Made by a program: the position numbers and the translations under genes
Notes under the pieces: model-generated
What the model saw: the letters and a program-made list of their open reading frames with translations, nothing else
Databases searched by the model: none
Told to the model about the DNA's origin: nothing
Part shown: positions 1 through 37,442 of the stretch, piece after piece
Numbering within the stretch: position 1 is the stretch's first letter
Layout: every line of letters starts with the position of its first letter
Virus record (IMG/VR): IMGVR_UViG_3300007735_000692
Span: 1-37,442 of that record
DNA from: a virus
DNA: 37,442 nt
Reading direction: 5' to 3' (one strand)

Positions 1-325
<325 letters not shown>

Positions 326-346
326 GGCGTGTTGTCTCCGGTGTGG

Positions 347-571
347 TTACTGGGCGGTAATCTGGCAGTAGTCGATGCAGTCATAACGATGGCCGACTGC
401 CATATATAAAGACTTTTCGGACGCGCGGAAAATCGGACGGCCAGCGTCTGCAAATTGCTGAGCAGTTTTCGGGGTTACTTTAGTAACACGCAACGGGGTG
501 CCGACATAGATAGTCTTACCGGATGCCAGCGCGTCAGTAATCCACGACAGAATTTCGGCGGGGTTTTTCAT
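347..571 (-). CDS. Small early protein, unknown function (74 aa)
   Basis: This is a short leftward gene between the zinc-binding gene and the 568-771 gene. Its ATG overlaps the upstream stop codon (ATGA), which supports translational coupling and a real start. The protein is soluble-looking, with no membrane segment. A central Lys-Thr-Ile-Tyr-Val stretch suggests beta strands. I do not recognise a family. Its position in an early operon of small genes suggests host take-over or a regulatory role, but this is inference only. Confidence 0.65.
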   Translation of the reverse strand: MKNPAEILSWITDALASGKTIYVGTPLRVTKVTPKTAQQFADAGRPIFRASEKSLYMAVGHRYDCIDYCQITAQ

Positions 572-771
572 GAGCGCACCGCCTTGGCGATACCGTTAAA
601 GGCACGCCAGTAGTCCATAGCGTTGCGATAGTCATCGCACCGGATCCGGTCGTATACCTCACCGGCATCGGTGCGAATCGTTACCGTAATCATGCCATTG
701 TGATATTGCCGTTCAAAGGATGTTGTCCAACCGTTACGGTGTGACTTGAATTTATCGCGAATTGTTTTCAT
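568..771 (-). CDS. Small early protein, unknown function (67 aa)
   Basis: This is the first gene of the leftward operon after the divergent control region. The start at 771 is preceded by CTGGAG (about 8 bases away), a good Shine-Dalgarno site. The protein is basic at the N-terminus with an alternating polar/hydrophobic middle, consistent with a small alpha/beta fold. No motif is recognised. Being promoter-proximal to the candidate promoter at 807-833, it should be among the first products made. Confidence 0.65.
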   Translation of the reverse strand: MKTIRDKFKSHRNGWTTSFERQYHNGMITVTIRTDAGEVYDRIRCDDYRNAMDYWRAFNGIAKAVRS

Positions 772-806
772 GTCAGTAACTCCAGGCGTGTTGTCGATGT
801 GTGCAG

Positions 807-833
807 ATTAAACGCGCGCGCGTAGGCTGTCAA
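807..833 (-). promoter_or_regulatory. Candidate sigma70-like promoter for leftward early operon
   Basis: On the minus strand there is a perfect TTGACA -35 box (plus positions 828-833). It is followed after 15 bases by TTTAAT (807-812), or after 17 bases by the weaker TAATCT. The -10 lies about 35 bases upstream of the ATG at 771. The spacer is a run of alternating C and G. The location is right for driving the small-gene operon. The spacing ambiguity lowers confidence. Confidence 0.5.
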
Positions 834-839
834 GCATTT

Positions 840-869
840 CTTTACATAGACGCTTGTCAAAATGTAAAG
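840..869. promoter_or_regulatory. Candidate operator: 8-bp inverted repeat CTTTACAT/ATGTAAAG
   Basis: CTTTACAT (840-847) and its exact complement ATGTAAAG (862-869) are separated by 14 bases, just upstream of the -35 box of the leftward promoter. The spacer contains a second TTGACA-like box on the minus strand. The centre-to-centre distance of about 22 bases (two helical turns) suits a dimeric regulator. The regulator is unknown. Confidence 0.35.
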
Positions 870-884
870 CATTTTCGGGCAAGG

Positions 885-1284
885 TTGTGGGCATTGTGGG
901 TCAGATTGTGGGTCACGGAATCGGGGAGAATTGCCCACGCTCAAATGCCTGAAAACATAGGGCGGGATATGACTTGTGGGCATTGTGGGTCATCTCTTTA
1001 TCTTTAAGTTAAGAAAGAAATACTACTGTATAAACATACAGCTCGTACCAGGTGGAGCGCATTTCGTTGGAGCCGCTCCGATTTTTTTTCCGTGACCATT
1101 TGACCCACATGACCCACAAATCGCCCATGCCCCCCGATTTGTGGGCAATGTGGGCAATCGAAAACAAATTGCCCACATTGCCCACAACTGCAACGGCCAA
1201 AGAATTGCCCACATGACCCACACGCTAGGCGGCTAGCAGCCGGGGGGCGCGTAGCCGTTGCCCACATTGCCCACGCTGCCCACC
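885..1284. repeat. Array of 9-bp TTGCCCACA / TGTGGGCAA doublets (iteron-like)
   Basis: Seven exact TGTGGG sites (starting 886, 895, 907, 975, 984, 1140, 1149) and seven CCCACA sites (1104, 1113, 1172, 1181, 1208, 1217, 1261) lie within 400 bases, plus near copies at 934, 1270 and 1279. Most occur as pairs spaced exactly 9 bases apart. The 19-base unit at 885-903 is repeated at 974-992. Orientation flips along the array. Such clustered short repeats in a divergent gene-free region are typical of replication origins, packaging sites or multi-site operators; the sequence does not decide which. Confidence 0.85.
1139..1187. repeat. Perfect 19-bp inverted repeat within the 9-bp array
   Basis: The left arm (1139-1157) and right arm (1169-1187) are exact reverse complements over 19 bases, with an 11-base A-rich loop. 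Each arm is one head-to-tail doublet of the 9-bp unit. As DNA it could extrude as a cruciform or be bound by a dimer of dimers. As RNA it would be a very stable hairpin in either direction. It lacks a downstream T-run, so it is not a typical terminator. Confidence 0.85.
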
Positions 1285-1420
1285 GCGCCCAGGCTGGATG
1301 CAAATGATTCTCGTTTGCAACTGAGGGGGTGGGCCGGCCCGCGCGTGGCCTGTACCTGGTACGGAGGGGTTGCACAAAATTTTTTTTATTTTTTAACCAC
1401 CAACCCGTAAGCCAAAACCT

Positions 1421-1620
1421 TATGCTAATCTTGCGTGGCGATGTCTGACGTGATGCGCACGTAGCGACCGGGAGGTAGCTGAAGGGGTTATGAGCCCCAC
1501 CATCTAAGGCAATCTCCGCCCCGGCACACAGGCCACACGGTTGTTGTGGATTGCGGCCTCCCGGCAGGACAATCCTGCACATCGCTTGTCTTTTGCTTAC
1601 ATGAAAGGTAGTGTTGCGAC
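1421..1620 (+). ncRNA. Candidate structured RNA / leader upstream of terminase genes
   Basis: Bases 1438-1585 hold nested complementary arms. P1 is GCGATGT (1438-1444) with ACATCGC (1579-1585). There is a hairpin ACGTG/CACGT (1448-1462). P2 is CCGGGAGG (1468-1475) with CCTCCCGG (1557-1564), enclosing a hairpin GGGGTT/AGCCCC (1484-1498) and P4 GCAATC (1509-1514) with GATTGC (1549-1554), which itself encloses a CACA/TGTG stem. The last hairpin is CAGGA/TCCTG (1565-1577). All fit one non-crossing closed junction. A -10-like TATGCT at 1421-1426 would start RNA near P1, but no clear -35 is seen. I do not recognise a known RNA class. It could be an independent RNA, a terminase leader, or a DNA packaging structure. 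Confidence 0.45.
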
Positions 1621-2097
1621 ATGTTCAAATCGCTTCCGCACGCGCCACGGCAACTGAACGCTACTGAGGCGCGGCTACAGGCTATTTATGACGCAGCGGC
1701 CCTCGGGCTAAGAGGTGATAGTCTTGCCCTAGCGGCGGGGCTGTTGCCGGCGGAGTACCGGCGGTTGTGTCAGATGGACCCGCTCGCTGAGATGGCGGAG
1801 GCCAAAGGGCGTGCAGATAGTGAGTTTGAGGCCGCGAACCAACTGCGTGACGCGGCTCGCAATGGCGATTCAAAGGCTTCTTTGGCCATCCTTCAGCATG
1901 TGCACGGCTGGGTGGCGAAGCAACAGGTACAGGTCGATGTCAAGCAGCAGATCAGCGTCATCGCCGCGCTGCAAGAGGCAGAATCTCGCGTCATTGAAGG
2001 CCGAGTATTGCCGGATGAACCGGCTGCATTGACCCGCGCGCCCACCACGCTCGCTACCCGAGCCCTGACGGCAGAATATGCAACTTCCGATATATAG
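1621..2097 (+). CDS. terS: Terminase small subunit
   Basis: It recognises phage DNA and starts packaging with the large subunit. The 158-residue protein is mostly helical. Residues 12-50 look like a helix-turn-helix (an Ala-rich segment ending in AEYRRL), followed by a long amphipathic helical region and a Gly-Trp near residue 98. This is the layout of small terminases that bind DNA through the N-terminus and oligomerise through the middle. The assignment rests mainly on position, with its end overlapping the large terminase start by 20 bases. AAAGG at 1603-1607 is a rather distant ribosome site. The C-terminal 40 residues are low-complexity and may contact the large subunit. Confidence 0.75.
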   Translation: MFKSLPHAPRQLNATEARLQAIYDAAALGLRGDSLALAAGLLPAEYRRLCQMDPLAEMAEAKGRADSEFEAANQLRDAARNGDSKASLAILQHVHGWVAKQQVQVDVKQQISVIAALQEAESRVIEGRVLPDEPAALTRAPTTLATRALTAEYATSDI

Positions 2098-3607
2098 CCC
2101 CGAGGACGAGCAGCTACTGATGACTCGGCTGTGGTCGCCGAGCGTCAAGGACGACCCCGAGGCGTTCGTGCTGTTTGCGTTCCCGTGGGGGCAGAAGGGC
2201 ACGCCGCTGGAGAACTTCAGCGGGCCGCGCAAGTGGCAGCGCGAGGTGCTGCGCAAGGTAGCCGCTCACATCGCCCGCAACAAGAACGCGACGGGGTACG
2301 ACGTGCTGCGCATGGCGACGGCCTCGGGGCGCGGCATCGGTAAGTCGGCGTTGGTGTCTTGGCTGATCCTGTGGATGCTATCAACGCGCATAGGCTCGAC
2401 TATCATCGTGTCGGCTAACTCGGAGGCCCAGCTACGCTCGGTCACTTGGGCCGAGGTGACTAAGTGGCTCTCGCTGCTGCTCAACAGTCATTGGTTTGAG
2501 GTGTCGGCGACGCGGGTGATGCCGGCCAAGTGGCTCGCGGAGATCGTCGAACGCGACCTGAAGAAGGGCACGCGGTACTGGTCGGTTGAGGGGCGGCTGT
2601 GGTCGGAGGAGAACCCCGACGCGTACGCCGGTGTCCACAACTTCGACGGTGTGATGGTCATATTCGACGAAGCGTCGGGTATACCGGACCCCATCTGGTC
2701 GGTGACGGCGGGCTTCTTTACGGAGAACACGCCTAATCGCTTCTGGCTCGCCTTCAGTAACCCACGACGCAACGAGGGGTATTTTTATGAGTGTTTCAAC
2801 GCGAAAAGGGAATTCTGGCAAACGCAAAACATCGACGCGCGCCAAGTTGAAGATACGGATAAAGCCGTCTACGAGCAGATCATCGCCGAGTATGGAGCAG
2901 ATAGTAGCCAGGCTAAAGTCGAGGTCTACGGAGAGTTCCCTTCCGACGGAGACGACCAGTTCATTGCTCCGCGAATTGTGGACGAGGCTGTGGCACGCGC
3001 CCGCTACAAGGATGAAACAGCTCCGCGAGTCATTGGGGTGGACCCCGCACGATCCGGCGCCGACAGCACCGTCATCGTCGTCCGACAAGGGCGCGACATC
3101 GTAGCAATCAAGCGCTACCGGGGCGAGGACACTATGGCCACCGTCGGGCGCGTCATCGACGCGATCGAGGAGTACAACCCGGCGCTCACGGTCATTGACG
3201 AGGGCGGGCTCGGCTATGGCATACTTGACCGGCTGAAAGAGCAGAGGTATAAGGTTCGTGGGGTAAACTTTGGCTGGAAGGCCAAGAACCCCGTGATGTG
3301 GGGCAACAAGCGCGCCGAGATGTGGGGCGACATGCGGGAATGGCTACGCACGGCGAGCATCCCGTCTGATCGGCTACTCAAGTCGGACCTGTGCGGGCCA
3401 CACGTCAAGCCTAACTCGTCGGGGACAATCTTCTTGGAGGGCAAGAAGGAGATGAAGGCCAGAGGTCAAGCGTCGCCGGATGCGGCAGACGCGCTCGCCG
3501 TCACCTTCGCCTACCCGCTCGCAAGCCGTGAGGCACGCGACGCGCCAAGACGAGTCGTCTCCCGCCAGGGTGGCAACGGCATGGCAAGCAGTTGGATGGG
3601 AGCCTGA
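2078..3607 (+). CDS. terL: Terminase large subunit (ATPase-nuclease)
   Basis: This is the packaging motor that pumps DNA into the prohead and cuts it. The N-terminal ATPase has a Walker A motif GRGIGKSA (residues 84-91) and a Walker B segment VMVIFDEAS (about 192-200). The C-terminal RNase H-like nuclease shows VIGVDPARSGAD (318-329), DEGG (374-377) and SPDAADALAVTF (466-477), which supply the metal-binding acidic residues. A length of 509 residues is normal for the family. The gene overlaps terS by 20 bases in another frame, suggesting coupled translation. Confidence 0.95.
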   Translation: MQLPIYSPEDEQLLMTRLWSPSVKDDPEAFVLFAFPWGQKGTPLENFSGPRKWQREVLRKVAAHIARNKNATGYDVLRMATASGRGIGKSALVSWLILWMLSTRIGSTIIVSANSEAQLRSVTWAEVTKWLSLLLNSHWFEVSATRVMPAKWLAEIVERDLKKGTRYWSVEGRLWSEENPDAYAGVHNFDGVMVIFDEASGIPDPIWSVTAGFFTENTPNRFWLAFSNPRRNEGYFYECFNAKREFWQTQNIDARQVEDTDKAVYEQIIAEYGADSSQAKVEVYGEFPSDGDDQFIAPRIVDEAVARARYKDETAPRVIGVDPARSGADSTVIVVRQGRDIVAIKRYRGEDTMATVGRVIDAIEEYNPALTVIDEGGLGYGILDRLKEQRYKVRGVNFGWKAKNPVMWGNKRAEMWGDMREWLRTASIPSDRLLKSDLCGPHVKPNSSGTIFLEGKKEMKARGQASPDAADALAVTFAYPLASREARDAPRRVVSRQGGNGMASSWMGA

Positions 3608-3870
3608 TGGCACGCAAGTCGGTCAGTCTGTCGGTGGGTCGGGGGGAGAAACAGCCTGTTTCTAAGGGCGCGGGCTTGACGGCTAAGGGCCGAGCCAAGT
3701 ACAACCGCGAGACGGGCAGTAAGCTCAAGGCGCCAGCGCCCAGCCCCAAGACTAAGGCGGACGCGGGGCGTAAAAAGTCGTTCTGTGCGCGCATGAAGGG
3801 CGTAGTGGCCAAGGCCAAGGGGCCGGCTGAACGAGCAAAGGCGTCGCTTAGACGCTGGAAGTGTGGCTAA
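3607..3870 (+). CDS. Small Lys-rich phage protein (DUF6321-like)
   Basis: The protein has 87 residues. The start ATG shares its A with the terL stop (TGATG), which favours 3607 over the in-frame ATG 15 bases upstream. It is strongly basic, with a central KGAGLTAKGRAKYNRETGS segment and a C-terminal SFCARM...KASLRRWKC pattern. I associate this with the DUF6321 family of small phage proteins, from memory and not by search. It is the first of four tightly coupled small basic genes between terminase and portal. Nucleic-acid binding, or a virion role next to DNA, is plausible but unproven. Confidence 0.8.
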   Translation: MARKSVSLSVGRGEKQPVSKGAGLTAKGRAKYNRETGSKLKAPAPSPKTKADAGRKKSFCARMKGVVAKAKGPAERAKASLRRWKCG

Positions 3871-4025
3871 TGGCTAGTAATAAAGGTCTTTACGCGAACA
3901 TTAACGCTAAGCGGGCTCGCATTGCAGCCGGTAGTGGTGAGAAGATGCGCACACCGGGTAGTAAGGGGGCGCCGACCAATAAGGCGTTCCGTCAATCGGC
4001 CAAGACGGCCAAAAAGAGGAAGTAA
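3870..4025 (+). CDS. Small basic phage protein (51 aa)
   Basis: The ATG at 3870 overlaps the previous stop (TAATG), and the frame stays open to TAA at 4023-4025. The protein is very basic and Gly/Lys/Ala-rich, with an IAAGSGEKMRTPGSKGAPT core and a KKRK C-terminus. Similar short proteins recur beside terminases in aquatic phages, to my recollection. Function is unknown. The tight coupling to both neighbours makes it very likely to be translated. Confidence 0.75.
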   Translation: MASNKGLYANINAKRARIAAGSGEKMRTPGSKGAPTNKAFRQSAKTAKKRK

Positions 4026-4027
4026 TC

Positions 4028-4222
4028 ATGGCATACGGCCCTGTTGGCGTTTCTCGACGCGCTACTATTGGCAACATGTTGGCTCAGCCGTCAGGCGCGC
4101 CGGCTGCCCAGCAGCCTCGTATGCCGACGCCGCGTCGGCGCGTGTCTGAGGACATCATCCGCACGACGACGAACTTTCGCCCCTCGCCCATGCCGATGCG
4201 CGACCGGGGGAGACCCCGCTAA
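4028..4222 (+). CDS. Small Pro/Arg-rich protein, unknown function (64 aa)
   Basis: It starts two bases after the previous stop with AGAGGAAG just upstream, a good ribosome site. The protein is rich in Pro, Arg and Ala and looks largely disordered, ending in Arg-Gly-Arg-Pro-Arg. Its stop overlaps the next ATG by one base. It belongs to the cluster of small basic genes between terminase and portal. There is no recognised domain. Confidence 0.65.
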   Translation: MAYGPVGVSRRATIGNMLAQPSGAPAAQQPRMPTPRRRVSEDIIRTTTNFRPSPMPMRDRGRPR

Positions 4223-4362
4223 TGCCGCTCGTTAAGTCCGCAACCAAAGGTGCGTTCCGCAAGAACATTCGCGCCGAAGTAAATGCGGGTAAGCCTGTCA
4301 AGCAGGCCGTGGCGATCGCGTATGCGGTCAAGCGTAAGGCACAAGGTAAGAAGCGCAAATAA
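4222..4362 (+). CDS. Small Lys-rich protein (46 aa, DUF6496-like)
   Basis: The ATG overlaps the previous stop (TAATG), and the stop overlaps the portal ATG in the same way. It encodes a 46-residue basic protein with the pattern F-R-K-N-I-R-x-E-V-x-A-G-K-P-x-K-Q-A-V-A-I-A and a Lys/Arg C-terminus. This resembles the short DUF6496-type phage proteins that I recall beside portals. The repeated Gln-Ala-Val-Ala-Ile-Ala helix is characteristic. Function is unknown. Confidence 0.75.
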   Translation: MPLVKSATKGAFRKNIRAEVNAGKPVKQAVAIAYAVKRKAQGKKRK

Positions 4363-6530
4363 TGGCAAAAGACCCAACAGGGCTTAGGGGCGCCGCTCGC
4401 GTCGCCAACACGCCGACCAACCGGGGCAAAGCCTCCCGCGACCCAGCCGATGTACTGGCCACGGCGCGTTCGCGCCTTACTATGGCCCTCTCGGCGTACT
4501 CTGATAGCCGCGAAGACGAGCTGGATGACCTGCGTTTCATGGCAGGCTCGCCGGACAATCAGTGGCAGTGGCCCCAAGACGTGTTGGCGACGCGCGGCTC
4601 GGTGCAAGGACAGACGGTCAATGCGCGTCCGTGCCTGACCATCAACAAGCTGCCGCAGCACGTGCGGCAAGTGACCAACGATCAGCGGCAGAACCGGCCA
4701 TCTGGCAAGGTCATCCCCGTTGATGACAAGGCGGACATTGAGGTCGCTGAGATATTTGACGGAATTGTCCGTCATATTGAGTACATTTCGGATGCGGATG
4801 TAGCCTACGACACCGCGTGCGACAACCAGGTCACTTACGGCGAAGGGTATTTCCGCATTTTGACGGAATACTGCGACGAAAATACGTTCGATCAAGACCT
4901 TCGCATAGGCCGTATCCGAAATAGCTTCAGTGTGTACATGGACCCGACCATCCAAGACCCTTGTGGCGCGGATGCGGAGTGGTGTTTCATCACCGAGGAC
5001 ATCCCGAAAGCCGATTTTGAGCGTATGTACCCCGATTCAGAGCCGATTTCGTCGGTTTTGCAGCGCGGTGTAGGCGATCAGGCGCTGTCGCAGTGGATTA
5101 ACGAGAATACGGTCCGTATTGCGGAGTATTTCTACAAAGAACACACCCGCGAGACGCTGAATCTGTATGCCGGCAACCAAACGGCGTTTGACGGGTCGCC
5201 CGAAGCGCAAGAGCTGGAGATGCTCGGCCTTCAGCCGATCCGCAAGCGCGAAGTTGACGTAAAACGCGTCAAATGGGTCAAGACTAACGGCTACGAAATT
5301 CTTGAAGAACAGGAATGGCTGGGTAAATGGATTCCGGTCATTCGTGTAATCGGTAACGAGTTTGAAGTTGAAGGCCGCATGTACGTGTCGGGACTTGTGC
5401 GTAACGCCAAGGACGCCCAGCGCATGTACAACTACTGGGTGTCGCAGGAAGCAGAGATGCTGGCCTTGGCGCCCAAGGCGCCGTTCATCGGCTATGGCGG
5501 CCAGTTTGAAGGCTACGAACAGCAATGGAAGACGGCCAACACGACAAACTGGCCGTACCTAGAAGTTAATCCCGACGTGACAGACGGTCAGGGCGCAGTC
5601 CTGCCGCTGCCACAACGTGCCCCACCGCCGCTTGCCCAGACGGGCTTGATCCAGGCGAAGATGGGCGCTGCCGACGACATCAAGGCCGCGACCGGCCAGT
5701 ACGATGCCAGCCTCGGTATGCGGTCCAATGAGCGCACGGGTCGGGCCATCTTGGCGCGTGAACGGCAAGGCGACACAGGCACTTATCATTTTGTAGACAA
5801 CCTAGCTCGTGCTATTCGCTATGGGACGCGCCAACTCGTTGATTTGATCCCGAAGATTTACGATACCCAGCGTATCGCGCGAATCGTCGGCATCGACGGA
5901 GAGACCGCAACGGTCAAAATCAACCCGATGCAGGCTGAGCCTGTCCGTCGGTTGATGAACGAGACGGGCATCGTGATTGAGAAGATTTACAACCCGTCTG
6001 TCGGTAAGTACGACGTTGCGGTCACGACCGGTCCGTCCTACGCGACCAAGCGCCAAGAGGCGATGGACGCGATGGGGCAGATTTTGCAGGCCAACCCGAA
6101 CTTGTGGCAGGTTGCAGGCGACTTGTTCGTCAAGAACATGGACTGGCCGGGCGCGCAAGAAATCAGCAAACGGCTCCAGAAGGTCATTGATCCGAAGCTC
6201 TTGGCGGACGAGGAAGACCCGGCGCTCCAGGCTGCCCAGCAGCAGATGGAGGTTATGGGGCAAGAAATGCAGATGATGCAAGAGATGCTCCAGCGCGTGC
6301 AGCAGTCTATGGAAGCCCGCGAGGTGCAAATCAAGGAGTTTGAGGCAGAGGTCAAGGCGTATAGCGCTGAGACCGATCGCATCAAGGCGGTCGAAAGCGG
6401 CTTGAATGAGCAGCAGATTCAGGACATCATAATGGGCACTTTGGCCGGTATGATGAACAACGGCGAGCTTGTGTCGCCAACCGCCCAACGGACAATGCCT
6501 GAAATGGGCACGGAGTTACCGCCGCAATGA
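4362..6530 (+). CDS. Portal protein (P22 gp1-like)
   Basis: It forms the dodecameric ring at the head vertex through which DNA enters and leaves and to which the tail attaches. The length of 722 residues is close to the P22 portal (725). The early region has the QWPQDV...RPCLTINKLPQHVRQVTNDQRQNRP pattern typical of P22-type portals, then an IEYISDADVAYDTACDNQVTYGEGYFR block. The last 120 residues are Gln/Met/Glu-rich and predicted helical, like the long barrel helices of P22 portal. The start overlaps the preceding stop by one base; the stop overlaps the next gene by four. Confidence 0.95.
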   Translation: MAKDPTGLRGAARVANTPTNRGKASRDPADVLATARSRLTMALSAYSDSREDELDDLRFMAGSPDNQWQWPQDVLATRGSVQGQTVNARPCLTINKLPQHVRQVTNDQRQNRPSGKVIPVDDKADIEVAEIFDGIVRHIEYISDADVAYDTACDNQVTYGEGYFRILTEYCDENTFDQDLRIGRIRNSFSVYMDPTIQDPCGADAEWCFITEDIPKADFERMYPDSEPISSVLQRGVGDQALSQWINENTVRIAEYFYKEHTRETLNLYAGNQTAFDGSPEAQELEMLGLQPIRKREVDVKRVKWVKTNGYEILEEQEWLGKWIPVIRVIGNEFEVEGRMYVSGLVRNAKDAQRMYNYWVSQEAEMLALAPKAPFIGYGGQFEGYEQQWKTANTTNWPYLEVNPDVTDGQGAVLPLPQRAPPPLAQTGLIQAKMGAADDIKAATGQYDASLGMRSNERTGRAILARERQGDTGTYHFVDNLARAIRYGTRQLVDLIPKIYDTQRIARIVGIDGETATVKINPMQAEPVRRLMNETGIVIEKIYNPSVGKYDVAVTTGPSYATKRQEAMDAMGQILQANPNLWQVAGDLFVKNMDWPGAQEISKRLQKVIDPKLLADEEDPALQAAQQQMEVMGQEMQMMQEMLQRVQQSMEAREVQIKEFEAEVKAYSAETDRIKAVESGLNEQQIQDIIMGTLAGMMNNGELVSPTAQRTMPEMGTELPPQ

Positions 6531-6889
6531 AACCAGCAGATTTTGTCGGGCACCTATTCCTAGCGCGGGATGTCACCCATTCGGTGCATCTCAATACGCG
6601 CAGCTATGCTAAGCACAAAGCTCTGGGATCGTTTTACGACAAGGTAATAGATTTGGCGGACTCGTTCGCGGAGGCTTATCAGGGTCGCCACGGCTTGATT
6701 GGCCCGATTACGTTGCAATCGGCCAAGAAAACCGGCAACGTAACTGAGTTTTTGCAGGAGTCTTTGGCCGAAATTGAAGCCAATCGCTACAAGTTTTGTG
6801 ACGAAGACGAAACAGCAATTCAGAACATTATTGACGAAATTGTGGCTCTTTATCTGAGCACTTTGTATAAATTGCGCTTTTTAGCGTGA
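6527..6889 (+). CDS. DUF5856-type helical protein (Dps/ferritin-like)
   Basis: This 120-residue all-helical protein begins in a 4-base overlap with the portal gene (ATGA). The segment around residues 10-55 (HLFLARDVTHSVHLNT...HKALGSFYDKVIDLADSFAEAYQGRHG) matches the four-helix-bundle family that I know as DUF5856, in which spaced His, Asp and Glu residues recall Dps/ferritin folds. No biochemical role is established to my knowledge. Its place among head genes suggests a virion-associated or assembly function. Confidence 0.7.
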   Translation: MKPADFVGHLFLARDVTHSVHLNTRSYAKHKALGSFYDKVIDLADSFAEAYQGRHGLIGPITLQSAKKTGNVTEFLQESLAEIEANRYKFCDEDETAIQNIIDEIVALYLSTLYKLRFLA

Positions 6890-6898
6890 GGGTAAAGC

Positions 6899-7201
6899 AT
6901 GGAACTTCTTAATCCGATGGCCGATGCCGTATACCCCGGTCGTACGGTAGCGTACACGGGCACCGCCGGCTCTACGGCGACTTGGCAGTCCGGCCCGCAG
7001 GGCGTAGTGGTATGGTGTACGTCAGCCGCGTACGTGGTCGTGGGTGAGGGCGTGACGGCAACAACTTCCAGCACTCCGATCCCGGCCAACACGCCAATTC
7101 CGTTCATCGTGCCGCAGGGCACTGGCGCGCCCTGGCGAGTGAGTGCCATTCGCGTGACGGCTGACGGCGACTTGTACGCCAAGCCCATCAACATCCGATG
7201 A
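6899..7201 (+). CDS. Putative minor structural protein (100 aa)
   Basis: The gene is preceded by a GAGGGT ribosome site. The protein is Gly/Thr/Val-rich with a strongly beta-prone sequence, consistent with a small jelly-roll or Ig-like fold used for head decoration. It ends in an ATGA overlap with the next gene. There is no recognised domain. A structural role is inferred from composition and from position between portal and scaffold. Confidence 0.65.
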   Translation: MELLNPMADAVYPGRTVAYTGTAGSTATWQSGPQGVVVWCTSAAYVVVGEGVTATTSSTPIPANTPIPFIVPQGTGAPWRVSAIRVTADGDLYAKPINIR

Positions 7202-7359
7202 GCTTCGGAGTTGGCTTGCGAAATGCGGTCGGGCTAGGGCTCGGCGGCATTGCTTCGTTTTTGACGGGCTACGCAAGCGACGTGATATTTGGCAATTTGG
7301 AAACCGAAAACGGCGAAAACTTGGTGCAAGAGAACGGCGGCTTGCTGCTGCTGGAGTAA
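7198..7359 (+). CDS. Small Gly-rich protein (53 aa)
   Basis: It starts inside the previous stop (ATGA) and ends at TAA 7357-7359. The first 33 residues are Gly/Leu/Ala-rich and could form one membrane-active helix. The C-terminus carries the repeated motif Glu-Asn-Gly (ENGENLVQENGG) and ends in LLLLE. The Gln-Glu-Asn-Gly-Gly-Leu ending occurs in many phage structural proteins. Function is unknown; coupling to neighbours supports expression. Confidence 0.6.
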   Translation: MSFGVGLRNAVGLGLGGIASFLTGYASDVIFGNLETENGENLVQENGGLLLLE

Positions 7360-7362
7360 GAC

Positions 7363-8871
7363 ATGGCAATTATCAAGATTTCTGAACTTCCTGTTGCGGA
7401 TTCGCCGGTATCTCCGTCGGATGTAGCGCCGTTTTTGCAAAACGGCGTAACTAAAAAAGCGTCTATTGACCAGTTTGGGTTTTTGCCCGCCGGCACTAAC
7501 GCGGTAACGCGCACTATTCAGGATAAACTGCGCGACGTTGTTAGCGTCAAGGACTTTGGCGCGGTGGGCGATGGCGTAACGGATGATACCGCTGCGATTC
7601 AAGCAGCTATCAACGCCGCTGCAACTTTTGGTGTTACAGGAAATTTTGGAGCCGCTGTCTATTTTCCTTCAGGCCGATACATAGTTTCTAGCACAATCAG
7701 TCTGCCAGGCTCGCAATACGTCTCGTTGTTTGGTACAGGCAGATCGTCAGTTATAAGCTGGAATGGCGCAAATTCCGATGTTATGTTCTCGATGGACAAC
7801 GGCACTGACGGTTCTCAAATTTTTATTGAAAAGTTGCAGTTTTTAAATCCAGTTAACAACAACTCTGTAACGGCATTTGAGTTTTGCAAAACACCTAGCA
7901 ACGCTGTCGTTAACGTAACGGTACGCCAAAACCTTTTTGCAAATTTTAATATCGCTATCGACATGAATCAGGAAACTGATCAGATGTTAATAGACGATAA
8001 CTATTTTTTAACATACTACAGCGCTGGCGTACGTTTAACTGGGTATGGCGCTAACATTTACGTCAAAAACAACCATTTTCGGGACGGAAACGACGGGTCT
8101 TACGCGGTAATTACAAGCAATGCCGTAAACATTGTCATTGACACAAACACCGTTCAGTCCGCAAACAACGGAATGAAAGGGTTTTATCTTGCGGACACCA
8201 AAGTCTTTAAGGTAGTCAATACGTACTTTGAAGTTGCTGCTGGGGGCGTTGCCGGCGATGGGCCGTTTTTGACAATGTTTGAAGCAAGCGATGGCTACGT
8301 AGCGGATAACTTTACAACCGGCGCGTGCGGCGCTTCAGTTATGGTGGTGGACACCAACTGCCGCGTTATTACGTTTGGCAATCATCGCCACAGCGTTAGC
8401 GGCGGAACGCCGACACGAATTTTGGAAGTTGATGGATCGCCGGTTGGCATTAACGTAATCGGCACGTTTGACACTAACGGTGCCGGTATTTTGCCGTTTT
8501 CAGGCTCTGCGGTAGACTACTTTTTAGGCTTGGGTAACAGCGGCGAAAACGCTTCTTTTACCACGCCGTTAATCTATTCAAAACAATCCATTTCTCAGTA
8601 TAGAGATTTGAAGAATGTTGCCGGGTCGACTACGGATGATCTCATAAATTTTGGCTCGCAAGTCGGCGCATGGCTTGTTTACGCAACACAAGTTACGGAA
8701 AACTATTGGTCAGTATCTTTTGTTCATAGTAACGGCACCACGGCTGCAATCACCAACACATATCAAAGCAACGCCAACATGGTTTTAGGTGTTACTGCAA
8801 ACAAACTTCAAGTAGCAAACGGCATAACGGGCACTAGAACCATAAAATTTGCGGCGATGCGTATTTTTTAA
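7363..8871 (+). CDS. Tailspike with pectate-lyase-like beta-helix
   Basis: This is a host-receptor protein, probably binding or cleaving surface polysaccharide. Residues 1-40 form a short N-terminal module (KISELPVADSPVSPSDVAPF) also seen in two other proteins here and probably for virion attachment. Then comes VKDFGAVGDGVTDDTAAIQAA (about 62-82), the classic start of the pectate_lyase_3 right-handed beta-helix. Asn-rich coils follow to about residue 400, and then a terminal beta domain. GGAG lies 7 bases before the start. The gene is visibly more AT-rich than its neighbours. Catalytic residues cannot be assigned from sequence alone. Confidence 0.85.
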   Translation: MAIIKISELPVADSPVSPSDVAPFLQNGVTKKASIDQFGFLPAGTNAVTRTIQDKLRDVVSVKDFGAVGDGVTDDTAAIQAAINAAATFGVTGNFGAAVYFPSGRYIVSSTISLPGSQYVSLFGTGRSSVISWNGANSDVMFSMDNGTDGSQIFIEKLQFLNPVNNNSVTAFEFCKTPSNAVVNVTVRQNLFANFNIAIDMNQETDQMLIDDNYFLTYYSAGVRLTGYGANIYVKNNHFRDGNDGSYAVITSNAVNIVIDTNTVQSANNGMKGFYLADTKVFKVVNTYFEVAAGGVAGDGPFLTMFEASDGYVADNFTTGACGASVMVVDTNCRVITFGNHRHSVSGGTPTRILEVDGSPVGINVIGTFDTNGAGILPFSGSAVDYFLGLGNSGENASFTTPLIYSKQSISQYRDLKNVAGSTTDDLINFGSQVGAWLVYATQVTENYWSVSFVHSNGTTAAITNTYQSNANMVLGVTANKLQVANGITGTRTIKFAAMRIF

Positions 8872-8882
8872 GGAGTTGAACT

Positions 8883-9425
8883 ATGGCTGACAAAAAAATT
8901 AGTCAATTAAACAACGCCACGACCCCACTGGCGGGCACCGAAGTATTGCCCATTGTTCAAAGCAGCAGCACTGTTAAAACAACAATATCTGACGTTCGTT
9001 CCGGCGGAGTTTTGCAAGTTGTATCCGCTAATTACAGCACGGCAACAACGTCTTCGAGTAGCGCATACGCTGATACCGGATTAACCGTAACAATCACACC
9101 AAAGTTTACCACTAGCAAAATACTTGTTTTTGTTTCGCAAAACGGAGTATATAAAAACGCTGTTGGATCAAGTTTTAGCAGCGTAAATTTAAGACTGGTG
9201 CGCGGTGCTACGGAACTCGCTGTTTTTGGACCGGGAGTTGCATACACCGGAACTGGAATAGAGAACAATATCGGCTCTTGCTCTCTTAGCTATTTAGATA
9301 CGCCAAACACTACTAACGCAACCACGTATAAAACACAGTTTGCATCAGACCAAAACGTAAATGCCGTGTCGGTGCAAACTAATTCAGCAGCGTCATCAAT
9401 AACTGTAATGGAAATTGCTGCTTAA
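8883..9425 (+). CDS. Putative fibre/structural protein with shared N-terminal module (180 aa)
   Basis: A strong AGGAGTTGA ribosome site precedes the ATG. The N-terminus (KKISQLNNATTPLAGTEVLPIVQ) matches the module at the start of the tailspike just upstream and of the 14013 gene. The rest is Ser/Thr-rich, beta-prone and resembles a C1q/TNF-like jelly-roll. It shares the lower GC of the tailspike, so the two look like one cassette. A likely accessory fibre or receptor-binding protein, by inference. Confidence 0.7.
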   Translation: MADKKISQLNNATTPLAGTEVLPIVQSSSTVKTTISDVRSGGVLQVVSANYSTATTSSSSAYADTGLTVTITPKFTTSKILVFVSQNGVYKNAVGSSFSSVNLRLVRGATELAVFGPGVAYTGTGIENNIGSCSLSYLDTPNTTNATTYKTQFASDQNVNAVSVQTNSAASSITVMEIAA

Positions 9426-9476
9426 CTTACTTTTACCGTACTGGCCCGGTTGACCAGGGATTCATTAGGAATCACA

Positions 9477-10253
9477 ATGTCTGAAAATGAAGTAGTAGCG
9501 GAACAAGTACCCGCGCCGGAACCGGAAGCTACGGCAGCACCGGAACCCGAAGTTGTTGCGCAAGAGGCAACTCAGCCGGAGGAAAAGCCTGCCAAGACGT
9601 TCTCCCAAGAGGAGCTCGACGCGCTGGTAGGCAAGAGGCTTGCACGGGAACGTCGCAAGTGGGAACGAGAGCAAGCGCTAAAAGCGCCTGAGTCCCAAGC
9701 TCAGACGCCCGCCACGCTGCCTGACCGGGACATCGACCCCGACGCCTACGCGGATGCTTTGGCAACCCGCAAGGCCGAGGAGTTGCTGGCCAAACGGGAG
9801 GCAGACCGGCAGCAGCGCGAGCTGTTGATGGCCTATAAGGAACGTGAAGAAGCGGCTTTTGACAAGTACGACGACTTTGAACAGGTCGTGTACAACCGAT
9901 CGCTGCCAATCACGAACGTGATGGCCGAGACGATTCAGGCTTCGGATGTTGGCCCCGATGTAGCATACTACTTAGGTTCCAACCCCCGCGAAGCTGAACG
10001 TATTTCCCGTTTGTCGCCCTACCTACAAGCCAAGGAGATTGGTAAGATTGAGGTCAAATTGACCGACAATCCGCCAGTTAAACGAACAACCAACGCGCCC
10101 CCGCCGATTAAGCCTGTGACGGCTAAAACCGTAGGCGCGCCGGCCCGAGACACAACGGACCCACGCTCAGTCAAGGACATGAGCACGTCGGAGTGGATCG
10201 AAGCCGAGCGTCTGAGGCAGATTAAGCAGTGGGAAGCGCGACGTACCCGCTAA
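9477..10253 (+). CDS. Scaffolding protein
   Basis: It guides coat assembly into proheads and leaves before or during packaging. I chose the ATG at 9477, which has AGGA 8 bases upstream, rather than the ATG 27 bases further up. The 258-residue product has a Pro/Glu/Ala-rich acidic N-terminus, the segment FSQEELDALVGKRLARERRKWERE (common in phage scaffolds), a long charged coiled-coil middle, and a basic C-terminus. In P22 the basic scaffold C-terminus binds coat. Its position directly before the coat gene fits. Confidence 0.85.
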   Translation: MSENEVVAEQVPAPEPEATAAPEPEVVAQEATQPEEKPAKTFSQEELDALVGKRLARERRKWEREQALKAPESQAQTPATLPDRDIDPDAYADALATRKAEELLAKREADRQQRELLMAYKEREEAAFDKYDDFEQVVYNRSLPITNVMAETIQASDVGPDVAYYLGSNPREAERISRLSPYLQAKEIGKIEVKLTDNPPVKRTTNAPPPIKPVTAKTVGAPARDTTDPRSVKDMSTSEWIEAERLRQIKQWEARRTR

Positions 10254-10274
10254 CTTCTTTTTTGGAGATTTATT

Positions 10275-11486
10275 GTGGCTAATACACTTCTTACTATTGA
10301 CATGATTACGCGGAAGGCTCTGGAAATCCTGGAGAACAACCTCGTAATCACCCGCAACGTGAACCGTCAGTACGACGACAGCTTCGCTGTCGAAGGTGCC
10401 AAGATTGGTTCGACCCTCCGCATCCGTCTGCCGGATCGCGCTCTTGTGACCGACGGCGCTGCGCTTCAGGTTCAGGACGACAACGAGCAGTTCACCACGC
10501 TCACCGTCGCCTCCCAGAAGCACATCGGCGTCAACTTCACCAGCGCCGAAATGGCCCTTCAGTTGGACGATTTTGCCGAGCGCGTGCTCAAGCCGCGTAT
10601 CAGCCAGCTCGCCTCCAGCATCGACGCCGACGTGGCCAGCTCGTACAAGAACGTGTTTCAGTCGGTCGGTACGCCTGGCGTCACCCCCGGCACCTCGCTC
10701 GTTCTGTTGCAGGCGCAGCAGAAGCTGAACGAAGCTGCCGCTGGTATGGCCCCGCGCTACGCCACCGTCAACCCGGCGGCCAACGCTGGCCTCGTCGAAG
10801 GCATGAAGGGCTTGTTCAACCCGGTTGATTCAATCAGCCGCCAGTTCAAGAACGGCATGATGGGCGAAGGCATCCTCGGCTACGATGAGATCAACATGTC
10901 TCAGTCGATCAAGCAGCACACCAACGGCTCGGCCTCGCGCGCGGACACCCCGATCGTGAAGACCACGCTTGTCAACGGTGCCAGCAAGCTGACGCTCGAC
11001 AACGTGACCGATGGTCTCACCCTCGTCCCCGGCGACGTGTTCACCATCGCTGGCGTGTATGCGGTCAACCCGCAGACCCGCGAGTCCACTGGTGCGCTCC
11101 AGCAGTTCGTGGTGCAGAACAGCGTGACCTCGGCCTCGACCGAGTTCGTTGATGTTCAGTTCCTGCCGGCTGTGTACGGCCCGACGCACGCCCTCGCCAC
11201 GGTCAGCAAGCTGCCGGCCGCCAACGATGTCGTGACCTACGTGGGTGCCGCTTCTGGCCAGTACGCTCAGAACCTTGTGTACCACAAGGATGCGATTACG
11301 TTTGCCACCGCCGACCTCCTGCTCCCGCAGGGCGTTGACATGGCGTCGCGTCAGGTTCACAACGGCATCTCCATGCGCGTTGTCCGTCAGTACGACATCA
11401 ACAACGACCGTATGCCCTGCCGTATCGACGTGCTGTATGGCTACTCGGTGATCCGCCCGCAGATGGCCTGCCGCATCTGGGGCTAA
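10275..11486 (+). CDS. Major capsid protein (P22 gp5-like coat)
   Basis: This is the main head shell protein, with an HK97-type fold expected for P22 coat relatives. It is 403 residues, near the P22 coat length of 430. The N-terminus (ITRKALEILENNLVITRNVNRQYDD) and the following KIGSTLRIRLPDR strand are typical of the P22 coat family. The start is GTG, with GGAG 7 bases upstream. Codon use is strongly biased to C-ending codons compared with the neighbours, as expected for the most abundant product. Confidence 0.95.
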   Translation: MANTLLTIDMITRKALEILENNLVITRNVNRQYDDSFAVEGAKIGSTLRIRLPDRALVTDGAALQVQDDNEQFTTLTVASQKHIGVNFTSAEMALQLDDFAERVLKPRISQLASSIDADVASSYKNVFQSVGTPGVTPGTSLVLLQAQQKLNEAAAGMAPRYATVNPAANAGLVEGMKGLFNPVDSISRQFKNGMMGEGILGYDEINMSQSIKQHTNGSASRADTPIVKTTLVNGASKLTLDNVTDGLTLVPGDVFTIAGVYAVNPQTRESTGALQQFVVQNSVTSASTEFVDVQFLPAVYGPTHALATVSKLPAANDVVTYVGAASGQYAQNLVYHKDAITFATADLLLPQGVDMASRQVHNGISMRVVRQYDINNDRMPCRIDVLYGYSVIRPQMACRIWG

Positions 11487-11516
11487 TTTTTAACCTTATT
11501 CACGGAGTAACTAAAC

Positions 11517-11918
11517 ATGGCACTTCCTAACGGTACTAGTGGTTATCAGGTTGGCGCTGGCAATGCTGCCGAGCCGATTCTGTTTGTGCAGGGCGCCCCT
11601 ACGGCCCTGACGGCAGCCGCAACGGCGACCCCGGCGCAGCTTGCGAACGGTCTTTTTACCTTCAACGGCACTGCGGGCAACCTTACCCTTCCGACGGTTG
11701 CTGACCTTGAAGCCTACGTGTCGTCCGCCCAACGGGTTGACGCGGCGTTTGACTTCTTCGTCGTCAACATTGATGCGGCGGGTTCGGATGCGATCACGGT
11801 TGCGGTCGGTACGGGTTGGACGCTGGTTGGTGCGGGGGCGGTCGCGGCGGCGGCGTCAGGTCACTTCCGTGCTCGCAAAACTGGCGACACGACTTGGACT
11901 TGCTACCGCATCTCGTAA
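11517..11918 (+). CDS. Putative head decoration/minor capsid protein (133 aa)
   Basis: It follows the coat gene with a CGGAG ribosome site. It is Ala/Gly/Thr-rich with a beta-sandwich character, ending in a GHFRARKTGDTTW segment typical of small phage surface proteins. There is no named family I can assign with confidence. A strong terminator-like hairpin directly after its stop means it is probably co-expressed at high level with coat, which fits decoration of the shell (inference). Confidence 0.65.
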   Translation: MALPNGTSGYQVGAGNAAEPILFVQGAPTALTAAATATPAQLANGLFTFNGTAGNLTLPTVADLEAYVSSAQRVDAAFDFFVVNIDAAGSDAITVAVGTGWTLVGAGAVAAAASGHFRARKTGDTTWTCYRIS

Positions 11919-11925
11919 TGGCAAC

Positions 11926-11960
11926 GCCCCCTACGGGTAACACCGTAGGGGGCACTCTTT
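11926..11960 (+). terminator. Hairpin terminator/attenuator after coat module
   Basis: A perfect 11-bp stem, GCCCCCTACGG (11926-11936) with CCGTAGGGGGC (11943-11953), has a 6-base loop and is followed by ACTCTTT. The short T-run suggests partial rho-independent termination or 3'-end protection of coat mRNA. Downstream genes have no evident new promoter, so readthrough is expected. Confidence 0.75.
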
Positions 11961-11974
11961 AAGAGGACTTATCT

Positions 11975-12295
11975 ATGCCAAATACACAGGCAGTTGGTGT
12001 TGCTTTCTCCGACCCCGAGCTTAATGGTGCCGTCATTGGCACCTCTGGTGGTACGGTCGGCTTTTACGGCACGACCCCGGTAGCCAAGGGCGCAGCGCTT
12101 ACGACGCAATTGACGACGATTACGTCTACGGCCCCCACCACGCCGGACTATGCGATTCAAAATTTGACGCAGACGACTCCGTTTGGCTTTGTCACGCGTG
12201 ACGAAGGCAACTCGGTGCTGTCGGTGATTGCAAATCTTCAGACTCGCGTTAGCCAGCTTGAGGCTCGTTTGCAGGCTTACGGACTGTTGCCGTAA
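11975..12295 (+). CDS. Putative head fibre/structural protein (106 aa)
   Basis: The gene begins after the hairpin with AAGAGGA as ribosome site. The first 70 residues are Gly/Thr-rich and beta-prone. The last 25 residues (SVIANLQTRVSQLEARLQAYG) form a heptad-patterned coiled coil, suggesting trimerisation. Similar short proteins follow coat genes in related phages, from memory. A minor head protein is the best guess. Confidence 0.6.
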   Translation: MPNTQAVGVAFSDPELNGAVIGTSGGTVGFYGTTPVAKGAALTTQLTTITSTAPTTPDYAIQNLTQTTPFGFVTRDEGNSVLSVIANLQTRVSQLEARLQAYGLLP

Positions 12296-12297
12296 CT

Positions 12298-12492
12298 ATG
12301 AACATATATCTTCGCCACCCGGTTCACGGACTAAAAATCGCCATCTCGGATGTAGAGGCGGCTATGGACCATGAGCACGGTTGGGAGGAGTATGATCCTT
12401 TGGAACCGGCGGCGCGGCAGGGTGAGCCTGCTGCGTCGCCGGAGCCAAACCAGTTGAAGCGTCGCCGCAAGGCAGTAGCGGCTGAAGCCTAG
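12298..12492 (+). CDS. Small protein, unknown function (64 aa)
   Basis: It starts two bases after the preceding stop. The N-terminus reads as a short beta strand (IYLRHPVHGLKIAI), followed by an acidic helix, a Trp-Glu-Glu-Tyr motif, and a Lys/Arg-rich C-terminus. Small proteins beginning this way recur between coat and gp4-like genes in phages, to my recollection. It could be a head-completion factor, but nothing in the sequence proves it. Confidence 0.6.
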   Translation: MNIYLRHPVHGLKIAISDVEAAMDHEHGWEEYDPLEPAARQGEPAASPEPNQLKRRRKAVAAEA

Positions 12493-12503
12493 AGGGCTAC
12501 ACA

Positions 12504-13217
12504 ATGGCTGTAACAGCCCAAAGCCTTATCAACAAATCGTTGCGATTGTTGGGCGTATTGGCGTCTGGCGAAACGACGACGGCTGATGAAGCGCAAGATT
12601 CGCTCTACAGCCTGAACTCTATCATCGACTCGTTTTCGGCCAACCCGCAGTATTACTTCTGCACGCAGGCCGAGCAGTTTACGCTGGTCAACGGGCAGAG
12701 CACGTACACAATCGGCAACGATCCCGATACGTCACCTGCCGCGAACTGGATTGCAGCGCGGCCTATTCGCATCGTCGGCGCGTTTGTGCGTGTATCCAAT
12801 GTGGATACGCCTTTGGCGATGATTACCGAGCAGTATTGGACCAACATTGCCAATAAGGCTGCAACGGGCACGCCGACCAAGTTGTTGTATCGACCCAACA
12901 TCCCGTACGGGCAGGTGGTGCTATACCCCACACCCAATGCGGCGGTGTCGATCTTTATTAAGGCTGAACGTATGATTCAGCCGTACGCCACGCTAGTTAC
13001 GACGCAGTACCTGCCGCCGGGCTACCAGCGTTTGCTGGAGCTGTCGTTGGCGATGGAGCTAGCGCCGGAGTACGGCTCACAGGTCAAGCCTGAGATTATC
13101 GCTAATTTGCGTGCTGACCTTGACAGCCTGATCCGCACGAACATTCAGCCGTTGCCGGTTAACAAGACCGATAACGTGCCGAATACGAACACGACGTTTA
13201 ACATGCCCCCGATTTAG
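12504..13217 (+). CDS. Tail accessory factor, P22 gp4-like (copy 1)
   Basis: In P22, gp4 binds under the portal after packaging, seals DNA in and builds the tail platform. This 237-residue protein has the family signature: an N-terminal helix pair INKSLRLLGV...EAQDSLYSLNSIIDSF, an FTLVNGQSTYTIG strand, and a C-terminal LPPGYQRLLELSLAMELAPEY helix. It is longer than P22 gp4 (166). The next gene is a recognisable paralogue. GAGGGC precedes the start. Confidence 0.85.
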   Translation: MAVTAQSLINKSLRLLGVLASGETTTADEAQDSLYSLNSIIDSFSANPQYYFCTQAEQFTLVNGQSTYTIGNDPDTSPAANWIAARPIRIVGAFVRVSNVDTPLAMITEQYWTNIANKAATGTPTKLLYRPNIPYGQVVLYPTPNAAVSIFIKAERMIQPYATLVTTQYLPPGYQRLLELSLAMELAPEYGSQVKPEIIANLRADLDSLIRTNIQPLPVNKTDNVPNTNTTFNMPPI

Positions 13218-13224
13218 GTGAACC

Positions 13225-14010
13225 ATGGCAACTACCCGTGAGCTTTTGAGTGGTGCGCATCGTTTGCTGGGGCTTGTGAACTCAGGCAACGTGCTGCCTG
13301 AAGCCGTGTACCAAGACAACCTTGTCGCGCTCAACCAGATGATTGATAGTTGGAGCACCGAACGTTTGGCGGTGTTCTGTACGCAAGATCAGACGTACTA
13401 TTGGGAAGCCGGCAACCGTATCCGCACGCTTGGTCCTACTGGCGACTTTGTATACATCCTTGCTAACCAGTCAGACACCCCGATTGTCACGCAAGGCGAC
13501 GACTACATCGGCGTCGATGACGCGACCACGCAGCGCCCTATTTTGCTTGACGATTCTACGTATTTCCGCGATCCAACGACTAACGTGTCGTATGGCATCA
13601 AATTTATCAATCAGTTGCAGTACAACAACATTGCGGTTAAAACGGTGCAAAGCACTTACCCGCAAGTAATGTTTGTTAACAACACGTTCCCTAACATTAC
13701 GCTGTCGGTATATCCAGTACCCAACCGTATGTTGGAGTTTCACTTTATTTCGGTGCAGCCTTTGGCTAATCCGACAACGCTTGAGACTGATTTGGCGTTT
13801 CCGCCAGGCTATTTGCGGGCGTTTCGATACAATTTGGCGCTTGAGCTTGCGCCGGAGTTCAACGTGGAGCCCCCGACCGAAGTGCGTCGGGTGGCGATGT
13901 ACAGCAAACGCAATCTCAAACGCATCAACAACCCGCACGATCTCATGGCTATGCCGTACAGCCTCATGGCGCGTCGCAACCGTTACAACATTTACGCCGG
14001 GAATTTCTAA
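13225..14010 (+). CDS. Tail accessory factor, P22 gp4-like (copy 2)
   Basis: This is a 261-residue paralogue of the preceding gene. It repeats the same landmarks in order: an LLSGAHRLLGLV helix, LVALNQMIDSWS, an Arg-Thr-Leu-Gly strand end, and FPPGYLRAFRYNLALELAPEF near the C-terminus. The two copies have diverged strongly and probably occupy different positions in the neck or tail. It lies head-to-tail with copy 1 with 7 bases between them. Confidence 0.8.
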   Translation: MATTRELLSGAHRLLGLVNSGNVLPEAVYQDNLVALNQMIDSWSTERLAVFCTQDQTYYWEAGNRIRTLGPTGDFVYILANQSDTPIVTQGDDYIGVDDATTQRPILLDDSTYFRDPTTNVSYGIKFINQLQYNNIAVKTVQSTYPQVMFVNNTFPNITLSVYPVPNRMLEFHFISVQPLANPTTLETDLAFPPGYLRAFRYNLALELAPEFNVEPPTEVRRVAMYSKRNLKRINNPHDLMAMPYSLMARRNRYNIYAGNF

Positions 14011-14012
14011 CT

Positions 14013-14693
14013 ATGGCGACTAAAATCACCATTTCTAACCTTCCGGCTACATCTTCGTCTTCGGGCGCGGATGAGTTTGTGCTGGTTCAAAGCAACCTGA
14101 CCAAAAAGATTACTAACACTAATCTTTTTACGAGCGTCACGCTCACTAGCCCGACGTTGGTGACGCCGGCGCTTGGCGTGGCTACGGCTACTAGCATCAA
14201 CAAAGTAACGTTTACAGCCCCGGCAACCGGCTCGACGTTGACGATTGCCAACGGTAAGACGCTGACGGCTAACAACTCCATTACGCTTGCCGGTACCGAC
14301 GCTACGACAATGACGTTTCCGTCTACGAGCGCGTCAGTCGCACGCACGGACGCTGCGCAGACGTTTACTGGCGCGCAGACCTTTGCAAACGCTGTGGTCG
14401 GCAGCGTGCAAGCGCTCTCTGGCCCCGGCGCCGTTAACGTCACAACGGTAACGACCGCGTTTACATCTACGGCTACAGGCAACGCATTGACGCTGGCTGA
14501 CGGTGTGGCGGGGCAGCTCAAGGCCATTGTGTATGTCGCCGAAGCCGCAGGTGCCGACACGGGCGTGTTGACGCCGACCAACTTTGGTAACGGCACGACG
14601 CTGACTTTTACAAATGTCGGTAACAGCGCGCTTTTGCAGTTCCTTGGCACCGACTGGTGGGTGGTCTCGCTCAACGGTGCCACCGTTGCTTAA
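14013..14693 (+). CDS. Tail fibre-like protein with shared N-terminal module (226 aa)
   Basis: It starts with the same type of N-terminal module as the 7363 and 8883 genes (ITISNLPATSSSSGADEFVLVQ). This is followed by degenerate Ser/Thr/Ala-rich repeats (SPTLVTPALGVATATSINKVTFTAP) common in phage fibres and a beta-rich C-terminus ending in WWVVSLNGATVA. A Trp-Val-Val-Ser-Leu-Asn-Gly ending is frequent in fibre C-terminal domains. It sits between gp4-like and gp10-like genes, which suggests attachment to the tail hub. Confidence 0.7.
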   Translation: MATKITISNLPATSSSSGADEFVLVQSNLTKKITNTNLFTSVTLTSPTLVTPALGVATATSINKVTFTAPATGSTLTIANGKTLTANNSITLAGTDATTMTFPSTSASVARTDAAQTFTGAQTFANAVVGSVQALSGPGAVNVTTVTTAFTSTATGNALTLADGVAGQLKAIVYVAEAAGADTGVLTPTNFGNGTTLTFTNVGNSALLQFLGTDWWVVSLNGATVA

Positions 14694-14696
14694 ACC

Positions 14697-16247
14697 ATGA
14701 AAACACCGATTCTTGGGTCATCGTATGTGGTGCGTAGCCCCAACGCGGCTGACGCACGTATGGTTAACTTGTACCCCGAGGTTATCCCCGAGGGCGGTAA
14801 GGAGCCGGCGTACCTTCAGCGTTGCCCTGGCATGGAGCTGATTGCATCGGTTGGCTCTGGACCGATTCGTGGGCTGTGGAATCGAGAAAACGACATCTAC
14901 ATTGCTTCGGGCAATGAGCTGTTTAAAATGACGCCCAGCATTGCCATCACCAAACTCGGTGACATTACCGGCACCGGTCCGGTGTCGATGGCCGACAATG
15001 GTTTGCAACTGTTTGTGGCGTGTAACCCAGACGGATACATTTACAACTTTACAACGGGCGTATTTGCTCAGATTACCGATCCAGACTTCCCCGGTGCCGT
15101 CACCGTTGGGTATCTGGATGGGTACTTTGTTTTCAACGAACCCAATAGCCAGCGCATTTGGGTGACCAAACTGCTTGACGGCTTGTCTGTTGACCCGCTT
15201 GACTTTGCGTCGGCCGAAGGTTCGCCTGACGGCCTTGTGGCTGTGATGATTGACCACCGCGAAGCGTGGCTCTTTGGCACTAACTCAACCGAAGTTTGGT
15301 ACAACTCGGGCAACATCGATTTCCCGTTAGAACGCATCCAAGGCGCCTACAACGAAGTCGGCTGCGTTGCGCCGTATTCGGTTGCCAAGCTCGACAACAC
15401 CGTTTTTTGGCTAGGGTCGGACGCACGCGGACGCGGAATCGTTTACCGCGCGAATGGCTATCAGGCCGCGCGCGTATCGACGCACGCCGTTGAGTTTGCT
15501 ATTCAGCAGTACAGCGATATGTCCGACGCGCTGGCGTACACATACCAGCAAGACGGCCACGCATTTTACGTGTTGATTTTTCCGTCCGCCGATACGACGT
15601 GGGTGTTTGATGCCGCGACTGGCGCATGGCACGAACGTGCCGCGCTCGTTAACGGCGAGTACAAACGCCATCGGTCTAACTGCCATGCAGCCTTCAGCGG
15701 CTATCCGACCGTTGGCGACTTCCAAAACGGCAACATTTACCAGTTCAAACTGGATATGTACTTAGACGCTGGCGTAGTGCAAAAGTGGCTGCGCCGCTGG
15801 CGCGCGCTGCCCACCGGGCAGAACAACCTGACCCGTACAATCCATCACCAGTTGCAACTTGACTGCCAGACGGGTGTGGGCCTTTCGGGTGATGCGTCCT
15901 CATCGGCGCTGGATTTGATTCTGTCAACTGAAGGCGCGGTTGAGATTGAGACTAACCAAGCTGTAGCGCCTAACACCACACCAAGTTCGCTTTATGCGTT
16001 GATTGGCCCGAACGTCGGCACCGACCCCCAGGTCATGCTGCGCTGGTCCGACGATGGCGGCCATACTTGGAGCAACGAATACTGGCGCGACATGGGGCCG
16101 ATTGGCACCACGCAAACCCGCGTCATCTGGCGCCGGCTTGGCGCGACGATGAAGTCGCGCGATCGTGTATATGAAGCCTCGGGAACTGACCCCGTTATTG
16201 TAGCTATTATGGGAGCGGAGCTACAGCTTAGCCCGACTACCGCATGA
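14697..16247 (+). CDS. Tail accessory/DNA stabilisation protein, P22 gp10-like
   Basis: P22 gp10 forms the hexameric tail hub below gp4. This protein has 516 residues (P22 gp10 is about 472). The N-terminal PILGSSYVVRSPNAADARMVNLYPE and repeated blade-like strands (IYIASGNELFKM, YIYNFTTG, GYFVFNEPNS, AWLFGTNSTEVWYNSG) indicate a beta-propeller. VFWLGSDARGRGIVYRANGY is a typical later motif. The 4-base overlap with the next gene suggests coupling. Confidence 0.9.
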   Translation: MKTPILGSSYVVRSPNAADARMVNLYPEVIPEGGKEPAYLQRCPGMELIASVGSGPIRGLWNRENDIYIASGNELFKMTPSIAITKLGDITGTGPVSMADNGLQLFVACNPDGYIYNFTTGVFAQITDPDFPGAVTVGYLDGYFVFNEPNSQRIWVTKLLDGLSVDPLDFASAEGSPDGLVAVMIDHREAWLFGTNSTEVWYNSGNIDFPLERIQGAYNEVGCVAPYSVAKLDNTVFWLGSDARGRGIVYRANGYQAARVSTHAVEFAIQQYSDMSDALAYTYQQDGHAFYVLIFPSADTTWVFDAATGAWHERAALVNGEYKRHRSNCHAAFSGYPTVGDFQNGNIYQFKLDMYLDAGVVQKWLRRWRALPTGQNNLTRTIHHQLQLDCQTGVGLSGDASSSALDLILSTEGAVEIETNQAVAPNTTPSSLYALIGPNVGTDPQVMLRWSDDGGHTWSNEYWRDMGPIGTTQTRVIWRRLGATMKSRDRVYEASGTDPVIVAIMGAELQLSPTTA

Positions 16248-16954
16248 CCGTACCTAACACGACTAACATTCCGGCACCTCGCGTGCCGTTTGTGGACGAG
16301 CGTACGGGCGTCATTTCGCGCGAGTGGTTCCGGTTTCTTAACAACCAGTTTCAACTGACGGGCGGCGGCACAACCGCCATCTCGCTCGCGGACCTTGAAC
16401 TTGCGCCATATAGCGACGCTGCGACTGAAGCCGAGCTCGCCGCAGCGCAGACGCGTATTGACGCGCTAGAGTTAGGGCCGCCCCGGTTAGAGTTTACACC
16501 CGTAAGTTTCGGGTCGTTCTTTTCAACCGAGACTCAAGCGGCGACCGTCATTAATACGGCTAAAGCCATCACTTACAACAATGCCGACACGGCGTATGGC
16601 ATTTACCGCGACCCGGCTGACAACAGCAAAATCAAGGTCTCGCGGCCCGCTATCTACAACGTGCAGTTCTCCATTCAGGTTGACAAAACTTCGGGCGGAA
16701 ACGGCAAGTTTTATATCTGGCCGGCCATCAATGGCACAGCCGTCGCTAATTCAGGTTCGTTGGTTCAAATTCAGGGCAACAACGCCGAAATCTTCTCGGC
16801 TGCAAACTTTTTCTTGCCGCTGTCCAACGGTGACTACTTTCAGTTATTCTTTTCCGTTGACAGTCTTAGCGTGCAGTTGCAGCACTTTGCGGCGGTGGCC
16901 CCTGTGCCCGCGATTCCATCTATCATATTGACCGTGATGCAGGTGTATATATGA
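16244..16954 (+). CDS. Tail fibre protein with C1q-like C-terminal domain
   Basis: The first 30 residues (NIPAPRVPFVDERTGVISREWFRFL) form a common N-terminal segment in phage tail proteins. A helical stretch with Ala-Ala-Thr-Glu-Ala-Glu-Leu repeats at about 60-75 may trimerise. Residues 85-236 look like a C1q/TNF-type jelly-roll (SRPAIYNVQFSIQVDK, GKFYIWPAINGT). This kind of fibre tip can bind host surface molecules. It overlaps both neighbours by 4 bases (ATGA). Confidence 0.7.
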   Translation: MTVPNTTNIPAPRVPFVDERTGVISREWFRFLNNQFQLTGGGTTAISLADLELAPYSDAATEAELAAAQTRIDALELGPPRLEFTPVSFGSFFSTETQAATVINTAKAITYNNADTAYGIYRDPADNSKIKVSRPAIYNVQFSIQVDKTSGGNGKFYIWPAINGTAVANSGSLVQIQGNNAEIFSAANFFLPLSNGDYFQLFFSVDSLSVQLQHFAAVAPVPAIPSIILTVMQVYI

Positions 16955-17751
16955 CCGTATTCCTTTCCCCGCTGGCCGGTGCCGGCGCACAGTTTTTTGA
17001 CGGTGCGGGCAACCCGCTTGCGGGCGGGCGCATCTTTACCTACACGGCGGGCACCACGACGCCGGAAGCGGCCTACACCAGCATCGGCGGTGGCACGGCG
17101 CACAGCAACCCCATCGTGCTCAACTCCGAAGGCCGCGTGCCGGCGGAGATTTGGCTGTCAGAGGCTGTAAGCTACAAGTTTATCCTGCAAACGTCGGCTG
17201 GCGTGCAAATCGGCACGTACGATGACATCTCGGGCGTTAACGATTTGACGGTTTCGGGCATTAGCTGGTCAAACGTCACGGGCACACCGACGACGCTTTC
17301 GGGCTACGGCATCACGGACGCGCTGTCTACCTCAACCGCCGCCGCGACCTACGCCCCAATCGCAAGCCCGACGTTTACCGGCACGGCGTTGATTCCAGAC
17401 AATGCGCCGAGCAACACCAACTTTCCGGTCGGATACCGCGAGGCGCCACTTAACAGCCGAACGACGGGCTACACTCTTGTCGCTTCGGACGCGGGTAAAA
17501 CCCTCGTAATGAACGGCAGCAGCGTGACGCTGACTATTCCGGCCAACTCAACTGTGCCTTTTCCGACGGGAACGGTGTTTATTGTGATTAACGTCAACAG
17601 CACTGCGCTGTCGATTGCGATTACCTCTGACACCTTGACGCTGGTTAACAGCACCACGACCGGCACGCGGACACTTGCGCGGAACGGTGTGGCGACGTGC
17701 ATCAAGATTGGCGTGACTTCTTGGCTCATCAGCGGAGCGGGCTTGACCTAA
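16951..17751 (+). CDS. Tail fibre/tailspike with head-binding-type N-terminus
   Basis: Residues 1-85 carry the pattern FDGAGNPLAGGRIFTYTAGTT...NPIVLNSEGRVPAEIWLSEAVSYKF. This is a widespread N-terminal domain of phage tail proteins, related in layout to the P22 tailspike head-binding domain. The middle contains the fibre motif Trp-Ser-Asn-Val-Thr-Gly-Thr-Pro-Thr-Thr-Leu-Ser-Gly-Tyr-Gly-Ile-Thr-Asp, then a Ser/Thr-rich beta C-terminus. It has no beta-helix catalytic domain. Confidence 0.75.
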   Translation: MTVFLSPLAGAGAQFFDGAGNPLAGGRIFTYTAGTTTPEAAYTSIGGGTAHSNPIVLNSEGRVPAEIWLSEAVSYKFILQTSAGVQIGTYDDISGVNDLTVSGISWSNVTGTPTTLSGYGITDALSTSTAAATYAPIASPTFTGTALIPDNAPSNTNFPVGYREAPLNSRTTGYTLVASDAGKTLVMNGSSVTLTIPANSTVPFPTGTVFIVINVNSTALSIAITSDTLTLVNSTTTGTRTLARNGVATCIKIGVTSWLISGAGLT

Positions 17752-18392
17752 TGAGCGGCGCCACCCTTGTTGCGTTCATTAACGGCAGCTCTGGCGGGGC
17801 TGGGGCTGGCGTGTTTGACTTTTCTGAGCCGGGAGCCGGGTCCGTTGCTATCCCCGTGGGCGCTTTAGGCGTAACCATCCAAGTCTGGGGCGCCGGCGGC
17901 GGCGGCGGATACGGTTACAGCGGATTTATTGCCCCCGGCGAGCCTGAAGTGTTTGCAGGCGGCGGCGGTGGCGGCGGTGGCTACGTTAAGACCATTTTGT
18001 CGTTGTCGGGGCAAGACGGTAAAACCATCAACTACATTGTCGGATCGGGCGGCGCGGGCGGTACGGAGTTTTCGCCCAACGGCAACTCGGGCACGTTCTC
18101 TAACGTGTCGAGCGGCACTTCGGGGACTCCCTATACCATTACGACTATGACCGCTAACGGCGGTAACGGCGGCGATTCGGGGGAGTTTGCTAGTCAAGGT
18201 GCTGGCGGTACAGCTACGGGTGGCAATACCTCCAACACAACGGGTAACGGCGGAGCATTTTTCACCCAAACTGGTGCGGCAGGAATTGCCGGCGATGCCA
18301 GCCTAACGGCAGGTGCAGGCGGTAACGGTGGATTCTTTTTCGGCGGCGACGCCGGACTTGCAGGCCGCGTGCGGTTTGTCTTTACATTCTAA
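17751..18392 (+). CDS. Glycine-rich tail adhesin-like protein (213 aa)
   Basis: I chose the ATG at 17751, which overlaps the previous stop (TAATG). After a beta N-terminus containing IQVWGAGGGGG, the protein has several poly-glycine stretches (runs of 5 and 8 Gly, then GGNGG, GAGG and GGNGG) and ends in VRFVFTF. Glycine-rich blocks of this kind form polyglycine-II packs in some T-even-type adhesins and are frequent in receptor-binding tips. Adhesin function is inference. Confidence 0.7.
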   Translation: MSGATLVAFINGSSGGAGAGVFDFSEPGAGSVAIPVGALGVTIQVWGAGGGGGYGYSGFIAPGEPEVFAGGGGGGGGYVKTILSLSGQDGKTINYIVGSGGAGGTEFSPNGNSGTFSNVSSGTSGTPYTITTMTANGGNGGDSGEFASQGAGGTATGGNTSNTTGNGGAFFTQTGAAGIAGDASLTAGAGGNGGFFFGGDAGLAGRVRFVFTF

Positions 18393-18400
18393 GGTGACAT

Positions 18401-18736
18401 ATGGCAGTTAGCATCAGAGTGCTGATTCCGGCAAAAATCGCCGAAAACAGCCAAACAACTCAGTACACAGCGACCAATGTGTCGGCCATCATCGACAAGT
18501 TTACGGCCACCAACTACAGCAGCGCGGCCGCAACTTTGTCGGTTAACATTGTCACGTCGTTTGACAACGCCGGTAATCAGAACTTGATTGTTAAGTCTAA
18601 AACGCTTCTGCCGTCTGAAACGTACACATTCCCCGAATTGGTCGGGCAAGTCCTTGCACCGGGCGGGCTGATTTCAACGTTAGCTGGCACGGCTACGGCC
18701 ATCAACATCCGTTGCTCGGGACGCGAAGTGTCGTGA
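18401..18736 (+). CDS. Small structural protein, unknown function (111 aa)
   Basis: AAGGTGA lies before the start. The protein is beta-prone, with a central SLTVNIV-like alternation and KTLLPSETYTFPELVGQVLAPGG, a pattern common in small phage beta-sandwich proteins associated with tail fibres. There is no named family. It overlaps the following acetyltransferase gene by 4 bases if that gene starts at the GTG. Confidence 0.6.
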   Translation: MAVSIRVLIPAKIAENSQTTQYTATNVSAIIDKFTATNYSSAAATLSVNIVTSFDNAGNQNLIVKSKTLLPSETYTFPELVGQVLAPGGLISTLAGTATAINIRCSGREVS

Positions 18737-19191
18737 TTGTCCGCGACGCCATCGCAGAGGACTTGCCACGATACCTGCCGCTTGCGCAGGCGTTCCATGC
18801 GGCGTCCCCGATGCACGGCGTCATCCCGTTTGACGCGGATGGGTATTCAGACTTTTACTTACGCGCCATCCACGATCCGTCGGTTGGCGTCTGGTTGGCT
18901 GAAGACGATGGCAAGATTATTGGCATTGCCGGTGCATTGTTCTACCCTATGTACTTCAGCCCGACCAGTATGGTAGTGCAGGAGTTGTGGTGGTGGCTGA
19001 CCCCCGAAGCGCGGGGCAAAGGAGCTGGTCAAGCCATGTACAAAACGATTGAATCGTGGGCATCCGCAAAAGGCGCCGTCGCGCTTTTTATGATTGCCCT
19101 TGAAGATGAACGCGCGGATAAGATGGCTAATCTTTATGCGCGAAAAGGCTTTCGTCCTATGGAACGCACGTATATTAGAGAGGTGGCGTAA
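18733..19191 (+). CDS. GNAT-family N-acetyltransferase
   Basis: It transfers an acetyl group from acetyl-CoA to an amine; the substrate is unknown. The GTG at 18733 (GTGA overlap) gives 152 residues starting IVRDAIAEDLPRYLPLA; a TTG 21 bases upstream is the alternative. The GNAT core is seen in the beta strand VWLAEDDGKIIGIAG, then WWWLTPEARGKGAGQAM, in which the R/Q-x-x-G-x-A/G loop binds CoA pyrophosphate, then a C-terminal YARKGFRPMERTYIRE strand. It is embedded in the tail operon, so it is made late; it might modify a virion or host surface protein (inference). Confidence 0.9.
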   Translation: MIVRDAIAEDLPRYLPLAQAFHAASPMHGVIPFDADGYSDFYLRAIHDPSVGVWLAEDDGKIIGIAGALFYPMYFSPTSMVVQELWWWLTPEARGKGAGQAMYKTIESWASAKGAVALFMIALEDERADKMANLYARKGFRPMERTYIREVA

Positions 19192-19949
19192 TGGCCATTG
19201 GAACCGCAGCAGCAATCCTTGGCAGCGCCGTCATTGGTGGCGCTGTCGCATCGCGGGGAGCCAGCAGAGCTGCCCGAGCGCAGACCCAAGCCGCCGATCA
19301 AGCGGCGCAGGTTCAGCGGGACATATTTGAGCGGCAGACGGAGCTGCAAGAGCCGTTTCGTCAGGCGGGCATTACATCGCAAAACGAGCTGCTTCGACTG
19401 CTTGGCCTTGGTGGCGAAGCGGGCACACCGGGCTACGGGTCAATCGGCGCGCCGTTTACGGCGGAGCAGATGCAGGCCGACCCTGGCTACGCGTTCCGTC
19501 TGGCGGAAGGCGAAAAGGCTTTGGAACGTATGCAGTCCGCTCGTGCGGGCTTGTTAAGTGGCGGAGCGATTCGCGCTGGTGTGCGGTACGGGCAGGAAAT
19601 GGGCTCGCAGGAGTACATGAACGCCTTTAACCGCGCGCAGGCGCTGATGGGTACGCGCCTCGGCGCGCTCGGCAGCCTCTACGGTGCGGGACAGGCCGCC
19701 GCGCAGCAGGTCGGTCAACAGGCTGGCCAGATGGGCACCAATGTCAGCAACCTGCTCATGCAGGGCGGTCAAGCCCGCGCGTCGGGCTACCTCGGCCAAT
19801 CGAACGCACTTGCGCAGGCGCTGGGGCAAGGTGCTATGGGGTACGGCCTCTACCGGGGCGGGTACTTTGGCCCGACCGGCGGCGCGCCGAGCGGCGCTAA
19901 CCTTCAAGCGGTGAATTACATGGGCCCGCAATACGGGAATATGGGGTAA
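19191..19949 (+). CDS. DNA ejection protein 1 (P22 gp7-like position)
   Basis: This is probably an internal virion protein released with DNA at infection. It has 252 residues with a glycine/alanine-rich hydrophobic N-terminus (AAAILGSAVIGGAVASRGA) that may insert in membrane. A long helical segment with AQTQAADQAAQVQ...FERQTELQEPFRQAG follows, then a Gly/Ala/Gln-rich tail. This layout matches phage DNA-transfer proteins. Order and size (252, 427, 810) parallel P22 gp7, gp20, gp16. It starts with an overlap on the GNAT stop. Confidence 0.75.
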   Translation: MAIGTAAAILGSAVIGGAVASRGASRAARAQTQAADQAAQVQRDIFERQTELQEPFRQAGITSQNELLRLLGLGGEAGTPGYGSIGAPFTAEQMQADPGYAFRLAEGEKALERMQSARAGLLSGGAIRAGVRYGQEMGSQEYMNAFNRAQALMGTRLGALGSLYGAGQAAAQQVGQQAGQMGTNVSNLLMQGGQARASGYLGQSNALAQALGQGAMGYGLYRGGYFGPTGGAPSGANLQAVNYMGPQYGNMG

Positions 19950-19952
19950 GTC

Positions 19953-21236
19953 ATGGCAGTCATCGGTGCAACCCAGTTGGAGCCCGTCAACGTCCTCGGG
20001 CAATACGTTCAGGGGTTAGAGGCCGGGCGCGCGACACGCCGGCAGCGTGTGGCAGACGAAGCCGCCATGCTGGAAGCGCAACGCGCCGCAGAGCTGCGCA
20101 ACTTTCTTTCCACCGCTGATCTTAGCAAGCCCGACGCGCAGAACCAGCTTTTGCGATTTGGCCAACCTGGCGCCACCCTGGCGGCCTCGTTGGCTGATAT
20201 TGAAGGCAAGCGCGCCACGGCAAGAAAGACTGGCCTTGAGGCTCGCGGTCTTGAGGTCAAGATAGCCGACGAAAATTACGGTCGATTCCAGAATATGCTT
20301 GGCAATTTGGCGTATGGCGAAGCGCCGCCTAATAAAGCGCAAGTGCTTGACCAAGTAGAGTTTATGATTGCGCAGGGTACTATTGCGCCGCAGTTCCGCG
20401 ACTACGCTACTGGCACGCTGTCTGATGATCCTGCAACGCTGCAAAAGCAACTGCGGGGGCAGTTCTTGGCGGGAGTTCCGGCGGCTGAGCGGGCTAAGTT
20501 GTTTGTGCCGCGCTCGCCCGAAGTGTTTGCGCAGGACTTGGCCGAGCGCGCGGCAGGCGCGCCGCGCACCCAACTTACTACCACTAATATCCAAGAGCGC
20601 GCTGAAGCCGGCAAGTTTGGAGAAAGCTTGGTGGCTGATTTTGCAACTATTCGTGAACGCGCTGATGCAGGTCGCCGCTTCTTGACGACCATTGACCAAG
20701 CCCAGCGTGCACTGAATGAAGGCTTGCGCACGGGCTTTGGTGCCGATGCCGTCCGGCAAGGCGCTCGCGTATTGGCCGCGCTTGGCGAACCTGAAGCCGA
20801 AAAGAAAGCCGCTAATGCGGAGCTGTTTTTGGCCGCAGGTAAAGAAAACGTACTGCGTCGGCAGATTGAACAGAAAGGCCCGCAGACCGAATCGGATGCG
20901 GCGCGTATTGAGGAAACCTTTATTGGTTTGGGCACTACGCCAAAAGCCAACGAGTTTATGCTGGATGTGGCTCGCGCGCAGATTAGACGCGATGGCGAAC
21001 AGCAGCGCTTCTACTCTAGGTGGCGGCGTGAGACGGGTTCGTTTGATGGTGCTGAAGAAGCGTGGTTGGACGGCGAGGGCGGCAGGTCGCTCTTTGATCG
21101 TCCTGAACTTAAAAAGTATGCTACGGGGGCAAGAGGCCGCGATGAGGTTGTCAGAGTAAAGACGGCGGACGAAGCCCGAGCTTTGCCGCCGGGCACGCGG
21201 TTTGTGACGCCCGACGGTCGTATTAAGGTGCGGTAA
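19953..21236 (+). CDS. DNA ejection protein 2 (P22 gp20-like position)
   Basis: This 427-residue, strongly helical protein is rich in Ala, Arg, Glu and Gln, with N-terminal VNVLGQYVQGLEAGRATRRQRVADEAAMLEAQ-type amphipathic helices and no obvious enzymatic motif. The middle gene of three putative ejection genes, it corresponds by order and size to P22 gp20 (471). The C-terminal 30 residues (VKTADEARALPPGTRFVTPDG) form a small beta unit seen at the ends of other phage internal proteins. Assignment rests on context. Confidence 0.65.
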   Translation: MAVIGATQLEPVNVLGQYVQGLEAGRATRRQRVADEAAMLEAQRAAELRNFLSTADLSKPDAQNQLLRFGQPGATLAASLADIEGKRATARKTGLEARGLEVKIADENYGRFQNMLGNLAYGEAPPNKAQVLDQVEFMIAQGTIAPQFRDYATGTLSDDPATLQKQLRGQFLAGVPAAERAKLFVPRSPEVFAQDLAERAAGAPRTQLTTTNIQERAEAGKFGESLVADFATIRERADAGRRFLTTIDQAQRALNEGLRTGFGADAVRQGARVLAALGEPEAEKKAANAELFLAAGKENVLRRQIEQKGPQTESDAARIEETFIGLGTTPKANEFMLDVARAQIRRDGEQQRFYSRWRRETGSFDGAEEAWLDGEGGRSLFDRPELKKYATGARGRDEVVRVKTADEARALPPGTRFVTPDGRIKVR

Positions 21237-23668
21237 TGGCAGCTCCAAAGGTTAAAAACGATCCGTTTGCAGAGTTTGCTGATGCGCCACAAGCTGACCC
21301 ATTTGCAGAGTTTGCTGACGCTACTCCAAAACTAAGCTACCCCGAACGGGTAGCCGCCGGCGTAACCGATTTTGCCCGCGAAGTCATCAACCCCGTAATC
21401 GGCCCCTACGCTACCGCTGCGGGTGTCGGTGCTGCAACGGGCGCACCGTTTGCCGGTGTAGGCGCCGCGCCTGGCGCGGCGTTTGGTGTAGCGGCATTGG
21501 CCGCCGGCGACATTGCAGCGTCTATGTACAACGTTGGACGGGGCGTGGTCGGTTTTGACCCCGTACGCACCCCGTCGCAGATGATCCGCGACTTGTATCC
21601 CGAAGGCATTATAAGCGAGCCAACCGGCCCCACGACGCGTGTGTTGCGCACGGGCGCAGAGTTTGCTATTCCCGCACAGGCGCAAGCCCGTGCAGCCCGT
21701 GAGCTTACTGAGCAGATTGCTCCCGGCGTGACCCGTCAAGTTACGGAAGAGCTGGCGCGGCTACCGGGGCAGCAAACAACCGCCGCGCTAGGTGCCGCAG
21801 GCGGCCTTGAGACTGCGCGTTTTTTTGGTGCTGAAAGCCCCCTTATTGAGACAGGCGCAACGCTTCTCGGCGGTTTGGTTCCCGGCGGTTCGCGTGTGCT
21901 GGCCAAAAAGGTTGGCGGTACGGCGTACAACATCATTGAACCCGTAATGCCGGGCGGTGGCGAGCGTATTCGTGCCCGCGCCTACTTGGACGCGTTTGGT
22001 AATAGCCCGCTGCGCGCGCAGGCCGCGATTGACATGCTGGAGTCCGGTATGTCTCCGCAGCAAGTCGCACTACAAACTAACAACTCTAATCTTGCCGCGT
22101 TGATTGGCACTGCAAAGTACGCCAACACGACCGTGCGCGACATGTACGCCGCGCGCGACGCCGCCGTTCAGCAAATCATGGCTAATCGTCTGGCGACGGT
22201 TAAAGCCAACCAAGCCGCGCAAGAAGCCAATCTGGCGGCCCGCGAGGCTGAACTGACCGGCGCTGTCCCTACGCCAAGCCAGCGTCGTACGGGCCGCGAA
22301 ATAGCGCAGGCGCGGGCTGACTTAATTAACCAACGCCAGCGTGATGTCGTTGGCCCTGCATATACGGCTGCGTTTGAAAAAGCGCCCAATCCGTTTAGCT
22401 TGGAGCCTGTGGTCATTCGAGCACGCGAGATTCAGGCCAACCCGTCTACACGGCTCGACCCTGGAATTGCGCCTAACACTGACGAAATCCTGCGTATTTA
22501 CAAGTTTTCTGAGCCGTCAACAGACCCACTAAGCGGGTTGGGCGGCGAGCGCGCGACGCGCATACCGCCGCAGGTAACGCTGGAAGGCGCCGACGCAATT
22601 ATTAAAGCCATCAACATGGACGTAAGCAAGTTGATGGGGGCTAACGATGCGGCATCTCGCATGGCGCTGCGCAATCTGCAAAGCCTGCGCGATTCGGTTG
22701 ATGAGTCCATTCGTCGTGGTGTGTCGCCCGAAGCTCGCGGTGCATATGGTGATGCGCTGCGTTTGTACCAGACGGAGATTGCTCAGCCGTTCCGCGAAGG
22801 TTGGGTGGCTAAGCTCGCACCCCGAGGCCGTACGGGTGAGGCGCCGGTGCCGCCGACCAGTGTGGTCACGACCGCGCTGCGTAACGAGGACAGCGCTATT
22901 CGATTCGTTGCGGCGTTCCGCGACAGTCCCGAAGCCATGGAAGCCCTGCGCAACGGCATTTTGGGTATCTATCGCAAGGCTGCCGTTAAAGGCGCTCGCG
23001 TAGATCCCACAGCGCATCGGCAGTTCATGGAGCGTTACCGCGCACAACTCAGCATCCTTGATAAAGCCGGCATGAACGTTCGCCCGCAGCTTGCTGAGTT
23101 TGGCAAGCGTGCGATGGGCTTGGAAAGCCGCCGCGTATTGCTTGACGATTTGGCCGACTTTACTAAAGAAGCCGAAGCTAACTTGGCTGACGTAACGCCC
23201 GACGTGTCGGCGACTCGCGTGGCGGGCACCGTGGCTGAAATCCCGGCGCTTCGCGGCGTAGTGAACGACATCAACGCTGCGTTCCGCGATCAACGACAGT
23301 TCAACAAGCTAGTGGCTGAAGGCCAGCGCGCTGGCGCGGGCGTTAAAGGCATTGTGCAAGAAGACGTAACTGACATTCCGTCGCTGTTGTCGCGTCCTGC
23401 CATGCTGGCTAACTTTATCCTGACTCGCGTTAAGGGCGAACTAGATGTGCGTACAGCCTCGCAGGTTGCCGTTGATTTAATTAATTCCAACGCCGCAGCG
23501 CAAGCGCTGAGCAACGCGTTAGCCACACGTCGAGGCGCTATTGGCGAGTACCTGTTCCGTCCGGCAGAACGTACGCCTGGACGTGGCTTCGCGGTAGTTG
23601 CGCCGGGCGCTGTAACCAATGTGCTAGCAGAACCTGCGGGCGAACCCCGCAATCAACTTGCTCGTTAA
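21236..23668 (+). CDS. DNA ejection protein 3 / large internal virion protein (P22 gp16-like position)
   Basis: This 810-residue helical protein starts with a duplicated short motif DPFAEFADA (about residues 9-17 and 21-29). Next is a Gly/Ala-rich hydrophobic stretch at about 55-95 that could cross a membrane, and then long Ala/Arg/Glu helices. There is no lysozyme or transglycosylase motif that I can see. It is the last of three ejection-type genes, overlapping gene 2 by one base. In P22, gp16 is the largest ejection protein and helps DNA cross the inner membrane. Confidence 0.65.
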   Translation: MAAPKVKNDPFAEFADAPQADPFAEFADATPKLSYPERVAAGVTDFAREVINPVIGPYATAAGVGAATGAPFAGVGAAPGAAFGVAALAAGDIAASMYNVGRGVVGFDPVRTPSQMIRDLYPEGIISEPTGPTTRVLRTGAEFAIPAQAQARAARELTEQIAPGVTRQVTEELARLPGQQTTAALGAAGGLETARFFGAESPLIETGATLLGGLVPGGSRVLAKKVGGTAYNIIEPVMPGGGERIRARAYLDAFGNSPLRAQAAIDMLESGMSPQQVALQTNNSNLAALIGTAKYANTTVRDMYAARDAAVQQIMANRLATVKANQAAQEANLAAREAELTGAVPTPSQRRTGREIAQARADLINQRQRDVVGPAYTAAFEKAPNPFSLEPVVIRAREIQANPSTRLDPGIAPNTDEILRIYKFSEPSTDPLSGLGGERATRIPPQVTLEGADAIIKAINMDVSKLMGANDAASRMALRNLQSLRDSVDESIRRGVSPEARGAYGDALRLYQTEIAQPFREGWVAKLAPRGRTGEAPVPPTSVVTTALRNEDSAIRFVAAFRDSPEAMEALRNGILGIYRKAAVKGARVDPTAHRQFMERYRAQLSILDKAGMNVRPQLAEFGKRAMGLESRRVLLDDLADFTKEAEANLADVTPDVSATRVAGTVAEIPALRGVVNDINAAFRDQRQFNKLVAEGQRAGAGVKGIVQEDVTDIPSLLSRPAMLANFILTRVKGELDVRTASQVAVDLINSNAAAQALSNALATRRGAIGEYLFRPAERTPGRGFAVVAPGAVTNVLAEPAGEPRNQLAR

Positions 23669-23678
23669 GGAGACAATT

Positions 23679-23885
23679 ATGCCCCCGGCAATCAAAGGCG
23701 CGCTTAAATCCAAAACGGTGTGGTGGAACGTTGCGCTGGCGCTGCTTGCCAGCCTAGAGATGTTCGCCGGTCACTTGACAACGCTGTTTGGCCAAGACGT
23801 TGCGGCGTCAATCCTGCTGGTTGGTGCGGTCACGAACCTAGTGCTGCGCACGATTACGACGCAGGCGCTTGCGGATAAGAAGTGA
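23679..23885 (+). CDS. Putative holin (68 aa)
   Basis: A strong AAGGAG lies before the ATG at 23679, so I prefer it to the in-frame start 21 bases upstream. The protein has a short basic N-terminus (KGALKSKTVWWN), one clear hydrophobic helix (VALALLASLEMFAG), and a second hydrophobic stretch (SILLVGAVTNLVLR). A small two-helix membrane protein directly before the endolysin suggests a class II-type holin. It opens the inner membrane at lysis time (inference). Confidence 0.65.
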   Translation: MPPAIKGALKSKTVWWNVALALLASLEMFAGHLTTLFGQDVAASILLVGAVTNLVLRTITTQALADKK

Positions 23886-24061
23886 CGGTTGAACCCAAGG
23901 ACTTGCGCCTGCTGAAGACGGACTACGGCTACAAGGTCAAGTCTGTTGCCGATCGGGTAGCAAGATTAGAGAAACGGATTGATTGGGTTGAGAAGCTGTT
24001 GTGGCTGTCGGCGGGAGCGCTGATAAGTTGGCTTGTCACCCTCGTGCTACGGAGCGTGTGA
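23882..24061 (+). CDS. Small coiled-coil membrane protein (59 aa)
   Basis: It starts at a GTG overlapping the holin stop (GTGA) and ends at TGA 24059-24061. The first 40 residues are charged and heptad-patterned (SVADRVARLEKRIDWVEKLL); the last 20 form a membrane helix (WLSAGALISWLVTLVL). This resembles XhlA-like haemolysin/antiholin proteins of phage lysis cassettes. Overlaps on both sides support translation. The precise lysis role is unknown. Confidence 0.65.
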   Translation: MTVEPKDLRLLKTDYGYKVKSVADRVARLEKRIDWVEKLLWLSAGALISWLVTLVLRSV

Positions 24062-24288
24062 TGGACGACGGGCAGATTCTCTTTAACATAATCATAGGAA
24101 TCGCTGGCTTGTTTGGCGGGTGGATTCTGAACAACATTAGCCGCAGCATTGAACGACTGGATCGTGACGTGCGCGCGCTGCCGTTGGTGTATGTGACCCG
24201 TGCCGACTACCGCGCCGACATCGACGAGATTAAAACGATGCTTATGCGCATAAACGACAAGCTGGACGACAAGGCAGACAAGCCGTGA
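24061..24288 (+). CDS. Small membrane protein with coiled coil (75 aa)
   Basis: The ATG at 24061 shares a base with the previous stop (TGATG). An N-terminal hydrophobic helix (ILFNIIIGIAGLFGGWIL) is followed by a charged helix (RSIERLDRDVRAL...IDEIKTMLMRINDKLDDK), the reverse topology of the preceding gene. Proteins of this design are frequent just upstream of phage endolysins. It could be a second holin subunit or antiholin. Confidence 0.65.
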   Translation: MDDGQILFNIIIGIAGLFGGWILNNISRSIERLDRDVRALPLVYVTRADYRADIDEIKTMLMRINDKLDDKADKP

Positions 24289-24626
24289 CGCTAGGCCAGA
24301 AGCAGCGCGTATATGCCCGCTTGGTGGCCAAACTGATTGAAAAGGCTTACGAGCTGGGCTATGAGGTCTCACTAGGCGACGCCTATAGAGACCCCAGAGT
24401 CCACGGCGCCTTGGGCGTACGTAAGTCCTACAGCCACCCAAATAGCGCCCACAAGGTGCGGCTGGCAATCGACTTAAATCTGTTCCGAAATGGCGAATTT
24501 CTAGAACAGTCCGAGGACCACCGTCCGTTAGGCGAGTGGTGGGAGCAGCAGCACCCCTTGGCGCGCTGGGGCGGACGGTTTGATGACGGTAATCACTACT
24601 CTTTTGAGCATAATGGTGTAAAGTAG
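24285..24626 (+). CDS. Endolysin, M15 peptidase type (D-Ala-D-Ala carboxypeptidase-like)
   Basis: It cleaves peptide cross-links of peptidoglycan at lysis. In 113 residues the M15 zinc motifs are intact: SAHKVRLAIDL gives His56 and Asp63, and GGRFDDGNHYSF gives His104. No signal peptide is present, so it needs the holin to reach the cell wall. It overlaps the upstream gene by 4 bases and precedes the spanin pair. The exact bond cut is not determined by sequence. Confidence 0.9.
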   Translation: MTLGQKQRVYARLVAKLIEKAYELGYEVSLGDAYRDPRVHGALGVRKSYSHPNSAHKVRLAIDLNLFRNGEFLEQSEDHRPLGEWWEQQHPLARWGGRFDDGNHYSFEHNGVK

Positions 24627-25087
24627 TGCCTTACTGGTTACTGAAGTACGCGCCGCATTTAATCTTGACCGCCGGCTTAGGGTTGCTGGCAGTCTACGCG
24701 GTACACACATTTCGGGAGCAAGGCCGTGAAGAAATACGCCCTCAAGTGGAGCGTCTGGAAGCTGAACTACGGACCGAGCGCGCTACTCGTATACGCGCTG
24801 AAATGGTTTCAAGCGCATACGCATCCGAACTGGCTGCTCTTGCTAGTCGTCCTGTTCGTTCTACTCCTGTCCGGCTGTGCCGCCAGCCCGCCGCCGTGCC
24901 AGCCCGTAGCGCCCCCGAAAGAGCTGATGGAGCCGCCCCCACCGCCGGGAGCGACGCAGGATCGGCTGGAGCAAATCTTGAACAAGGGCCAGACATCGGG
25001 CCCGAGCTCCGCGAATTAGTTGCGCAATGCGACGCGCAAAACGCAAAGCTGCGCGCACTGCAAAAGTGGGCGCAACCAACGCCGTAA
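24626..25087 (+). CDS. Rz: Inner-membrane spanin (Rz-like)
   Basis: With the outer-membrane spanin it spans the periplasm and fuses the two membranes in the last step of lysis. It starts at a GTG overlapping the endolysin stop. Residues about 4-26 are a membrane anchor (LILTAGLGLLAVYAV); then comes a charged helical periplasmic part (PQVERLEAELRTERATRIRAE) and a low-complexity Pro/Ala/Gly region where the nested gene lies in the other frame. 153 residues matches lambda Rz (153). Confidence 0.8.
   Translation: MPYWLLKYAPHLILTAGLGLLAVYAVHTFREQGREEIRPQVERLEAELRTERATRIRAEMVSSAYASELAALASRPVRSTPVRLCRQPAAVPARSAPERADGAAPTAGSDAGSAGANLEQGPDIGPELRELVAQCDAQNAKLRALQKWAQPTP
24726..25019 (+). CDS. Rz1: Outer-membrane spanin lipoprotein (Rz1-like), nested in Rz
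   Basis: It is encoded entirely within the Rz gene in the +1 frame, the classic embedded Rz1 arrangement. The GTG start at 24726 has GGGAG 7 bases upstream. A hydrophobic helix (LLLLVVLFVLLLSGC) ends in a lipobox with Cys51; the mature part is Pro-rich (SPPPCQPVAPP, EPPPPPG), as usual for Rz1. The oddity is an unusually long 36-residue stretch before the hydrophobic core. Confidence 0.8.
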   Translation: MKKYALKWSVWKLNYGPSALLVYALKWFQAHTHPNWLLLLVVLFVLLLSGCAASPPPCQPVAPPKELMEPPPPPGATQDRLEQILNKGQTSGPSSAN

Positions 25088-25383
25088 CACGTAGCGACGG
25101 TGTTCCCCAGCAATTCCAACTTGCCGGTCACACAATAAAAGTAAAAGTAATTCCGCCCTCAAAGTGGCGGCACGGCAAAAATTATGTTGGAATGTGGCTT
25201 CCAGACAAATATGAGATTCATATTGTAAGTTCTTGTAAAGGCACGAATCGCCAGCAGGTCTGGGCTCACGAAGCCGTCCATGCGTTGCTTGATATTGCAG
25301 GGCACGATGACTTGTCGCGCCAAGAGCAACTGGTAGACCGCCTTGGGCATCTACTGCAACAAATGCTTACTACGATGGAGTAA
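25027..25383 (+). CDS. Putative zinc metallopeptidase-like protein (HEAVH motif)
   Basis: It overlaps the end of Rz. After a basic N-terminus, residues 30-68 form beta strands, then VWAHEAVHALLDIAG (79-92) carries HExxH, the zincin active-site signature, followed by a Glu in LSRQEQLVDRLGHLLQQ that could be the third ligand. The product has 118 residues. Related short phage proteins with this helix exist near lysis or replication genes in my recollection; substrates are unknown. No Shine-Dalgarno is obvious, so the exact start is uncertain. Confidence 0.65.
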   Translation: MRRAKRKAARTAKVGATNAVTRSDGVPQQFQLAGHTIKVKVIPPSKWRHGKNYVGMWLPDKYEIHIVSSCKGTNRQQVWAHEAVHALLDIAGHDDLSRQEQLVDRLGHLLQQMLTTME

Positions 25384-25386
25384 ATG

Positions 25387-26445
25387 ATGGCTCGTAAAGT
25401 ATCCGACGATCAGCTAATGAAAGCACTACGCGAGGCTAACGGGGTTAGAGCTGAAGCGGCGCGATTGTTGAATGTTAACACTCGGTCCCTCATGGCCCGA
25501 ATCGACGGGCTCAAAGCCAAGGGGTTTGATGTTCCCGACTCAACGTACAACAAGGCTACGCTGCCTGAGAAAGACTTTGAGTTTACCCCGCTGCCGATGA
25601 ACGACGTGCCGATTGAGCAGCTTATTGAACACCGCAAGCGCCAGTTTGCGCATAAGCGTGACCACGAAGAAGCCAGTAAGCTCATCCCCGTACGAATCAA
25701 AATACCTGGCGCCATAGGCATCCTGTTCTTTGGCGACCCGCACGTCGATGACGACGGCACCGACATCGACGCGCTAGAGCGGCACACGCAGCTTGTCTCC
25801 GATACCGACGGGCTGTTCGCCGTCAACGTAGGCGACACCACGAACAACTGGGTAGGCCGCTTGGCCAAGCTCTACGGCGAGCAGAGTACGTCAGCGGCGC
25901 AGGCCTGGCGCCTTGCCGAGTGGTTTGTAGGCCGGTGCAACTGGCTCTGGATACTCGGCGGCAACCACGACCTGTGGTCAGGTGCGGGCGATCCGATGCG
26001 TTGGATTGCTAAGCAGCAGGACGCGCTTTACAAGTCAAGCGAGGCGCGCATCGCGCTGCGCTTTCCGAACGGGGCCGAGGTACGCGTCAACAGCCGGCAT
26101 GACCACACCGGCTCGTCAATCTGGAACCCCGCGCACGGGCCGATGAAGGCCGCTATCATGGGCACCCGCGACCACATCTACGTCGCCGGGCACAAGCACG
26201 AATCGGCTTATTCGGTGCTTAAAGACCCGATTACGGGCATCGCCATGCACACGATGAAGGTTGCCAGCTACAAGGTCTACGATCGCTACGCCAAGGAACG
26301 GGGGTTCCGCGATAACGCCTTCAGCCCCTGCGCGCTCGTAACGATTAACCCGGGCCTGTTGCCAGACCATCCCGACATGGTGAAGGTCTGGTGGGCGCCC
26401 GAGGAGGGCGCTGAATACTTACGCTACCTGCGCGGGCGGGGCTAG
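25387..26445 (+). CDS. Metallophosphoesterase with N-terminal Fis-type HTH
   Basis: Probably a metal-dependent phosphodiesterase or nuclease acting at DNA. Residues 5-46 look like a Fis-type helix-turn-helix (QLMKALREANGVRAEAARLLNVN). The calcineurin-like domain has all core motifs: FFGDPH (115-120), NVGDTTNN (148-155), GGNHD (192-196), SRHDH (237-241) and GHKH (269-272). I chose the second of two adjacent ATGs because GGAG is then 6 bases away. It is the last gene of the rightward late block and its end overlaps a convergent gene. Confidence 0.85.
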   Translation: MARKVSDDQLMKALREANGVRAEAARLLNVNTRSLMARIDGLKAKGFDVPDSTYNKATLPEKDFEFTPLPMNDVPIEQLIEHRKRQFAHKRDHEEASKLIPVRIKIPGAIGILFFGDPHVDDDGTDIDALERHTQLVSDTDGLFAVNVGDTTNNWVGRLAKLYGEQSTSAAQAWRLAEWFVGRCNWLWILGGNHDLWSGAGDPMRWIAKQQDALYKSSEARIALRFPNGAEVRVNSRHDHTGSSIWNPAHGPMKAAIMGTRDHIYVAGHKHESAYSVLKDPITGIAMHTMKVASYKVYDRYAKERGFRDNAFSPCALVTINPGLLPDHPDMVKVWWAPEEGAEYLRYLRGRG

Positions 26446-26616
26446 TAGAGCCATCATCTCGGTCCGCTCTCGCGTTGCGCGCAGGGTGCAATAGCGCTGG
26501 TGCAGCCGCTCGACAAACGTGACGCGCTGGCGGTTAACCAGCTCCACGTCGAGGAGGGCTTTGACCTCAGTTTCGGTCATTTGGTTCAGTTGTGCGTTCA
26601 GTTCGCGCCAGTTCAT
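26419..26616 (-). CDS. Small helical protein, unknown function (65 aa)
   Basis: The ATG at 26616 overlaps the helicase stop (ATGA), favouring this start over a GTG further up. The protein is charged and helical (LNAQLNQMTETEVKALLDVE), ending with Ala/Pro. It overlaps the convergent metallophosphoesterase 3' end by 27 bases. Coupling to the SNF2-type helicase suggests a partner, but no family is recognised. Confidence 0.65.
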   Translation of the reverse strand: MNWRELNAQLNQMTETEVKALLDVELVNRQRVTFVERLHQRYCTLRATRERTEMMALLAPPAQVA

Positions 26617-27950
26617 TTTAACTCCCACATTGCTACGTCCGACATGGCGCGCTTGTCATGCAACGCCGCCCAAATCTTCTCGTCAATCGTCTTGCCCGTT
26701 TGCAGGACATAGACCCACACATCGTGCCGCTGGCCGCTACGGTGCAGCCGCCCGATTGTCTGCTCGTATTCCTCAAGCGACCACGGCAGCGACATAAACA
26801 CCATCCGGCAGCCGCCGTGCTGAAGGTTTAGGCCGTGACCCGCCGACTTTGGGTGGATCAACAGCAGTTCAACCTCGCCCCGGTTCCAGGCGTCAATCAC
26901 GCCCGGCTCGTCAATCGTCCGCGCTTGCGGATACCAACGCTTGAGCACTTCCAGCTCGGCTTGGTAATTGTAAACAATTATCGTATTGGCGTGTTGGTTT
27001 TCGTCAAGCAGGTCTTCTAGCAACTCTAACTTGTGGTCAGAAAACCACATGGTCTTCTGCGTTACGTCAAACTTGCCGGGGCGGTCTGACGCCGTGCGGG
27101 TCGTGTCGTAGACAAACCCCGAAGACATCTGCTGTAGCTTGGCGGTGACGGCGGCAGCGTTAGCGGCGATGGCTCTAACGTCGGGAAACTCCACCATGAA
27201 GTCCCGCTTCATTTTCTCGTAGGGCTCGCGGTCAAGTAGCTCGCAACGCAGCGTCACGGTGTGCAGCGGCGGCAGCTTGTCTTTGTACTCGCCAGGCTCT
27301 AGCACATAGGTCGCGGGCTTGATCCGCGCCATCACCTGCGGCAACGCGCCGGTAGCGGGCGTCCACTCGCCATATTCGCGGTTGAGACAAATAAAATACT
27401 GTTGCAGAAAAGCGCCTTTGCTGCGTCCAAGTAGGCTTTGGTTGATAATTTTGCATTGCCCAAACACGTCCTCAAGGCCGTTTGATGTGAAGCTGCCCGT
27501 CAACCCCCACCGAATTTTAATCGGCTCTAATGCCTTCAGAATCGCCTTAAAGCGAACCCCTGACGGATTCTTCAGTCGGGTCAATTCGTCAAACACCACG
27601 CCGTCAAAGTCCATCTTCTGCTTAGCCAGCCACTGCAAATTGTCGTAGTTGATGACCACCACGCGGGCGTCAGACGCCAATGCTTTAGTGCGCCACGCGG
27701 GCGAGCCTACGGCAACGGATAGGGTGAGATCAGGCGTCCATTTGGGTGCCTCGACCGGCCACACATGCTGCGCCACACGCAGCGGTGCCACGACCAGCCA
27801 GCGCTTGACCACGCCGTCGCGCAGCGCGTCGCGCATGGCCGTAAGGGTGAGCGCCGTCTTGCCAGCGCCTACGGGCGCCAGCACCATCGCGCGGTCGTTG
27901 GCGTAGAGGAAGTCGGCGGCGTCAGCCTGATATGGACGTAACCCAAGCAT
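26613..27950 (-). CDS. SNF2/SF2-type DNA helicase
   Basis: This is an ATP-dependent DNA translocase. Starting at ATG 27950 gives 445 residues; an upstream in-frame start would extend it with a non-conserved Cys/Trp-rich stretch. Motifs are LAPVGAGKT (24-32, Walker A), VVFDELTRLKN (118-128, motif II as DELT rather than DEAH), GLTGSF (149-154, motif III) and QTIGRLHRSGQ near the C-terminus (motif VI, typical SNF2). It overlaps the VRR-NUC gene by 29 bases, so the two are co-translated and probably act together in replication, recombination or DNA degradation. Confidence 0.9.
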   Translation of the reverse strand: MLGLRPYQADAADFLYANDRAMVLAPVGAGKTALTLTAMRDALRDGVVKRWLVVAPLRVAQHVWPVEAPKWTPDLTLSVAVGSPAWRTKALASDARVVVINYDNLQWLAKQKMDFDGVVFDELTRLKNPSGVRFKAILKALEPIKIRWGLTGSFTSNGLEDVFGQCKIINQSLLGRSKGAFLQQYFICLNREYGEWTPATGALPQVMARIKPATYVLEPGEYKDKLPPLHTVTLRCELLDREPYEKMKRDFMVEFPDVRAIAANAAAVTAKLQQMSSGFVYDTTRTASDRPGKFDVTQKTMWFSDHKLELLEDLLDENQHANTIIVYNYQAELEVLKRWYPQARTIDEPGVIDAWNRGEVELLLIHPKSAGHGLNLQHGGCRMVFMSLPWSLEEYEQTIGRLHRSGQRHDVWVYVLQTGKTIDEKIWAALHDKRAMSDVAMWELK

Positions 27951-28200
27951 CGACTTCCTCCGCGCTTGACAGCAGGGCGTACTTCTGCCGCAGCCCCACC
28001 ATCTCTTTAGCAAACCGCTCCTGCAACGCCGTGCGCTTACCGCCGGGGCGCTTCAGTTCCACGAACCAGGTATCGCCGTTTGGCAGACAAACGATGCGAT
28101 CCGATACGCCGCGATTGGCAGGACTGACAAACTTCCAAGTCTTGCCCCCGGCGCGCTGCACCGCCCAATCCAACCGCTGTTCGATGTCTGCTTCTTTCAT
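27922..28200 (-). CDS. VRR-NUC domain nuclease
   Basis: A small PD-(D/E)XK nuclease of the VRR-NUC type, often structure-specific (for example for flaps or Holliday junctions). The 92 residues contain the whole domain: WKFVSPANRGVSDRIV with Asp34, TWFVELK with Glu48 and Lys50, and a following TALQ with Gln60. GGAGG lies 1 base before the start codon, very close. It is the first gene of the leftward helicase cassette and is common next to SNF2 helicases in phages. Confidence 0.9.
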   Translation of the reverse strand: MKEADIEQRLDWAVQRAGGKTWKFVSPANRGVSDRIVCLPNGDTWFVELKRPGGKRTALQERFAKEMVGLRQKYALLSSAEEVDAWVTSISG

Positions 28201-28211
28201 GCCTCCATACT

Positions 28212-28240
28212 ATTATGTAACAGAACGCTTGACAAGCCAA
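28212..28240 (-). promoter_or_regulatory. Candidate leftward promoter for VRR-NUC/helicase cassette
   Basis: On the minus strand there is TTGGCT (-35, plus 28235-28240), a 17-base spacer, and CATAAT (-10, 28212-28217), five of six matches to the consensus -10. The start codon at 28200 is only 11 bases past the -10, implying a very short leader. It overlaps the rightward promoter candidate. Confidence 0.5.
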
Positions 28241-28257
28241 ATTGTACGATTTAGGCT
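28229..28257 (+). promoter_or_regulatory. Candidate rightward promoter for replication operon
   Basis: A perfect TTGACA (28229-28234), a 17-base spacer, and TAGGCT (28252-28257, weak -10) stand 29 bases before the DUF2800 start. The two divergent promoters share the 28229-28240 bases, so occupancy of one should exclude the other. Confidence 0.5.
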
Positions 28258-28286
28258 TACGCAAACACACTAAAGGAGAGTCCTCG

Positions 28287-29411
28287 ATGAGTCATAGCAA
28301 CATAGTCGGCGGGTCCACCGCCAAGCGCGTGATTAACTGCCCTGGCAGCGTCGCGCTGTGCCAGCAAGTCCCCCCGAAACCGAGCAGCAAGTACGCCGAC
28401 GAAGGTACGCTGCTGCACAATGTCATGGCCGAGCTTCTGGGCTTCGACAAGGAGCTGCGCCACGTGCTCGACATGGAGTACAACGGCCACAAACTTACCG
28501 GCGACCTAGTTGATGAGAAGGTTCGCCCAGCCTTGGACGCAATCAATGAAATCGACCCTGAAGCGAAGCTCGAATACGCCGTCGAACGAACCGTCAGCTT
28601 CGGTGATCTTCTGCCGGGTGTGTTCGGCTCTTGTGATTTTATCGGTCGGATTGGCAATCGCGCTATTGTATTGGATTGGAAATTCGGTGATGGCGTGGCC
28701 GTCGAAGTGGAGGAAAACCCTCAGCTTCTATTTTATACGGCTGCGGCGCTGCGCACGCCGGAGCTGGAGTGGGTATTCAAGGATGTCACGGAAATAGAGT
28801 GCATCATTGTCCAGCCGCCGAGGGTCAAGCGCTGGGTGACATCGTTTGACCGCGTGCGTCAGTTTGAGCGCGAGCTGGTCTACGCCGTCAAGCAGTCGGC
28901 CAAGCCCGACGCGCCGCTCAAGATTGGCGAGCATTGCCGCTGGTGCGCGGCCAAGCCCATCTGCCCGCAGATGACAGGCGCAGTCGATCGCGCCACGCAG
29001 ACGCAGATTAAGGAGCTCGACGCCGCGCAACTTGGGCAGATGCTAGAGCGTGCGGCAGTGCTTGAAGATTGGATTGGCGACCTGCGCGCATTAGCGATGC
29101 AGGTGCTAGAGTCAGGTAATTCGGTGCCGGGCTATAAGCTCGTTGCCAAGCGTGCCACGCGGCAGTGGCGCGATGAGGACTCGGCAAAGGCGGCGCTTGC
29201 GGCGCTCTTGCCGATTACGGAAGTGACTGAGACGACATTGATTTCGCCGGCACAAGCTGAGAAGAAGCTCAAAAAGCTGAAGCTCGGCCTGCCGGACAAT
29301 CAGGTCATCTCGGTCTCAAGCGGTAACACGATGGCGCCGGAGAGCGATCCCCGGCCCGCCGTGTTGCAAATCGGGTCTCAGTTGACTGCGGCCCTTTCTA
29401 AACTAGTGTAA
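28287..29411 (+). CDS. Cas4/RecB-like PD-(D/E)XK nuclease (DUF2800)
   Basis: Probably an exonuclease in phage recombination or replication. ATG 28287 follows AAAGGAGAG; 374 residues. The N-terminus has Cys18 and LLHNVMAE (His44); the active site is SCDFIG (Asp117) and VLDWKFGDG (Asp130, Lys132). A C-terminal cluster Cys217-x2-Cys220-x5-Cys226 together with Cys18 resembles the Fe-S cage of Cas4/AddB-type nucleases. I place it in DUF2800. It is first in the replication operon. Confidence 0.85.
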   Translation: MSHSNIVGGSTAKRVINCPGSVALCQQVPPKPSSKYADEGTLLHNVMAELLGFDKELRHVLDMEYNGHKLTGDLVDEKVRPALDAINEIDPEAKLEYAVERTVSFGDLLPGVFGSCDFIGRIGNRAIVLDWKFGDGVAVEVEENPQLLFYTAAALRTPELEWVFKDVTEIECIIVQPPRVKRWVTSFDRVRQFERELVYAVKQSAKPDAPLKIGEHCRWCAAKPICPQMTGAVDRATQTQIKELDAAQLGQMLERAAVLEDWIGDLRALAMQVLESGNSVPGYKLVAKRATRQWRDEDSAKAALAALLPITEVTETTLISPAQAEKKLKKLKLGLPDNQVISVSSGNTMAPESDPRPAVLQIGSQLTAALSKLV

Positions 29412-29422
29412 GGAGTAGAGTA

Positions 29423-30070
29423 ATGTCTAATATCACAGCGTTTGCAAAAGCAGGATTGCCTGCGGTTTCTTCCCTGTCCACCGCCCTTCGCAGCATCGAA
29501 GTGGATGTCGGCCCTGCGGGTACGGCCATCCTCAAGATGGACAAGACGGGCCACTGGGTTTTCGGCGCGGACCAAACCGAGGCCGAGAGCGATAGCAAGT
29601 GGGCAATCAATCCTTTCTCGTTCGTCCACGGCTTCATTGCTTGGGGCGACGGCGAGGTCTTGGGCGAGAAGATGGTGTCGGTGTCACAGCCGCTGCCTGA
29701 GCTTGACCCGGCACCGCCGCAGAGCAAGAAGGGATGGGAGACGCAGGTCGGCATGAGCTTGAAGTGCATCTCGGGTGAGGATGTGGGCCTTGAGGCTCGC
29801 TACAGCACCACGTCGGTGGGCGGCAAGCGTGCCGTGCAGGCTTTGGCAGCAGCCATCGCCGCGCAGGTCGAGCGTGACCAGAGCAAGCCGGTGCCGGTCG
29901 TGCATCTGAAGAAGGAGCACTACCAGCACAAGAGCTATGGCCGCATCTTCACGCCGGTCTTTGAGATCGTCGAGTGGGTGTCCATGGAAGGCGAAGTCGC
30001 TAACGAGCCGGACGGTGGGGATGACACTCCGCCGCCAGCCGCTGCGGCCCGTCGGCGTCGCGCTGCGTAA
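29423..30070 (+). CDS. Putative ssDNA-binding protein (DUF2815-like position)
   Basis: This 215-residue protein lies between the DUF2800 nuclease and DNA polymerase, where phage single-strand binding proteins usually occur. The fold looks beta-rich (AILKMDKTGHWVFGAD, FSFVHGFIAWGDGEVLGEKMVSVSQ, an OB-like alternation). The C-terminus is acidic (EPDGGDDTPPP) then Ala/Arg-rich; acidic tails of SSBs recruit partners, but here the last residues are basic, which is odd. Function is inferred from context. AAGGAG precedes the start. Confidence 0.55.
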   Translation: MSNITAFAKAGLPAVSSLSTALRSIEVDVGPAGTAILKMDKTGHWVFGADQTEAESDSKWAINPFSFVHGFIAWGDGEVLGEKMVSVSQPLPELDPAPPQSKKGWETQVGMSLKCISGEDVGLEARYSTTSVGGKRAVQALAAAIAAQVERDQSKPVPVVHLKKEHYQHKSYGRIFTPVFEIVEWVSMEGEVANEPDGGDDTPPPAAAARRRRAA

Positions 30071-30105
30071 AAGGAGCGGGGGCGCCCTCGGCCCCCAATC
30101 TTTCT
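30070..30105 (+). promoter_or_regulatory. Split ribosome-binding site with hairpin before DNA polymerase
   Basis: AAAGGAG (30070-30076), an excellent Shine-Dalgarno, lies 29 bases before the polymerase ATG, too far for direct use. Between them a 6-bp GGGGGC/GCCCCC hairpin with a 7-base loop (30078-30096) would bring the two to about 10 bases when folded. No other Shine-Dalgarno is seen near the ATG. Alternatively the hairpin (followed by AATCTTT) is a weak terminator. Confidence 0.5.
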
Positions 30106-32061
30106 ATGGCAATACTCTGGCTTGATTTCGAGACCCGCAGCCGCTGCGACCTACCGGCGGCGGGTGCGTACAACTACGCTAAGCACCCGAGCACCGAGGT
30201 GCTGTGCATGTCCTACGCCTTTGACGATGGCGAGGTTGACACATGGCTGCCCAAGTACCCGTTCCCTGAGCGCGTGGCGCGCTGGACGGGGCCGATCCGC
30301 GCGCATAACGCCGCGTTTGAGCGGCTCATCTTCTGGCATGTGCTCGACATCCCGTTCGCGCTAGAGCAGTTCTACTGTACATCCGCACAGGCGCGGGCCA
30401 ACTGTCTGCCTGGCAGTCTTGAGGATGTAGGCCGAGCGGTGTCGTCCAAGATGAAGAAGGACCATCGCGGCTCGCAGCTTATCCGGCAGCTCTCCATCCC
30501 CCGCGCCGATGGGACGTTCAACAACGACCCTAACCTACTCGCCGAGATGGTGGCCTACTGCGAACAGGACGTGCGCGCCATGCGCGAAATCAGCAAGGCC
30601 ATGCGTGACCTGTCCGAGACGGAGCTGGTCGATTACCACGTCAACGAGCGCATCAACGACCGTGGCGTCGGTGTCGATGTGCCGCTTTGCGAGGCGGCGA
30701 TCCGTCACGCGGAAGCTGAATTGCAGGACATCGAACGGCTGGTCGCCGAAGTGACGCAGGGCGAGATTACGACCGTGCGCAGCCCCAAGATGCGCGAGTG
30801 GGTGCTGGCGCGCGTCGGGCCTGAGGCCAAGAAGTTGATGACCGTCTACAAGGACGGCGAGAAGAAGTTTAGTATTGACAAGACCGTGCGAGCCAACCTG
30901 CTCGCTATGGACAACCCCGATGAGTTGCCGCCAGACGTGGCTGACGTAGTGCAGTGCGCGGATGACCTGTGGGCATCGTCGGTGGCTAAGTTCAGCCGCT
31001 TGAAGCAGTTAGCAGGAGGGGACGCCCGTGTCCGAGGAGCCTTTATTTTTGCTGGTGGAAGTGCCACCGGGCGTGCTTCAAGTTACGGGGCACAAGTCCA
31101 TAACTTTACGCGTAAGTGCAGCACCGAACCTGACGCAACCCGTCAAGCCTTGGTGCGAGGTCACAGTATCGTGCCCCGATACGGCAAGCGCGTTACGGAC
31201 GTTCTTAAATCAATGCTCCGCCCAGCTCTCGTCCCCGCCCGAGGTAACGTTTTCGTCGTGGCCGACTGGGCAGCTATAGAGGCGCGCGCGACACCCTGGC
31301 TCTCCGCCGACCCGCTTGCAGAGTCGGTGCTGGATGTGTTCCGCGCTGGCGGCGACATCTACAAGCGTGAAGCGGCGGGTATCTACAACACCACATGGGA
31401 CGCCGTGACGGACGACCAGCGCCAGATCGGCAAGGTCGCCATCCTGTCGCTCGGCTTCGCGGGCGGCGTCGGCGCGTTCAGCGCTATGGGTCGGGCGTAT
31501 GGCGTACACATGAGTGAGCCCGAGGCGCAGCGCATCGTGGATCGTTGGCGGCGGGCTAACCCGTGGGCCGTGCGCTATTGGCAAAAGCTTGAAGACACCT
31601 ACACCCGCGCCATGCGAAATGTCAACCATGAATTCGCAATTGGCCGCGTGGTGTACATGTTTGACGGTCAACATCTTTGGTACGCGCTGCCGTCAGGGCG
31701 CGTGTTATGTTACCCGTTCGCCCGTCTGGAGTCGGACGGTGTGAGTTATCTCAAGGCAGCATGGAAGCCTGCGCAGGACGCTAAAGAGTGGCCCCGCGCG
31801 CGGCTTTGGAAGGGGCTTGCCTGCGAGAACATCACACAGGCCACGGCCAACGATTTGCTCCGCCACAGCCTGCGCGAGTTAGATAGCCAAGGCTTACAGA
31901 CGGTGCTGCATGTACACGATGAAATCGTTATCGAATGTGCGAACGAGGCCGGCGAGGCTGTCGCCGAGGTGCTGGATACCGTGATGTGTACCGCGCCCGA
32001 GTGGGCTAAAGGGTTCCCGCTCAAGACCGGCGTCAAGATCATGAGCCGGTACGGTAAATAA
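30106..32061 (+). CDS. Family A DNA polymerase with 3'-5' exonuclease domain
   Basis: This is the replicative polymerase. The N-terminal exonuclease shows LDFET (Asp7, Glu9), HNAAFE (67-72) and YCEQD (151-155). Polymerase motif A is VVADWAAIEAR (384-394, Asp387). Motif B is R439-x3-K443-x3-L447-x3-F451. Motif C is HVHDE (602-606). Leu447 stands where E. coli Pol I has Phe762 and T7 has Tyr526; Phe451 replaces the usual Tyr766. 651 residues, compact like other phage polymerases. Confidence 0.95.
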   Translation: MAILWLDFETRSRCDLPAAGAYNYAKHPSTEVLCMSYAFDDGEVDTWLPKYPFPERVARWTGPIRAHNAAFERLIFWHVLDIPFALEQFYCTSAQARANCLPGSLEDVGRAVSSKMKKDHRGSQLIRQLSIPRADGTFNNDPNLLAEMVAYCEQDVRAMREISKAMRDLSETELVDYHVNERINDRGVGVDVPLCEAAIRHAEAELQDIERLVAEVTQGEITTVRSPKMREWVLARVGPEAKKLMTVYKDGEKKFSIDKTVRANLLAMDNPDELPPDVADVVQCADDLWASSVAKFSRLKQLAGGDARVRGAFIFAGGSATGRASSYGAQVHNFTRKCSTEPDATRQALVRGHSIVPRYGKRVTDVLKSMLRPALVPARGNVFVVADWAAIEARATPWLSADPLAESVLDVFRAGGDIYKREAAGIYNTTWDAVTDDQRQIGKVAILSLGFAGGVGAFSAMGRAYGVHMSEPEAQRIVDRWRRANPWAVRYWQKLEDTYTRAMRNVNHEFAIGRVVYMFDGQHLWYALPSGRVLCYPFARLESDGVSYLKAAWKPAQDAKEWPRARLWKGLACENITQATANDLLRHSLRELDSQGLQTVLHVHDEIVIECANEAGEAVAEVLDTVMCTAPEWAKGFPLKTGVKIMSRYGK

Positions 32062-32063
32062 AA

Positions 32064-32088
32064 AAGCCCGGCGGGTTAGGCCGGGCTT
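32064..32088 (-). terminator. Hairpin terminator, best oriented for leftward transcription
   Basis: A perfect 9-bp stem AAGCCCGGC (32064-32072)/GCCGGGCTT (32080-32088) with a 7-base loop lies between polymerase and primase genes. On the minus strand it is followed by TTTTATTT, a good T-run; on the plus strand the following bases are A-rich. Both neighbours are read rightward, so it probably stops antisense transcripts from the converging early operon, or acts weakly on the plus strand. Confidence 0.6.
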
Positions 32089-32112
32089 AAACACACAACT
32101 AGAGGGGTCACG

Positions 32113-34407
32113 ATGAAGTTCGCTGAATATATTAACAGTATTGCTCCAGAAGGGGAAACAATTTTATTCGTGCGCCAGGTGCCGATTGTCCGCAAGGGCG
32201 AGCACCTGAAGCACAAGGACGGCACGCCGCGCTACACATGGCCGCCGGGGCTTTATGGCAAGTACATGCGCAACCCCGAGGGGGCGTGGTACGCCAACAC
32301 GGGCTCGTTCATCGTTGACCGCATGACGGACAAGCTGTCCGCGTCTGCGCCTAACTGCGAGCGCGTGGCGTTTATGGTGCTGGATGACATCGGCACCAAG
32401 TCCAAGGTGCCGCCGATTGAGCCGACATGGAAGCTCGAAACCAGCCCCGGCAATTTCCAATGGGGTTACACCTTCGCGCTTGACGATCAACCAACCAAGG
32501 GCGAGTTCAGCGCCGCGATTAAGGCTATGGCCGAGGCTGGGTTCACCGACCCCGGCGCGGTGAATCCGGTGCGTAATTTCCGCATCGAAGGCAGCGTCAA
32601 CCTGAAGGAAGGCCGCGACAACTTCGCCGCCGTTCTTACCGAGTTCCACCCCGACCGCGAGTTTACCGTAACGCAGATCGTTACAGCCTGTGGCGTCACG
32701 CCAGGTGAGGTTGACACGGCGTATATACAGGGCATCGCCATCGAAGATGACGGCCTCGACAGCGTGTTGGAGTGGATACAGGAGCGCGGGCTGCTGCTCG
32801 CCAAGGCCAACCCCGAGGGCTGGTACGGCGTCGTGTGCCCGAACCACGCCGAGCACACCACAGCCGACACGCAAGGGCGGTATCACCCCGTCACGCGCAG
32901 TTATACTTGCTTTCACGGCCATTGCGGAGATTGGAACAGCGAGAAGTTCCTGCGCTGGGTCGAGGCCGAGGGCGGCCCGAAGACGGGCTACGGCCTGCGT
33001 GATGACCTGCTTGCGAAGAAGATGGAGGCCGCTTTGTCGAAGATCACCCCAACCGAGGAGTTCCCCGACACCGCCGCCGAGGTCATCGCCCAGGTCGAGC
33101 GCCGCGAGTTAGGCCGCGTCGAGAAGTCCAAGTGGTACGAGCGTTTCGCGTATGTCTTGAGCGATGACGCGTACTTCGACCTAGGCGAGCGTCACGAGAT
33201 CGCGCGCGGGGTGTTCAACGCGCTGTACCGGCATGTGACCTGCCATTCCATCCACAACAACCGACGCATCGAAGCGTCCGTCTGCTTTGACGAGAACCGT
33301 CAGGCGATGGGCGCGCGTGTGCTCGCGGGCGTCACCTTCGCCGCTGGCGAGTCCATTCTTGTCAGCCGCAACGGCGTCGTCTACGGCAACCGTTGGCGCG
33401 ACGCGCGGCCTACGGTGAGTGCGGGCGATGTCAGCCCGTGGCTCGCCCACGCCGAGCGCATGATTCCCGACCCTGCCGAGCGCGAGCATGTGTTCGATGT
33501 GATGGCCTATAAGCGCCAGCACGCCAACCAGAAAATCAACCATGCCGTGCTGCACGCGGGCAAGCCAGGATCCGGTAAGGACACGCTCTGGGCGCCCTTC
33601 TTCTGGGCGATTGGCGGCGACCAGCGCGTCAATGTCACGACGGTGCGTAACGAGGAGTTGAATTCGCAATGGGGCTACGCGCTGGAATCCGAGGTCATCG
33701 TCATCAACGAGCTGCGTCAGGCCGAGGCTAAAGACCGCCGCGCGCTCGAAAACAGCCTCAAGCCCGTGATCGCCGCGCCGCCGGAGCTGCTGACCGTCAA
33801 CCGCAAGGGGCTGCACCCGTATGACGCACTCAACCGCGTACTGGTGGTCTCATTCAGCAACGAGCGCGCCGCTATCAGCCTACCGTCAGATGACCGCCGC
33901 TGGTTCGTCGTGTGGAGCGAGGCCGACCGTATGCCGCCGAGTGAGGCCCGTGCGCTCTGGAGCTGGTACTACGCTGGCGGCTTCCAAGCCGTCACCGCGT
34001 GGCTCGACGCCCGCGATGTGTCGGCCTTCAACCCCGGCGCTGCGCCGCCCATGACCGAGGCTAAAATCATTATGATTGAATCGGCGATGAGCACCGCCGA
34101 GTCGTTCCTTGTCGAGATGATCCGTCAACGCCAGGGCGACTTCGCCCGTGGCGTCATTGCCTCCCCGTTCTACGCCATCTGCGACCGGCTGCAAGGCGTG
34201 GCACCCTCCGGCGTCAAGGTCGTTTCAGCGGCGCTCATGCACGCGCTACGGGATGCTGGGTGGGTCGATTGTGGGCGGCTGCACTCGCGTGAGTTTCCGA
34301 CCAAAAAGCATGTGTACGCCAACCCCAAATTTGCGACCCTTGCACGCTCGGAGCTGCGGCGGATGGCGGAGGGTGCGGAGCCGGCGCTATCTATCGTCGG
34401 GAAATAG
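32113..34407 (+). CDS. Primase-helicase: AEP (RepB-type) primase, zinc module, SF3/D5-type helicase
   Basis: It makes primers and unwinds DNA at the fork. The 764 residues divide into: an N-terminal primase with FMVLDDIGTK (87-96, catalytic Asp pair) and FRIEGSVNLK (156-165, the R-x-x-G-S-x-N-x-K motif of RepB-type primases); a zinc module with Cys242-x2-His245...Cys266-x3-His270-Cys271; and a C-terminal DUF5906-type helicase with GKPGSGKD (483-490, Walker A), EVIVINEL (526-533, Walker B) and VLVVSFSNER (sensor-type Asn). AGAGGGG precedes the start. Last gene of the replication operon. Confidence 0.88.
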   Translation: MKFAEYINSIAPEGETILFVRQVPIVRKGEHLKHKDGTPRYTWPPGLYGKYMRNPEGAWYANTGSFIVDRMTDKLSASAPNCERVAFMVLDDIGTKSKVPPIEPTWKLETSPGNFQWGYTFALDDQPTKGEFSAAIKAMAEAGFTDPGAVNPVRNFRIEGSVNLKEGRDNFAAVLTEFHPDREFTVTQIVTACGVTPGEVDTAYIQGIAIEDDGLDSVLEWIQERGLLLAKANPEGWYGVVCPNHAEHTTADTQGRYHPVTRSYTCFHGHCGDWNSEKFLRWVEAEGGPKTGYGLRDDLLAKKMEAALSKITPTEEFPDTAAEVIAQVERRELGRVEKSKWYERFAYVLSDDAYFDLGERHEIARGVFNALYRHVTCHSIHNNRRIEASVCFDENRQAMGARVLAGVTFAAGESILVSRNGVVYGNRWRDARPTVSAGDVSPWLAHAERMIPDPAEREHVFDVMAYKRQHANQKINHAVLHAGKPGSGKDTLWAPFFWAIGGDQRVNVTTVRNEELNSQWGYALESEVIVINELRQAEAKDRRALENSLKPVIAAPPELLTVNRKGLHPYDALNRVLVVSFSNERAAISLPSDDRRWFVVWSEADRMPPSEARALWSWYYAGGFQAVTAWLDARDVSAFNPGAAPPMTEAKIIMIESAMSTAESFLVEMIRQRQGDFARGVIASPFYAICDRLQGVAPSGVKVVSAALMHALRDAGWVDCGRLHSREFPTKKHVYANPKFATLARSELRRMAEGAEPALSIVGK

Positions 34408-34455
34408 CCACTCAACCAGGACGGCGGCGGCGATAGTCAAGAGTAAGTATATCAC
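34387..34455 (-). CDS. Possible tiny membrane peptide (22 aa)
   Basis: A GTG at 34455 is preceded by AAAGGAC (8 bases away) and opens a 22-residue frame that is almost all hydrophobic (IYLLLTIAAAVLVEWLF) and ends in an acidic tail. It overlaps the 34412-34615 gene in another frame and the convergent primase end. One-helix peptides of this kind exist at ends of phage early operons, but length alone cannot prove it. Confidence 0.3.
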   Translation of the reverse strand: MIYLLLTIAAAVLVEWLFPDDR

Positions 34456-34615
34456 GCTGTCTGTCCTTTAGTTGATTGTATCGGGCGCGGGTGTGCGCCT
34501 TATCGGTGACCGGCGGAAGGCGATTGCCAAGGGATCGCCGCGCCTCCCGCCGGGTTAGGTCGATGTAACGGCATAGCCGCCGAATCCACCATTCAGTCAG
34601 ATTGACTCGCGGCAT
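34412..34615 (-). CDS. Small basic protein, unknown function (67 aa)
   Basis: The last certain-looking gene of the leftward early operon. It overlaps the upstream gene by 23 bases. The product is Arg-rich (about one residue in four is Arg), with helical segments such as WWIRRLCRYIDLTRREARRSLG. This could bind nucleic acid; no family is recognised. It ends five bases from the convergent primase stop. Confidence 0.5.
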   Translation of the reverse strand: MPRVNLTEWWIRRLCRYIDLTRREARRSLGNRLPPVTDKAHTRARYNQLKDRQRDILTLDYRRRRPG

Positions 34616-34922
34616 CGTTCAGTCGCTCCAGCGTTCCCCTTGCTCGGATGGCCGGTTGTATGGCCGGTTCCTTCAACGCGGCTTCAATCCAATCCAGTAG
34701 GTCGCCGTCGTAATTCATCCAAACCGCTTTTTGGGCCTCCGCCAGCAACCCCCGCAGCCGCTCGTTCTCCCGCCGCAGGGCTTCAACATCGTCCGGCGCG
34801 GCGAGGGCGGTGCGGAGTTTGATCGCCAACTGCGACATCCTCACCCCGCCCGCAAAAGTCCTCTGCGCGGCGTCGTGCGTCAACGCCTCAAGGCACTCGG
34901 TCAGCAGTTCACGGTCGCTCAC
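34593..34922 (-). CDS. Small coiled-coil protein, unknown function (109 aa)
   Basis: It starts at a GTG sharing bases with the previous stop (GTGA). The sequence is helical and acidic with a clear heptad segment (VEALRRENERLRGLLAEAQKAV, residues about 45-66). Similar short coiled-coil proteins are common in phage early regions. Function is unknown. Confidence 0.65.
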   Translation of the reverse strand: MSDRELLTECLEALTHDAAQRTFAGGVRMSQLAIKLRTALAAPDDVEALRRENERLRGLLAEAQKAVWMNYDGDLLDWIEAALKEPAIQPAIRARGTLERLNDAASQSD

Positions 34923-35047
34923 GGCTGCACCTCCTGCCGCTCGGCGGCGGCTCTTGCCCGTTCGTGTAGGATGCCGACGGTGAGCCCTATCAGGTACCCA
35001 AGCGTAGCAATGCCGACGCCTGCGGCGATCTGGTGCGTGAGGCTCAT
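34919..35047 (-). CDS. Small membrane protein (42 aa)
   Basis: The ATG at 35047 overlaps the DUF3310 gene stop (ATGA), and the stop overlaps the next GTG. The protein has one membrane helix (IAAGVGIATLGYLIGLTVGIL) and a basic/acidic C-terminus. Tight coupling on both sides supports translation despite the short length. Function unknown; it might affect the host membrane or superinfection. Confidence 0.6.
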   Translation of the reverse strand: MSLTHQIAAGVGIATLGYLIGLTVGILHERARAAAERQEVQP

Positions 35048-35391
35048 GGGTCGCACTCCCGTATCAGACGGTCGAGGAACCAACGCGCCTTTTTGTACTC
35101 TTCAGCCCGCGCCGCGTCGTGGTCGCCATGCTTATGGCCTACGCGGGAAAGGTACTTGAGCGCCGACAGGCGCAAGTAACCCTCGAATTCCTCCGGCGTT
35201 GCCTTGGCTTTCATGTAATCAATCGTTTCAATCCCGCCTACCTTGTAATGGTCGGGGTCGATGGCGTCGCCCTTGGCTGGTTCGTCCAAGATAGCGCGCA
35301 GTTCCTCCGGCGAGAGGATAGGCCCAGGCCGGGTCAGCTCTTTGTACATGGTCTCTGGGTCAAGAAACGGGTCATCTGACGGCTTGTGCAT
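35044..35391 (-). CDS. DUF3310-containing protein (115 aa)
   Basis: The C-terminal 70 residues carry the DUF3310 signature: DPDHYKVGGIETIDYMKAK, FEGYLRLSALKYLSRVGHK and KKARWFLDRLI. In T7 the domain occurs in gp1.7, a nucleotide kinase; whether this short protein has such activity is unclear, and it has no P-loop. The N-terminal 40 residues are an acidic/proline linker. It is in the early operon, consistent with nucleotide metabolism. Confidence 0.85.
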   Translation of the reverse strand: MHKPSDDPFLDPETMYKELTRPGPILSPEELRAILDEPAKGDAIDPDHYKVGGIETIDYMKAKATPEEFEGYLRLSALKYLSRVGHKHGDHDAARAEEYKKARWFLDRLIRECDP

Positions 35392-35408
35392 ACGGTTACC
35401 CCATACGG

Positions 35409-35549
35409 TTAGAGATAGTCACGGCCACCGCGCCGGCATGCCCAGTTAGGCGGCGGCACGCGGCGCCAATCGTCGGCGCGGGCTTTTCGGAGCTGGCGCA
35501 CCAGCCGGTGCGCCCATAATAGCCAACGCATCACCGGAGGGCGTCCCAT
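35409..35549 (-). CDS. Possible small basic protein (46 aa)
   Basis: An ATG at 35549 with AAGG 8 bases upstream opens a frame to TAA at 35409-35411, filling the gap between the exported protein and the DUF3310 gene. A shorter version would start at 35531, overlapping the previous stop (TGATG). The product is Arg/Trp-rich (WLLWAHRLVRQLRKARADDW). No family is recognised. Position and coupling are the only support. Confidence 0.4.
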   Translation of the reverse strand: MGRPPVMRWLLWAHRLVRQLRKARADDWRRVPPPNWACRRGGRDYL

Positions 35550-35887
35550 GCGCTAGCCTTCTTATCGGCGACCTTGAAGTTATCCACCGGCCACCGGCGT
35601 GCAATCTGCTCGACAGACCAGACCAGCACCACCGTTCCGGCGTCGTGCTTCCAGCACCCTTCGTTGGTCTTGCCATCGCTCGTATAGTAGAACGCGCGGC
35701 GCATCTCGCTGGTCGTGGTCTTACCTAGTCCAATCTGTAACAGGTCGAATTTGATCTCGCAGGGGTCGGTCGTGAGCACCGTGCGCCCATCGCGATCGCC
35801 TTTAACGCCCGCCGTAGCGAAAATTTCAGCATGGGCAGACAAAGCCAGGGTGGCCACCAAAGCGGCGGCAATCGTTGCGGTCTTCAT
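35531..35887 (-). CDS. Exported small protein with signal peptide (118 aa)
   Basis: The first 20 residues are a textbook Sec signal: basic start (MKTAT), hydrophobic core (IAAALVATLALS), and an Ala-His-Ala cleavage site before EIFA. The mature 98 residues have two cysteines (DPCEIK and EGCWKHD) that could form a disulfide, and a YYTSDGKTNEGCW core. Small proteins of this design recur in phages of betaproteobacteria, to my recollection. A periplasmic role such as superinfection exclusion is a guess. CTGGAG precedes the start. Confidence 0.75.
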   Translation of the reverse strand: MKTATIAAALVATLALSAHAEIFATAGVKGDRDGRTVLTTDPCEIKFDLLQIGLGKTTTSEMRRAFYYTSDGKTNEGCWKHDAGTVVLVWSVEQIARRWPVDNFKVADKKASAWDALR

Positions 35888-35914
35888 AGTCTAGTGTCTC
35901 CAGTTGGTTTTAGT

Positions 35915-36145
35915 TTACGCGGTCAAAAAAGTATCAACATAGGGCGCGATGCGGAACGAGTCGCGGGTTGGCATATCGTCAAGGTGTCCGGCATCCACCG
36001 CCCATTGACAGTCGCGCAGATGCTCCGCTAGTGCCGCGTCCGCGTCGCCGTAACTGTCGAATGTTTCGGGTTCACCGTCCAGGCTCCACACATTCTCCCA
36101 GTAGTTGCCGGTAAGGGTCAGCACTTCCCAGCGTTGCGCGCTCAT
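35915..36145 (-). CDS. Small acidic protein, unknown function (76 aa)
   Basis: The ATG at 36145 overlaps the upstream stop (ATGA), making it preferable to a longer in-frame start. The protein is acidic, with Trp and Tyr residues spread through it (ENVWSLDGEPETFDSYGDADAAL). It may be a small alpha/beta protein. No family is recognised. Confidence 0.65.
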   Translation of the reverse strand: MSAQRWEVLTLTGNYWENVWSLDGEPETFDSYGDADAALAEHLRDCQWAVDAGHLDDMPTRDSFRIAPYVDTFLTA

Positions 36146-36438
36146 GCTTCTTCCTCGCGGTAAGCGTCCATCATATGCTCGGCAATTTCGATCCAATTGA
36201 CATCGGCGAGGAACGCACGCACCCAGCCCGATACGATTGCGGAGCCGTCCAACTCAGCGTCGGCATCGTCTACATAGTTGAGGGCGAATTCCTCAAGTTG
36301 TACGGCAAGGTCATACGCGCTGTCGCCCTTGACTTCCTGCGGCCAGTAGTCGCGCGGGTCGATGCTGTCGAACAATTCGAGGTTGACGCGCCAAGTGGCG
36401 TGGTTAGTCCAGCCGTTGTATCGGTTGTCGGTTGTCAT
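36142..36438 (-). CDS. Small acidic protein with YNGWTNHATWRVNLE motif (98 aa)
   Basis: The N-terminal motif YNGWTNHATWRVNLE is characteristic of a widespread phage/plasmid family (I know it as DUF7249 or a close relative). The rest is acidic and helical. Acidic small phage proteins can mimic DNA, but nothing here proves an anti-restriction role. AAAGGA lies upstream; the stop overlaps the next gene. Confidence 0.75.
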   Translation of the reverse strand: MTTDNRYNGWTNHATWRVNLELFDSIDPRDYWPQEVKGDSAYDLAVQLEEFALNYVDDADAELDGSAIVSGWVRAFLADVNWIEIAEHMMDAYREEEA

Positions 36439-36470
36439 GGTGTAGTGTCCTTTAGTTTAGTGAGTGGTGA

Positions 36471-37079
36471 TTAGGCGGCTTCGGCGGCAGCGGGTGCGGT
36501 CGGCGTAACGAGCCACGCGGGGTTCTCCAAGTGCGGCTGGCCGCGCATCGGCATGATTACGCCCACGGCGTCGCCAGCCAGCACCACACGGGCGGCGCTG
36601 TCGCCGTTATGCAGGATGGCGGGGGAATACTTACCGCCCAGCAGGGTCTGAACCTTGCCGAACGCGCCGATATAGTCGGCGTTGAATTGCGCGACTTCAC
36701 CCGACACGGTAAGCGGTACAACCTTACGCCAGTCGGGATATGTGGCGTCCATGAGCGGCGTGGTCGTGGCGGCGCTACCGTTGTTAATCGTTGCCGCGCG
36801 CGCGGTCGGGTCGATCGTCACCAGGATGGGGCGCTTTAGCACGGCTTTGACACCTTCCAGCGACTCGCGCCGGATGATGTAGCGACCCGGCACGAGCGCG
36901 GGCGCGTCATCGGTCACGGTGAGCGCCACGGCCAGCATCTTATGGCCGTCCGTTGCGACGGCCACGGCGTCAGATGCGCGAACATCAATGCATACGGAAT
37001 TCAGATAACTACGGACATCTTTTTTCGCAGCGATAACGAGCAGAGCTTTAATCGTGTCGGCGGGGATAAGGAATTGCAT
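36471..37079 (-). CDS. Shortened DnaN-like sliding clamp (202 aa)
   Basis: A processivity clamp related to the DNA polymerase III beta subunit. Landmarks match E. coli DnaN as I recall it: KKDVRSYLNSV (19-29; E. coli HQDVRYYLNGM), VATDGHKMLAV (41-51; VATDGHRLAVC), YPDWRKVVP (114-122; FPDYRRVLP) and VIMPMR (174-179; the C-terminal VMPMRL). The N-terminus starts where DnaN domain 2 begins, so domain 1 is absent and domain 3 is shortened; 23 residues extend past the usual C-terminus. CTGGAG precedes the start. Confidence 0.8.
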   Translation of the reverse strand: MQFLIPADTIKALLVIAAKKDVRSYLNSVCIDVRASDAVAVATDGHKMLAVALTVTDDAPALVPGRYIIRRESLEGVKAVLKRPILVTIDPTARAATINNGSAATTTPLMDATYPDWRKVVPLTVSGEVAQFNADYIGAFGKVQTLLGGKYSPAILHNGDSAARVVLAGDAVGVIMPMRGQPHLENPAWLVTPTAPAAAEAA

Positions 37080-37128
37080 GGTCGTGTACTCCAGTTTAGT
37101 GTATTGAACGAGATAAGTTTACAGTAAG

Positions 37129-37260
37129 TTAGTCATTCAACGCAAGGCAGACGATTGCACTCACTTGCGCGAACAGCGCAAGGCCAAGCGTAGCGGCACC
37201 CATGTACGCGCCGAATGTGAGAATGGCGGCGCAGCAAAATAGAAGGTTAGAAAATTTCAT
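37129..37260 (-). CDS. Small membrane protein (43 aa)
   Basis: The ATG at 37260 overlaps the stop of the zinc-binding gene (ATGA), and the frame ends at TAA 37129-37131. Nearly all residues are hydrophobic (LLFCCAAILTFGAYMGAATL, then GLALFAQVSAIVCLAL), giving one or two membrane helices. It is coupled in the leftward early operon. Function unknown. Confidence 0.6.
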   Translation of the reverse strand: MKFSNLLFCCAAILTFGAYMGAATLGLALFAQVSAIVCLALND

Positions 37261-37442
37261 GTCATATCCTCCGCAAAGCTAGCTATGTCCCCATCCGCGT
37301 AGGCAAGAGCCTCCGCGATGTAGCCATGCGCCTCGCTGCCTTCCTCAACTAACTTGTTAGCCTCACGCAGCGCGACCGCGATGCGGCTCAGCCGTTCTTG
37401 TTCGCTCATGGTGTCGTCGTCGTCGTCGTCGTCGTCGTCGTC
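37257..37442 (-). CDS. Zinc-binding small protein with poly-Asp run (3' part)
   Basis: This is the right-hand end of the gene whose 5' part is at 1-325. It contains the end of the Asp run, then MSEQERLSRIAVALREANK, an acidic helix, and the stop at 37257-37259. Joined at the repeat, the protein is 127 residues. The stop overlaps the 37129-37260 start by 3 bases. Confidence 0.75.
   Translation of the reverse strand, partial: DDDDDDDDDDTMSEQERLSRIAVALREANKLVEEGSEAHGYIAEALAYADGDIASFAEDMT
37316..37442. repeat. Right copy of 127-bp terminal direct repeat
   Basis: Identical to bases 1-127. See the left copy for interpretation; the unique genome is 37,315 bases if this is an assembly overlap. Confidence 0.95.

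Follow-up and report, generated by a model that had tools for sequence, protein, structure and literature searches.

A 9-bp iteron array in a tailed-phage genome, very probably a replication origin recognized by the phage-encoded primase-helicase

In the replication origins of phage-inducible chromosomal islands (PICIs), an AT-rich stretch is bordered by two sets of iterons (PMC6092414). In SaPI Rep and SCCmec Cch2, the C-terminal domain of the helicase binds the origin iterons, and in the case of Cch2, a D5-type helicase, the isolated C-terminal domain binds direct repeats (PMC7581432). The initiator of PICI/SaPI elements is a D5-type helicase encoded by the element itself and sometimes fused to a primase. 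In satellite phage P4, a single polypeptide, the alpha protein, combines primase and helicase functions with recognition of the origin (PMC6092414, PMC7145576). Here we describe a repeat array in a phage genome that very probably serves as an iteron-type replication origin, with the D5-type primase-helicase of the same phage as its reader.

The window, the whole stretch of 37,442 bases that was analyzed, comes from an IMG/VR virus record. Its ends overlap by 127 bp, and it is best read as the circular map, ~37.3 kb in length, of a water-borne phage. The genes identified include those for a P22-type portal and coat, the large terminase, a PolA-type polymerase, an exonuclease, an SNF2-type helicase, and the primase-helicase. 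The gene upstream of terL (1621..2097, plus strand) was assigned as terS by its position and matched no PHROG or Pfam family. The array is located between short leftward genes and terS; on the circular map it lies ~3.8 kb downstream of the primase-helicase gene, beyond a block of leftward genes. The leftward operon also encodes a sliding-clamp-like protein (36471-37079, minus strand; DNA_pol3_beta_2, E 8.7e-8). The GC skew of the window, a check that had been requested for an origin, showed no clear switch and was uninformative on this point.

The array spans 885-1283 and contains 14 exact CCCACA/TGTGGG sites at 886-1266, compared with 0.6 expected and a maximum of 4 among 2000 shuffles. Eleven further sites are scattered over the window, in which no second cluster was found. 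Six same-strand pairs at 9-bp spacing occur in the array and none elsewhere in the 37,442 bases, and no 9-bp doublet appeared in 300 shuffles of the region. The fuller repeat unit is 9 bp long, T[T/G][G/A]CCCACA, represented in the window by the 9-mers TTGCCCACA and TGACCCACA. All units of the left set (885-992) are in reverse orientation: its first part (885..912, minus strand) holds three TGTGGG units (886, 895, and 907), and its second part (974..992, minus strand) is the doublet TTGTGGGCATTGTGGGTCA, a 19-bp unit whose exact copy lies at 885-903. The right set (1102-1283) is mostly forward and comprises a first doublet, GACCCACATGACCCACA (1102..1118, plus strand), one reverse doublet (1139..1158, minus strand), a forward doublet (1168..1187, plus strand) that is a perfect inverted repeat of 1139-1158, another forward doublet (1204..1222, plus strand), and a triplet of CCCACA, CCCACG, and CCCACC (1258..1283, plus strand). 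Two iteron sets of opposite main orientation therefore stand on either side of an AT-rich gap (991..1103), which has a GC content of 0.40, falling to 0.29 at 1000-1050, against 0.58 for the window, and which we propose as the unwinding element. Past the array, and ahead of a structured RNA, an A/T tract (1377..1400, GC 0.12) may serve as an upstream promoter element or a second AT-rich element. A 192-aa ORF on the minus strand (1004-1582) runs through the array as well as the structured RNA; it is not supported as a gene, its homologues being found only where the DNA itself is similar. No Rfam family was matched in the array region. A sequence-only reading of this DNA had described 14 sites, mostly paired at a spacing of 9 bases and far beyond chance, a 19-base unit repeated at 885 and 974, an orientation that reverses along the array, and a region free of genes; the counts, the shuffles, and the lack of support for the ORF bear out this description.

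We then analyzed 226 related loci, drawn from 80 relatives fetched through TerL and ~140 more fetched through the primase. In 161 of the 226, three or more exact doublets at 9-bp spacing lay inside a stretch of 700 bp, while control periods of 7, 8, 10, 11, and 13 bp gave 0, 0, 37, 16, and 9 loci, respectively; some of the hits in this period test, in short fragments, were coding noise. The location of the array was constant across relatives, and the 9-mer varied by clade in over a dozen classes, including TTGCCCACA, TGACCCATT, CTACCCCAC, TTGCCAATA, TTGTCCACA, TTGCCTACA, TGACCCAAA, TTGCCCAAA, and TGACCGAAA. The number and order of doublets differed even among close relatives, and the two-set layout around an AT-rich region was also read in L009, L236, and L245. 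In some relatives, such as L079, L294, and L298, a clear array was not obtained. A search of other genomes for the same doublets had been suggested, with lack of conservation in close relatives named as part of the ground for discarding the proposal; the 9-bp-period array turned out to be conserved, the 9-mer itself depending on the clade. A period that stays constant while the sequence varies is indicative of a binding protein with shifting specificity. Apart from its own TGACCTAG array, L245 also carries a lone TGACCCACATGACCCACA doublet (7122-7141) directly before an unrelated terS-like gene.

The candidate for this protein is the primase-helicase (32113..34407, plus strand), a D5/NrS-1-type protein with a DUF5906 domain. 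Its AlphaFold2 model had a mean pLDDT of 87, and the best structural matches in the PDB were the NrS-1 primase-helicase, followed by poxvirus E5/D5, the SaPI5 primase-helicase, and ASFV PrimPol. The likeness to the NrS-1 phage enzyme, at ~14% identity, concerns the protein alone. As judged from the model, the fold is of the D5/NrS-1/SaPI5 type, a class of origin-binding initiator helicases. In the C-terminal domain, the predicted helices 649-657, 661-671, 686-696, and 705-714 are followed by strands 718-723 and 732-736, which is the winged-helix order, and residues 724-731 form the modeled wing hairpin loop between the two strands.

Differences between 9-mer classes in this C-terminal domain were concentrated in residues 722-733 (RLHSREFPTKKH; codons at 34276..34311, plus strand), that is, in the wing hairpin. 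Wings reading HSREF/Y/W accompanied CCCACA, KSREYD accompanied TTGTCCACA, HSREH accompanied CTACCCCAC, and KSRAHD accompanied GGTCCACAT. CCCAAA was found with HSKEY and with ASGDY, TTGCCAAT with ASAEY, GCCGAAA with DSGEYR, and CCCATT with both KATPNG and KTADNG. These pairings follow a rule: when residue 726 (codon 34288-34290, plus strand) is arginine, the eighth base of the 9-mer is C, and when it is K, A, G, T, S, V, or Q, that base is A, T, or G. A first automatic count over 114 loci gave 63 with arginine and C and 49 with another residue and another base, all in agreement, and two against (L073 and L245). The L245 case was a miscall, its array being read by eye as TGACCTAG; after this correction, 93 of 93 distinct sequences agreed with the rule, the base-8 calls being the automatic majority plus hand-set classes (CTACCCCAC, TGACCCAT, and a few loci) and L073 being absent from the 93 rows as its protein domain is identical to others.

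Arg726 was the sole perfect predictor among 735 column-residue tests over the C-terminal half of the primase (|MCC| 1.00; next best 0.89). On a tree of the helicase core, each trait changed seven times, and all five independent pairs on supported branches agreed (sign test p 0.0625). A near-minimal contrast is provided by L301, L303, and L316, which have SKEY for SREF and CCCAAA for CCCACA in a domain 85-89% identical to that of the window clade. Three loci fetched later (two from a Rhodoferax MAG and one from an actinobacterial MAG), with arrays of TTGTCCACA, TAGCCCACA/TGGCCTACA, and TTGCTTACA, had C at position 8 in every case, all of these testable loci carrying arginine. In a sliding-window partial correlation the wing ranked first (r 0.24), by a small margin over other windows. 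A residue that would go with base 6 was also sought, but the association was clade-locked and uninformative.

The exception that stands is L073, which combines a TGACCCATT array with an HSREH-type primase of the CTACCCCAC clade. The swap does not extend beyond the array and the sequence directly next to it, and it could reflect recent recombination or a chimeric contig. No small gene of the leftward operon in L073 tracked the class, except for ORFs that overlap the array itself. Two further comparisons were set aside: L291/L304 against L288-296 as a swap contrast, since just one doublet in the L304 array is clear, and phage DSL-LC05 (L005), whose TGACCCACTGGG repeats are not 9-bp doublets and in which a primase homologue was not found.

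The change of the 9-mers in step with the wing loop, chiefly with Arg726, makes the primase-helicase, and not the packaging enzyme, the apparent reader of the array. A packaging site (pac or cos), at which the small terminase subunit would bind the array to start DNA packaging, had been favored in the sequence-only reading on account of the adjacent terS. This gene lies ~340 bp downstream of the array, and arrays do lie upstream of terS in many relatives. TerS nevertheless did not track the site sequence and was rejected as the reader on sequence grounds: L070 and L074, with TGACCCATT, encode TerS proteins 98.6-100% identical to those of L063, L066, L071, L072, L075, and L076, with CTACCCCAC, and 180 pairs of different class, all of them TGACCCATT versus CTACCCCAC, share TerS at 90% identity or more. 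The best TerS column for base 8 reached 0.61, against an |MCC| of 1.00 for Arg726, and identity over the whole winged-helix domain, itself an imperfect predictor of class, performed better than TerS. Arrays also stand beside unrelated terminases, as in L236 and L238, where the terminase has no alignable similarity to that of the window and the portal differs as well. Packaging is consequently a very improbable function of the array, and of the two functions named in the sequence-only reading, origin or packaging, only the origin gained support, from the residue-base covariation. It is slightly less improbable, but still very unlikely, that the array is mainly an operator to which the primase-helicase or another regulator binds in order to control divergent promoters. 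The region is divergent, a LexA box lies within it, and a possible leftward promoter was read by eye (TTGACA at 828-833, a 17-bp spacer, and TAATCT at 805-810), while a promoter scan at the array gave no convincing match. Against this, the best-tracking partner is not a repressor but a replicative helicase-primase, the arrangement of an AT-rich gap between two iteron sets suits an origin, and no small regulator gene that tracks the 9-mer classes was found in the locus examined. Autoregulation by the primase-helicase in addition to initiation is possible.

The 9-mer also resembles TTATNCACA, which raises the question whether the units are boxes bound by the DnaA of the host or by a DnaA-like protein of the phage. 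Some classes (L285, L295, and L329) read TTATCCACA or TTGTCCACA, which are DnaA boxes or nearly so, and a protein with a DnaA domain IV is encoded in one relative, MW202483. In most classes, however, mismatches fall on the conserved positions of the DnaA box, and the window has units of TTGCCCACA and TGACCCACA instead of an array of TTATNCACA boxes. To our knowledge, host DnaA specificity does not vary as much as these 9-mers do. PF08299 was matched in one of the 31 genomes or records searched, MW202483, and was absent from the window, so that a phage DnaA-like protein was discarded as the reader; we regard the DnaA explanation as the least credible of all, with hardly any weight. The protein in MW202483 (L006; 31423-31719) is 98 aa long (PF08299, E 1.1e-17), and the array unit in that genome is CTACCAA.

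For the origin read by the primase-helicase, we propose that the C-terminal winged-helix domain would bind the 9-mers, mostly as head-to-tail doublets, with the wing hairpin determining the 9-mer that is recognized and arginine 726 recognizing the G:C pair of base 8. An arginine contacting guanine from a wing would be chemically ordinary. At the two oppositely facing iteron sets, one on each side of the gap (991-1103), the ring helicase would be loaded; the AT-rich gap would melt, and the fused primase and the phage PolA would then start copying. We infer physical binding, helicase loading, and origin firing from what is described for the family, in SaPI Rep, Cch2, and the PICI origins.

The organization of the window origin is best read as similar to that of PICI origins. 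A cognate D5-type initiator is present (DUF5906, with structural matches to NrS-1, E5/D5, and SaPI5), and the strong covariation at residue 726 suggests that its C-terminal domain may read the iterons. Several features differ. The array lies ~3.8 kb from the initiator gene rather than directly 3' of it, and the window represents not a satellite lacking a full capsid gene set but an entire tailed phage that encodes a terminase (terL), a P22-type portal and coat, and a PolA of its own. The units of the array are doublets of 9 bp, and their sequence is not the same from one close relative to another. The SCCmec Cch2 system, with its putative origin, differs in having three 5-nt iterons without a two-set array and in being a chromosomal cassette, not a phage. 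In P4, replication depends on iterons at ori and, separately, at crr, whereas a single array of different sequence is found here.

If the wing rule holds, the C-terminal domain of the window protein (~640-764) should prefer TTGCCCACATTGCCCACA over TTGCCCAAATTGCCCAAA, and for the SKEY protein of L303 the order should be reversed. As the series suggests, a single residue in the wing of a winged helix may determine a single base of the iteron, and such a residue-base rule would help computational origin finding in metagenomic phages. More tentatively, and with considerable doubt on our part, these phages may repeatedly re-code a private lock and key of initiator and origin by small wing changes, such as arginine 726 to lysine, leaving the other replication machinery unchanged, and a LexA box in the melting region would couple origin use to host DNA damage. 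Under such a scheme, co-infecting relatives or satellites would be unable to use each other's origins.

The box in question is a LexA (SOS)-type operator, TACTGTATAAACATACAGCT, with the pattern CTGT-N8-ACAG, located in the AT-rich gap at 1024..1043, where LexA may bind, as its sequence suggests. The pattern occurred in 56 of 126 array regions, belonging to several 9-mer classes, at 0.405/kb compared with 0.016/kb in the rest of the loci, a 25-fold enrichment.

Between the array and terS lies a conserved structured RNA of ~150 nt (1436..1588, plus strand), a neighbor of the origin that is outside our claim about the array. Compensatory changes were seen at 16 of its 41 pairs, 99.7% of cells were paired, and it had no match in Rfam. 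As a guess, it might act in put-like antitermination or as a leader RNA where the long rightward transcript begins. Some members of the group also have the RNA before terS, and it is found in L031, L032, L033, L043, L048, L052, L078, and L301.

Follow-up and report, generated by a model that had tools for sequence, protein, structure and literature searches.

A new family of structured RNA at the head of phage late operons

Dozens of related phage sequences, and some quite different ones, share an element that is real and conserved and almost certainly represents a new family of structured RNA. In the window, i.e. the whole stretch of 37,442 bases of viral DNA that was analysed, the element is about 150 bases long, and its homologues (113-208 nt; 65 distinct rows) have one common fold. 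The family is considered new because no match was found in Rfam and no account of such an element was found in the open-licence literature, including passages of PMC9378689, PMC3088659 and PMC2864571. The window carries a direct terminal repeat of 127 bases (1-127 and 37316-37442), which would fit a complete phage contig assembled as a circle; the database itself gives no completeness for it.

The common fold and its covariation

In the common fold P1 closes the element, P2, P5 and P6 are hairpins, and the long-range stem P3 is formed around the variable hairpin P4, with a probable pseudoknot (Table 1). The main alignment (A2), consisting of 66 sources picked by hand (65 distinct rows), was fitted to a covariance model with the same structure. 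Its 39 pairs are formed in 96.1% of the cells, and double-sided changes occur in 27 of them. The covariation score was 0.404, compared with 0.157 after shuffling (none of the 500 shuffles scored as high) and with at most 0.083 in controls slid by 1-3 columns. Four of five measures were never matched by the 500 shuffles, and the fifth (further pair types) was not above them. In an independent MAFFT alignment (A1), which comprised 38 of the 51 distinct sequences from a regular-expression search (one of the 13 not used was L142, which has no first P3 strand), double changes were found in 23 of 35 pairs and the score was 0.368 vs. 0.162 shuffled. Mutual information was evaluated for column pairs that were at least 90% complementary and varied on both sides; the ten top pairs all fall in P1, P2, P3, P5 or P6. 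Some of the lower-ranking pairs join different stems, which we read as shared ancestry.

Table 1. Coordinates of the element, its parts and the neighbouring features in the window
Feature	Position	Strand	Support or description
Structured RNA element	1438-1585	+	65 distinct homologue rows; covariation score 0.404 (shuffled 0.157)
Pa, putative -10-like TAATCT, TGC before it	1426-1431	+	ends 6 nt before P1
P1, 7 bp	1438-1444/1579-1585	+	double changes in 6 of 7 pairs
P2 hairpin, 5 bp, loop RUGCG	1448-1462 (1448-1452/1458-1462)	+	double changes in 3 of 5 pairs; 99.7% of cells paired
P3, CCGGG/CCCGG	1468-1472/1520-1524	+	double changes in 5 of 5 pairs; 99.7% of cells paired
Probable pseudoknot strand AGG (partner CCU, 1557-1559)	1473-1475	+	63 rows with letters
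P4, variable hairpin	1484-1498 (1484-1488/1494-1498)	+	double changes in 5 of 5 pairs
Conserved UAAGGCA, unpaired in the model	1505-1511	+	consensus; missing from L206 and the 113-nt forms
Probable pseudoknot strand CCGC (partner GCGG, 1553-1556)	1516-1519	+	99.2% of cells paired; no double change
Junction CACACAGG, highly conserved	1525-1532	+	consensus of aligned homologues
P5 hairpin, window loop CGGUUGU	1533-1549 (1533-1537/1545-1549)	+	double changes in 4 of 5 pairs; 100% of cells paired
GCGGCCU, 3' strand of probable pseudoknot	1553-1559	+	aligned rows
P6 hairpin, abuts P1	1564-1578 (1564-1568/1574-1578)	+	double changes in 3 of 5 pairs; 100% of cells paired
Pb, putative promoter TTGTCT-17-TAGTGT	1586-1614	+	placed to start at the AUG of the ORF at 1621
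First late ORF, 158 aa, "TerS" by position only	1621-2097	+	no Pfam or PHROG match
Terminase large subunit (TerL)	2078-3607	+	PF03237, PHROG 2
P22-like portal protein	4362-6530	+	PF16510, E 8.8e-178

Folding of the window sequence alone gave -61.1 kcal/mol (z -2.09; 6 of 200 shuffles were as good), which is modestly better than chance and suggestive only; the case rests on the homologues. G-U cells outnumber A-C cells by 36 to 19 in all stems and by 15 to 9 without P4, and this small excess lends weak support to the + strand as the RNA. Protein-coding sequence is out, as no frame counted from the element end is open in all 65 elements (the best in 41 of them) and the element lengths are spread over all three classes modulo 3.

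The first-pass annotation of this DNA had described the region as a phage structured RNA of no known class, which agrees with the covarying fold in 65 rows and with the lack of any Rfam match over the element. It had also set a check beforehand, namely a search for covarying pairs in homologues; these were found for the element as a whole but not for two of the proposed stems. The closing stem and the hairpins at 1448-1462 and 1484-1498 are kept by compensatory changes in the homologues, as is the hairpin placed at 1565-1577, whose extent is 1564-1578. On the other hand, the stems proposed at 1468-1475/1557-1564 and 1509-1514/1549-1554 together scored 0.055 vs. 0.056 shuffled, with a double change in a single one of 14 pairs in 38 homologues. 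In the former, the bases CCGGG pair instead with CCCGG (P3), with double changes in all five pairs among the 65 rows. Its AGG/CCU part (1473-1475/1557-1559) may be real as a component of the pseudoknot, and its remaining pairs were abandoned, as was the latter stem. P5, which is strongly supported, was missing from the earlier list.

The pseudoknot would be formed across P3, with GCGGCCU probably pairing with CCGC and AGG. Its support is thin because its bases hardly vary: AGG/CCU is invariant in 63 rows except for one compensated change of A-U to C-G (in L149, judging by the aligned rows). Two of the four CCGC/GCGG pairs cannot form in one row, which speaks against the pseudoknot, and AAGGC/GCCU is an alternative partner for the pseudoknot strand that covariation cannot separate from it. 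A further sign in favour of the pseudoknot is that in the 113-nt forms (L226 and L264) a six-base complement, GCAGCG/CGCUGC, appears by eye to be possible at the same site. RNAalifold extends P3 by GG/CC, a point that covariation does not decide. P4 cells are paired in 78.4% of cases in the covariance-model alignment and in 58.2% in the MAFFT alignment. The invariance of the junction CACACAGG is partly due to selection, because CACACAG was also part of the search patterns.

Several natural variants of the fold were observed. The first P3 strand is missing from L142:4532-4671 and UAAGGCA from L206:3084-3229, while the P5 loop carries insertions in L156 and L293. The 7-bp P1 with the abutting P6 resembles acceptor/T-arm geometry, yet most P6 loops are about 5 nt. 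ARAGORN identified no tRNA or tmRNA genes in the window, in agreement with the first-pass reading that such features are absent.

Distribution of the element and its genome context

Homologues were collected by protein searches of IMG/VR with TerL and with TerS (best 80 loci each), and many of these loci bear the element, whose aligned segments are about 70-99% identical. Pattern scans gave further loci, among the matches listed, which contain the pattern letters by selection. A covariance model (R1) built from 38 distinct sequences matched all 66 sources picked for A2 and 73 of 79 newly fetched sources, the unmatched ones being L275 (the sole viral locus of that set without a match) and five genome contigs. 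In a further set of 75 sources, most of them selected because blastn had given no match, R1 matched 8; the pattern matches L155, L190 and L203 had no R1 match. A second model (R2), on 71 sources, yielded L304-L306, the weak L041 (12.7 bits) and L078 (9.4 bits), and L288. The last of these (20.9 bits) is one of five matches obtained in one exact-pattern scan of genome contigs, none of which exceeded 12 bits with R1; it lies inside an acyl-CoA-ligase-like ORF and was regarded as chance.

No match to the elements of the window and of L236 was found by blastn among 50,697 phage records. For the L226 element the search gave 124 records of Microbacterium phages, none better than E 0.2; these were judged to be chance matches and, among the 20 listed, lie inside an HTH gene. 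Clear homologues were thus found neither in phage records nor in bacterial genomes by these searches, whose sensitivity is limited because they were carried out with blastn and patterns.

A search of Rfam, which the first-pass annotation had proposed, returned nothing over the element. None of the 4227 families of Rfam 15 matched the window at the gathering score, and permissive thresholds gave one sub-gathering match at 1350-1381 on the minus strand (E 1.1). Two permissive matches were obtained in eight homologue loci, both outside the element. No Rfam ribozyme matched in the window or in the homologue loci, in accord with the earlier statement that there is no hammerhead core here; the ribozyme families, hammerhead included, were presumably all present in the library searched.

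The TerL of the window is 72% identical to that of phage DSL-LC05, and the 158-aa ORF resembles a hypothetical protein encoded by MW202483 (62% identity over 82%). In the greedy longest-ORF list, + strand ORFs continue to about 26.4 kb. The element lies upstream of, and on the same strand as, a relative of the window's TerS or TerL in all 62 loci where one was detectable (6 of 68 rows had none) and in 25 of 25 loci of a second set, in which 11 of 36 rows were without a window-type TerS/TerL relative. Among these 11, L281 and L262 resemble window-type forms by sequence; L197, L243, L261, L264, L226 and L282 and, separately, L236, L263 and L268 are other phages.

The operons headed by the element include three large terminases that are dissimilar or only distant relatives of one another. 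In BLASTP the window TerL matched those of L197 (E 0.11) and L263 (E 0.10) without significance, while the TerLs of L197 and L263, assigned to PHROG 38 and others, are distant relatives of each other (27% across an alignment of 252 columns, E 6e-25). The term "dissimilar" refers to the pairwise sequence level only, because the window and L197 TerLs share Pfam Terminase_6N. The first ORF after the element also varies, being TerS, a 63-76-aa ORF, a 186-aa protein (PHROG label ferredoxin) or one of several 53-60-aa ORFs. L197 has a TerS-like gene on the upstream side of the element, with opposite-strand genes in between, and in L236, L263 and L268 the element stands directly after a gene, inside the operon.

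Ahead of the element, iteron-like direct and inverted repeats (TTGTGGGC.., TTGCCCACATTGCCCACA, TGACCCACA) occupy positions 882-1275 of the window and are followed by a T-rich tract; they could constitute a replication origin or a regulatory region. Similar-looking repeats and T tracts were seen by eye ahead of TerS in relatives without the element.

Promoter-like sites and loss of the element

A TATGCT at 1421-1426, previously taken for a -10 sequence, is indeed present, but TAATCT (Pa) is better placed for this role. Of the 59 distinct flanks upstream of the element, 52 have a TANNNT ending 6 or 7 nt before P1 (null from shuffling 0.076), a count which, like the other promoter counts given here, is not made of independent cases because the sequences are related by descent. 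It is preceded by TGN in 25 of the 52. The figure refers to TANNNT at a fixed position; when the best-scoring hexamer was taken, its first T not being required, 45 of 59 were placed at 6-7 nt. From this spacing the transcript is predicted to start at P1, so that its own promoter, Pa, would probably direct initiation at or next to 1438.

A second site of this type, resembling Pb, lies at a distance of exactly 6 nt upstream of the first ATG in 33 of the 36 distinct linkers of at least 31 nt. At 6-8 nt it occurred in none of the 17 distinct linkers of 21 nt or less, in which the ORF begins just after P1. One further linker, out of 54 distinct ones, had no called ORF; the start was taken as the first ATG with an ORF of at least 45 aa, which may be wrong in some cases. 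Where an ORF was called (53 distinct linkers), its start lies -2 to 43 nt from the element end in 46 cases, and the ORF can directly adjoin the element (L247, L195, L245). By eye, neither a terminator nor a ribosome-binding site common to the linkers was seen, and a Shine-Dalgarno-like run was noticed in several short ones (L149, L197, L261, L243).

In relatives without the element, TANNNT lies 6-8 nt before the TerS ATG in 21 of 31 distinct flanks (null 0.068; 48 loci with short flanks were set aside, and two of the 21 belong to the deletion lineage). Taken with Pb, this suggests that late mRNAs are leaderless in this phage group.

Only the last part of the element matches in L006, L007, L088, L090, L091 and L098. 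The flanks of L006, L091 and L098 show the loss of Pa and of most of the element, with the 3' end of the element and Pb still present. The L009 contig, which starts inside the element and keeps 105 matching bases, has the same identities to the window as L006 (TerS 88.2%, TerL 96.9%), and therefore the loss looks recent. No other copy of the element was present in the 38,260-base record behind L091. The element was lost in the G001 lineage. The existence of close relatives without it indicates that it can be lost or replaced. It was absent from 14 of 22 chosen records, a proportion that has no meaning because most of the negatives were chosen for having no element near TerS.

Possible functions and comparison with known RNAs

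Our tentative suggestion is that the element acts in cis as a nascent-RNA leader of the late operon, most likely by a put-like read-through mechanism involving the host RNA polymerase. The element would be transcribed from Pa as the first part of the late operon, which holds the packaging and structural genes; it would fold as the first bases leave RNA polymerase and would change the fate of the late transcript in cis. In its likeliest form this would be processive read-through brought about by contact with the host RNA polymerase, as with the put RNA of HK022. Action in cis on the late transcript is favoured because the position of the element is kept while the genes differ, and its location directly after a gene in L236, L263 and L268 would be tolerable for a nascent-RNA element. 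The first-pass idea of a terminase leader is consistent with the position, since the element heads an operon with terminase genes, but its occurrence before other first genes and dissimilar terminases speaks against the idea.

No candidate for a partner gene was found, as no window ORF of at least 60 aa was present in all seven bearing and none of the seven lacking genomes. The reverse search (queries G001, G016 and G008) gave one G016 ORF found in four lacking and no bearing genomes; because many of the comparison rows track kinship, a partner gene might be absent from the tested set only. Terminator-like sites on both strands showed no excess, with 12 vs. 26.0 expected in 1-20000 and 26 vs. 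21.1 expected (sd 4.4) in 17443-37442. This lack of an excess of sites to act on speaks against the proposal, as do the close relatives without the element and the small size of the G-U excess. In window-type phages Pb follows the element, and transcripts from Pb would bypass it; with regard to the put-like form, the element is roughly double the length of put RNA, and its fold does not resemble the two stem-loops of put.

According to PMC9378689, the HK022 put RNA lies immediately after a promoter in the case of putL and some 270 nt from the start in that of putR, is about 70 nt long with two stem-loops, belongs to early operons, and acts on RNA polymerase without the need for a dedicated protein factor. 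The element would start at the predicted +1 (in L236 it directly follows a small gene) and has no partner gene that we could find. Unlike put, it measures 113-208 nt, has a multi-helix junction and a probable pseudoknot, and heads a late operon. By analogy, put is the nearest known RNA in logic; in size and fold the element is not a put RNA. Antitermination by put works through the beta' zinc-binding domain of RNA polymerase.

The JUMPstart element is located at the head of long operons and helps processive transcription. In PMC2864571, JUMPstart is given with RF01707, and the c4 antisense RNA and other Rfam phage RNAs appear as structured phage RNAs. In contrast to JUMPstart and other long-operon leaders, the element matches no Rfam family, and it differs from c4 and the Rfam phage RNAs in having no match to them at either gathering or permissive thresholds.

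It is conceivable, though rather doubtful, that the family represents a class of RNA-only regulators, i.e. a pseudoknotted RNA of 113-208 nt at the 5' end of the late transcript that would serve as a portable late-gene switch without any phage protein, either by binding the host RNA polymerase or by self-cleavage. In that case the 113-nt form would define the core. The novelty concerns the RNA family, and its functional kind could prove to be a variant of put-like leaders. Without a detectable relative in Rfam, the family occurs in phages whose packaging modules are dissimilar; at least one close lineage has lost it, and a form of 113 nt is found in nature. Its natural deletions and compensatory mutants make up a ready comparative set for asking whether RNA alone can control late transcription outside lambdoid phages.

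An independent small RNA, encoded beside the late promoter and with a trans effect on some factor of the host or the phage, possibly as a packaging RNA, is unlikely but would account for part of the data. The RNA would be freed from the Pa transcript, and late mRNA would come mainly from Pb, which fits the element's own promoter-like Pa, the separate leaderless promoter-like Pb in 33 of 36 longer linkers, the compact closed fold with conserved loops and the loss in the G001 lineage. However, a trans-acting RNA would not need its place at the head of the late operon, which is kept although the genes differ; moreover, the 17 short linkers have no Pb-like site at 6-8 nt and their ORF follows P1 directly, and by eye no terminator is common to the linkers. 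The analogy with the phi29 pRNA drawn at first pass gained no positive evidence. Both are structured phage RNAs, but the element accompanies dissimilar TerLs, is missing in close relatives and has no Rfam match. The phi29 pRNA probably also has a different fold. The dissimilar TerLs and differing first genes argue against a motor-specific pRNA and against a TerS leader.

Control of the first late gene by a translational or metabolite-sensing (riboswitch-like) leader, or by a binding site for a late protein, seems decidedly unlikely. The first ORF does lie -2 to 43 nt from the element end in 46 of 53 linkers and can abut it, and the strongly conserved junctions resemble those of aptamers. Nevertheless, that ORF is not constant, in window-type phages it probably has its own leaderless start, and by eye the linkers share no ribosome-binding site, terminator or platform for sequestering a ribosome-binding site. 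Autoregulation by TerS is unlikely because L197 has its TerS-like gene elsewhere. Less probable again is a self-cleaving ribozyme or RNase-processed leader, which would remove itself so that the late mRNA becomes short or leaderless. An apparently leaderless start is common among relatives without the element (21 of 31 distinct flanks), and the ORF of short-linker forms begins at the element end, so that cleavage there would restore the leaderless state; the small, probably pseudoknotted conserved core is also in keeping with a ribozyme. Against this stand the lack of an Rfam ribozyme match and of any indicated cleavage site, and leaderless translation is not required, since several short linkers show by eye a Shine-Dalgarno-like run. 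Finally, inverted repeats of a DNA-level signal (a pac or cos site, an origin or a cruciform) might merely resemble RNA stems. The element adjoins terminase genes and has iteron-like repeats just upstream, but we consider such a signal highly improbable: a long-range stem around a variable hairpin, a probable pseudoknot and asymmetric conserved loops would better fit a folded strand, the same element occurs with dissimilar TerLs, and relatives without it appear by eye to keep similar upstream repeats.

Some minor features of the packaging region were recorded as well. In one lineage a short ORF (L139:3614-3820 and relatives), mostly of 67-68 aa and marked by the motif CRSCFW or CRTCFW, separates the element from TerS; that of L139 matched nothing in Pfam or PHROG. 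Next to TerL, L197:1895-2128 on the minus strand encodes a 77-aa protein assigned to PHROG 14910, a group of unknown function, and proteins similar to it by eye are encoded in L236:2640-3035 and L282:6233-6487. In several loci 1-1.5 kb of extra sequence between TerS and TerL interrupts the packaging cluster, and the ORF at L282:5809-6279 looks by eye like an HNH-type endonuclease.
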